A DNA stretch of 64,000 bases, from NCBI GenBank assembly GCA_947044365.1, contig OX345640.1, positions 7,984,410 through 8,048,409 on the forward strand, written 5' to 3'. Each line of letters starts with the position of its first letter. Position 1 is the stretch's first letter. A model generated the notes under the pieces. The model made no database searches. It was not told where the DNA came from and worked only from the letters and a program-made list of their open reading frames with translations. Positions 1-64,000 of the stretch are shown one piece after another. Source of the DNA: Petrosia ficiformis. Taxonomy: Eukaryota > Porifera > Demospongiae > Haplosclerida > Petrosiidae. The position numbers were made by a program, and so were the translations under genes.

Positions 1-3000
1 CCTTCATATCATCTCGTAGGGTTTTCACCAGTATACTCCATGTGGCATTACCAGAGGATATCCAAGATATCAACATTTCCTGTCGACATCGATTGAGATC
101 ACTAGAATGATTCTTCTCAATTGTTTTCAGCACTTTGTAATCCACTTTCAGATATATACCTAGTGTAAACCAGTCTAACACCTGATCAGTAGCTGATATT
201 AGATCCTTTTCTATAAATTGGGTAATAAATATTGTATGAGAGTTATCAATTGTATTATACAGTGCCTGAGATCTATTGGCTAATTAATTCTTCAGTAATG
301 CATGTTTTAAGCTAATTCAATGAATTCAATTTTCAGATGTTAAGCTAGTCTGACACCTCCATTTATAGGTCTTTACATATCTGGAAGGTCTTTACCACAT
401 GCATATGTTTGAATTCCTCAAAGTATTAATTTATAAGTTTCTTTGCTACAATAATTATTATTGGTGTCAAATGAACGTAAACATATGTTAGTATCAAAAG
501 CATTTAGACTACTTGACACTTTTGATATTGCCATGCTTCATAATTAGCATTACAAAAACATTAATATTACAATTGTAGTAGGTATAGCATAGTTGAATTT
601 TTTCCTGAATGAAATGAGCATGACTACTACTGTGAAGTATGAATGGCTGTTGATATGATATTAGGTTTACATTGTTGTTAAGCCCTAGCCAACATAATGT
701 ATATCATGTACTGTATATATATCATGACTATACAAACTGGAATTTTGATAAGATTTGTATATTATCATGTGCCATGCAATTCCCAACAGACATTACATAC
801 CTTCCATTTTTTGCTCTCTCGAAGGAATGAGGGATCCAGACTGTCTTTTTTGACATCTGTACGGTACAATGACTGGAATACTTACTTCTTTTGCTACTCC
901 CAAAAGATGGATACGAAATACACACCTTTCTGGTGGGTCTTCAGATGTCCATTCAATATGAATAGGGATACAAGGAGACAGATTCTCTAAAACCGAGCTT
1001 ATGTACACCTGTTAATAAAAATTAATAATAGCTATTCTCAAGTAATCTGCTTTCCAAATTTACATGTACGTATGCAATTGATTAACCTGTGTTACTGAGC
1101 CTATCACTTCCCAATTTGTCCCAAAAACTTGCCGAGTACCCTTCCATGGTTTTAGTTTTACTTGTTGATGTTCATTGCCATCTTCTTCTGGTAACACTGA
1201 AATAGAAATGGTGTCTATGCCCTCCTTCAGTACAAATGGCTGGAAATCTTCATGGACTGGTTTTTCACTGCTCTCCTGCTCTTGCTTTTGCTTTTGATAC
1301 TATAACCATAGATGAAATCAAATATACATTCTACAACAAGTGTATATAGAGAAAAAAACATCCCTATATTTGCTTTGTGATGACTATGTATTAAGCATTG
1401 CTGATGGCACTAGTGTTTCTACCTTTCTGTGCACTCGAAAGCTGGGGCCTGAAGAAGTAAGTGTAAGCCTGATTGCAGTCTAAATACACACATCTTTGAT
1501 GAACTGACTGAAGTACTCCTTCAAGGTTCTAAATGACGACTTCCTCGTGTCTGATACTCAACAACTTATCATACTTACTTGTTAAAGATTCTTGCATAAT
1601 ATTTATACTGTATATACAACAGTTATTAGCAGTTTTACATCCTTTCTGAAGCTTCCTCACTAATCCTCAGCTGCTCTGTAGCTCAAACGCGCGTTCTTTT
1701 ACGCGCCACGCCCATTAATTGACCGAGCCCCCCGGGAATGACGCAACTTCCTTAACTACGTATACAACGCATAGTCGCGCAAGTGACACAAACATATATA
1801 TATATATATATATATATAAATATATATACATTAAACCCCGTGGAAAGCAATTATAGGGATGGCCCTACGGGCCATAATAAACATTTGTATTAGTTAGTAC
1901 CTCATAATGGGCATTTGTGTACTTAGTGATAAACAGTTTCACATTCCATAACACAGGGCTCTCAATGGGTATCAAGAAGGATAAAACTGCATAAGAACAA
2001 CCAAAGACTAATCTTGATATTGACTGCCTTATCCACTCCAAAGTCTCAAGTATACCAAAAAAAGAAAACTTGGTTTGGTGAATCAGAGCATATCTACCAG
2101 GTAAGAAACTTCCTCCATCAACTGGTCTAAAATGATATGGAGGACCAGTTGAAGTAGTAGCTGAAACAAATGTCAGGTGGGCAGCATCATCATCATTATT
2201 GATTATATAACAATGTTGAAGTGCAAGTGTGGCTGGTTTCTGTAAAATGTGTGAGAGAGAGATAAAATAGAAGGCACTGACTGGAGATGCGTTTTTTGGA
2301 AATTTGAAAGGACCACTATAAATAGCATAGAGATCGAGGGTACCAACTTCTCCCTGAGGAATTGAACCTTGTGGTATATGTAGTCTGCAACCATATTTAT
2401 CCCAGTTAAGAAAATATGGCTCATCACTACTGAATTTAGTGTGATACTCTGCAATGAGCTCCATGTTGTGAAGTGAAACACCTGCGAAATGAAGAGAGAA
2501 TTGTTCAACATAAATGATAAATTGAATGATCGTTTCAATTAGCACAATAGGCATAATGTGCTTCATCATGAAATTTTACTCATCATACTCTAATATGCCA
2601 ACAAATATAACTTCAAAAGCAAGTATACATAGTCAATTTGTATGATTTGTGCAAATCTTTTGTGTTTATGATCTAGAATAAATTCTTGTGTTGTTTCATA
2701 AAAAATAGTTTTGAGGACTTGTAACTATTATGTTTGAGAGTACTGTGAGCTATCAGATTTCACAGTATGACAGTAGATATATTATTGTACCCTCTAATTT
2801 CTGTGTACACACTACCCACTCTTACCTGGATCACCCTTTAGTCGCAAATATTCTGTCGATTGTGTATTTAACGTAATAGCTTGAGCATTTATTGTCATGT
2901 GATTGTTAGCTTCTTTGGTGTGACCACTCTCTACAGATACGACTGCATCTTCTTTCAGTTCATCTGCCTTGGTTAGTTTCTCAAGTTTTTCCTTAATTGA

Positions 3001-6000
3001 ATAAACTTCTGCTTTTAATTGTTCATGTGCTTCATTTTGTTTTTTTCGTAATTCATCAATCACTGTTTTACACTGTCCTAACTCCTGCGAGCTCTTATTC
3101 ATGCAAGAGCGAAAGTAACTAGAGTCTTGTGCACAGTACTTGATCTTTGTATCCATTTCTCTCATTTGAGCAATACTTTGTAAAGTAAGGTTTTCTATTT
3201 CTCTTTCCAAATCATCTAGTCTCATATCATAAAAACGCTGACTTTGTCTCTTTGCTTCATCATATGAAATAGCTGAAAAGGTCAACAGATAGAAAAGCAG
3301 TATTCACCATGATCAATAATAATTATTATTATATTGTTATAATTGTGACAGTTATATATGATTAAAATTATTGAGCAATCCAGTAGTTAAGGAGATATGG
3401 TGTATATCATGCAATTCATATTTATCTAAGTAAGGGTTAAAAACCAATCCATGTGGTTATTACATACATTCTGTTATGTAGCTTTCTGTTAAGCATAAAC
3501 AAGTAATGGTGGATGATTATGGTCAGTCTGTGCAAGGTGCTATCTTTTTTTTCCTTTTTCTAAAAGCTGGTCCCCAATAGCTGAATTTAGTATTAAGAAG
3601 ACATGCATTGTTAGAAAATTATTACATAATAATACAATTACATTAATTATAAAATGAATGATCATTATTGCAATTAGCACAATATCACTGCAAAAAAAAA
3701 GTTAAAATATCTAATTTATTAGTTAGTAGAGCTGCAAGGATTTAACAATTAGTTGAGAATACATACATCTTATACCACAGATACTTTGTACTAATTATAT
3801 TCAAATACAGTTGAATCACTATAATTTTAGGGGGCTGTCTACTCATATTTCACGTCAAAGATTTAGTGTAATTTATACCAAAGTGCATGTAATTGTATAT
3901 GGCTATCAAAAAGGTTTGTAAACCTGCAAGCACATAATTTAATTTATACCTTCCAATACTTGGTGCACATTATGTAACAGTAATATACATGCATGTAGCC
4001 ACAACATCTTCTATGACAACTGACAATTGAAATTGAAACTCATGATATTCCTTGCAACTGTACTAACCAATAAAATGGTTATTTTAACAATTTATTTTTT
4101 GCTTAGTATAATAATAGAGACATACTCATATTGTACTATCTAATTTTTGTGTGGACACTCTTACCTGGATCATCTTTCAGTCTCAATTCTTGCAAATGTC
4201 CTTTCGATTGTTTGTGTAACTCAATAGTTTGGTCATGTCGTGTCATGTGATGCTTGGTTTGATCATCCTCTATAGTATCTTCTTTCTGTTCATTTGCCTT
4301 GATTAGTTTCTTAAGTTCTTCCTTAATTAAATAAACTTCTTTTTCCAACTGATTTAATCTCACATCATAATTTAGTTTCTTCTCCTCGAGAAATGTAATA
4401 TCTGCAAAGGAAAGTGGAAAGAAAACAATTATTTGCCATGATCAATTAGTAATAATTATTATATTATTATAATTGTGATATATGATTAAAATTATTTTGT
4501 AAACAAGGAGATATGGTATATATCATACAATTCATATTTATCCAAGTAAAGGGTTTAAGAATCAATCCATGCAGTTATTACATGCATTTGGTGTGTAGCT
4601 TTCTGAAAAGCATAGGTAACCAGTGGTGGACGATTATGAGTAAGCTGCTGTCATAGGGTATGTGGCAGCTCAAAAGAGGTTGGCACCATCAAGTAAATTC
4701 ACTAGTTGATAAATCCCTTGCATTTTTAAATCCGTTATAAACACTTACAAAAAGGGATTTTGTACCCTCTAAATAAAATTCTAACTTGGTTGAAATCTGC
4801 AACTGAAAGATTGCAATTACCCCTCAAAATCTGTAAAATCTTTTTTTTATAACCATACAACTTTCCTAGTAGTGAATACACCTGTAGCTATGACATTGGA
4901 ATACTATGGCTAATTACCATGAGTAGAACACATTAGTTCATTTCTGTTGTTCAGTTATAACATGTACAGACACACACATTCTCGTGTTTCTGCATTCTCA
5001 AACCCAAAAAGCATGCAAACAAGGTTGGGAAGCTAACATAAGACCCAAAATTAAACAAACCACTTCCATATAACCCTACATAAGTACTTATACCGCTATA
5101 AAACAAAATACAAAGAGTTGTACTTATGTAGGGTTATATGGAAATGGTTTGTTTAAATTACTAATTTATCTTGGTCAGATACCTACTCGGTAATTTTGAC
5201 TGACCAAATACTTATAATTTTATTTATTAAATACCTTGAAACTCACCTTGTACATAGGTTAACACTTCATCAGCTATCAGTTTAAGGACTGGGTTATCTT
5301 GTTTATTTAGTATAGTACAAAATGAAAATAGTTTTTGAATGTCGTTAGATACTTTCACAAGACGCTGAAAATCCTCTAACAATCTACTAGTTTTATCATA
5401 TCGACTGAGACCAGGTGTGTTTAAAACAGAATCTGCAACATGACATGATATAAGATCAGCAGACGACAGGTCGTTTGCTAATCTGTCTGGTTCTGTGACG
5501 GCATCAAGAATCTTAGATGAGTATGCCTTGAGAATTTCATGTGGTTGAGAACTGGAATAAACTCCAAATACAGGTCCTCCTGTGTATGAAACATTTTCTA
5601 TAAAATAATAAAATTAGAAGCATGTACACATTTTACCTGGAGATACTCTAAGATAAAATAATAATTATGTTGGAAACATAATCATTTTCCTCACAACTGA
5701 GATCCCTACTAGAATGCCACCATATTAAATGAATAGGTTGGGTAACTTGGGTTGGTCAATTGTTATTATTATTTGTCACCCCACATGAATAATTAATTAG
5801 TGCACTTTGTGCCCCATTCCCTTAATGCCTACCCTATTCTCTTTTCCTGGGTATGCCCATGCTCGAATAGTTGCTGCCCACACAATATTCCAAAAGTGAA
5901 AATTATTACATTCCCAATCATGCACTCATAGTGCAGAACCCTTGCCACAAGTATGATTGGGAAACAAGAATGATTACTGACAAGTAAATAATTACTTAAC

Positions 6001-8592
6001 TATAATAACAGTTATTACAATTGTTATACTGAGGTTATAAATTATATATATATATAAATATATATATATATATGTAATTACATATATGTGTGTATGTTAG
6101 AATTTACACTCCAATGCAAGCAAAAGTATATAATTTCTAGTACAGTGTTAATATATAGTGTTTTGTGGCTTCCATCACAAGCATAAAATGAAATGAGTGG
6201 AGCTAGAAAGTGATCGTTATGGCAAAAAGCTTCGGAGCCAGCTTGATGTTGTAGCGCCACTACTTCAATTGTACTGCGAATCGACAATAATAGCCTTCAA
6301 ACAAGATGAGTTGAAGTTCCAATGTTGTTAGTTATCCAAATAGTTTGGGAATACACACATACACAAACACAGGAAAAAAAATGACAGTAACATCCGTTCC
6401 GCCTACGTGGGTGAGGGTTAATAATATTATATAGTGATCACATTGCATAATGAATCTACAATCTACGATAAATTACTAATCTATTTCTTTAAAAGGAACA
6501 GAAAGTGGAGATTGTTTTCTGTAGTTGAAGGTACCTAACATAAAATTAGACATAAAAAGAATTTAATAGGCATCTAGTAGTTTTTGTCTGATAGGTTCGG
6601 TTTGCTTCAACCACAAACCAAGACATTGTGATCTAATTCCAACCAGTTCATTATTGTCAAGGCCGAGTTGTAGGCCTAGAGCATGCCATTTATGAGTTCT
6701 GACATGATTCTCAAGCTCAGCAAGCTCAGGTCTGCTAGTCAAAACATGCATGTTCTGTAAACCTAGGTATAGATATAAAGTAATTTCTCACAACAGATAG
6801 ACATGCATATTTTCCTAGTAAACAATATTAATATATATAATTATAGTAACTCACTAGACACAAACTAAGTTTTCTCTTTGTTAAGATGACTGCAGTTGTA
6901 CATGTAGGTCTAAGTTAAATGACATCAGACTTTAAAAGAGTCCACCCCTTTTAATATTCACCCCTTTGTTGAAATGTGGGTGTAAATCTAAGCCTGTTGA
7001 CACTAGCAATTATTTATCTTATTCTACACCTTTTAGTGGTAACCCATTTCAACTAAGGTCATGTATTCCTAAACAACGCATCAATAATGTTATATTATGT
7101 GTCCTAACATTATTATGAATACAGTTCTTCTTATCTGTCCATAATATCTTAACCTTGTATTACAATCAGATTTGCTAACAACTATCATATTATGCGCACT
7201 ACTGAATGCTCGCTCAGGTAGAACTGAGGTAGCAGCAATATGTCTTGCTAGAATAGGGTGGCTCTTCCATCTGCTTTATAACCATAGTCCCTGTGCAGAA
7301 GGTTCATTGCAGCTTGCTTCTATTGCAAGAATAAACATTTTTACATGATACTTCTTCTAAAGTACTTTAAACTGTGGATCCAAGAAAACAGCCTTTGTGA
7401 AAAGAGTATATCTACTATATACTGGTGTTTAGGTCAAATTCACTTATTCATTAAATAGCTATCCCTCTCAACCCTGCTTCCCAATATCTTAAGGATTAAA
7501 TAGAAAATTGTATTTCTGTTATTATACATATTACATGTACGAATATCATTTAACGTATATGCATTTCATTTCAATAAACAAGTATGCATCTACATAGATA
7601 ATATCTACATTTACAATTGCACATTTTAGAAATAGGTATATGAACATGAAACCCAGGTTTGGGGACAGCTACTAAGTATTTGTCATGCAGATGTGTTTCC
7701 TGATTAACTAGTGCGACTATTTAATATAAAAAACAAATTAACGACATAGTGCATTCCTAGCGATGTACCACTATTTATGTCTCAGTGTATACAGCCTATC
7801 ACATGAGTGTGGTAGGGGAACAACAAAAATAAGTGATAATTCATGTAACATAGAGCAGGGCTCTATCTACTGAGAGCTAGAAGTTTCTACCCCAAACACT
7901 CGAGCTTCTACCCTGCATTTTTGACAGAACTATAATGTATATATTGACCATTACAAACAAGTGAAGAAAAGAAAATTAGCCTAGTAATAATAATTATTAC
8001 TGATACCATTTTGATCAGGTGTGAAATCTATCTCAGTATTGCAGTGCAAGTCATAAGGGGTGTGGACAAGAAAAACATTTTTGCACTTCACGCACTCACT
8101 CACTTTAGTATCAGCACAGTAAAATCAATGAAAATCATATATACCCCTCCTAATTAATAATTAATGATTAAAATTATGTTGTTAGCATAAAGTATGCTTA
8201 TAGTCTGAGATACGCAATTAATCGCTAATAAAATTGTGTGTGGATGATTGTGAATAATGATAACACTTTATTATTATGATTTTCATACCTGGAATATCAG
8301 GTGTTTCTAACTGCTGACAAATATATAACTCATATTGGTCTGCTATTCGAATCTTAGCAACAGCCCTTGTTCTCAAGGCATCTAGTAGTTTTTGTCTGGT
8401 AGGTTCGGTTTGCTTCAACCACAAAGCAAACATCATTTGTCTGCAAGCAGCAATGTCACCACGATATTCTGATTTAAATCCTTCCAGTTCATCATTGTAA
8501 AGGCCGAGTTGTATGCCTAAAGCATGCCACTTATAAGTTCTGACATGATTCTCAAGCTCAGCAAGGTCAGGTCTGCTATTCCAAACATTCAT
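1..8592 (-). CDS. Gene A: DEATH / CARD-like / coiled-coil / ZU5 / UPA / DEATH protein, 3' end off the left edge
   Basis: Modular signalling scaffold of the ZU5-UPA-DEATH type known from UNC5, PIDD and ankyrins. Exons assembled from splice sites: 8289-8592 (DEATH, ATG at 8592), 5247-5597 (CARD-like), 4165-4401 and 2826-3272 (two related charged coiled-coil exons), 1901-2481 (ZU5; core 'GCRLHIPQGSIPQGEVGTLD'), 1087-1299 and 801-1008 (UPA-like), 1-210 (second DEATH; 'LDWFTLGIYLKV' then 'CRQEMLISWISSGNATW'). Apart from the first exon and the ZU5-to-UPA junctions, exons begin with two bases and end with one base of a split codon (phase 1-1). Residues about 1-101 DEATH, 102-218 CARD-like, 219-446 coiled coil, 447-640 ZU5, 641-780 UPA, 781 onward DEATH. 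The ZU5-UPA part is a close paralogue of gene E. The start is uncertain: the DEATH exon at 9771-10056 has a compatible exit phase and could be the true first exon. Domain calls are good; joining all exons into one transcript is inference. Confidence 0.62.
1330..1880. repeat. Insertion enlarging a gene A intron (dispersed repeat family)
   Basis: The intron between the ZU5 exon and the first UPA exon is 601 bases here (1300-1900) but only 60 bases in the paralogous gene E (42878-42937). The flanks of both introns align, so about 540 bases were gained in gene A or lost in E. The right part, 1735-1865, is a TA-rich segment with 'gtggaaagcaattataggga' that recurs in diverged form at 36480-36610. 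It contains no ORF I recognise. Confidence 0.6.
5051..5156. repeat. Long perfect-stem hairpin inside a gene A intron
   Basis: Arms of 37 bases (5051-5087 and 5120-5156) pair with one mismatch around a 32-base loop. A single diverged arm with its flank recurs around 46290-46360, so this is a dispersed element, probably an inverted pair of one repeat. No coding potential seen. Confidence 0.7.
6300..6425. repeat. Dispersed repeat with CA/GACA tract and GC-rich 'cctacgtgggtgagggttaa' tail
   Basis: Starts with 'gttccaatgttgttagtta', passes through a CA-rich tract and ends in 'ttccgcctacgtgggtgagg'. The same order appears at 53128-53272; the tail also recurs at 36435-36470 and 36780-36830, and a related tail at 14435-14475. 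Probably a short interspersed element. No TSD was resolved here. Confidence 0.55.
6563..6751 (-). pseudogene. Truncated DEATH-domain pseudo-exon
   Basis: Translation 'RPELAELENHVRTHKWHALG' closely matches the intact DEATH exon at 8289-8592. It lacks about 33 bases coding the central helix (the 'GDIAACRQMMF' part) and stops right after 'KLLDA'. The flanking intron is also duplicated: 6752-7090 aligns with 8593-8870. I read it as a decayed tandem copy lying in a gene A intron. Confidence 0.65.
7190..8110 (-). mobile_element. hAT transposase C-terminal remnant and flank (copy 1)
   Basis: Read on the minus strand, 7190-7420 gives the two hallmarks of the hAT C-terminal region: an 'FLDPQFK'-type motif followed, after a stop and frame change, by a dimerisation-like stretch 'HPILARHIAATSVLPERAFS'. 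The same block recurs at 33930-34870 with the same type of breaks. No complete transposase or termini are seen, so this is dead debris. It may mark the autonomous source of the hAT-type MITEs in the window, but that is inference. Confidence 0.7.
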
Positions 8593-9378
8593 TTTCTGTA
8601 AACCTATGTATAGATATAAAGTAATTTCCCACAACAGATAGACATGCATATTTTCCTAGTAAACTATATTAAGATATATATTTATAGTAACTCACTAGAC
8701 ACAAACTAAGTTTTCTCTTTGCTTAGATGACTGCAGTTGTACATGTAGGTCTAAGTTAAATGACATCAGACTTATATATAACTAAAAAAGTCCACTCTTT
8801 TAATATTCACCCCTTTATTGAAATGTGGGTGTAAATCTAAGCATATACCAGTTTCAGTTATTAATAGGCTCTTTAGCTAACACAGCTCCAGGATGTATGT
8901 CTTCATCCTTCTTCCAAAATTTCGACATTTTGTTCTTTTATAGTTGATCAAACCAAACTCATGCAAACATAAAAACTTTAATGTGGTGGTAATACCACTA
9001 TTTATATACTCTATAATTTTGAATATGTAATAATTATACAATTAAAACTATAAAAGTTACATGAAGAAAGAGACCACTGAGCGAGGTGTTTATTTTTATA
9101 TCATTAAACTGTAATTTGTACTAGTTGTGCTATTCCAAATTTGAGTTAGGAGTGAGTGGTACTGCAAATACTTAAGTAATTATAATCACTGATTACAATG
9201 TCTTAGTATTAACTTAGGTACTGCATGAAGTTTCCTGGTACATACTAGAGACAATACACAGTATTATCAATACACAAGTACACAAGTAACTGCAGAAATG
9301 TTTATATACACAATGTGGTTATGGCTATGTCAGCTATTGTGCATGTGCTATGCATGTGCAAAGTAATTACAATTGATC
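8593..9378. repeat. Composite block made of two pieces of the unit-2 right flank in permuted order
   Basis: 8593-8850 is nearly identical to 33007-33262, and 8853-9376 is nearly identical to 32249-32778. In the second locus these pieces occur in the opposite order. 8853-9376 is clearly closer to 32249-32778 than to the positional counterpart 18690-19215, which carries several private substitutions and indels. No gene seen inside. Confidence 0.75.
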
Positions 9379-9655
9379 TATACGTAACTCATCCAAAATA
9401 AACCCAACTATCTTTTCAAGATATTAATCACCTTGATCGCTTAAGTCTTCACAAGTGTTTTGTGATCATTGAACACCTTCAGAGATTTTAAGACTTTATT
9501 CACTAATAATTAGCTTTATCATAAGATTTAGTTTAGTCAATACTCAACTGGATTTGCTATTAGATTAGCTTTGGAGAGGTGAGTTGCCAGTTTATTAGGT
9601 ATATTTAAAGCTTTAAGTAGTTGTATGAAATGTGACTTGAGAATGACCAAGGCAA
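9379..9655 (-). pseudogene. Decayed CARD-like exon (copy 2 at 22967-23240)
   Basis: Minus-strand translation resembles the CARD-like exon at 21547-21846 (for example 'NKLATHLSKANLIA' and 'VLKSLKVFND') but has several in-frame stops and frameshifts in the second half. The same lesions are in both duplicated units, so decay preceded the 10-kb duplication. Confidence 0.65.
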
Positions 9656-9770
9656 TAATGAAATCTTGCCAGCAAGTTTACATGTTAAACAATATTTATA
9701 ATTGTACTTTGATAGTTACCTCAAACACTAACCAGCTTGAATTACTTCACAAATAAGTATATTATCGTAC

Positions 9771-10056
9771 CTCTAGCCTCAAGCTTTTCAATGTATTTCT
9801 CATATTGTTGTGCAAGAAACATCTCGGAAACAGCTTTGCAACTTAGGGCATTTAGGAGTTGTCTTCTGCTTGCATCAGGAAAGGTGTCTAGCCACAGTAA
9901 AAACATATGTGTTCTGCAAGCAGCTACATTCTGGTGATTCTGTGTTTTTATATCCTCCAACTTTTTATGGTTGAGATCAAGCTGTAAACCAAGAGCCTCC
10001 CACTTTCCAGTCTGAACTTCATTCTGAAGCTCTCTAATCCCTGGCCTTTTATCCAT
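9771..10056 (-). CDS. DEATH-domain first exon (copy in unit 1)
   Basis: A 95-codon exon from an ATG at 10056 to a GT donor after 9771, ending in phase 1. It encodes a DEATH fold: 'KWEALGLQLDLNHKKLEDIK' followed by 'CRTHMFLLWLDTFPDASRRQ' and a C-terminal helix with 'MFLAQQYEKYIEKLE'. The duplicate at 23358-23643 is used as exon 1 of gene B. Here the next compatible exons to the left are those of gene A, so this could be an alternative first exon for gene A or an orphan exon left by the duplication. No stop interrupts it. Confidence 0.6.
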
Positions 10057-11945
10057 CACTTTTAAATGAATGTTAACCTATAGATATAAAATATATATAT
10101 ATAATATTATACAAATATTACTAATTATAATCACATAATTATTATATATATACACATAATTATTATGTCAAACCTATGCATAAAGTAATCAAACAATGTC
10201 AGGATGGAGTAACACAGAAGGTTAACCGTTAATTATAACGTTACCTTTTAATCTAATTTTTATCTGGATTAGATGGCTGCAATTGTAAGTCTATAAAGCA
10301 AATCAAATTAAGTGAAAGGATATCACTCTTATATATAACAAAGAGAGTCCAGTCAGTCCACCCCTTTTTTTTATATATTCACCTCTTTTACTATATATTC
10401 ACCCCTTTGTTGAAATGTGAATATATATGCAAATCTAAGCATACATCTGGTATCGGTTGACACAGTCTAGGAATTATTTATATAATGATCTTGTGTTCCA
10501 CCCCTTTGTGTGGTGACTCTATTTCAACTAAGGTCATACTATATGTAATATGAGATTTCATAAACAACACATCAATATTGTTACACTATGTGCAGAACAT
10601 TATTATAAATACAGTGATCATGAAATGTGATATCTAATAAACCTTGTGTTACACCTCTCATCTCAACCATTGAGTTATTCGCAAATACACATTATATGCA
10701 TATGTACATAGATAGTAATTGTACCAACGACACTAAATCAACATAATTATTCTAATATTATCTGCAATTATATATAAGTACAATGTACTGTTGAATACTT
10801 TCTGTTTTGAGCCAAGTATCACAAATACATGTAAATTACATGTACATAGGTAGTAATTATATCTAGTTATTTGTTTTTTTGCAGTGTAGTTGTTCTGTAA
10901 CAATTAAATTAATAGTTATAATTATGATAAGGCATTCGTTGTATAAATACTTTTTATACTCAACTTATGTTCACTTAACATAATTAATTACTAATGGATA
11001 TTAAAAATTGGTTATATTAGTTTAGAATATTTCCTAAAACTGAAATTGAATAAAAATTATGTACTTTAAATATGAGAATATATATTACATCCTAACATAA
11101 CAATACATGAATAATGTTGTACTCCATACAACCATTTGTCTAACATGATGAAAACAAATAAAAAATACAAACATCAATTTCTCAAACCATGACTATCAAA
11201 TAATTGTTGAATTGATAATTAGTTTTGTTTTCTTAAAGAGAACTCAGCAAACGCACTCACACAAATTAATAAAAGAGTATTTCTATTTATGTATAATCTG
11301 AGAAGTGTTATGTAATGTAAAATGTATTTTGTAGCTACACTAAACATTATTGACTCAATACTCAATTAATATACTAATGGAATTGTGGGTTGCTTAGTTA
11401 CAGGATAGCCTCTTTTCCAGCCTACAGTATATAAGAAGATAAAGGTCAGTCATCTATCATAATAAAGAAGTACTGCACCTATAGAGTTGGTCATTCCCAG
11501 TATTGAGATAAGTAATCGCATACAATAATTTATTGACCAATGGGATGGATTAATGATACCCAAACACTATACTCCCCATGTGACATACATTTCTATCCGG
11601 TGTTTGTTGATATAGTCCATACTACATTTTTTCATTATCGTGTGCTTCACTAAAACATATTAACAACACTAAAGTTTGTGCAACACTCCCATAATCATTA
11701 ATCAAACCCATATGTACATACCTATATATAAATGTGACATATGCATAGTAGTAGTGTTAAAATATATTTGTCCTGCATTTCATTATTGAGTTACAGTATA
11801 ATCATGTATTACCCTTACAACATTACACTATACATTATATTAATATAAAGTCATTATATACTAATGAATTATGAGATATTTAATGAAAGTACATGCATGT
11901 ATAGCCTCTTCTAAGAAGATACATTTCCCATAAAGAACTATAATG

Positions 11946-12285
11946 TAGTGATGGGCGATACTATCGAAATAATATCGATACTACCGATACTAGCTTAGTA
12001 TCGAGTAGTATTGGTATCGAATGAATGCATTAACGAGTAATCGATACCAAACCACGCCCTTAATTTAATTATGTGCGGTTAATAAACTTTAATAAAATTT
12101 GATTATAATTAATTTTTTTGAAGTCCTCAGGCCAGTGTAGAGAACTGCGCATGCTCAGTAACACGTGGCAGTGGCCACGTGTTACTGAACATGCGCAGTT
12201 TTCCAGTACTCGATACTATCGATACTCAATCCCAAACTACTTGGTATCGTATCGAAATGGAAATTTCTGGTATCGCCCATCACTA
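11946..12285. mobile_element. 340-bp hAT-type MITE with paired empty site
   Basis: Terminal inverted repeats 'tagtgatgggcgatac' and 'gtatcgcccatcacta' flank the element. It is bordered by an 8-base target duplication 'ctataatg' (11938-11945 and 12286-12293). The duplicate locus in unit 2 (about 25523-25535) has a single 'ctataatg' and no insert, so insertion happened after the 10-kb duplication. The interior holds a second palindrome, 12143-12200. An 8-base TSD and 'TAG..' ends fit the hAT superfamily. Non-coding. Confidence 0.95.
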
Positions 12286-12581
12286 CTATAATGTTGGCCA
12301 TTCCCAGTATTGAGATAAGTCACCCCATACAATAATTTATTGACCACTGGGATGGATTAATGATACCCAAATACTATACTCCCCATGTGTCTATCAGTTG
12401 TCTATTGATATAGTCCATAATACATTATAATTATTACCATATCAGGTAATTAAAACTTTAAAGTCTATGCAACAATAATTGGACATTCTCATAATCAATT
12501 ACACCATATGAATGTACATAAGTATACATAAATATAATATTCTGCAGTATTGTTTGTACAAATATAATGTGAATAACTTAC

Positions 12582-12647
12582 CAAATATTAATTCTTTATA
12601 GTGATATTCTAATACAACAAGTGACATGATCAAAATCAATATTATAA
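12582..12647 (-). pseudogene. Pseudo-exon copied from INPP5F (unit 1)
   Basis: Translated in the frame of the INPP5F exon at 51600-51673 it gives 'YNIDFDHVTCCIRISL' then a stop, against '[20 protein letters not shown]' in the real gene. Acceptor-like and donor-like sequences are still present. Further copies: 25822-25887 (unit 2) and 39070-39142 ('DFDHVAYCIRIPL' then a stop). No other INPP5F exon was found nearby. Confidence 0.75.
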
Positions 12648-13186
12648 CTATAGATAAAGTATACAAGGAAATTATTAACTGATAAAGGGAATAAATGATA
12701 TATGTATAGGATATAGCCCTGTTTGGAGGCAGTTATGGGCATATAACACCCGCAAGATAATTGGTTGAGGTCGACACTAAGTACATAATTACTTTAGTAT
12801 GAATTAAACTGTAAATGTCTCTAGTCTATAGTACTAGTGTTTGCTTAAAATCTTCACATGAATGCACTCCTGACTACTGATAAACTAATAGCACATGATT
12901 GTATGTATAATTATGTAGCATGAAGTTCTACTTCTATCTATTACAATCTTCAATTGCTGTTTTGTTTACACTTAGAGGAGGTATTCTTAATATTACATGT
13001 GGAAGACTAAATGCTTGGACAATTCTGCATTCTCATTAATATTGTGGTTTTACTATAATTATCAAATATGTTCATGATCTCACAGACTGAAATCCTAACA
13101 TTTAGTTTTAAATATTCATGAAGTTTTACATAATTATGTTATATATAAATATATATTAATTTTCTTGGCTAATAATAACCACTTAA

Positions 13187-13412
13187 TTAATGAAAGCACA
13201 AAAGTGCTGAATCCTCGGTGGTGTTACGTAACTCTGACACAACTTCTCTATCATTTTTTCTAATAAACCTTATCTCTGTTTTGTTAGTTAATTTTTGCGG
13301 TGAAACAGGCTTACTACATTTTATTGCAAAAGTAGTTATATCTACAACCACAGGCCCATAATCTAATGTGCAACTTAGTATGACACTGTGGACACTTTTT
13401 ATATGGAGCCAT
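13187..13412 (-). pseudogene. Broken zinc-ribbon-like ORF (copy at 26735-26960)
   Basis: From an ATG at 13412 the frame reads 'MAPYKKCPQCHTKLHIRLWA' followed by 'CGCRYNYFC', a CxxC...CxC pattern like small zinc ribbons. A stop follows. A different frame then continues with 'NKTEIRFIRKNDREVVSELR'. This looks like a frameshifted remnant, possibly transposon-derived. I cannot name the family. Confidence 0.4.
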
Positions 13413-13797
13413 GATTTAAAAAAGAGGTACAACTATTAAAAACTCACTGTTAATTAAACCGTCAAGACTCCACCTACCAAAGGCAGGAACCTACGCCCAC
13501 CACATATAATTATTATTGATTATTTTGGCTGACTCTGCAATTTTATATGTCCAGAATTCTTGTTATACAGCTCGTGCAAAAGTAGTACACCTACCAGTAA
13601 CTTTCTGTATGTGTACTCCTGTATAACAACACCTTTTTGAACTGAAAAAGACCCTCCAGGTTAGCCTAAGTATAAATAACGCCATATCTTTTGAATCAAG
13701 AATTTTCATAAAATTTCACACATCAGTTAGAAAGAGTGTGAAATTTACGTCATGTTGATACTCTAATTTCGATCTCTAGACGAACGACTTTGCTTAT

Positions 13798-14390
13798 TAG
13801 TCTGGCGTAGCTAGCCCCACCGCTGAAGGGAGGGGGGTCTGGTGAAACGCGTATACTAAAGTTGTTCTAGTGGAATGCAATTAAGCTGCAGCAATTACGT
13901 AATCTCAGTAGGTGTTGTATAAATATATACACTGCAGATGAAATAATTTCTGATCTATCATGATAGCTGTCAGTGAACTTACAACAATTACTATTGATGG
14001 CTTTTCAATGGGTAGAGATTATCAAACACCCAAGGAAGGCAAGCATAGCAAAGACTCTTTCCATACTCTGTTGGAAGCACACCAAATACATCTTCTCCTT
14101 TCACAACGCTGATTATCACATCCATCTGCTTATCCTTTAATGAATCATACCCTCATCTCTTTGCAGCAGTCGTTGAAGCCATTACTACATCTCATTCTGT
14201 TACTGCAGATCTCTTCTAATTTTCGCAGGTGATAATAATATTCATAACAGTGATAATCATATTCATAAACAAATAATAATATTCATTGTGACCACAATCG
14301 CTGCACTGTAGGCTGCAGTAAAACAACTTTGGTATACGCGTTTCACCAGACCCCCCTCCCTTCAGCGGTGGGTCTGGCTACGCCAGACTA
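13798..14390 (-). mobile_element. 593-bp TIR element with RecQ-like helicase fragment (unit 1)
   Basis: Ends 'tagtctggcgtag' / 'ctacgccagacta', with extended TIRs of over 50 bases including 'cccctcccttcagcggtg'. Flanked by a perfect 9-base duplication 'tttgcttat' (13789-13797, 14391-14399). The interior on the minus strand encodes the start of a RecQ/DEAD-type helicase ('GYDSLKDKQMDVIISVVKGE' then 'VLPTEYGKSLCYACLP'), interrupted by a TGA in unit 1 but open in unit 2. It is inserted into another repeat that resumes with a GACA tract at 14405. Confidence 0.88.
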
Positions 14391-14602
14391 TTTGCTTATT
14401 TCGTAGTAACAGACAGACGGACAGACACAACTAACTACCGTAATCCTTCGCTGCGCATGCGCACCGAGGATTAACTACTGACTATACTATGATGCTCCCA
14501 CCATGTAAACAGTCATCTTGTATGTTAGTATAAATAGTGCATGGATTGCACTATTTATAGTAGTGAAATATACATGGAGAAAATGCCATAGCGCAAACTG
14601 AT

Positions 14603-14628
14603 TAGTCAGACGTGGCCACGCCTGACTA
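14603..14628. repeat. 26-bp near-perfect palindrome resembling back-to-back TIR tips
   Basis: Reads 'tagtcagacgtggccacg' then 'cctgacta', self-complementary except for one pair. It resembles the 'TAGTCTGGCGTGGCCAC' ends of the RecQ-bearing elements, so it may be a relict of two joined ends. Also present in unit 2 at about 28163. Confidence 0.5.
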
Positions 14629-15081
14629 CAAACTGATGTTGTACATTTAGTCAGTCAAGACTCTTCTCTACATCAAATGAAACTCAGTACAAGATAAAGT
14701 TTATAGTATGCAATTCCATCTGGTTCTGCCTTACATTTATAAAAGACTTCTCATCTTTATTGTTTCAGAGCCTGATTCATTCTAAACAAATTAATTCTTG
14801 TATAATATCATATCTAAATTATGCATGCTGATCAAAACTATTCAACGTCCACATTCGGCAAAGAACTGAGAGGTGTAAAGTGTTTCATTCCAGGACCATT
14901 GACTTTTCAGTCTTAAGAGAAGTACACATACATATCTATGTAATAATTAAATTAGTAAATAAAGTTATTATTCACCTTTGCCTTGTTTAATAATCTCATG
15001 TTAATAGGGGAGAGTTTACCACACCTACTTTTATTGAAAAATAATTAAAGTGATAAGAAGATAAATAAAGATAAATAGCAA

Positions 15082-18000
15082 TTATTTAGTCAAAGGAATA
15101 AAATCCTCTTTTTTAATATATTTATTGTAGACTTCTGGTTTCTCTAAGAATTCTTGAACTTCTTTAGCAATGTTACGTTTTCCACATTCAACTAGTACTT
15201 TTAGAATTGTCTCCCATGTTACCTCTGGTATCTGTTTACCAATCCATTTTTGAAGTACTGTTTCCAGCTTCCAATCATTATCCAGGTTGGAAGTTTGTAA
15301 ACCTTCACGGACATTAAACGAAACATCTAAAGCAATACCAAGCTCATTCCATGATGCTGATATACATTTTGTCAAACGAAGAACATCTTTCATCTCTGGT
15401 GATTTCTTTAGTAAATTACGATAATTTCTAATTCCAGAACCTATACAAATATATGTAATTAGTGATCATGATTATAAGTTCATTACTATAATTACATAGT
15501 TTACTCTCTTCAACATTTACAAATACTCAATTTAGTCTCATCAATTGTGCTACTGATATCAAATGTAGTTATACAACTAACTACGGGTGTAATAATAAAT
15601 CTTTTGATATTTATGGTTAACAATTATAAATTTTTAAACAAGAAAAGTTTAAAAATGCATTTTAGGTATGGAAAAAAATTGCGTCATATACATGAACAAT
15701 AAACTCACTATCTGGTTCTTCATTCCCACCAGTATGAGACGTGGACTGCTGTACAGATATATCTATGATTATAACAAATATAAATGTATAATTCAACTAT
15801 ATGAAGAAGATTATAATAATGAATTGTACCTGGTTGCTGTGCAGTATTCTCTTGTCTTCTTTCTGTCTTTACGATGCCACTTTCGCTTGGTGGTCTGGAT
15901 TTATCATCTATTGAGAAATACATAAGTGAGTTAAGAACAAGAACAATGATATTATAATCACTACAAAAATTATGTACAAGTACAATAAATGAACTAGTCA
16001 TCACATCACATACATACATGTACAAAAAAGTGTACTTCAGAAAAGAGTTACACATGCTACAAGAGTTCTTTTTGATAATTATAATAGTAATTTTAAAATG
16101 CATGAAACTACACATAAATGTATCCGATGTACATAATTTTAGTAGGTAGGTGCATGCAATATTCAATTCATGTTTATATGTCCATGTGGTACGCAACAAA
16201 CTTTGATAAAAATAGATACTGTCGCTTTCACATATTTGCTGACTCTAGGCAATCTCTGGTAGATATACACATACTTTTGCTGTGTAAAGCGTTTTATACA
16301 AATCAAGTCATGACTATGATTCTTTCAATAGTCCTAATACAAACTGTGTTGAGTATTTGCTTGAAACGTATATTAATTTAGCTGATACAGTATCTGCCAA
16401 GTCAAGAACTAACAACAAAATACTACATACACAAAAAGGCATTGATTTATACAATATCATGAAAATAATCGTACATGCATGATTAAATTTAAATTCAAAT
16501 ATATTCATTGCACCTGGTTCTACTTTCTTTCTGATAGATTTTTCTGTTTGCTGTTAAAATGAATTTATCCTTATTAAATCAGTACACAAATACATGTAGA
16601 CAAATATAATTACCTCAAACCATGATGTATGATCTGGAAGATTTTTGAGGGAGATGGGATCTTTATATTGTGGACATTTCTTTTTTGCACTGCACGAAAG
16701 AAATCCATTGTTATATATCAAGTCGTGAAGGGATGGACCACTAAAGCTTCCTGGACAATAGAAACCTTCCATAACTGTATGAGTCGTACGTTGATGAGCT
16801 TCTAGCACTTTAGTTAGACATTTGTTTATAAAAGTGCGCATTTCGAAGCAGTAGGATGATGCTTCTTCATCTGCAGTGATACGAATTTCCAAATAAGTTA
16901 AACACGAGCGTAACTCAACTCTATGCGATGTTACAACAAAGTCAACATGATTACAGTACAGAGTATCACAATCAAATTCCCATTCTGGTGTAGAAGATAG
17001 TTCAATTACTAGAGCTGCGAAAATACCTACTGGAACAAATCTGCTCTCAAATGTTATCAAGAGTGGAGGAGGATCAAGCTTTAAAATTTCGTCAGTAGAT
17101 ATCGAGGACATCAGATTTTCATCAGACTGTAGAAGGCAGGGCATGAAGTAATCTGGTTCAATCTTTTTCATCAACTTATAATGTGTGAGGAGGTTTATTA
17201 GGTGACTGACTCGAAATGGACTATTAGGATCATCTCTGAGTGAATGTTGTGGTATCTTCCCTGTTTTTCTGATTGTGTTTGCTTCGGTATGAAGGAAGCC
17301 AGAGCCGAATGAGGCTGCCACAAGGTGAGATATTCCACGAAATAACACGTTAGGATCACATATAACATATTCCCGAAGGCTGTCAACGTTTTCATAATAT
17401 AGGACAGTTCCAAGATTATTATGTAGGTGTCGTAGAACTGAAAGCACATTTTCCTCTTCAATGCCACATTCCATAGCAAGATCGGTACATTCCTTGATGG
17501 TACACACACCTGCCTCCCTATACTTGTAACGTAAAATTAGGTGAAAGGCTGCCCAAGTCAGTGGAAGACGAATTTGCTCAAATGTTTGAAAAACTATTTC
17601 CAGACATTTCTCAATGCGTTCTATATCCTCCTTAGATTGATTTGTATTGTTGACTGGTAGAAAAATGAGATTATCATTGTTCTCATTAGGATAAGTTAAA
17701 AATCCCTTTTCACACAAGGGTGAGGCCTCCACCTTTTCTTTGATCTGTTTGTTGATCTTCTTCAAATGCTCTAATTTACATAAATCAATATGAGAACCCA
17801 AAAGGAATGATTTTGCTCGCATTGGTTGCTCCTCTGAATGAAGAGAATAGATAGTGGAGAGAAGTTGATGAAGAATTTGAATCGAGGAATGGTTAGTGGT
17901 ATAAGTAACTGACTCTTTCTCTGTCTTGTGACTATACCGTACCTCAACTGGCTTTGTAAGATCAAGATAGGCATTGAAGAATATAAGGTGAAGTGCAGGG

Positions 18001-21000
18001 CCATGTAAAATTGGAGGAAGTAGCTCATGGAATTCAGGCTGTCCACCAGTATCCATGAAATATACTGTGGTGGATTCTTCCAAATCCTCCAAATTTTGTA
18101 GACCTGAGCTCTTTAAAACTTCAGACATAAATTCACGAGTCGGGGCAAACTGCTCACTTCCTTCTGATTTATTAGTCGCGATCGCTTCCGAAAGCTTATC
18201 CATTAAATCTCCTGCAGGTCGAACATTATCATCATTCAGAGATGCTCCTGATGTTATGGTTTCACCAGATGATGGAGGAATTGAGTACTTTGCATGTTGT
18301 AATAAATGATGCCCTTGGTCTATAATAGTATCACAATGTACCCACTTTCCTTTGCAGATTTCTGCAGTAGGAAACTTAGTTCGTTCTAAAATACTAATTG
18401 TCACAGGTACTTCGATGCCTGTACTTGGAATATAGTCGGGTGGTTCCTTTCCCTGCAAACGAAACAAAAAGGATGTTTTTCCAACACGAGGAAAACCAGT
18501 CAAAATAGTTTTGACTGGGCGAACTTTGATTTCTCCTCTCCTTCTGCATTCATCTAGAAATAGCTGCATATCTGAAAAGAAATATGGAAAACTGAAAAAC
18601 AACAAACAGCAATGCATTCATATAATAATGATAAGAGTGAAACCTAAGTTTGATTTACATTCTGGATAGTACACAAACAAAATATGCTTCAGTTATTAAT
18701 AGGCTCTTTAGCTAACACAGCTCCAGGATGTATGTCTTCGTCCTTCTTCCAAAATTTCAACATTTTGTTCTTTTAGTTGATCAAACCAAACTCATGCAAA
18801 CCTAAAGACTTTAATGTGGTGGTGATACCACTATTTATATACTCTATAATTTTGAATATGAAATAATTATACAATTAAAACTATAAAAGTTACATGAAGA
18901 AAGAGACCGCTGAGCGAGGTGTTTATTTTTATATCATTAAACTGTAATTTGTACTAGTTGTGCTATGCCAAATTTGAGTTAGGCGTGAGTGATACAGCAA
19001 ATACTTAAGTAATTATAATCACTGATTACAATGTTAACTTAGGTACTGCATGAAGTTTCCTGGTACATACTAGAGGCAATACACAGTATTATCAATACAC
19101 AGTATTATCAATACACAAGTACACAAGTAACAGTTTATATACACAATGTGGTTATGGCTATGTCAGGTATTGTGCATGTGCTATGCATGTGCAAAGTAAT
19201 TACTTTAGTTATATTTCTATATATATAGTAGATCTAGAGTTTATATTAACAACTAAGTTTGAACATATACTCCTTGTACAGTGTACAATTAAATTAATAT
19301 TTAAGACCTTACCATTATCACCACGAACTACATCTTGAATTGGAGGTCGATCTTCAGGTACATCAATGCCTATAAATATTGAGAACACATTGACATTGTA
19401 CTACAAATTAAACATAATATTATTACATTACGTACCTAATTCTCTTAATATAGAATTAGCTATTCCGACAAGATTTGCGTTATCTTGTCTCTTCAATATA
19501 TCACAGAATTTAACGAGTGTTTCTGATTCTTTAAACACTTTGAGAGATTTGAGAACTTCATTCACTAATAAACTGGCTTTATTATAATTAGTATTCGATA
19601 GTTCCAATACTTTATTTCTAACAGGACCAGCTATTAAATCAGCTGCTGAGAGATCATTTGCCAGTTTCTCAGGTTCAGTTATAACATCAAGTAATTGTGT
19701 TAAGTGTGACTTGAGAATATCGTGTGGTGAGACTACATTTGAGATAATAATCACAAGAGTAATATTATGAACCGTATAATAATAATTTATTCATTTATGG
19801 TCATTCCATGTGAAAAGAAAGGTATATATGCTCTTGTGTATATGGTTATAATAATAATGTACCAATTTGTTCACTATTGCTGTAGAAAATGTAGTTGGTT
19901 CTAATATGCTTATTGAGACAGGAGGTTCAATTCCTGTACTTGGACTATATTCGAGTAGCTTTTTCCCAGCAATCGTGACAAAAAATACGTCTTTCCAACA
20001 CAATGCAATCCACTTAAAATACATTTCAGTGGACGAATCTTGATTACACCTTTTTTACATCAGTATTGTATTGGAGTATTCTCTAGCCAATTTTGAAATA
20101 TTTCTTTTAATGAAAAAAAAAAAAAAAAAAAAAAAAAAAGAATAAATATAGCCAACATTTCAACACCTATCCAGCCCTGATGAAGACACCTAGCATTTTT
20201 TTTTTTTCATTAAAAGAAACATTTCAAAATTGGCTAGAGAATACTCCAATACAATACTGATGTCTCTACCTAGCCACAAAGGCCTCTTTAAAATAATACC
20301 TTTTTTACACTCTCCTACAAAAAGCTGTTCATCGGTTTCATATGAATAAAAATAATGTTAACATTAATTAATAATATCTCTCTAAATGCTGTGCTCAATC
20401 TAATTAGTAAGTCACATGTAGGTATTCCTATTAGGATACTGTTATACTGCAAAACTTCAAAGGTGTTTTAATTACTCTTGTGTAAACACAGGTATGTAAT
20501 TGCAGAGCTTCAGTTTATATACACATATGCGGCTGTGCCTATGGCTATTGTACATGTGATGTGAATGTGCAAACTCAGTTGATAATACTTGTACTTCTTA
20601 TATCAATAATGCTTAATTCATCAACATTCTCACCTTCACCTAGACCTTTACTTATCACTGGTTTTACACTCTGTCTTTTCTGAATAGGAGTAGCCTGTGG
20701 TTCTGAGTATTGAAAATGTAAATTAATCTTTGAAATAGTCTTTCAGATCTTTTCACAATTCTACTTGAAATATTTTGCCCTGTCAAATTCAGGTACTAAC
20801 TGTTTAAAATTCAAAGTTGGACCATTTATGTCTACATATAATAACATTATTTACATATGTTTATTATAACTATTATTAACTATTAATATAATTATTAAAG
20901 AAATGTATACTCAGTACTAAATCAATTTTGGAAGCTTTGCAGTGGTCAAACTGAATAATGATTAGAATTCTATTTTTTCCATATTTACCAATATAATGTA

Positions 21001-23643
21001 TATATGTGTGTCTGTGTGTATGTATGTATGCACTTGGACTGGGACAAAGGTTAGATAACAACATTCAAAGCTTTGTCAGCAAAAAGAATGAATGTTTGAA
21101 GGTTTGTACGTTATTTTTATCAATGTTGCTGTTAGGTTGATTCTATAGAAAGCATCCAAACCTGGATTATTACTTTATAACAAGTACTAGCCTTGTTGCT
21201 GTCTTGTTTTCTACTTGGATTTAGCATTGATGGACTAAGATATGAGACAGAAGCAGCCAGCAACACAGCTTCAACATTTCTGGAACATGTCCACATTATT
21301 AACTACATTTTTCGATTGTACAAGTTGCGAACTTTAAAGTCCGTGTGGCAGTGAATCTTCAATGGAATAAATTTAACTTTGCAAACAAATCAAGGCTCAA
21401 ATTTTCAAACCTTTTTCACAGCTGTAGTAGATACATGTGAATATGTGAGTGTATACTAAAAATTATATGTACACATGTGTGTTGTTTATGAATTATGATC
21501 AAAACAGTAATACATGTAATGAGATCTACATACACACAATACTTACCTAATTCATCTAACATAATGTCAGCTATCTTTTTAAGATCAGGATCCTCTTGCT
21601 TTTTTAAAACATCACAAAATTGGGAAAGCGTTTCAGGATCATTAAACACTTTCAGAGATTTTAATACTTCATTCACTAATAAACTAGCTTTATCATAATC
21701 ATCAAGATTTGGTGTAGTCTTTACTTTCCTTTCAACTGCACCAGCTATTAGATTAGCTTTGGAGAGATGAGTTGCCAGTTTATTAGGGACAGTTATAGCA
21801 TCAACTAATTGTATGAAACGTGACTTGAGAATTATGTGTGGTGAGACTGTATTTGAAAGACAATCAAAAGATCAATTTGTGAAATTGTGCTTTGATAAGT
21901 CAAATATAATACAACTTTGATAATGAAGTCATATATACACAGATGAACAATATACTGTATATTTACGTAATTTGATATTCAATTAGTTATACTGATTACG
22001 AGGTCCATAGTATATATATATATATATATATTAAATCGTTAAAGTTTATTACATATTCATTTTATTACAGTTGCATGGAATACCATGAATTTCAATTTAG
22101 TTTGTTAGCCGATGAAGACTTCTATATGAATATGTAATATACTTAAAATACAAATTAGTTTCATAACAATATATCTACTACAACATGTACATGGAGATAA
22201 GCAGGTTTATAGTTGAAAACCCCTCTGCTTTGTAATTTTATAATAATTTTTGCCAATCAACTTCAAACATTTGAGTGGGCAACATTAAAACAACATGCAC
22301 ATTGTTAACACCTTCTCCAATATCAAACAAAATTTCATTATATATATGACAGTTATAGCAAACCAAGTTTAATTCATCAACTTTCTCTTTACCTTTATTT
22401 CTCACTGTTTCTGGAACATGGTCCTCAGGCTCTGAAAGTTGAAAATACAAATTAAGAACACCTTAATTGTTAGAATAACAATTCCACTTGAAATACTTTG
22501 CCATGCATATGAAATTCAAATTCCAAGTTGGACCATTGTATCTAATAACAAAAATTATAATCATAAACAGAAACAAGGAAAGTATACTCAGTATAAGCAC
22601 ACTAAGTCAATTTTATTCTATCAGTCAAGCCTTGCAACACTGAATAATGATCAAATTATTAACTTGGTAGAATTTTTATTTTTATTAATAATAAAAATAA
22701 GGCTCAATAATCAACTCCACTGAATTACAACAACATGATAGTAAGTATCTACAATATTATTTGAAATCTGTTTGTTTTCAGGACAGAATTCCATATTTAT
22801 CCCATTAACAGCATGTATATATGTATGTAGCTACATGTGAATACATGTGTGTATGTATATATGTACTATAATTATACTTATGCACATCAGTATGAGTTTA
22901 TGATTAAGCTGCATACACGCACACTGTACATGGAGTCTAAGATTGTTTGATACACACAACACTTATATACGTAACTCATCCAAAATAAACCCAACTATCT
23001 TTTCAAGATATTAATCACCTTGATCGCTTAAGTCTTCACAAGTGTTTTGTGATCATTGAACACCTTCAGAGATTTTAAGACTTTATTCACTAATAATTAG
23101 CTTTATCATAAGATTTAGTTTAGTCAATACTCAACTGGATTTGCTATTAGATTAGCTTTGGAGAGGTGAGTTGCCAGTTTATTAGGTATATTTAAAGCTT
23201 TAAGTAGTTGTATGAAATGTGACTTGAGAATGACCAAGGCAATAATGAAATCTTGCCAGCAAGTTTACATGTTAAACAATATTTATAATTGTACTTTGAT
23301 AGTTACCTCAAACACTAACCAGCTTGAATTACTTCACAAATAAGTATATTATCGTACCTCTAGCCTCAAGCTTTTCAATGTATTTCTCATATTGTTGTGC
23401 AAGAAACATCTCAGAAACAGCTTTGCACCTTAGGGCATTTAGGAGTTGTCTTCTGCTTGCATCAGGAAAGGTGTCTAGCCACAGTAAAAACATATGTTTT
23501 CTGCAAGCAGCTACATTCTGGTGATTCTGTGTTTTTATATCCTCCAACTTTTTATGGTTGAGATCAAGCTGTAAACCAAGAGCCTCCCACTTTCCAGTCT
23601 GAACTTCATTCTGAAGCTCTCTAATCCCTGGCCTTTTATCCAT
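15082..23643 (-). CDS. Gene B: DEATH / CARD-like x2 / Roc-COR GTPase / DEATH protein
   Basis: Exons: 23358-23643 (DEATH, ATG), 22393-22431, 21547-21846 (CARD-like), 20646-20702, 19436-19732 (CARD-like), 19313-19369, 16614-18571 (GTPase), 16514-16550, 15830-15907, 15709-15762, 15082-15440 (DEATH, stop). Total 3522 bases, 1173 codons plus stop, frame unbroken. The GTPase exon shows a P-loop 'GFPRVGKTS' (about residue 371), G3 'DTGGQPEF', G4-like 'GSHID', then a COR region ('LPLTWAAFHLI', 'LGTVLYYENVDSLREYVI') and a Cys-rich tail ending 'HTSWFE'. Roc-COR followed by DEATH is the arrangement of the DAPK1 C-terminus, but there is no kinase, ankyrin or LRR part here. Such proteins are expected to be cytosolic switch-scaffolds. 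Upstream joining is supported only by phase; the GTPase-to-DEATH part is firmer. The donor at 20646 ('gtctag') is weak. Confidence 0.68.
19861..20341 (-). pseudogene. Roc GTPase pseudo-exon (N-terminal fragment)
   Basis: Minus-strand reading from 20341 gives 'DEQLFVGECKKG', then (after a 250-base insertion) 'VIKIRPLKCILSGLHCVGKT', with an intact P-loop, then 'SPSTGIEPPVSISILEPTTF' after a one-base frameshift. It matches the first 70 residues of the gene B GTPase exon and then ends. It lies in a gene B intron between two CARD-like exons. A decayed third copy of the GTPase module. Confidence 0.75.
20048..20309. mobile_element. Fold-back insertion with A-tract and 12-bp target duplication
   Basis: The 12-mer 'accttttttaca' occurs at 20048-20059 and 20298-20309; removing one copy plus the insert restores the GTPase reading frame. 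The insert is a hairpin, arms 20057-20124 and 20196-20263, with about 27 A's at the inner edge of the left arm and T's at the right. It resembles an inverted pair of a short poly(A)-bearing element. Confidence 0.7.
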
Positions 23644-26020
23644 CACTTTTAAATGAATGTTAACCTATAGATATAAAATATATATATATAATATTATACA
23701 AATATTACTAATTATAATCACATAATTATTATATATATACACATAATTATTATGTCAAACCCATGCATAAAGTAATCAAACAATGTCAGGATGGAGTAAC
23801 ACAGAAGGTTAACCGTTAATTATAACGTTACCTTTTAATCTAATTTTTATCTGGATTAGATGGCTGCAATTGTAAGTCTATAAAGCAAATCAAATTAAGT
23901 GAAAGGATATCACTCTTATATATAACAAAGAGAGTCCAGTCAGTCCACCCCTTTTTTTTATATATTCACCTCTTTTACTATATATTCACCCCTTTGTTGA
24001 AATGTGAATATATATGCAAATCTAAGCATACATCTGGTATCGGTTGACACAGTCTAGGAATTATTTATATAATGATCTTGTGTTCCACCCCTTTGTGTGG
24101 TGACTTTATTTCAACTAAGGTCATACTATATGTAATATGAGATTTCATAAACAACACATCAATATTGTTACACTATGTGCAGAACATTATTATAAATACA
24201 GTGATCATGAAATGTGATATCTAATAAACCTTGTGTTACACCTCTCATCTCAACCATTGAGTTATTCGCAAATACACATTATATGCATATGTACATAGAT
24301 AGTAATTGTACCAACGACACTAAATCAACATAATTATTCTAATATTATCTGCAATTATATATAAGTACAATGTACTGTTGAATACTTTCTGTTTTGAGCC
24401 AAGTATCACAAATACATGTAAATTACATGTACATAGGTAGTAATTATATCTTTATCTATATAGTTATTTGTTTTTTTGCAGTGTAGTTGTTCTGTAACAA
24501 TTAAATTAATAGTTATAATTATGATAAGGCATTCGTTGTATAAATACTTTTTATACTCAACTTATGTTCACTTAACATAATTAATTACTAATGGATATTA
24601 AAAATTGGTTATATTAGTTTAGAATATTTCCTAAAACTGAAATTGAATAAAAATTATGTACTTTAAATATGAGAATATATATTACATCCTAACATAACAA
24701 TACATGAATAATGTTGTACTCCATACAACCATTTGTCTAACATGATGAAAACAAATAAAAAATACAAACATCAATTTCTCAAACCATGACTATCAAATAA
24801 TTGTTGAATTGATAATTAGTTTTGTTTTCTTAAAGAGAACTCAGCAAACGCACTCACACAAATTAATAAAAGAGTATTTCTATTTATGTATAATCTGAGA
24901 AGTGTTATGTAATGTAAAATGTATTTTGTAGCTACACTAAACATTATTGACTCAATACTCAATTAATATACTAATGGAATTGTGGGTTGCTTAGTTACAG
25001 GATAGCCTCTTTTCCAGCCTAGAAGATAAAGGTCAGTCATCTATCATAATAAAGAAGTACTGCACCTATAGAGTTGGTCATTCCCAGTATTGAGATAAGT
25101 AATCGCATACAATAATTTATTGACCAATGGGATGGATTAATGATACCCAAACACTATACTCCCCATGTGACATACATTTCTATCCGGTGTTTGTTGATAT
25201 AGTCCATACTACATTTTTTCATTATCGTGTGCTTCACTAAAACATATTAACAACACTAAAGTTTGTGCAACACTCCCATAATCATTAATCAAACCCATAT
25301 GTACATACCTATATATAAATGTGACATATGCATAGTAGTAGTGTTAAAATATATTTGTCCTGCATTTCATTATTGAGTTACAGTATAATCATGTATTACC
25401 CTTACAACATTACACTATACATTATATTAATATAAAGTCATTATATACTAATGAATTATGAGATATTTATTTAAAGTACATGCATGTATAGCCTCTTCTA
25501 AGAAGATACATTTCCCATAAAGAACTATAATGTTGGCCATTCCCAGTATTGAGATAAGTCACCCCATACAATAATTTATTGACCACTGGGATGGATTAAT
25601 GATACCCAAATACTATACTCCCCATGTGTCTATCAGTTGTCTATTGATATAGTCCATAATACATTATAATTATTACCATATCAGGTAATTAAAACTTTAA
25701 AGTCTATGCAACAATAATTGGACATTCTCATAATCAATTACACTATAATGAATGTATATAAGTATACATAAATATAATATTCTGCAGTATTGTTTGTACA
25801 AATATAATTTGAATAACTTACCAAATATTAATTCTTTATAGTGATATTCTAATACAACAAGTGACATGATCAAAATCAATATTATAACTATAGATAAAGT
25901 ATACAAGGAAATTATTAACTGATAAAGGGAATAAATGATATATGTATAGGATATAGCCCTGTTTGGAGGCAGTTATGGGCATATAACAACCGCAAGATAA
26001 TTGGTTGAGGTCGACACTAA

Positions 26021-26332
26021 ACCTCCCTGTCTACAGGCAAGTTATGGCATATATCTCCCCCGCTGTACATCAAAGGTTACCATAGTGATTGCCTACACAC
26101 TATGGTATAAAGACTGATAATGCCTTCACATGTACAATACATATATACATGTACACACTTATAATGTGCATGTATTATATAAATAAGTTGGGTGTTTGTA
26201 TAAGTTAATAAATATTTCATATATCTTACAAATAATAGTTATTTCTCTTCAGGCAATAATATATTAGACTCGTCTTTTTGTGATCTTGTACTATATCTAT
26301 GATATGATACGAGAGGAGAGATATAATACTAA
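26021..26332. mobile_element. 312-bp segment present only in unit 2
   Basis: Unit 1 reads 'gtcgacactaagtacataat' uninterrupted at 12771-12790. Unit 2 has 312 bases between 'cactaa' and 'gtacat', and the insert ends in 'tactaa', giving a possible 5-base 'actaa' duplication. No clear TIRs. The start 'cctccctgtctacaggcaag' resembles neighbouring sequence just upstream. It could be a small transposon or a deletion in unit 1. Confidence 0.6.
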
Positions 26333-27349
26333 GTACATAATTACTTTAGTATGAATTAAACTGTAAATGTCTCTAGTCTATAGTACTAGTGTTTGCTTAA
26401 AATCTTCACATGAATGCACTCCTGACTACTGATAAACTAATAGCACATGATTGTATGTATAATTATGTAGCATGAAGTTCTACTTCTATCTATTACAATC
26501 TTCAATTGCTGTTTTGTTTACACTTGGAGGAGGTATTCTTAATATTACATGTGGAAGACTAAATGCTTGGACAATTCTGCATTCTCATTAATATTGTGGT
26601 TTTACTATAATTATCAAATATGTTCATGATCTCACAGACTGAAATCCTAACATTTAGTTTTAAATATTCATGAAGTTTTACATAATTATGTTATAAATAT
26701 ATATTAATTTTCTTGGCTAATAATAACCACTTAATTAATGAAAGCACAAAAGTGCTGAATCCTCGGTGGTGTTACGTAACTCTGACACAACTTCTCTATC
26801 ATTTTTTCTAATAAACCTTATCTCTGTTTTGTTAGTTAATTTTTGCGGTGAAACAGGCTTACTACATTTTATTGCAAAAGTAGTTATACCCACAACTACA
26901 GGCCCATAATCTAATGTGCAACTTAGTATGACACTGTGGACACTTTTTATATGGAGCCATGATTTAAAAAAGAGGTATATACAACTATTAAAAACTCACT
27001 GTTAATTAAACCGTCAAGACTCCACCTACCAAAGGCAGGAACCTACGCCCACCACATATAATTATTATTGATTATTTTGGCTGACTCTGCAATTTTATAT
27101 GTCCAGAATTCTTGTTATACAGCTCGTGCAAAAGTAGTACACCTACCAGTAACTTTCTGTATGTGTACTCCTGTATAACAACACCTTTTTGAACTGAAAA
27201 AGACCCTCCAGGTTAGCCTAAGTATAAATAACGCCATATCTTTTGAATCAAGAATTTTCATAAAATTTCACACATCAGTTAGAAAGAGTGTGAAATTTAC
27301 GTCATGTTGATACTCTAATTTCGATCTCTAGACGAACGACTTTGCTTAT

Positions 27350-27942
27350 TAGTCTGGCGTAGCTAGCCCCACCGCTGAAGGGAGGGGGGTCTGGTGAAAC
27401 GCGTATACTAAAGTTGTTCTAGTGGAATGCAATTAAGCTGCAGCAATTACGTAATCTCAGTAGGTGTTGTATAAATATATACACTGCAGATGAAATAATT
27501 TCTGATCTATCATGATAGCTGTCAGTGAACTTACAACAATTACTATTGATGGCTTTTCAATGGGTAGAGATTATCAAACACCCAAGGAAGGCAAGCATAG
27601 CAAAGACTCTTTCCATACTCTGTTGGAAGCACACCAAATACATCTTCTCCTTTCACAACGCTGATTATCACATCCATCTGCTTATCCTTTAATGAATCAT
27701 ACCCTAATCTCTTTGCAGCAGTCGTTGAAGCCATTACTACATCTCATTCTGTTACTGCAGATCTCTTCTAATTTTCGCAGGTGATAATAATATTCATAAC
27801 AGTGATAATCATATTCATAAACAAATAATAATATTCATTGTGACCACAATCGCTGCACTGTAGGCTGCAGTAGAACAACTTTGGTATACGCGTTTCACCA
27901 GACCCCCCTCCCTTCAGCGGTGGGTCTAGCTACGCCAGACTA
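27350..27942 (-). mobile_element. 593-bp TIR element with RecQ-like helicase fragment (unit 2)
   Basis: Same element as 13798-14390, with the identical 9-base duplication 'tttgcttat' at 27341-27349 and 27943-27951, so it predates the 10-kb duplication. Here the helicase fragment is open from 27734 to 27543 (63 codons), with P-loop-like 'PTEYGKSLCYACLP'. The usual Gly is replaced by Glu, and helicase motifs II-VI are absent, so it cannot be an active helicase. Confidence 0.88.
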
Positions 27943-28637
27943 TTTGCTTATTTTGTAGTAACAGACAGACAGACGGACAGACACAACTAACTACCGTAAT
28001 CCTTCGCTGCGCATGCGCACCGAGGATTAACTACTGACTATACTATGATGCTTCCACCATGTAAACAGTCATCTTGTATGTTAGTATAAATAGTGCATGG
28101 ATTGCACTATTTATAGTAGTGAAATATACATGGAGAAAATGCCATAGCGCAAACTGATTAGTCAGACGTGGCCACGCCTGACTATAAACTGATGTTGTAC
28201 ATTTAGTCAGTCAAGACTCTTCTCTACATCAAATGAAACTCAGTACAAGATAAAGTTTATAGTATGCAATTCCATCTGGTTCTGCCTTACATTTATAAAA
28301 GACTTCTCATCTTTATTGTTTCAGAGCCTGATTCATTCTAAACAAATTAATTCTTGTATAATATCATATCTAAATTATGCATGCTGATCAAAACTATTCA
28401 ACGTCCACATTCGGCAAAGAACTGAGAGGTGTAAAGTGTTTCATTCCAGGACCATTGACTTTTCAGTCTTAAGAGAAGTACACATACATATCTATGTAAT
28501 AATTAAATTAGTAAATAAAGTTATTATTCACCTTTGCCTTGTTTAATAATCTCATGTTAATAGGGGAGAGTTTACCACACCTACTTTTATTGAAAAATAA
28601 TTTAAGTGATAAGAAGATAAATAAAGATAAATAGCAA

Positions 28638-31600
28638 TTATTTAGTAAAAGGAATAAAATCCTCTTTTTTAATATATTTATTGTAGACTTCTGGTTTCTC
28701 TAAGAATTCTTGAACTTCTTTAGCAATGTCACGTTTTCCACATTCAACTAGTACTTTTAGAATTGTCTCCCATGTTACCTCTGGTATCTGTTTACCAATC
28801 CATTTTTGAAGTACTGTTTCCAGCTTCCAATCATTATCCAGGTTGGAAGTTTGTAAACCTTCACGGACATTAAACGAAACATCTAAAGCAATACCAAGCT
28901 CATTCCATGATGCTGATATACATTTTGTCAAACGAAGAACATCTTTCATCTCTGGTGATTTCTTTAGTAAATTACGATAATTTCTAATTCCAGAACCTAT
29001 ACAAATATATGTAATTATTGATCATGATTATAAGTTCATTACTATAATTACATAGTTTACTCTCTTCAACATTTACAAATACTCAATTTAGTCTCATCAA
29101 TTGTGCTACTGATATCAAATGTAGTTATACAACTAACTACGGGTGTAATAATAAATCTTTTGATATTTATGGTTAACAATTATAAATTTTTAAACAAGAA
29201 AAGTTTAAAAATGCATTTTAGGTATGGAAAAAAATTGCGTCATATACATGAACAATAAACTCACTATCTGGTTCTTCATTCCCACCAGTATGAGACGTGG
29301 ACTGCTGTACAGATATATCTATGATTATAAAAAATATAAATGTATAATTCAACTATATGAAGAAGATTATAATAATGAATTGTACCTGGTTGCTGTGCAG
29401 TATTCTCTTGTCTTCTTTCTGTCTTTACAATGCCACTTTCGCTTGGTGATCTGGATTTATCATCTATTGAGAAATACATAAGTGAGTTAAGAACAAGAAC
29501 AATGATATTATTATCACTACAAATGTACAAGTACAATAAATGAACTAGTCATCACATCACATACATACATGTACAAAAACGTGTACTTCAGAAAAGAGTT
29601 ACACATGCTACAAGAGTTCTTTTTGATAATTATAATAGTAATTTTAAAATGCATGAAACTACACATAAATGTATCCGATGTACATAATTTTGGTAGGTAG
29701 GTGCATGCAATATTCAATTCATGTTTATATGTCCATGTGGTACGCAACAAACTTTGATAAAAATAGATACTGTCGCTTTCACATATTTGCTGACTCTAGG
29801 CAATCTCTGGTGGATATACACATACTTTTGCTGTGTAAAGCGTTTTATACAAATCAAGTCATGACTATGATTCTTTCAATAGTCCTAATACAAACTGTGT
29901 TGAGTATTTGCTTGAAACGTATATTAATTTAGCTGATACAGTATCTGCCAAGTCAAGAACAAACAACAAAATACTACATACACAAAAAGACATTGATTTA
30001 TACAAATCATGAAATAATCGTACATGCATGATTAAATTTAAATTCAAATATATTCATTGTACCTGGTTCTACTTTGCTCTGAATCTTTCTGATGGATTTT
30101 TCTTTTCGCTATTAAAATGGATTTCTCATTATTAAATCAGTACACAAATACATGTAGACAAATATAATTACCTCAAACCATGATGCATGATCTGGAAAGA
30201 GTTTTTTGAAGGAGATGGGATTTTTATATTGTGGACATTTGTTTTTTGCACTGCACGAAAGAAATCCATCATTATATATCAAGTTGTGAACGGGTGAACA
30301 GCTAAAGCTTCCTGGACAATAGAAACCTTCCATAACTGTATGAGCTGTACGCTGATGAGCTTCTAGCACTTTAGTTAGACATTTGTTTATAAAAGTGCGA
30401 GTTTCGAAGCAGTAGGATGATGCTTCTTCATCTGCAGTGATACGAATTTCCAAATAAGTTAAACACGAGCGTAACTCAACTCTATGTGATGTTACAACAA
30501 AGTCAACATGATTACAGTACAGAGTATCACAATCAAATTCCCATTTTGGCGCAGATGATAGTTCAATTACGAGAGCTGCGAAAATACCTACTGGAACAAA
30601 TCCGCTCTCAAATGTTATCAAGAGTGGAGGAGGATCAAGCTTTAAAATTTCGTCAGTAGATATCGAGGACATCAGATTTTCATCAGACTGTAGAAGGCAG
30701 GGCATGAAGTAATCTGGTTCAATCTTTTTCATCAACTTATAATGTGTGAGGAGGTTTATTAGGTGACTGACTCGAAATGGACTATTAGGATCATCTCTGA
30801 GTGAATGTTGTGGTATCTTCCCTGTTTTTCTGATTGTGTTTGCTTCGGTATGAAGGAAGCCAGAGCCGAATGAGGCTGCCACAAGGTGAGATATTCCACG
30901 AAATAACACGTTAGGATCACATATAACATATTCCCGAAGGCTGTCAACGTTTTCATAATATAGGACAGTTCCAAGATTATTATGTAGGTGTCGTAGAACT
31001 GAAAGCACATTTTCCTCTTCAATGCCACATTCCATAGCAAGATCGGTACATTCCTTGATGGTACACACACCTGCCTCCCTATACTTGTAACGTAAAATTA
31101 GGTGAAAGGCTGCCCAAGTCAGTGGAAGACGAATTTGCTCAAATGTTTGAAAAACTATTTCCAGACATTTCTCAATGCGTTCTATATCCTCCTTAGATTG
31201 ATTTGTATTGTCGACTGGTAGAAAAATGAGATTATCATTGTTCTCATTAGGATAAGTTAAAAATCCCTTTTCACACAAGGGTGAGGCCTCCACCTTTTCT
31301 TTGATCTGTTTGTTGATCTTCTTCAAATGCTCTAATTTACATAAATCAATATGAGAACCCAAAAGGAATGATTTTGCTCGCATTGGTTGCTCCTCTGAAT
31401 GAAGAGAATAGATAGTGGAGAGAAGTTGATGAAGAATTTGAATCGAGGAATGGTTAGTGGTATAAGTAACTGACTCTTTCTCTGTCTTGTGACTATACCG
31501 TACCTCAACTGGCTTTGTAAGATCAAGATAGGCATTGAAGATTATAAGGTGAAGTGCAGGGCCATGTAAAATTGGAGGAAGTAGCTCATGGAATTCAGGC

Positions 31601-32960
31601 TGTCCACCAGTATCCATGAAATATACTGTGGTGGATTCTTCCAAATCCTCCAAATTTTGTAGACCTGAGCTCTTTAAAACTTCAGACATAAATTCACGAG
31701 TCGGGGCAAACTGCTCACTTCCTTCTGATTTATTAGTCGCGATCGCTTCCGAAAGCTTATCCATTAAATCTCCTGCAGGTCGAACATTATCATCATTCAG
31801 AGATGCTCCTGATGTTATGGTTTCACCAGATGATGGAGGAATTGAGTACTTTGCATGTTGTAATAAATGATGCCCTTGGTCTATAATAGTATCACAATGT
31901 ACCCACTTTCCTTTGCAGATTTCTGCAGTAGGAAACTTAGTTCGTTCTAAAATACTAATTGTCACAGGTACTTCGATGCCTGTACTTGGAATATAATTGG
32001 GTGGTTTCTTTCCCTGCAAACGAAACAAAAAGGATGTTTTTCCAACACGAGGAAAACCAGTCAAAATAGTTTTGACTGGGCGAACTTTGATTTCTCCTCT
32101 CCTTCTGCATTCATCTAGAAATAGCTGCATATCTGAAAAGAAATATGGAAAACTGAAAAACAACAAACAGCAATGCATTCATATAATAATGATAAGAGTG
32201 AAACCTAAGTTTGATTTACATTCTGGATAGTACACAAACAAAATATGCTTCAGTTATTAATAGGCTCTTTAGCTAACACAGCTCCAGGATGTATGTCTTC
32301 ATCCTTCTTCCAAAATTTCGACATTTTGTTCTTTTATAGTTGATCAAACCAAACTCATGCAAACATAAAAACTTTAATGTGGTGGTAATACCACTATTTA
32401 TAATTATACTCTATAATTTTGAATATGTAATAATTATACAATTAAAACTATAAAAGTTACATGAAGAAAGAGACCACTGAGCGAGGTGTTTATTTTTATA
32501 TCATTAAACTGTAATTTGTACTAGTTGTGCTATTCCAAATTTGAGTTAGGAGTGAGTGGTACTGCAAATACTTAAGTAATTATAATCACTGATTACAATG
32601 TCTTAGTATTAACTTAGGTACTGCATGAAGTTTCCTGGTACATACTAGAGACAATACACAGTATTATCAATACACAAGTACACAAGTAACTGCAGAAATG
32701 TTTATATACACAATGTGGTTATGGCTATGTCAGCTATTGTGCATGTGCTATGCATGTGCAAAGTAATTACAATTGATCTTTAGTTATAACAAATACTGTA
32801 TTTATATTCTAGCAGATCTAGAGTTTATATTAACAACTACGTTTGAACATATACTCCTTGTACAGTGTATATAAAACAATTAAATTAATATTTAAGACCT
32901 TACCACTATTACTAGGAACTACATCTTGAATTGGAGGTCGATCTTCTGGTACATCAATGC
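28638..32960 (-). CDS. Gene C: Roc-COR GTPase / DEATH, near copy of gene B
   Basis: Exons: 32904-32960 (linker), 30172-32132 (Roc-COR, 653 codons), 30063-30108, 29386-29463, 29265-29318, 28638-28996 (DEATH and stop). They sum to one frame of 850 residues plus stop. P-loop, 'DTGGQPEF', 'GSHID' and COR regions match gene B; about nine residues differ over the first 595 of the exon. A cluster of about ten changes plus a one-codon insertion lies in the last 55. The fourth exon is nine bases longer and reads 'RKEKSIRKIQSKVEP'. No CARD-like or DEATH exon is found upstream: the duplicate breaks at 33006, so the 5' end is unknown and may be truncated. Confidence 0.68.
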
Positions 32961-33262
32961 CTGCGAATATTGACAACACAGTGACATTGTACTACAAATT
33001 AAACATTTTCTGTAAACCTATGTATAGATATAAAGTAATTTCCCACAACAGATAGACATGCATATTTTCCTAGTAAACTATATTAAGATATATATTTATA
33101 GTAACTCACTAGACACAAACTAAGTTTTCTCTTTGCTTAGATGACTGCAGTTGTACATGTAGGTCTAAGTTAAATGACATCAGACTTATATATAACTAAA
33201 AAAGTCCACTCTTTTAATATTCACCCCTTTATTGAAATGTGGGTGTAAATCTAAGCATATAC
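32249..33262. repeat. Unit-2 right flank shared with 8593-9376
   Basis: 32249-32778 matches 8853-9376 almost exactly; 33007-33262 matches 8593-8850. Between them lies the gene C linker exon region, which matches 19215-19415. The junction at 33006 falls next to what is a splice acceptor in the 8.6-kb copy. Confidence 0.75.
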
Positions 33263-33609
33263 CAGGTATCTGTTGACACTAGAAATTATTTATCTTATTC
33301 TACACCTTTTTGTGGTAACCCATTTCAACTAAGGTCATGTATTCCTAAACAATACATCAATAATGTTAAATTATGTGTCATAACATTATTTTGAATACAG
33401 TTCTTCTCATCTTTCCATGATATCTTAACTATTACACCTCTCATCTTGAGCAAATTCACACATAATTTTATGTATGTGCACATAGGTAGCAAATATACCA
33501 ATGTTGATACTGATTGTTATGTACAATCAATATATTTTAGTCTTTGATGCATAACTTGAAGATTCACATGTACATAGGTAGTAATTGTATTATTGTATAC
33601 ATATATAAA

Positions 33610-33828
33610 CAGACCATAAGGGCTCATTCTTAATTGGAAGTGTTAGTAAAGGTAATTAAGGCATACTGATAAAGTAAAACAACTTAATTTGATATTTTAT
33701 TTCCCTAAAATGATCAACATCTAGATGAAATTTACATTTATACCTAGAGCAAGCTAGGCTGATAAACTAGATTTACAATAACAATGATGACCTGACAATA
33801 ATAACTAATGCAGCTCTTCCTGAGAATA
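33610..33828 (-). pseudogene. Copy of the 3' end of gene D (CARD tail and UTR)
   Basis: Aligns with 35082-35288, which carries the last codons, stop and downstream region of gene D. It stops at 'cttcctgagaata'. The hAT-bearing block 33840-35080 lies between the two copies, so they form direct repeats of about 200 bases around it. Confidence 0.6.
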
Positions 33829-33839
33829 AAACATACCTG

Positions 33840-35080
33840 CATTCTATTTTTTTGTGAATCACAGGAAAGTTTGCTTGCTTTGATACCAGCAACATTTGGT
33901 TATAAATTACTTTATAGCCATCCATAACATATTAACTATCATATTATGTGCACTACTGAATGCTCGCTCAGGTAGAACTGAGGTGGCAGCAATATGTCTT
34001 GCTAGAATAGGGTGGCTCTTCCATCTGCTTTATAACTATAGTCCCTGTGCAGAAGGTTCATTGCAGCTTGCTTCCATTGCAAGAATAAACATTCTGCCTC
34101 TATTGGTGATACCTCCTTTAAACTGTGGATCCAAGAAAACAGCCTTTGAGAAAAGAGTATATCTACTATGTACTGGTGTTTAGGTCAAATTCATGTCTTC
34201 ATTTTAAATAGCTATCCCTCTCAACCCTGCTTCCCAGTATTCTAAGAACTAAATAACAAATGGTGTATGATGTGCGTTCTGCTATTATACATACTACCCC
34301 AGTACGAATATTATTTAATATATAAGAACAATAAACAAGTATGCATCTACATAGATATTTTGTATTATATCTGCATTTTACAATCGCACATTTCATAAAT
34401 AAGTAAATGAGCATAAATCAGGGTCCGGGGACAGCTACTAAGTCTTTGTCATGCAAATGTATCTTATAGTTAACTATTTTAATATAAGGAAGGATGAACA
34501 AATCAATGAAATAGTGCATTCCTAGCAATATACAGTGCAGATCTATAAACATCATTAGGAATGCACTATGTATATACCCTACCACATGAGTGTGGTAGAG
34601 GAGTAACAACAATAAGTGATAATGCATGTAACATAGAACAGGGTTCTATCTACCATTAACTAGAAGTTTCTACACCAAACACTTCAGCTTCTACCCCAAA
34701 ATGTTTAACAAGAATATACTGTATATATTGACCATTACAAATAAGGGAAGAAAAGAAAGTTATCCTTGTATTAATGATACTATTTTGATCAGCTGCTAAA
34801 ACTATCTTGCAGTGCAGAATGGTCATAAGGGGTGTGGGCAAGCAAAATGTTTTGCACTGCACACACTCACCTATTCCTTCTACCCCACAAAAACATTCCT
34901 AGAAAGAATGCAGTAGAGGAAGTAAACACTGTTCTTTCAGGACTACTAGGGACGATAAAAGAGTTTATCTAACGTTTACAATAAAAAAATAAAATGTACG
35001 TGTAGTCATGTGTCACTTGTATGTATTCATATGATATTGAATGCTTATATAACCAGAAATATATAGATTTTTTGTGATTA
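33840..35080 (-). mobile_element. hAT transposase C-terminal remnant and flank (copy 2)
   Basis: Minus-strand reading of 33940-34180 gives 'AVFLDPQFKGGITNRG', a stop, then 'HPILARHIAATSVLPERAFS', as in copy 1 at 7190-7420. Homology continues to about 34870 (copy 1 to 8110). No intact ORF, TIR or TSD found. The rest of the stretch is AT-rich with nothing else recognised. Confidence 0.68.
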
Positions 35081-35231
35081 AAACAGGCCCCAATGGTTCA
35101 CTCTTAAATGGAAGTGTTAGGTAATTAAGACATACTGATAGAGGAAAACAACTTAATTTGATATTTTATTTCCCTAAAATGATCAACATCTAGATGAAAT
35201 ACTTAGAGCGAGCTAGGCTGATAAACTAGAT

Positions 35232-37056
35232 TTACAATAACAATGATGACCTGACAATAATAACTAATGCAGCTCTTCCTGAGAATAGCACATAGACTTC
35301 TTGAGGTACTGATAGTTTTTCAGATAGTCGACTAAGTACTGGATCATCCTGAGTATTTAACACATGACAAAATGAAGTGAGTATTTGATGATCATTGAAT
35401 ATACTAAGATAACGAAGAAATTCTTCTAATAATATACTGGATTTTTCATATGGGCTGAGACCGGATGTACATAATAGTCTACTTCTAACAGAATCAGATA
35501 TCAGATTAGCAAGAAACACATCGTTTGCTAATCTGTCTGTGTCAGTAATAGCACGAACAAGTGTGTGTAAGTGTGACTTGACAATATCATGCGGTGATGA
35601 AATGGAAGGTCTAGTTCCTCCTGAGAAATGCATATAAATAAAGAGTATAACACTACTATACTAACTAAATTCTAATTAGTATTCATCACACATATATAAC
35701 CAAATCAGAAAACATTGCAATGTTATACCTGGAGATACTCTTTGTGGCAACATTACTCGGAAGAAGTTATTTGGCCCATTAACGCCTTCTAAAAGAAATT
35801 TCATATTTAGTTTCTTCACAGGTAAGTCAGATTGCCAATAGAAATTAAAGTGACAGTGAGGAACAACCAGAGTTTGTTCAGGAGTAAAATAATCAATATC
35901 TTCTCTATCAATCTACAAGATATAGAAACATATAAATGAAAGCACATTCATTATGATTATATTTACACCTGGGAAGAAGTAATTTCAGACATTTCCCACT
36001 GATCTAAACAATGACTGTCTGGCTGCAATCTGATATAACTTGCATCTTCTTGTAGTGTTATTATTTGATGAGCACCATATAAGCAATCAGAATACTCTTC
36101 CTTAATGAACTGCATAAAACAAGTAATATATTAAGATGTATAAATATAGCTAAGTAATTTTACACTCGCTAGATATAACCTTCATAAATGCAGGATCGTT
36201 CTTCGTTACTAGGTATATAACATCCCATTCATGAGGTTGCATTAACTTGTAGAGAACTTGAGAGTAATATCGCTGTCTTGTCAGTCTACTTGGAAGTTCA
36301 CTTGTTCCTACAGCAATGTCTACATAATTTTGCAATTGTAACGGTTAATTCCTTTTTTTAAATATGAGTAATTATAAATTTTAATACAAACTGTACTACA
36401 TACAATTAGACTGCTAAAAGAAATATTATTACAGCAACCCTCCGCTCCACCTACGCGGGTGAGGGTTGAAATGATATGTTCAGTCCCCTAGAATGATGCT
36501 ACTAATTAACGTAACTATGCATACAATGCATATGTGACACAAACATTATAAATATATAATATTATATATAGATTCAACCCTATGGAAAGCAATCATAGAG
36601 ATGGCCCTTTAAACACTAGGAGTGACTGTGAGAAAAGCGCACTGTGAAATTCCAGCAAATTAATCATTAATGAGGGGCATGGTCAATCATTTTGCCTATT
36701 TCCATAAATGGAAAATTATTATGTACAATTTGCAATCTTTTTCATACACAAACAGACAGACAGACAGACAGACAGAACACTAGATTACAGTAACCCACTG
36801 CTCCATCTATGTAGGTGAGAGTTAATTAGAGACTTGGAAGTTGTGAAAACACTTGAAAATGAAAGACAACTGTTTATTAAAACACTTACTCAGTCAATTG
36901 ACCTTTGCAATTAACTAAATTAATAATAAACCACAAATATGCAAGCATGTGTAAAAGGAAGCTTACAAGCGACTTCATAATGAAAACGCTAAAGATATCA
37001 AATAAATGATGATCCAATTTTATTTTAATATAATAGTCATTATACTTACGTGACAT
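35232..37056 (-). CDS. Gene D: compact UPA-like plus CARD-like protein (286 residues)
   Basis: Exons: 37050-37056 (seven bases, ATG TCA C), 36180-36319, 35969-36109, 35729-35912, 35232-35620 with stop; total 861 bases, frame closed. Residues about 30-150 ('EWDVIYLVTKNDPAFMKFI', 'YIRLQPDSHCLDQWEMSEIT', 'PHCHFNFYW') resemble the UPA half of the FIIND/ZU5-UPA fold by pattern. Residues about 165-270 are CARD-like ('HDIVKSHLHTLVRAITDTDR', 'SILLEEFLRYLSIFNDHQIL'), related to the CARD-like exons of genes A and B. The tail after the CARD is hydrophobic ('AALVIIVRSSLLL'). UPA-CARD is the layout of the C-terminal fragment of NLRP1/CARD8. No ZU5, NACHT or LRR is present. The tiny first exon is chosen because its donor and phase fit exactly. 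Confidence 0.62.
36430..36830. repeat. Upstream-of-exon dispersed repeats (two GC-rich tails, GACA tract)
   Basis: 36435-36470 has 'ccgctccacctacgcgggtg'; 36755-36830 has a GACA tract then 'cagtaacccactgctccatc'. These are two copies of the family also seen at 6300 and 53130. 36480-36610 matches the TA-rich segment at 1735-1865. The block lies in the first intron of gene D. Confidence 0.5.
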
Positions 37057-37336
37057 AATGAAAAACACAAGAGTTGTGGAAGATGAATCTCAGAGTAACT
37101 ATGTAAAAAGAATATGATGTAACAAGAATAACTATTATTATAATTATTACAATGATCATGCACAAACAATATTCACAATCATGAAATAGATATGATATTA
37201 TTACGGGAATCCTACATTATCTGTGGAAATGTGTACATTTATAAGCATGTATTGTATACCTATACATGAAATTTTGAATCCCTGTAGCTATATACATAAC
37301 AGAATAAAATTCCTAATGCATTATGCATGTTGAGCT

Positions 37337-37531
37337 TAGTGTTGTTTTAGTTGTGTATAACTAAATTGCAAGTCTTTTGTAATAACTTTAACTAACTAAA
37401 ACTACAAAAATTGGGCACTCTTAGTTAGTTAACTAAAACTAAAACTGTTTTAGTAAGCATAATATCATTATAGTTAACCAACTATAAATGTAGCTAAATG
37501 TGGTCGTTATTTGTATACTAAACCAACACTA
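37337..37531. mobile_element. 195-bp hAT-type MITE
   Basis: Ends 'tagtgttgttttag' and 'ctaaaccaacacta', flanked by a perfect 8-base duplication 'gttgagct' (37329-37336, 37532-37539). Rich in 'aactaaaact' motifs. No coding potential. Confidence 0.88.
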
Positions 37532-37949
37532 GTTGAGCTATTTGTGGTACCATCAAAATGAATCATGGCTAAACAATAGTAAATTAGCACATGTCTACAA
37601 TACAATTTCCACCTCTTTGTTGAAACAAGAATATGAATTTCATCTATGGGAGATCATGTGAGTACATAAACTGTGTGATTCAATATTATGGTATATATAC
37701 AGTTAAGTTAACAAACTACCATCAGAAGATATAAAACACACTGATTTTCTGTGAGACAATAGATCTACATTGCATTATCAATTAGACCATCACACATACC
37801 TATATACATCTCCATCAACACATCCATTACATCTCATAAATAACCACTATTTATATAGCTACATATAAATAGTGGCTATCATTAGAACATACATAAATAT
37901 GATATATATTATACAAGTTAAAACTGTACAACTTTGCTATAGCATATTA

Positions 37950-38290
37950 TTAATAGTAACTCACTTGACACAATCTAAGTTTTCTCTTTGATTATATGAC
38001 TGCACTTGTAGTTCTATAAAGCAAATTAAATTAAGTAAAATGATATCAGACTTGTATATAACTAAGAGAGTCCACCCCTTTTATAATATTTACCCTTTGT
38101 TGAAATGTATGTATGAACATGTATGAATCTAAGCATATACCAGGTATCTGTTTACATACTCTAAGAGTTATTGTTCCACCCCTTTGTGTAGTGACTCTAT
38201 TTCAACTTAGGCTAATATGAGATTTCATAAACAGTTAATCTTACATTTACACATACATGTATATATACATAGGTATTAATTGTACCAATG
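37950..38290. repeat. Diverged copy of the DEATH-exon flanking intron
   Basis: Shares order and wording ('ctaagttttctctttg', 'gagagtccacccctttt', 'gtgactctatttcaact') with 10260-10570, 23850-24150, 6860-7090 and 8690-8860. In those loci the segment lies just upstream of a DEATH exon. No such exon is present here. The rest of 37,540-39,060 is AT-rich with nothing recognised. Confidence 0.55.
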
Positions 38291-39069
38291 TTATTATTAG
38301 TACTTATCTATAAGCACAATGTACTGTTTAATGTATGCTGTTACAAAGGATCACATAGGTTTACATGTACTTTATTACGGATCACACATACATGTAGATT
38401 TGCATAGGAGGTAGTTGTATCATTCCAATCATATTATGAGTATATGTGACTGTACATAAACACATATATTTTTAAAACTACTCAGTGATACAACGTCAGT
38501 ACTGTCACTATAAATAGTATCAGGTGTAGTAATGATATATAATTTTATGTTTATAATACATCATATATAATGCTGAATAACAATTAAGAGGATCAAGTAA
38601 TTGATAAATGCACCATGTGTATGTGAAGAAATACCTAAACCTTCAGTATTCAATTAAGTTGCTAGTATACATGCTAATGTACTATTATAGTCTCTAACTT
38701 TGTGCTACTTGTAGTGGAAGATATTGATAATTGATGAAACGTATTGAAATAGACAATTAATAATCACAAATTATACTGTCTAATGAAGGAGTTGTCCTCC
38801 ATATGAAACATAAAGTCTTCAATACTAAATGATGTCATAGTCTACAATTAGTATCTTAACATGTCTTGTATTCCACACATTAATGACATGTGGTAACTAA
38901 AATATGAGCATTTGGATTCATTAACGATAATTATTCTGTAGTAATAACTACAGTCTTATTGTCTCATGATCAAAGTTTCATCAAACATATTATTATACAA
39001 GTAATTACATAATAATTATATACATAATAATTGTATGCAACTAACTAACATGTACTCATGTATACATAC

Positions 39070-39142
39070 CATTTTAGTAACTACTATTGTTTAGAGTGGT
39101 ATTCTAATACAATAAGCAACATGATCAAAATCAGAAATGTAA
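39070..39142 (-). pseudogene. Third pseudo-exon copied from INPP5F
   Basis: Reads 'DFDHVAYCIRIPL' then a stop in the INPP5F frame. The flanking intron ('aactgaaaacagagaatgga') also resembles 51671-51700 in the parent gene, more so than in the two copies inside the 10-kb units. Confidence 0.65.
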
Positions 39143-39419
39143 CTGAAAACAGAGAATGGATAAATAGATAAAGAAGCAAGTAGATACACAGAATGACAAT
39201 AAATAGATGAATAAATAGTAGGATGAATGTATCACTGCAGAGACTTGACACATTAGACATGAACATAATATATAATTATAAAGATTGTATTACCTCAGTA
39301 TAGTTATGAACTTACAATCATTCATTAATAAAAGAGTATTTCTATTTATGTATAATGTGAGAAGTGTTTCATTATGCAGTGTAAAATGACATTATTGATT
39401 CAATTAATATACTAATGGA

Positions 39420-39700
39420 TTATGGGTTGCTTAGTTACAGGATAACCTCTTTTCCAGCCTACGGTATATAAGAACATAAAGGTCAGTCATCTATCATAAT
39501 AAAGAAGTCCTGCACCTACAGAGTTGGTCATTCTCAGTATTGAGATAAGTAATCGCATACAATAATTTATTGACCAATGGGATGGATTAATGATAGCCAA
39601 ATACTATACTCCCACGTGACCTACATTTTTATCAGGTGTCTGTTGATATAGTTCATATTACATTTCATTATCTTGTGCTTCACATCTAAATAATAACATT
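39420..39700. repeat. Diverged third copy of the 11,380-11,640 segment
   Basis: Matches 11380-11640 and 24975-25230 ('gggttgcttagttacagga', 'ttattgaccaatgggatgga'). A shorter relative sits at 12295-12400 and 25535-25640. Position relative to the INPP5F pseudo-exon differs from that in the 10-kb units, so the segments were rearranged. Confidence 0.6.
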
Positions 39701-39827
39701 AAAGTCTATGCAACATCATTAATCAAACACACATGTACATACATATATATAAATGTACATATGCATAATTACTGTATGTACATTATGGACGTATGAATAC
39801 ATAATATAATTATGTCATACTATCTGT

Positions 39828-40012
<185 letters not shown>

Positions 40013-40331
40013 TTCTATGTACAATGCATGTATGTTACACTTATGAGCATTCAGACCAATAAGTTAATATATATTATAAAGTTCATAAATTAAATATTAT
40101 TCTCCACTAGAAGATATATAGTTCAAGAGAATTCAATATAACTAAATAGTTGATGGAAATTTTCTAACAACAAAAGATTGTGTATGTTGACTATGATGTT
40201 CTTTACATTTTTTGAATTTAATGTGTGTACTTATATATGTATATATGTATGTGCAATATATGTATGTACAATGTATGTATGTATTATACAGTGCCTGAGA
40301 TCTATTGGCTAATTAATTCTTCAGTATATAC

Positions 40332-40611
40332 TAGGGCTGGGAATCGGCTGAGATTCTGAAATCGATTATCACTAACTCCAAGTCAATTGATAATCGATTA
40401 AAATCAGCGGAAGTAATTAGGCCAATTAAGTCAATTAATACAGGAAACTCCTCCCATTTGATGATCAAAAAGGACTTCAATATTGTACATTATTTGCTGT
40501 CACATGCGGAAAAGTATGTTGTTTGGAATAATTAGCATAATTGATATCACAGACTTATAATCGATAATCAGAAGAATTTTCAATATCGATTGATTAATCG
40601 TCCCAGCCCTA
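40332..40611. mobile_element. 280-bp hAT-type MITE, absent from paralogous site in gene A
   Basis: Ends 'tagggctggga' / 'tcccagcccta' with perfect 8-base duplication 'gtatatac' (40324-40331, 40612-40619). The flanks 40285-40323 and 40620-40700 align with 251-298 and 299-400 next to the gene A terminal DEATH exon, where the sequence is uninterrupted. Internal 'aatcgattatc' motifs. Non-coding. Confidence 0.92.
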
Positions 40612-40869
40612 GTATATACTAATGCATGGTTTACTCAATCTTCAGACCAGTCTGACACTTCTCTTTATATATCTGGAAGGTTTTTATCTTTTTAAACATA
40701 AAATAATTATGTTATTACTATAAATGTTTTATTATCAGTGAAAGTAGCATTAACAACAGTTTCTTTTGTCAGCAAAAAAATATTCAATTAATTTAATTAC
40801 CACAAAGTTGGTACTACATAGGACTCATAAGATTATTATAAAGTTGATTACAGAAATGGTTTTATATAA

Positions 40870-43800
40870 TTATTGACTAATGATAGCAGTAATTTGATTC
40901 ACACATATTCGTGCTTCTGTATTCTCATTTATTGCTTCAGGATCATATCTGTGTCGAAGCATGCCTTTCAGCGGATTCTCATCATTATCAAACTCAGGAG
41001 GAAGACAAAACCTGCCGACCCATTCAATAGGGAAAAACTTTTTCTCACGTTCTAAAGCATGTCGTAGCTCCAGTAAGCATTTATCAGACTGGAAGTAGTC
41101 AGTAGACAAAACACACACAAACAAATCACTGCTCTCAATGCCACTCTTCATTTTTGTAGTTAAATTTGCACCAGGATTTATGCCACCTTCATCATCTTTC
41201 CACACTTCAACATGTGGAATTCTATTAAGATCATTAAACAGATTATCAGCAAACTTCTTCTGTTCATCCTTCCACCTATAACTGATGAAAATGTTGAAAT
41301 CTCCATCTAAATTAATGAAAATATTTCATATTGTCACTAATGTAAGATAAATCATACCACTTAGGCTACATTGAGCTAAGGCAGGAGTAGGACTTTGTTC
41401 TGTGAAAAGAGGAGAATGTCACATGAAGTTATATCAGTTTGCTAATTCATACAAACCTTCTTTCATTTCATCAACTATGTCTGATAAGTGATTTACCTCC
41501 TTTAGTACTTGGAAAACTGCTTTCAGACAACCAGAACCTTGATTCTTAATTTTGTCACACACAAGATTTAGAAGGAAAATAGCTCCATCAATCCCTTTAT
41601 TACGTTGCACATTGGCCAAATCTGCTGGTCCAATTATCTGCTTGGCTTCAAAACCAACAGCAAGTGCAGAAAGTGCACCATCATTAATTTCTAACTTCTC
41701 ACAAATACGACCTTTAAATTTTCTCACAACATCAGCCATCTTGACAGGGAGAATAGACGAATCTAATTAGTAAACAGGTGTGATGTATGGAGAGGATATG
41801 TAAACTTGATAACCACACTATCTTTCAATCATGATAAGGAATTTATAGAAGATTGAACTAATTAATAAGCACAACTACTTTGCTGTGCATCCTATAAACC
41901 TGCAAAGTAGTTATACAGCTAACTACTGTGAAGTGCAAGTGGTTGTTGATATGATATATGATATCAGATTACATTATTGATAAGGGCTATATAGCGAAAA
42001 CAATGTTATTAATGTATAGGATTTGACAAAACCAAACATGTGGTGAAACTATTATTAGGAATGTATATAAAAAAATATATGATAATGTGATATTAATAAT
42101 GCCATGCAATGTATCAAAATGAAAGCTTGAAATATGTAGATTATTATGTAATAATCGTTTTTTGTTATAATTATTATCACATTATCATGTAATTTTGTGT
42201 GTGCATTCCTAATAATAATAACTTCACTACATGTTTGGTTTTGTCAAATCCAGTCACATATATATCATGTATATACACACTCAAATAGAGGAATTTCAAT
42301 CAGTTATAGGTGTGATACTTAAAATTTGTACCAGTACAATATCACACACAATGTAATTTGAGTTTGTACATTACTATGTGCCCAATACAAATGTATGTCA
42401 TCAGGCATTACATACCTGCCATTTGCTTTTTCGAAGGACTTTTTTGATATTTGTACGGTACAATGACTGGAATACTTAATTCTTTTGCTACTCCCAGGAA
42501 ATGAATACGAAATACACACCTTTCTGGTGGATCTTCAGATGTCCATTCAATACGAATAGGGATACAAGTAGACAGAGTTTCTAAAACCGAGGTTATGCAC
42601 ACCTATTAATAAAAATTAATAATAGCTATTCTCAAGTAATTGGCTTTTGCAATTTAAGTTTAACCTGTGTTACTGAACCTATCACTTCCCAATTTGTCCC
42701 AAAAACTTGCCGAGTACCCTTCCATCGTTTTAGTTCTACTTGCTGATGTTCATTGCCATCTTCTTCTGGTAACACTGCAATAGAAATAGTGTCTACACCC
42801 TCTTTCAGTACAAATGGCTGGAAATCTTCATAGACTGGTTTTTCACTGCTCTCCTGCTCTTGCTTTTGCTTTAGATACTATAACCATATTGAAATTAAAT
42901 TGTATATTATACAATAAACATTTGTATTAGTTAGTACCTCATAATGAGCATTTGTGTACTTAGTGATAAACAGTTTCACATTCCATAACACAGGGCTCTC
43001 AACTGGTATCAAGAAGAATAAAACTGCATAAGAACCACCAAAGAATAATCTTGATATTGACTGCTTTATCCACTCCAAAGCCTCGAATATACCCAAAAAA
43101 CAAAACTTGGCTTGGTGAATAAGAGCATATCTACCTGGTAAGAAACTTCCTCCATCCACTAGTCTAAAATGATATGGAGGACCAGTTGAAGTAGTTGCTG
43201 AAGCAAATGTCAGTTGACGAGCATCATCATCATTATTGATTATATAACAATGTTGAAGTTCGAGTGCGGCTGGTTTCTGTAAAATGTGTGAGAGAGAGAT
43301 AAAATAGTAGGCACTGACTGGAGATGTGTTTTTTGGAAATTTGAAAGGACCACTATAAATAGCATAGAGATCGAGGGTACCAATCTCTCCCTGAGGAATA
43401 GAACCTTCTGGTATATGTAGTCTGCAACCATATTTACTCCAGTCAACAGATAATGACTTATCACTACTAAATTCAGTGTGATGCTCTGCAATGAGCTCCA
43501 TGTTGTGAAGTAAAACATCTGAAAAATAAGGATGAGAATTATTCAACAGAAAATTGTTAATTTAATTACAATTACATTATTTGCCACCTATTATGCATCA
43601 TAAAGTATATACATCAAAATTTACTCGTTAATCTACAAAAAAATATAACTTTGAAAAAAAGTAAACATAGTTAATTTATATGATTTGGGCAAATAATTTG
43701 TGTTTATAATCTTATACCACTGGAATAATTTCTTCCATAATGCTAGTCCCCAAATGATAAAATGTAATTGTAGAACTAACCACAAGTTTAACAGTAAACC

Positions 43801-44577
43801 AATTTATATTTATGGTAAGCAATTATACTCATTGTTTCGCACATTTCCACTTTCAAAACAAGAATAATAGTGGATTCATATAATTATGTATATAGTATGA
43901 TGGTGACATCATCCCTTTGATGTGGTGAGTTCTATATATTGTATATAGATCTTCCATGTGCACAATATGCAGGAGATGTCAACATCATACAATATATTGT
44001 ATATAGTATGCTAACAGGTCCTATATACAGGACCCTTGTGTTGTGTCCTCAGATGTGATATAGCCCTCGCAGGCTCAGGCTATATCACATCCTTGGACAC
44101 AAAACTCAGCTCCTATGTTTTGTATATAGAACATGTTGGCATACTATATAATGCTATATAATTATATATATATATAATATATATATGCAATATATATAAC
44201 ATTGCTTCGAGGTGTGTATCAGACTATCAGCAATATCAGACCTGGACCCCGAGATAGCAGCCAGAGGCGGCTGCTATCGAGGGGTGAAGGGCTGTTATTG
44301 CTGATACACACTGAGAAGCCATGCTACATATAATATATTTTATACCTAACATGTACATCAGACATCTACTACTTTTTCCATTTGTAAACAACTCGTCTCC
44401 AACTCTTTTCAATCTACAACTTGACTGCGCAAGCTCAGACTGATGCAATCTATTATGAATATCATTATAGGTCTTATATCAGCCGTGTGGTTTCATATCC
44501 ACCTGTGGTTGAGTTTATATTGCGTATATTACGTATATAACACCTGTCGGTAACTTTGATGTGGCTGTTAGCTATGG

Positions 44578-44610
<33 letters not shown>

Positions 44611-47560
44611 TTATATGTAGTATATATACCATGGCTTCGAGGGATATATGTTGAATATAAGATCCGAGCATCAAGATATTGAGGTGCGAGGGTCTTATAT
44701 TCACCATATATACCGAGAAGCCATGGTACATATAATATATTCTATAGCTAACAGAAACATCAAAGAACAGGACAATGGACACGAGTAACAGGCTAACACA
44801 CCTTACACTTTCGGCGACATGGGGTAATCAAACGAATAGCTCCTCGGAAAAACGCCCATCTATTGGTTCTTTTTTTCTTTTTTTAAGAGACAAAGAGAGC
44901 TTCTTTTCTGTGTTTACTTGTCGAACACGCTTCATAGCCTTCATTCTCTGTAGACTTTCGGTGACTGCGCATGTGCAAAACCATGACGTCATACTAGGGA
45001 TGATATATGGCATATATCCCTGCTGTACTCGTGAATGAACTTTGATGTGGTTGTATGACTTCCCTGCGGTTGTATAACTGCCCTGTGGTCGGGGATATAT
45101 GCCATATATACGCCCTGTTGGCTATTTGATTTTTCTGTTAACTATGGTATATATCTATATATATATATATATTTTTTTTTATTTTTTTTTTATGTATATG
45201 TAATAGCCATATATAGGTGGTATGATTTTGCCATTTTCCATAGTTAATCCAAGTCATTCCAAGTCATTAATTTCAATTTAAATAAGCCCATATCCAATGA
45301 ATACAATTTTTATGACTCACTTAGTTGCTCTGATTTTGAAGGAATCAAATCAGTTGATGAGTCACTTGATGGTTTATATAATTGATCCTGCTGTTCTGTT
45401 GTAAGTGGATTGGAATAAGAAAGAGCAGTTTCTTGTGGTGACAATGGTTGTTGCGGTGATGACAATAATGAGATAGAGGTATCATTTTCTCTTGAGTGAC
45501 TAGGTCTCAAGCACTTTTCAGTAATATCTGTGACTTGATTTTGATTTTTCCTCTGGCAAGATGGACTACTTCTACTAATAACACTCAGTCTATTCGGTAT
45601 ATTTAGTGTCTCCATTGAATCCTTAATGCTAGTTATAATAGTTTTAAGTTCTTTTATGACATCTGTAATCTTCATCTCAGTGGATTCGGCTTGAGATGCA
45701 AACTTGTTTATTTCCTCAAGTAGTTTATTCCACTGCTCCTCACCACGTATTATTGTTTCATCTCTTTCCTTGATAAGCTTATCAATGTTATGTTTGAAGT
45801 GACCAAATCCTGATATGAACATCGAAAACTATTCATGAGCAAAAAAATTTGGTGTAAAATACATAATCAAGCATAACAATTTATGTTGAGCAAATATAGA
45901 ATTCTTAATCATAGTCAATACTGAAAATATATAAAGTAGGAATTCCTCATAGAAGACTTCAGAAGCCCGCATTGTTATACATAAGAAATTCATATAAAAC
46001 AAGTTGGGAATTGCTTAAATACAAAGCTTGTAATAAAGTACACATATATAGCAGATTTGTACACAAATGAATCACATTGTATTTACAATAATGAACTAGT
46101 GGTGCAGAACACCCTCATCCTAAAACCCTACAGTTCGATGATCATGTGACATTTGCCACATTTCCAAGACCTAAAACTCAAGTTTTCTGTAGCCTGTTTA
46201 GTAAGCACAGAGCAATTTTTATCAACCTGTAAAACCCAAAAAGTTTATGAACAAGGTTTGGAGGTTAACGTAGAACCAAAGATTAAGTACTTGCACAACT
46301 ATAAAGCAAAATATGAATTAAAGAGCTGTACTTATGCAGAGTTATATGGAATTTTGTTCACATACTTTCTGTGTTTTAATGTCCTTACATCTTCTTTCAT
46401 TTTTACTCTAAATGTTTTCTATTATTATTATTTTGTTTGTTTTTTTTCCTGAATGGTGAATAATTTGTAAATATTTTTTGGTAACTTGCAGATCACTTGC
46501 AATTGAAAAGTATGGACAGCCATTTTTTCCATGCCATCTCTACCTAGAGACTAGAGTACTATTATACTTTATGATATGTCTGGCTACGTGAGACTAAACT
46601 GCAGTTTGCATTCAAGTAAAATCTTTATAACACCTGGATACACTACAAAACACGATTTTAAACTGTAGACTTGTAGCTAGCTAGCTAGCTGGTAATCTAT
46701 AGTCTGGCGTGGCCACACCCTTCGCTTGGAGGAGGAAGGGTCTGGTAACAGCAGCACGAATGAGTTGTGGAAATGGAATTTAATTACTGTGAAGCTGGAA
46801 TCTTAATTACCAGAAAAAGGTCTGGCTTGCTAATAAGCATGGGCTGAATTTGTATTGCTTGTGGACAGGATTGCTTTACCACACTCTCCATAATAGCAAC
46901 GAGATCGAGAGGCGTCACAATACTGCCAGTAGTGTCTCTTAATTAATTTGTCATAGGCTTTTGGCAGGCAGCCTGTAAAACCATGCCGGCTTTTGACATA
47001 CCTGGTTGGTAACACAGCAAAAACATCTCTGTCACTCATGAACTCTAATAACACTAACCTTTTCTCCTCTTTCAGCGCTGTGTAAACAATAATCCTTGTG
47101 TGCACACTCAATCTCACACTTCTTTTCAGCCATATTTTCAAGGTGATTATTACGTTTGCATTTTTGCGGTTAATTATTCGCGTAGAACAATGTAGCAGGA
47201 ACTCTTGCTACACTCCACAACTCCTTCGTGCTATTGTTACCAGACCCTTCCTCCTCCAAGCGAAGGGTGTGGCCACGCCAGACTAGCTAATCTATGAAAA
47301 CATGCATACTTAAATCCCCAAAAAAGGGTGATAATATTTCAATAGCCTGCAATATATCACATTATTATCAATGGCTGATTTATTGCCAATCTAACTACGG
47401 ATACCATTATGTGTAACTAATGTTTAAATTACACAGTTAACTACACATACACCACATGAACATATTCAACACCCACTTGCACAAGATGTAACATATACAG
47501 TACCTTTTCGTTAGATATGACCTGAGTAGGCTCCTGATATCGATAATTGCTTTCAGGCAT
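40870..47560 (-). CDS. Gene E: coiled-coil / ZU5 / UPA / CARD-like / TIR protein (776 residues)
   Basis: Exons: 47504-47560 (ATG), 45321-45828, 42938-43518, 42665-42877, 42416-42602, 41457-41762, 41358-41399, 40870-41306 (stop). They total 2331 bases, a closed frame of 776 residues. Residues 20-188 start with a coiled coil and continue into a Ser/Gln-rich linker. ZU5 is 189-382 ('GCRLHIPEGSIPQGEIGTLD'), UPA-like 383-515, CARD-like about 516-617 ('EINDGALSALAVGFEAKQI'), TIR 632-776 ('DFNIFISYRWKDEQKKFADN', 'VWKDDEGGINPG', 'SSDLFVCVLSTDYFQSDKC'). ZU5 and first UPA exon lengths (581, 213) equal those of gene A. TIR domains act as signalling adaptors or NAD-cleaving enzymes; which applies here cannot be said. 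Alternative: the CARD-TIR part could be a separate 253-residue gene starting at the ATG at 41739. The in-frame acceptor at 41762 favours fusion. Confidence 0.62.
42019..42251. mobile_element. 233-bp MITE-like element with about 46-bp TIRs
   Basis: Left arm begins 'ggatttgacaaaaccaaac' and the right arm ends 'gtttggttttgtcaaatcc'; pairing continues about 46 bases. The paralogous stretch next to gene A (about 690-705) lacks it. The TSD is not clear (perhaps TA). It lies in the intron between the UPA and CARD-like exons of gene E. Confidence 0.8.
43900..45180. repeat. Cluster of palindromic hairpin modules in a gene E intron
   Basis: Three strong hairpins: 44042-44065 with 44078-44101; 44203-44325 with centre 'gatagcagccagaggcggct'; and 44628-44665 with 44691-44727. 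The last two share tips 'atggcttcgag...gagaagccat' followed by a 'taatatatt' stretch. TA tracts and T tracts separate the modules. A minus-strand ORF, 45013-44828, with Lys/Arg-rich sequence is unexplained. Origin unknown; probably a composite, palindrome-rich transposon family. Confidence 0.55.
45840..46690. other. Intronic spacer with one dispersed repeat
   Basis: Lies between exon 1 and exon 2 of gene E. 46170-46360 resembles 4950-5150 (the family of the hairpin at 5051). Otherwise AT-rich; the plus-strand ORF 46153-46452 has no recognisable protein. Confidence 0.5.
46700..47285 (-). mobile_element. 586-bp TIR element with a second RecQ-like helicase fragment
   Basis: Ends 'tagtctggcgtggccacac' and 'gtgtggccacgccagacta'. 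TIRs extend about 50 bases through a 'cttcgcttggaggaggaagg' segment. Flanking 9-mers 'ggtaatcta' and 'gctaatcta' differ at one position. The interior (minus, about 47080-46900) reads 'KEEKRLVLLEFMSDRDVFAV' then 'LPTRYVKS', a decayed RecQ Q-motif/P-loop region. Same tip as the 13.8-kb element but a different internal sequence, so a sister subfamily. Confidence 0.8.
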
Positions 47561-47643
47561 CTTAGTTAGAAAGAATCAAAATCCCACCCGAAAATTCATT
47601 TAGATATACAGGAAGTAAAGAAGTAATTAACAATTCCCTACAC

Positions 47644-48838
47644 ATTAGACCTTTTCACGTAAAGCGTTGAGGAATTCATTAGTTGGATAATGAACGTGAC
47701 ATCACTTCCGGGGTACATTCTTGCGCCATCTTGGGGTACTTTTGTATTGAAGTCAATGGAGAAAAACACTATTTTTGATAACGAATAGTTTGCTTCGTGT
47801 ACCGTATATTTTAATATAAAGTACATCAATGAAAAGATCGAAATCCATGCTCTCTAATGGTGTAAAAATCGTTGTTAGTTTTTGGAAACAAGGAGAGATA
47901 CTTTTTACTTCCTGTTGGAGTATAAAATGTAAGTCTAAACTCTGTATGGCTGTTTCTATACTAGATCAGTATCATTGATTTTTCTCTTAGAACTTACATG
48001 TCATAAATTATATTATATATATACACACACATTATAATTATATATATTATACAATTATATAATAGACTTTCAAGATGCCCAATAGCATGTGTCTCTTATT
48101 TCTAGTCATACTAAGGGAAACAACAAAGAAGTCACTGTTTCTTTTCCCATCACAACCAAACAAGAAAGAGACATGGCTCAAGAGTTCTCAATCTAACTAA
48201 AGATGGTATTAGAGAACACAACGGTATCTGTAGTCGACATTTTGTAGTAGTACAACCGATGATGATAAAGGTCATATAGAGATATGAACCATCTGTCAAT
48301 GACTTTAACTTCATTTCTCTAATTCTCTTTGCCTCTAATAAATTTTAAAAAGTAAAATTATAAGATTATAGTATATATATTTATTTATCCATGTAATATA
48401 ACTATATACACTCGCTTGTCTATAACTTTGGCTTTCTTTTGAAGACACTTTTGGAAACTTCAGTTCCATGACAAAGAATGTAATGGTTCCTCCAAAGTAA
48501 CACCAGGGATATCAGTTAGTTCAATGTTCCATGACAATGGTAGTTTTACACTTCAACAGGAAGTAAAAAGCAGCTCACCTTTTTTCCAAAAACTAACAGC
48601 ATTTTTGTCTAGATTTTTACACCATTAGAGAGCATGGATTTCGATCTTTTCATTTATGTACTTTATATTAAAATATACGGTACACGAAGCAAACTATTCG
48701 TTATCAAAAATAGTGTTTTTCTCCATTGACTTCAATACAAAAGTACCCCAAGATGGCGCAAGAATGTACCCCGGAAGTGATGTCACGTATCAATTATCAC
48801 AGTGCTACATTCCAGCGCTTTACGTGAAAAGGTCTAAT
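47644..48838 (+). mobile_element. 1.2-kb element with about 290-bp TIRs and a broken THAP domain
   Basis: Left arm 47644-47928 and right arm 48547-48838 are inverted copies at roughly 85-90% identity, starting 'attagaccttttcacgtaaa'. Between them, 48075-48268 on the plus strand carries a THAP-like zinc-finger piece. THAP DNA-binding domains are typical of P-superfamily and Kolobok transposases. No transposase core remains and no TSD is clear. It sits between the start of gene E and the end of INPP5F. Confidence 0.75.
48075..48268 (+). pseudogene. THAP-domain remnant
   Basis: From ATG at 48075 the frame reads 'ETTKKSLFLFPSQPNKKETW' with a TAA at 48198. A +1 frame from 48202 continues 'DGIREHNGICSRHF', the conserved CxxHF end of THAP domains. 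The first Cys pair of the C2CH finger is not clear. Frameshifted, hence non-functional. Confidence 0.65.
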
Positions 48839-49068
48839 AAACTATACTATATATTATTAAAATTAATATTATTATAGAGCCTATAAGTACCTAATAAATT
48901 ATCATTAATTCTCCTAAAGACAAATTATCACATATGGTGATTGCCTCCAACTAAAATTCTTTAATAATTATTAATAATTATAATAAATACAATACAATAT
49001 TTGGTATTTGATATCAGATAAAAAGATTAAAAATTGTAACACATTTCACAACATTAGTGTACACATTA

Positions 49069-52000
49069 TTATATAATTATAAATCTTGTTTTACTATTCT
49101 TCATTGCTTCTTTCATCCACATCTCTTCTTCTTCCTCGGCCTCTTTTTCTTTCTCACTATCTTTTCCTTCCTTTCCTCCGATATTCTTCAATCTTCCTAT
49201 TGTCTGGAATACATTAAATTTAACATCACCAATAACATTAGAAACTGGTCTCCCGGAGGTTTCTTGAGACATGGTATCAGAATCGGACTGTGTCTCACTA
49301 GTACCAGCTCGTGACTTACCAAATAATTTACCTTTCAAACGAGAGAGGTACCATCCACTACTTGATGTGACTCCACCCACTATCTTGTCACTAAGTGTCA
49401 TATCGGATGAATCTGATTGGATGTTTGGTTTAACAGGTACACTATGACTATGAATACGAGATTGTGTGGGCGTGGCCTGTATATCTGATACTGTTGATGT
49501 AATCAATTCACTTTTGTGTTTGGTAACTTTGTCTTGTAATGAACCTATTGTCTCATGATGTAATATGATGTCATCATTTGTTGTAGGATTGTCAGATTTA
49601 TGAGTGATATTAAGCAATGATGATTGTGTGACATTCGTATGATCATGTGATGTTTTACGTGGGTCATGTGACTTTACATCCCGGTCATGTGACCTAGCAC
49701 GTTGTGAACTTTTTTGTGTGTATGAGTGTCTTGAAGTACTCAATACACTATTCATACGAATATGATGTAACACTTCATTGTCTTCTGAGTCAGAAGTTGT
49801 TTCAACATCCCGAAATCCAAATGATCTGTTTCGTTTTACAATTTCCACTTCTCCTTCGTTATGTTTCTCTTTCTGTTGATTCTGTTCTCCAAAATGAGTT
49901 AGATCATCATAACTGCTATGCGATAAAATACGACATCGTTCTTCTAATGATATTATACTCGTACGACGACAAAGAATTGGAGAGCTTGGAGCTGACATGG
50001 ATATCTCGGCCTCATTCTCATCACTAGAGTCAGACTCATACCCAGATTGGGACAGGTCCTCATTAATTAAAGCTATGAGCGCAGATCCGGTACTGGAATG
50101 ACGACTATGAATATTATGACTAGGGGTACTATCTTTGCTAGTTAATTGAGTATAACTAATATTACTATCAGAACCAGATGCATAGTCTCCACTAAGATCC
50201 TCTACTGGTGAAGATACTGGATCGTCATAGAATACTGAGTTAGATAGTACTGTACTATCCTCTTCGTTATCCTGTGACATCCATTCACCTGGAGCTATAA
50301 GATATACTACTCCCTCATGAGGACGACTGCGTTTCCTGAAAGATGAATGAATGTATTAATGAATGGATGGATGGATGGATGGATGGATTGATGGATGGAT
50401 GAATGAATGTATTAATGGATGGATGGATGGATTGATTGATGAATAGATGAATGGATAGATAGATGGATGGATGAATGGATGGATGAATGGATGGATAGAT
50501 GGATGGATGAATGTATTAATGGATAGATGGATGGATGGATGGATGAATAGATAAATGGATAGATAGATGGATGGATGAATGGATGAATGGATGGATGGAT
50601 GCATGCATGGATGGATGAATGGATGGATGATGGATGAATGGATGCATGGATGGATGGATGCATAGATGGATGGATGTATGGATGAATGGATGGATGGATG
50701 GGTGGATGAATGGATGGATGATGGATGCATGGATGGATGGATGATAGATGGATGGATGCATGGATGAATGAATGGATGGATGGATGAATAATGGACAGAT
50801 TGATAGAAAGATAGACAGCTGATTTATATCATTAATAGTAAGCAAACTTTGATAATCTTTGTTCCTGAATTGGGATATTTGGTTGAAGAGAATAAATCTC
50901 TTGAGCAATACTAAGAAGATTCACTACAAGAAAATGTATGGAATACACGATAACAAACAAATAGATATAGACTGCCAGCACATAGATAGATAAAGATGGG
51001 TATATATAATTATATTAACATACATTTGTCTTCTTCTAATGATAGACTATGAACAGTACGGAAAGTGAAGTAACAAGCGTGACCGGGAAATAATGTATAA
51101 TATAATCTCATGTGAAGACGTGGAGAGGAATAAAGAATAGTACCAATTTGTCCTGATGAGAAAAAAAAAATTGAAATAATTAGTTGGAGTGCCGGATTAG
51201 TGATATTACGTAGTTTAGTTATTTATATGAAAAAAATAGATATTTTCTTTCAAGAAAGTTAACAACATTTATGTTAAAAGAAAGTTAATATAATTATATA
51301 CTGAATATTAACCTACTGTAGTACTATAATCAAGAACTGCTGGTTACAATTATACAATACATAGCGACCTAACTCTGTACTTTGTAATAATAAAAACTAT
51401 ATAGTATAGTATATATTGTGTTGAAATACATCTCACACTCTCATCAAAATATATACAAAGAACATATACATGTGTATAGAGTACATTCATGTTGAGTTGG
51501 CACCAAGCTAAAATTAATGATAATACATTTAGCTTGGTGAAAACTCAACGTGAACGTACTTTAGTATTACATATACTGTGTACTGTACACATAACTAACC
51601 AACTATTATTCTATCAATCCTTTCCAAAGGTATTCTAATACAACAAGCCACATGATCAAAATCAGGATTATAACTGGAAGAGAAAGGATAGATAATAGAA
51701 TGGATGGAAGGAAGAATTACTAATAGACAGCTACGTCAATGCCTACATGTAAATACATGTATGTGTACATTTATGTACATGTATATATACATGTTGTAAG
51801 TGCGGTACAATGTATGTGTATAAATTATACAATACATCATTACTATAACCATTTCATTGATTAGTACAGCTGCATAGAATAGCTTGAGTTTCAATTTAGT
51901 TTGTCAATTGTCATAGAGGATGTTGTGGCTACATGCATGTATGTTAATACGACATTTAATTATGTGTTTGCAGGTTTACAAGCCCTTTTTGATGGCCAGA

Positions 52001-53703
52001 TACAATTACATGTACAATTGACATGAAATATGAGTAGACAGCACCCTAAAACTATAGTGCTTTAATTATATTAGGACAATGGTATCAGATGTGTGTATTC
52101 TGAACAACCAACTAATATTTAAATCCTTGAAACTGTACTAACCATTAAATTAGTTATTTTAACTATTCATTTCATTATTCATAATCTCACTTAGCTATAC
52201 AAATATGTCTCCTTTCTTTACATAGTAACAAAACAGTCTCTTCTTCCTTCTGCGATCCAGTAATGAAACTATTATATAACAAAAACCAGAGATATGATAA
52301 TAAAGTTCTCTAAATCAAATTCCACTATATCTTTAAAACTAAATGATTAAAATCAAATATTACTTCATTGAGATACATCGTATACACAGGTATCAGAGTT
52401 TTTGAAGCACGGACCAAATTGGCTCAACAATGGTTAGTGTGTGCACCATTAGGAATACATCTTGAGCCAATTAACAAAGAGTTAATGCTGTTAGTGATAA
52501 TATAATCATAATTAACTGTTACACTTGCCCATAGAGAGAACTGTGCAGTGTCAAATAAGAAGCACTTTGGGCCAATGGTGCACCATATGAGTTAATGCTG
52601 TTAGTGACAATATAATCATAATTAACTGTGCCACTGGCCCAAAGAGAGAACTGTGAAGTGCCAAATAAGAAAGAAACTCCTTGGGCCAATGGTGCACCAT
52701 ATAAGCTGATCAAACAAATGTACCTATATCCAGGTGCTTCTAACAGGACCCATCCTTTAACAGGTACATTGATATTGGGATATAACTCATCTCTACATGT
52801 TTTTATTATGTCCGCTATAGCCTGAAATAAAGGTAAGAAAATAAATGATATTTTGTATGTCTTATCAAGATTCAACAGTACCTCTTCTCTGTCAGTTGAC
52901 CATGAGGATAAGTCAGAGAGGTATGATGGAGGTCTAAATAAACCCTCTACTTCTTCTCCACCTCTGTGTGATTCTGGTAATGAGCTGAATGCTTCACTAT
53001 GTAAGGCACCTTGCTGTATATCTATTAGTGAATATTAATGAGAATGAGTTGTAAAATCGTCTTAGCAAAAGCCTGTCTTGTATTTTGATCCATGTATAAT
53101 CTCAAGTATGTTAGTAGCTCAATCAAAGTTCCAATGTTGTTAGTTGACCATAATTTAGGGAATACAGCCCCCCCCACCCCCACCCACACACACACACACA
53201 CACACCCAAAGACAGAAAACCTGATTACAGTAATCCTCCATTCCGCCTACACTAGCAAAGGTTAATTAGAAGTATACACATGTACATTGTACGAGGGACC
53301 TGTCTAGATTTTTTATTTCCAAAAATAAGATGTAAATAAAGAATTGTTACAATTATTACACCATTATGTGTTCCAATTTTCATTTTATAGAATGGTTACA
53401 AATGATTCCTGTAACTCACCAATCACAACCTGTCTATAGGCATCTCTGAAAACACTCTGAATATATCTGTAGAGGATAAATAGAATATAAAAATGATAAG
53501 AGATATATACTATCTGTTGTTAATAGACACCTGTGAGCTGAATTATATCCATCTCTCATTACACCATATAATCTCCTTTGTCCATATCTGGTTAGGTCGC
53601 CCTGTAGATAGATAGATACATACATACATACATACATACAAACATACACACATACATACATGTACATACATACAAGTACATACATACATACATACATACA
53701 TAG

Positions 53704-53734
<31 letters not shown>

Positions 53735-54071
53735 CATACATACATACATACATGTACATACATACATACATACATATATACATACATTGTACATACACAC
53801 ACGCATACATACATACATCTGAGATGGATAGATGCATAAATGTAAAGATATAGATAGATAAATAGTTGGATGAATGAATGGATGCATGGAGACGATAGAT
53901 TGATAAGTACCTTCATAGCAGCTGTTCCGGTATACTGTCTACTGATAGTGTCTCCATGATTAGCCCACATCTCCTGATATTGTCTGAGAAACTGACCAGA
54001 TATCGGATCAAACGGTGATAAAAGACCTAACTTCTGGAGCTATAGAAATAGATGCATGGATAGATAGTCAA

Positions 54072-54105
<34 letters not shown>

Positions 54106-54786
54106 TATACTATACGTTTATACTTACAGCCGTTTGGATTACTTCTCTTGCTATAACAGATTGCACTACATTAGTTCTGTCCAGACAATCCATACAATTA
54201 ACTCTAAACACACCTTTCTGTTCACATAATACATCTTTCTTATAATTTACATCATACCTACATGTAGAAGAGACAGAGAGAGAGAGAGAGAGAAAAAGGA
54301 GAGAGGAAGCAGGAGATGGAATAAGACATACACATGTAATATCAGGATGGAAAACACGTGGATAAGAGAATGTAACTCCCACAAAAAATTATCAAAAAGT
54401 TGATCAGAGCATCTGCTAAATGAGACACTATGGAGACTAACTGGAGTTGTTATTCTAAGTCTCGCTGTGATTTGAGGAGACCCTCTTCAAGTTGTAGAAT
54501 ACATTTTAAACTGAACGTGTTATGAGTATAGGTAATATACTATAAACAGTAACTCTTTTAGCATCTGCTCTGTTTTGTTTTTTAATTATTTATGTGGAAG
54601 TTGCATATGCCCACACTTTGTTACTCATTGATGCTCTCCTGATAACATACATGTACATGTAACTGTACAAGTGCCTTACCAGAAAAACTTTTGTCTATTG
54701 ATATATTCCTCAATATTATCCAACAGAATGTTAATATTATGCCACTGGTTAGCTTTACTGTGATAAACATATAGATAGATAGATAT

Positions 54787-54832
<46 letters not shown>

Positions 54833-57724
54833 GTAGATATACATACCAGTGATGATGAAAATCGAAAGCAACGTATGTCAGAGAAGGACAGTCCAACATC
54901 AATAGATGTTTCTCATATGCTTCACCCACAATCTGTTGAAAACAATGTATGGCTAACAAAAGTATTTCTATCTATCAATCTATCTGTCTGTCTGTCTGTC
55001 TGTCTGTCAGTTTCCCTATCCATCCATCCATCCATCCATCCATCCATCTATCCATCCATTCATCTATCCATCCATCCATCCACCAAACCGTTCTTACTCT
55101 TTCTCTTCCAGATTGATTAATAAGATTCACTAAAACCTGTTCCCTGTACAGGTTTATTTGCATCTCAAAATGACTTTCAAATGCTTTGGCTGTTTCACTA
55201 TCAGCTAATAGACATAGTTATATATACATGTATGTATCACACATACACACATATGCAATCATATATCATCCTAAATCCATTCATATATGATACACACACA
55301 CACACACACATACATGCATCCAAACATATATATATGACACACACATACATATGTACATGCATCCATGTATATATCAGTATTACAGCTACATCATTGATTA
55401 CCCACTTTTCTGGATTATAGGTAGGGGTCTGTACTTGTGACCGGGTTGAGTCCAGTAAACTGGGACTGAGCCTCTAGCAATCACGAAAGACAAAACATGA
55501 CTATCAATTTGAAGAATCTGAAGGATAATTTAAAGTAATAATAACAGGGTCTATCCCAAAACTCCATGCAGTGATAATTTGGATTATACATTTACCAGTT
55601 CAGTCTCAACATAATTAGCCACATGTCCATCATCATCAACCCCTCTTCTAAGATATCGAGTACCTATGAATATAATTAATAACTGTTATCCAAACTGTAC
55701 ATGTACTTGTACATACATGTAGTCGGAGTATATGTATTTAAACACCATTGCAATACTGTGTACTTGAAGCATGTCTGAAATTACTACATGTACATGATAT
55801 TACCAGTGATGTACTAACCCGCTCTATATCTACTTCTTCTTGACAATAATGCCATTGTCATTAATGGTATCCTGTCTTCTGATAATTCTATCGCTTTAGT
55901 CCATCCATCAAACAACCTACTATCATCAGACACTTCCCTCTCTTTCTCGTTCTCTTTCTCACTCGGACTATCCTTCTCCTTATCAGTTACACCATCAATA
56001 AGCATGTCTTCATAACGAGTATTTGCAAAATCGTCGCTATCTACACTTGTTATGCTACCAGTATAAATTGAAGAGTCACATGACCACTGCTTTTTGGAAG
56101 GAGAGTGGCGTTTATTACGGGCTGTGTCTGGTGAGTAATTTATCGGAGAAGTGTCATGTGACTGACAAGGTATAACAGGAGAGTGGTGTTTACTAGGGGG
56201 TGTGTCTGACTCAATTATTGGAGGAGTATCATGTGACTGACGAGGTATAATAGGTGAGTGGTGTTTATTAGGGGGTGTGTCTGATGAAACATTTATCGGG
56301 GAAGTGTCATGTAACTGACAAGGTATAATACATGTAGGTGAGTGATGTTTACTAGGGGGTGTGTCTGGTGAGCCATTTATTGGAGAAATATCATGTGACT
56401 GATGAGGTATAATAGGTGAGTGGTGTTTATTAGGGGGTGTGTCTGGTGAGCCATTTATCGGAGAAATGTCATGCGACTGACGAGGTATAATAGGTGAGTG
56501 ATGTTTACTAGGGGGTGTGTCTGGTGAGCCATTTATTGGAGAAATATCATGTGACTGATGAGGTATAATAGGTGAGTGGTGTTTATTAGGGGGTGTGTCT
56601 GGTGAGCCATTTATCGGAGAAATGTCATGCGACTGATGAGGTATATTAGGTGAGTGGTGTTTACTAGGGGGCATGTCTGGTGAGCCATTTATTGGAGAAA
56701 TATCATGTGACTGATGAGGTATAACAGGAGAGTGGTGTTTACTAAGGGGTGTGTCTGGTGAGCCATTTATCGGAGAAATGTCATGTGACCGACAAGGTAT
56801 AACAGGAGAGTGGTGTTTACTAGGGGGTGTGTCTGGTGAGTCATAATTTTCAATCATTCTCTTAGGTATAAGCAGAGGAGAAGATTTCAAAATGTCATAG
56901 TTATTTAGGATTACATCAGACTCCATGGGGTCGACATGATCCAGTAAATGAGGTGTAATGTCATGAGATGATTGAGTGGGTGTGGTCGCTATATAATTAA
57001 TATTAGGTAAAAGACATTCATTCCCATATTCTATTCCATTATTTATATCTAGGTTCTCTGAGAGGTTTTCTGAAGTAGATATTATTTTTGTCTCATCAAT
57101 TTCAGAAACCTGATCCACTGATTTGATAGCCTCAGTATCACAAGTTTCGTTAACGAGTTCTTTCTGAATATCATAATCATATTTTGAAGTGTCTTTAGGA
57201 TCAGGTGATAATTGAATTAAATTTGCAGTCGTCATCAGCTCGTCTAGTTCATTTAATTGAGGGGGCGTATTTGTAGCTTCATTATTACTTTTTATAAAAG
57301 GTTCGTCTAAAGTTGGAGAATAGCTTCTAGAGATGTATTTATCTCCTTGCTTCTCTACTACGGCATACGATGAGACATCTATCATTGTGGAAGTTGAGCT
57401 CTCTAGAGACGAATAATCTAACGAGATGAATTGATGAATAAATAAATAAAAGTATAATGATAGATAGATGTATAAATAGATAGACTAATACGTAGATATA
57501 TATTAATATATACATTGTAGATAGATGAATATAGATTGGTAGTATGAATAGATGACTGAATGAATATATCAATGGGAGGTTAGACGAATAGATATATCAA
57601 TGTATGGTTGGATAGATGGACAGTAGATGTCATATACATGTACATGTAGTTGAGTGGATGGATGGATGGATGAATGGATGGATGGATGGATGGATGGATG
57701 AATGGAATGATGGATGGATGGATT

Positions 57725-57755
<31 letters not shown>

Positions 57756-59504
57756 AGATGGATGGATGGATGGATGAGTGAACCTTTCACTGAATGATCT
57801 GAAGGAATATCTCTTGCTATTGATCTGCGGCTTCGTCTTCTTGGAATGTACTTTTTAAAAATACCCAAGTTGTCTCTCGATGGTATAGGAACTTTAAAGA
57901 TTTCTATAGAACCTTGAATGATGGGTAAGATCCAAGGATCAGCTGCTGGTCCCTTGAAGGGAGAGAGAGATGGGTGGAGGGAAAGAGGGAGGGAGGGAGA
58001 GTGAAGATACGCAAGATGGTATGAGAATAGTAAATGGAAATGATTATTATAACTTACCAATTCAATTAATTCTGATATCATGTGCTTGTTCCAAAAAAAT
58101 CTCTCATCAACCTGAATATGTGTAATAATATGACACACACATACATGTACATGTACATGCTATAATTACAGTACAAAACAACATGTTACATGTACTACAA
58201 GTGCATGCGATATATGCATGTGCAATTGTGTACATGTACATGCACATATATGTACATTCATGTAGATGTATGTGTATGTACATGTACATCCACCTACATG
58301 TACATGTTTATTGTATGTGTATGTACATGTACATGCACTTATATTTATATGTCTATATTGCATGTAGATGTATGTGTATGTACATGTACATGTACATGTA
58401 CATGTCTATATATGTATATGTACATGTATTATAAAATAGTGCGAGTACATATATACATGTACATGTACTATATATTACAAGTACACAACCCCTTACTCTA
58501 TTACAAGGTCTGAGTCTATCAGAATCTCCACTGTTATGTTGTCTTTGAATAGACTGTGTGAGATCTATATCATAACTGAAATAGAAAGACTGAGAGCCAT
58601 TGAACATGTGTAATAATGCCTGTATGAAGAGAGGAAGAGAGAAGAAGAGGAGGGGATAACATCTTGTTTAATAAATTTAGTAATAATGTTAATTTAATGT
58701 GTGTGGTCTATACATTAATTGGGTTCTTTATTAGGGAAAGCCTGAGCAAGCCCAACAGTTGGTGGAAAATTTTCTGTATCTATACATTGTATATGTATCG
58801 TACAGTCTGTTCTATTAAACCACGAATGAATCTTAATTATTTCTTGTCAACTATGTTGAAATAGATAGTTGAAAAAAGTAAAGAAGAAAAGTTGAAGCGC
58901 AAGAGAGAATATGAGAAGGCTAAGCAGGATGCAGAAGTCACATTTGCCTGCTTCTCCATTTCTGACACATCAAACTCATTCCTTTTTTGGGCGATCTTAC
59001 TACTACCTGACTACACGTGCCTCTGACGGTCTGACCACACCTTATAGTAATAATATAGCATTTGAAGAAGAGCATGTAAGATTATAATTAGACATTCAAG
59101 AATGACCTAAAACCTTTACAAGTATAGACTCTATCTTGGTAGGATAAATATTATATTCATATTAGTGATGAGACAAAAGTTGGAAATTGGAATGCTCAAA
59201 CCTTCATTCATTTGCTACACATCTGAAGCTAAATTTCTACCTTTGAAGCTTCACTGCCACGCCCATTTTAATGTTTGCGTATGTGCATATCTACAATCTC
59301 AACGTGTGGTTAATAATGTGGGTGTGTTTCAGGACAATTGAGCCTGTGTTGCTGGGCACTTTTGTCTTATTTCTCAGTCCAGCGATGCGAAGTTATGATA
59401 AATGAGAGTACATGTACCTCAGTTAATCTTCTTTCTAGTTTATCTCTCTCTTTCATTTCTTTTTCTTTCTCTCTGCGATCATGAAGATATGACTAAAATA
59501 AGAA

Positions 59505-59542
<38 letters not shown>

Positions 59543-62500
59543 ATGTACTATAAGATAGGATAACACAAGACTACATGTACATGTACATGTACTATAAGAT
59601 AGGATAACACAAGACTACATGTACATGTACATGTACTATAGGATATGATGACATGTACATGTATTATAAGATAGGATAACACAAGACTACATGTACATGT
59701 ACTATAGGATATGATGACATGTACATGTACATGTATTATAAGATAGGATAACACAAGACTACATGTACATGTACATGTACTATAGGATATGATGACATGT
59801 ACATGTATTATAATATAGGATAACACAAGACTACATGTACATGTACTATAGAATATGATGACATGTACATGTATTATAAGATAGGATAACACAAGACTAC
59901 ATGTACATGTACATGTACATGTACTATAGGATATGATGACATGTACATGTATTATAAGATAGGATAACACAAGACTACATGTACATGTACTATAAGATAA
60001 GATTACATGTACAAGTACTACAGGATACGACAACATGTTATTGATAATGTTTGATAAATCATTTGAAGATACATGTACATGTACGTACGTTTAATCACAC
60101 AAAGTTACATGTACATGCATATAAACAATATATGTATCTATGTATGTACATGTACACTATACATGTTTGTGCAAGTGTAAATGTATGTATGTGTGTATAA
60201 TTATGCATATTGTATGTATAATGTATGTATGTATGTACATGTATGTGTGTATACATAGATATATTCATGTATATTACACTTCAAAGCCAGTAAACTGTTA
60301 CACATATTAACTGTCTATACACACAACACTAGAAGACAACACAACATTTATAATTACACATGTACATGTAGTACAGATGCCAGAATACTACCCCACTCAA
60401 TACCAGGTCCAGGTGATATATCAATATATTATATTATTGATATGGATTCTATCAATAGAATAGCAATTATCATTGTATTATAATATTTGGCATGTAACCT
60501 TATCTACACATGTATATCAAATATATAGTAGTCATTTCTTTGGTAAAACATGTTACATGTATGTACATGTACAATGTACATGTTACATGTATGTACATGT
60601 ACATGTACATATATGTCAATCATGTTCAATAATCATGTTCACCATGACCTCAGAGAGCCTTTCCTGATGTGAGTTTGAAATGGCCAACAATTTCTTTTCT
60701 TTCCTGTTCTTTTTTGTGTATGCCAAATTTCAATCCATTACTTCATTTCATTGAGTTACAGTATAATCATATATTAACCTTAACTATACACTATATCACA
60801 TATAAAGTCATCACATCCTATTTTGAGCTTATCATGAATATGAATAGACTATAGCTTATGATTGATTCAACCAAACCTCATTGGCTTCCTGTAAAAATGG
60901 CCAAATGATGAGCTAAGCATTAGAGCAAGGTACACAGTCCCTCTATACATGTGTGATAACATTATTATGTATATACACATGTTCTCACTTCTATTTTGAG
61001 TTCTTCTACAGATTTCTTCATAGTGAGAGGTACTAATAAGACTTTCTCTATACAATATATAATACTATTTGATGGAGGAAGATTACCAATCTTCTTAGCT
61101 TTCTCGATTAAAAGAATATTCCATTCTGAATCTGATGAATGGATGGATGGATGGATACATGGATGGATGTATGGATGGATGGATGGATGGATGGATGGAT
61201 GGATAGATGGATGGATGGATGGATGGATGGATGGATAAATAGATGGATGTATGAATGGATGGATGAAGAGATGGATGGAGGGATGAATGGATGGATGGAT
61301 GCATGGATGGACGGATACATGGATGGATGGATAGATGGATGGATGCATGCATGCATGGATGAATGCATGGATGGATGGATGTATGCATGGATGGATGGAT
61401 GGATGAATGGATGGATGGATGGATGGATAAATAGATGGATGTATGAATGGATGGATGAAGAGATGGATGGAGGGATGAATGGATGGATGGATGCATGGAG
61501 GATGGATGGATAGATGGATGGATGCATGCATGCATGGATGGATGCATGGATGGATGGATGCATGCATGGATGGATGGATGGATGGATGAATGGATGGATG
61601 GATTGATGGATGGATTGATGGATAAATAGATAGATAGATGCATGTAGATAGAAAGATAAATAGATAAATAGTAGAATAAACAGATAGATATAAAAAGAAA
61701 GTACAAAATATTTAGTTAAGTATATTCATAAACATTTCAACAAATAAAAATACACAATATTTATTAATACCGGGAAAGAATCGTATCTTGCCAATCAGTC
61801 CATAGCATTCTGCTAGTCTACGAGGATTATTTAACACTTCTATATCAATATCTATAAATAGAATAACATACCATTAATATATTTATAAATAGAATAACAT
61901 ACCATTAATATAATATTATCTATAAATAGAATAACATACTATTAATACATCTATAAATAGAATAACATACTATTAATATATCTATAAATAGAATAACATA
62001 CTATTAATATATCTATAAATAGAATAACATACCATTAATATATCTATAAATAGAATAACATACTATTAATATATCTATAAATAGAATAACATACTATTAA
62101 TATATCTATAAATAGAATAACATACCATTAATATATCTATAAATAGAATAACATACTATTAATATATCTATAAATAGAATAACATACTATTAATATATCT
62201 ATAAATAGAATAACATACTATTAATATATCTATAAATAGAATAACATACCATTAATATATCTATAAATAGAATAACATACCATTAATATATCTATAAATA
62301 GAATAACATACCATTAATATATCTATAAATAGAATTACATATACCGCTATAGTAATCCCACATAGTACATATACCTTTATTTATGCACATTTCAAATGAT
62401 GTTATTTATGTTAGTAACAAGATAACACTTCCTTAAACACAAAACAAGAATGATGATAATTAACAGGTAATACTATTATAATAGACCATGTGATCATATA

Positions 62501-64000
62501 TATATAATATATTATTATAATGGATTATTCTACACAAACACTGTTTGATTATTTCCACATCTTATGCATTATTTCATACACTGATATACTTGTATATGTA
62601 TCTAATCGTATAGGTATGGGCCCTTTTCAATAAAAATACACTCATACACATACTAGTATAGGTATGAGCCTTTTTCAGTTGCAGTACTCTCACACATAAT
62701 TATACAGGTACAGGTATGAGTCCTTTTCAATAAAAATACACTGATACTAGTATAGGAACGAGCCTTTTCATTTGCAGTACTCTCACATATACTGGTACAG
62801 GTATGAGCTTTTTCAGTTAAGGTACACTCACTTGTGCAACTAATGTGGTTTCAGTATGGCAATAATGACTACATTTAGTTATATTCAGACATTCATGTTG
62901 GGCAATACCCATAGTAATGATTACATGTCTCATGGTGATAGTACATGTAATAGGTAACTAAAAAACTGAGGTGATATTAATAGTAATAGACAGTCAAGCA
63001 ATAGTATTTGTAATCTCAATGTTGAGGTAGTAGTAATAGTAATTGACCTTAACTAATAAGAATATACCTAGCAGTGCTAGTAATAAGATATTTAGTATTG
63101 GAGGGAATTTTTTTTGGCTGGAAGTGTGTAGACTTACTGATTCTGTTTTGAGAAACTCATGAACATTAAATACAATGGTCATTTAGTTTATAACATGAAA
63201 GAATCTCAAACAAACTTCAATACTATAGTAACCCAGTAATAGTAATAGTAATAGTAATAGTAATTTACTGATTTTTAAGGAAATAGTAATAGTAATATAT
63301 TACATTGCATTGTAATTGAGTCCATGTCTGGTTATGGCTAGCTATAATACTGTAGTTTATATAATCCAAATACAGTATATGTCTATAAAATCACCATATA
63401 GTAACAGTAACTACCTTATTTCTACTGTCAGTAATTAATGTCTCACTATCATAGTGTTGAATTGACAGTATAGCTGGCATACACTACGATATTATTATAC
63501 TACATGTGTATCACATGATTTTGGCATGCTAATATTATCAAAATAATAAAATATTGTCTTAAATGATAGTTATAATACATGTATATGCAGTTGAAAAATA
63601 CTATGCCACTTAATTTTGAGGCGTATGCTCTCAAAACAAGAATGTCACCTTTCAAAAGATGAGCCTATTTTTGTTATCGTATCAATGGGTAGTTGCAACA
63701 CACCTTCAGGTAATAATCACAAAACTTAATTTTCAATATCGCCCAACCCTATTCGACAAGTACACCAATTACTGTCAAAACTATTGTTGAACTACTGTAG
63801 TGTGAAAATGAAACTACTGAGTAATTACTGTACTGTATGATGACCTTTTATGACTTGTATACTGGGAATATTTAGTACAAGATAGATATATGTCATGTGT
63901 ATTAAAATCATATTATACTAATACTAATTATCAATGTTATTAATTTACTCACTGTTACATGGTAGCATAATACCATCTTCTCTCGAGCACCAAAGAGATC
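49069..64000 (-). CDS. INPP5F: INPP5F/SAC2-type phosphoinositide phosphatase, 5' end off the right edge
   Basis: Sac-domain inositol 4-phosphatase acting on PI4P in endocytic membranes in the animal family. 25 exons, 1662 codons plus stop in frame: 63953-64000, 61771-61851, 60989-61131, 60877-60888, 59418-59492, 58497-58619, 58058-58111, 57784-57952, 55819-57417, 55596-55663, 55402-55517, 55098-55197, 54847-54932, 54680-54757, 54128-54257, 53911-54039, 53531-53601, 53420-53466, 52882-53021, 52724-52821, 52191-52268, 51600-51673, 51024-51152, 50848-50923, 49069-50335. Order follows human INPP5F: 'WCSREDG', '[18 protein letters not shown]', '[11 protein letters not shown]', 'ANYVETE', '[13 protein letters not shown]', catalytic Cx5R loop in '[17 protein letters not shown]' (about residue 940), '[19 protein letters not shown]', then the hSac2 homology region and a Ser/Asp-rich tail ending 'KTRFIII'. 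About the first 18 residues are missing. Exon 55819-57417 adds roughly 480 residues to the Sac domain. Confidence 0.9.
50341..50800. repeat. (GGAT/GAAT)n microsatellite beside the last INPP5F exon
   Basis: Imperfect tetranucleotide array on the plus strand. Its complement (CATC/CATT)n runs up to the 3' splice site at 50336. Long Ile-His-Pro-Ser ORFs through it are repeat artefacts. Confidence 0.95.
51481..51559. repeat. Imperfect hairpin in an INPP5F intron
   Basis: Arms 51481-51510 and 51530-51559 ('ggcaccaagcta' / 'tagcttggtg') pair with about five mismatches. Possibly a tiny MITE; the flanks do not show a clear TSD. Confidence 0.6.
52478..52702. repeat. Tandem dimer of about 112 bp in an INPP5F intron
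   Basis: 'gagttaatgctgttagtga' begins each copy (52478 and 52589). Each ends 'gggccaatggtgcaccatat'. The right copy abuts the donor of exon 52724-52821 and produces a spurious ORF extension. Confidence 0.8.
53130..53272. repeat. Dispersed repeat with C/CA tract
   Basis: 'gttccaatgttgttagttg', then C and CA runs, then 'ttacagtaatcctccattcc'; same layout as 6300-6425. Lies in the intron between exons 52882-53021 and 53420-53466. Confidence 0.6.
53602..53825. repeat. (CATA)n/(GATA)n microsatellite abutting an INPP5F splice acceptor
   Basis: Tetranucleotide array begins at the base next to the acceptor of exon 53531-53601. Its complement supplies the pyrimidine-rich stretch. Related arrays occur at 54062-54106, 54768-54833 and 54975-55085 in the following introns. 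Confidence 0.95.
56085..56850 (-). repeat. Coding minisatellite in INPP5F: about ten 26-residue (78-bp) repeats
   Basis: Unit of type '[20 protein letters not shown]' plus 'ISPING', about residues 425-675 of the in-window protein. Most units are exactly 78 bases. One has two extra codons ('TCIIPC') and one lacks a residue, with no frame loss. Pro/Ser/His-rich, probably disordered. It lies inside the Sac domain, in a spot where human INPP5F has only a short acidic linker. Confidence 0.93.
57653..57776. repeat. (GGAT)n microsatellite next to an INPP5F donor
   Basis: Pure to slightly broken GGAT array ending a few bases from the donor of exon 57784-57952. Confidence 0.93.
58135..58480. repeat. 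(ACATGT)-rich low-complexity tract
   Basis: Repeated self-complementary hexamer acatgt/tgtaca in both directions, within the intron between exons 58058-58111 and 58497-58619. ORFs rich in Cys-Met-Tyr-Val are artefacts. Confidence 0.85.
58620..59417. other. INPP5F intron without recognised features
   Basis: AT-rich sequence between exons 58497-58619 and 59418-59492. The short plus-strand ORF at 58664-58864 matches nothing I know. No repeats stand out. Confidence 0.5.
59566..60040. repeat. Minisatellite with palindromic ACATGT cores
   Basis: Alternating units 'actataggatatgatgacat' and 'tataagataggataacacaa' separated by one to four acatgt hexamers, about seven composite units. The Ser-Tyr-Ser-Thr-Cys ORF across it is an artefact. 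Intronic in INPP5F. Confidence 0.9.
61133..61640. repeat. (GGAT/GCAT)n array with duplicated internal block, abutting an INPP5F acceptor
   Basis: Starts next to the acceptor of exon 60989-61131. 61225-61330 and 61410-61500 share the same irregular pattern ('gataaatagatggatgtatg', then 'gaagagatggatggaggg'), so a larger unit of about 185 bases was duplicated within the array. Confidence 0.9.
61851..62336. repeat. 31-bp tandem array, 16 copies, each carrying an INPP5F-like splice acceptor
   Basis: Unit 'tctataaatagaataacat' plus 'actattaatata'. On the coding strand each unit contains 'ctatttatag' followed by 'atat', identical to the genuine acceptor of exon 61771-61851, which is copy 1 of the array. 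Period is exactly 31 bases for most copies. Confidence 0.92.
62337..63952. other. First visible INPP5F intron, upstream part
   Basis: AT-rich. Contains three loose repeats of 'aggtatgagcctttttcag' type (62610-62825) and a TAGTAA microsatellite around 63235-63295. No exon, RNA gene or transposon recognised. Confidence 0.5.

Follow-up and report, generated by a model that had tools for sequence, protein, structure and literature searches.

The stretch of DNA analyzed here (hereafter the window) covers 64,000 nucleotides of the sponge Petrosia ficiformis, namely C5:7984410-8048409 of a 191.2-Mb assembly in 29 contigs, and carries on its minus strand two related genes, A and E. In the model of gene E, a ZU5-like exon (42938..43518, 581 bases, ending in phase 0) has AG/GT borders and aligns with positions 1876-2674 of gene A at 87% DNA identity. 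It is followed by a second exon of 213 bases (42665..42877), which is the first part of a presumed UPA region and bears the UPA label by position, and by a third exon of 187 bases (42416..42602), which ends in phase 1 at an intact GTATGT donor. Beyond an intron (41763..42415) lie a CARD-like exon of 306 bases (41457..41762, phase 1 to phase 1), with an ATG inside it at 41739, a linker exon (41358..41399, phase 1 to phase 1) of 42 bases, or of 39 if an alternative donor is used, and a TIR exon with the stop codon (40870..41306). Gene A, for its part, has its ZU5-like exon at 1901..2481 (581 bases), its second exon at 1087..1299 (213 bases) and its third at 801..1008 (208 bases, with a phase-1 donor), and continues with a DEATH exon (1..210), whose acceptor at 210 is in phase 1 and whose frame runs on past the edge of the window. 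The DNA identity between the two genes is 87% over 807 alignment columns and 84% over 593.

The first-pass annotation of this DNA had described ZU5 and UPA exons of 581 and 213 bases as shared between A and E, which their lengths and AG/GT borders bear out, and to these we can add the third shared exon (208 bases in A, 187 in E). It had also stated that the two genes align in flanking non-coding sequence, and A-like pieces are indeed found in the intron of E down to approximately 41922. Its description of the next exon as DEATH in A, and as CARD-like and then TIR in E, holds as well, with the addition of the 42-base linker exon between the latter two, and its claim that both replacements enter in phase 1 agrees with the acceptor of A and with all the junctions in E (third exon to CARD, CARD to linker and linker to TIR). 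All six exons of E are open with AG/GT borders, and the joined frame, which begins with the ZU5 exon and closes at the stop codon of the TIR exon, comprises 587 residues. Since the CARD-like and linker exons are symmetric phase-1 exons, splicing the third exon to the CARD-like, the linker or the TIR exon would in each case keep the frame. What is more, the CARD-like and TIR exons also lie in one open frame of 253 residues that begins at the ATG at 41739. Apart from the A-like pieces, the intron before the CARD-like exon holds an inverted-repeat, MITE-like element at 42019-42251. Other elements of this kind are seen at 44000-44150, 44615-44740 and 40332-40611, the ends of the last having been judged by eye and a copy of it lying below gene A.

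The CARD-TIR unit and the rearrangement between A and E

The best genomic match to the CARD-like and TIR exons of E is at C5:7937232-7938088, 88 kb away, with protein identities of 60% and 64%, respectively. This copy has the same CARD-linker-TIR structure with GT/AG introns, including the GTATGA donor of the 42-base linker exon, and is open from the same ATG as a single frame of 277 residues. At the DNA level it is 80% identical to E over 976 columns, both introns included, and the sequence common to the two amounts to approximately 1.05 kb (41926-40874 in E). The similarity also covers a leader (41740..41926): it is strong from 102 bases before the ATG (41841), with 96% identity at 41841-41763 (72/75 aligned), and weaker from approximately 41926, about 187 bases before the ATG. 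The 102-base piece of this leader occurs at two places in the genome, namely E and the copy. The same order recurs in a third CARD-TIR pair, at C5:8412811-8413771, where an ATG at the CARD again encodes MA.

Neither phmmer nor profile search recognized a ZU5 or UPA exon in the 10 kb that precede the copy. What is found upstream is a ROC-COR frame and a DEATH exon ending in a stop codon, followed by 2.7 kb with five AATAAA/ATTAAA motifs, and the nearest listed ZU5 place on the same strand lies approximately 15 kb upstream, beyond the ROC-COR frame, in a stretch that was read in part. A single UPA-like match of 11 residues (E=0.0019) before the copy could be a relic of UPA exons, and we judged it to be due to chance, as the rest of E's intron is unaligned there. 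A frame closely similar to the ROC-COR frame upstream of the copy is also seen in the window, where two near-identical tandem blocks (approximately 9700-18700 and 23300-32200) carry ROC-COR and DEATH frames. Because the 10 kb upstream of the copy hold no recognized ZU5 or UPA exon, the CARD-TIR unit appears to be a gene on its own at that locus. In E, poly(A) signals follow the TIR exon, including an AATAAA at 40728..40733, and the ATG at 41739 stands in the favorable context AAGATGG. Given that a copy with the same structure, the same ATG and a similar leader stands elsewhere with no ZU5-UPA recognized in the 10 kb before it, the unit in E most likely arrived as a whole gene.

The site of this putative arrival can be delimited on both sides. 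On the upstream side, the similarity between the introns of A and E stops at 41922, and that between E and the copy begins at approximately 41926. On the downstream side, the first-pass annotation had claimed that the sequence next to the DEATH exon of A persists beside E, with the CARD-TIR exons sitting between it and the UPA exons, and this is what we find. Namely, what precedes the DEATH exon of A has a homologous flank beside E at 40280..40690, where E 40326-40280 matches A 297-251 at 100% and E 40686-40662 matches A 394-370 at 92%, and the CARD-TIR exons are located between the third shared exon and this flank. Between the two matches stands a 280-base repeat (40611-40332) that is also present below A. 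With up to 3 mismatches allowed, a 34-base piece of the flank was located twice in the 191-Mb genome, once beside A and once beside E, as against 0 times for its reversed control, and for this reason we regard the rearrangement as real. The candidate explanation that the flank is itself a repeat was ruled out, as it occurs at two places in the genome. Around gene E, no DEATH was found by phmmer at E<=1, and a 15-residue match to the DEATH profile at 36086-35988 (E=0.48) was not counted. As to the direction of the change, a further relative (L035, at C5:7694313) has ZU5, both UPA-region exons and a DEATH exon with 81% DNA identity to that of A. Because it is also of the ZU5-UPA-DEATH kind, UPA-DEATH is the older state and E the derived one.

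Domain assignments and their counterparts elsewhere

The profile searches upheld the TIR label that the first pass had given, and the assignment of the last exon of E as a TIR domain is firm (PF13676, TIR_2, 68.8 bits against a cut-off of 28, E=7.8e-19); the residues labeled CARD had no Pfam match. The DEATH exon of A reaches 21.9 bits with Pfam Death (E=1.9e-4), slightly below the cut-off of 22.6. The ZU5 of E itself scores 15.0 bits with PF00791 against a cut-off of 21 (E=0.03), and its label comes from its relatives rather than from E itself, 14 of the 16 aligned members matching this family at E<=1 and the best of them at 1.5e-4. For the CARD-like exon, 0 Pfam families were matched, PF00619 included, and it is absent from the genome's 29 PF00619 places; among 17 aligned members of this E-type CARD, one matches PF00619 (E=0.028). 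That said, a single-sequence AlphaFold model of the exon at 41457..41762 (pLDDT 77) has a CARD-like fold with CARDs as its closest solved structures, and it is on this model that the label CARD-like is based. The UPA family PF17217 had 0 matches in the genome, but the controls of that search were likewise without a match. Searches of the PDB with profiles from the CARD and ZU5 alignments gave no or irrelevant matches, and the AlphaFold model of the ZU5 exon was unusable (mean pLDDT 36).

The ZU5-like family is very large in this genome, with at least 152 matches (150 scored of 372 candidates), and is largely missed by the Pfam ZU5 model (2 matches of 35 candidates). How often its members stand next to the other domains was counted with 150 listed of the 152 ZU5 matches, all 101 E-type CARD places, all 29 Pfam CARD places and 24 TIR places, the latter being 18 plus 6 of the 27 rows of a second listing, with C15:4177323, C7:231735 and C9:6685264 left out. 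At 12 of the 101 E-type CARD places (E included, and two ZU5 places counting twice), a ZU5 precedes the CARD by no more than 6 kb on the same strand, as compared with 4 of 101 for the reversed order, and a Pfam CARD has such a ZU5 before it at 4 of 29 places, as compared with 1 of 29. Five places on C3 share a similar ZU5-CARD spacing of 1.35-1.41 kb. ZU5-CARD neighbors are recurrent in the genome, where the figures are distances between exons and the genes are putative. ZU5 followed by TIR within 6 kb occurs at 1 of 24 places, which is E, and since the reversed control is equal (1 of 24), this count alone gives E no special status.

Two stretches close to the genes studied here also deserve mention. 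At 35232-36344 on the minus strand, a UPA-like stretch of three exons is followed by another CARD-type exon, with phase-1 borders as judged by eye and with no ZU5 exon recognized. The counterpart of this stretch below gene A, outside the window (L066/L082), leads past some poly(A)-like signals to a TIR exon rather than to a CARD-type one. Taken together, the two are a possible second case of output-domain change.

When the joined E protein was compared with 5.8 billion proteins, 0 of the 7994 scored candidates matched at E<=0.001, while a search with the CARD-TIR protein matched 1 of 178 candidates. The latter, P0001, is a TIR piece of 173 amino acids, with 68% identity to E over 113 columns and 64% identity to the copy; it is encoded on a 427-kb ENA contig, perhaps from a related animal in a metagenome. 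The query proteins carried the 39-base linker and are two residues off the final model (SD in place of N).

UNC5, ankyrin and PIDD1 are proteins of the ZU5-UPA-DEATH type, and the same order is seen in gene A and in L035, while E is without DEATH. In NLRP1 and CARD8, ZU5-UPA (FIIND) is followed by CARD, cleavage takes place between ZU5 and UPA, and the UPA-CARD fragment of NLRP1 forms an inflammasome (PMC9700037, PMC11202080). The order ZU5, UPA, CARD in E is the same as in this FIIND-CARD tail, and the difference is the TIR after the CARD. At the end of ZU5 as aligned by sequence, the FIIND self-cleavage site has Ser after Phe, whereas E has Phe-Cys, Ser being present in 10 of the 16 members (A included) and Cys in 6 of the 16. 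The NLRP1 triad is H1186, E1195 and S1213 (PMC9700037). No conserved His at NLRP1's 27-residue spacing was found in the aligned members, and the invariant His, residue 89 of E, lies 50 residues before the Cys. These residues neither support nor exclude a FIIND-type self-cleavage of E.

As to TIR partners, placozoans have MyD88-like proteins with TIR and CARD in one protein, a combination also predicted for E, and ZU5-UPA is not mentioned there in the available part of the source (PMC6321704). Among the best PDB sequence matches of E's TIR are the plant and bacterial TIR domains L6, RUN1 and AbTIR, over approximately 90 residues, and its C-x-x-E-L segment aligns with that of the plant protein L6. 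The glutamate of this segment is presumably the catalytic residue of NADase TIRs, and its conservation suggests that the TIR of E may consume NAD. Other combinations are described in three further sources. A sponge survey reports 14 genes, of which 6 combine TIR with immunoglobulin and one combines it with DEATH (PMC12909245), TRADD-N proteins are reported to be fused to a UPA-ZU5 module (PMC8195603), and for amphioxus 28 TIR domain combinations are reported, of which 20 are amphioxus-specific (PMC2575513). A ZU5-UPA-CARD-TIR protein is not named in the literature searched, to the extent that its text was available, where the amphioxus partner list (PMC2575513) could hold a ZU5 or CARD partner. 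The first-pass claim of an arrangement new to animals is to be narrowed in this light. Namely, ZU5-CARD recurs in this genome and corresponds to the FIIND-CARD order of NLRP1 and CARD8, and only the added TIR, i.e. the four-domain order, would be new.

One fused protein or two genes

The reading we prefer, and to which we would give an even chance, is that an A-like ZU5-UPA-DEATH gene received a whole CARD-TIR gene in the intron between UPA and DEATH, that the DEATH exon of the E copy was lost, and that the ZU5-UPA transcript now reads into the insert and is spliced to its phase-1 acceptors, probably giving a ZU5-UPA-CARD-TIR or ZU5-UPA-TIR protein. A CARD-TIR protein started at 41739 may be made besides or instead of the fused form. 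In the fused form, the ZU5-UPA part would hold and regulate, the CARD would assemble filaments and in this way cluster the TIR, and the TIR would act as an effector or adaptor, the net effect being that a DEATH-adaptor output is swapped for a CARD-assembled TIR output. More specifically, and with a likelihood that we would put a little below even, the locus would make a ZU5-UPA-CARD-TIR protein in which an NLRP1/CARD8-like regulatory module is wired directly to a TIR enzyme nucleated by the CARD, an intron having captured the entire CARD-TIR gene. With the same slight reserve, this fused state would be bracketed by the DEATH-bearing sister A on one side and by a non-fused copy of the captured gene on the other.

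A fused product is plausible since the ZU5-UPA transcript would reach the insert with no canonical poly(A) signal on the way and since the acceptors downstream are all in phase 1, and the intact donor at 42416 and a ZU5-UPA part that is not decaying favor it further. The first of these is a weak indication: the 653 bases of the intron at 41763..42415 contain 0 AATAAA/ATTAAA motifs where 2.3 are expected, and 8.8% of 2000 shuffles contain none. There is also an acceptor-like TAG at 41763, of the AT-rich kind and like E's other acceptors, which is no evidence for the junction because the copy without ZU5-UPA keeps it too. As for the ZU5-UPA part, there are no stops in its 326 codons. With L035 as the outgroup, the E lineage has 9 synonymous and 17 nonsynonymous changes and the A lineage 8 and 22, with 13 ambiguous, and with L036 as the outgroup the figures are 11 and 24 for E and 5 and 21 for A, with 11 ambiguous. 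In other words, the constraint on ZU5-UPA appears to be no weaker in E than in A, although the numbers are small.

Between the CARD-TIR unit of E and the copy (L004/L064), coding identity is 78.7% in CARD and 80.8% in TIR, as compared with 94.3% in intron 1, 87.0% in intron 2 and 96.0% of aligned bases in the 79 bases before the CARD exon, and dN/dS is 1.11 for CARD and 0.66 for TIR. With a dN/dS of 1.1 and coding sequence less alike than the introns, there is no support for constraint on the CARD. This pattern suggests that the protein changes rapidly, as is seen in genes of host-pathogen interaction or self-recognition, or that gene conversion has acted. We rejected the conservation of the leader as a proof of a promoter, as the unit's introns are similarly conserved (94% and 87%).

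What disfavors fusion is the ATG at 41739, the shared leader and the presence of the unit elsewhere. The strongest rival reading is built on these, and we consider it a serious candidate, if somewhat less probable than the preferred one. It holds that there are two genes and no fusion, namely a ZU5-UPA gene shortened to the third exon, where reading through the donor at 42416 adds two codons and a stop, and nested beside it a CARD-TIR gene with its own promoter and its start at 41739. In its favor are the copy with the same leader and ATG, the poly(A) signal 3' of the TIR, and the MA... starts that 12 of 27 CARD rows, among them E and the copy, have at the CARD or shortly ahead of it (there being no such start in the remaining 15), so that the ATG at 41739 seems to be placed where a class of this genome's CARD genes starts. 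Against it stand the lack of AATAAA/ATTAAA between the two parts, at its modest weight, the intact donor with downstream acceptors in phase, and the apparent constraint on ZU5-UPA. The fused ZU5-UPA-CARD-TIR protein of the first-pass annotation is accordingly to be kept as far as the open frame and the fitting phases go, and is called into question by the position of this ATG. From sequence features of this kind, fused and separate products are about equally likely, with fusion slightly ahead, and both may hold together.

The first-pass annotation had furthermore interpreted the locus as a captured exon replacement, i.e. as CARD and TIR having been taken up as internal exons, never a gene, and replacing DEATH in one step. 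The location of CARD-TIR, with the third shared exon on one side of it and the DEATH-side flank on the other, the older age of UPA-DEATH, the phase 1 throughout and the neighboring stretches F and G, where a CARD-like or TIR exon follows UPA-like exons with phase-1 borders by eye, are all compatible with this. However, the insert looks like a complete small gene and not like bare exons, since the unit occurs elsewhere with a leader and an ATG and with no ZU5-UPA recognized in the 10 kb upstream, and a swap at the level of exons is improbable for this reason. Least probable is that the E copy is decaying or its junction an assembly error, with nothing functional being made, which would fit the rapid protein change and the repeats and long TA run at 39.9 kb, but which sits poorly with six open exons with AG/GT borders and with sequences on each side of the insert that are found at only two places each.

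Under our preferred reading, in which a whole CARD-TIR gene was captured, the locus would be a well-bracketed case of animal death-fold immune genes gaining a new output domain. Each step of such a change is testable, because one genome contains the sister gene A, the changed gene E and, in the copy 88 kb from it, a donor-type gene. If the fusion is expressed, a FIIND-type control module would here be joined to a TIR effector.
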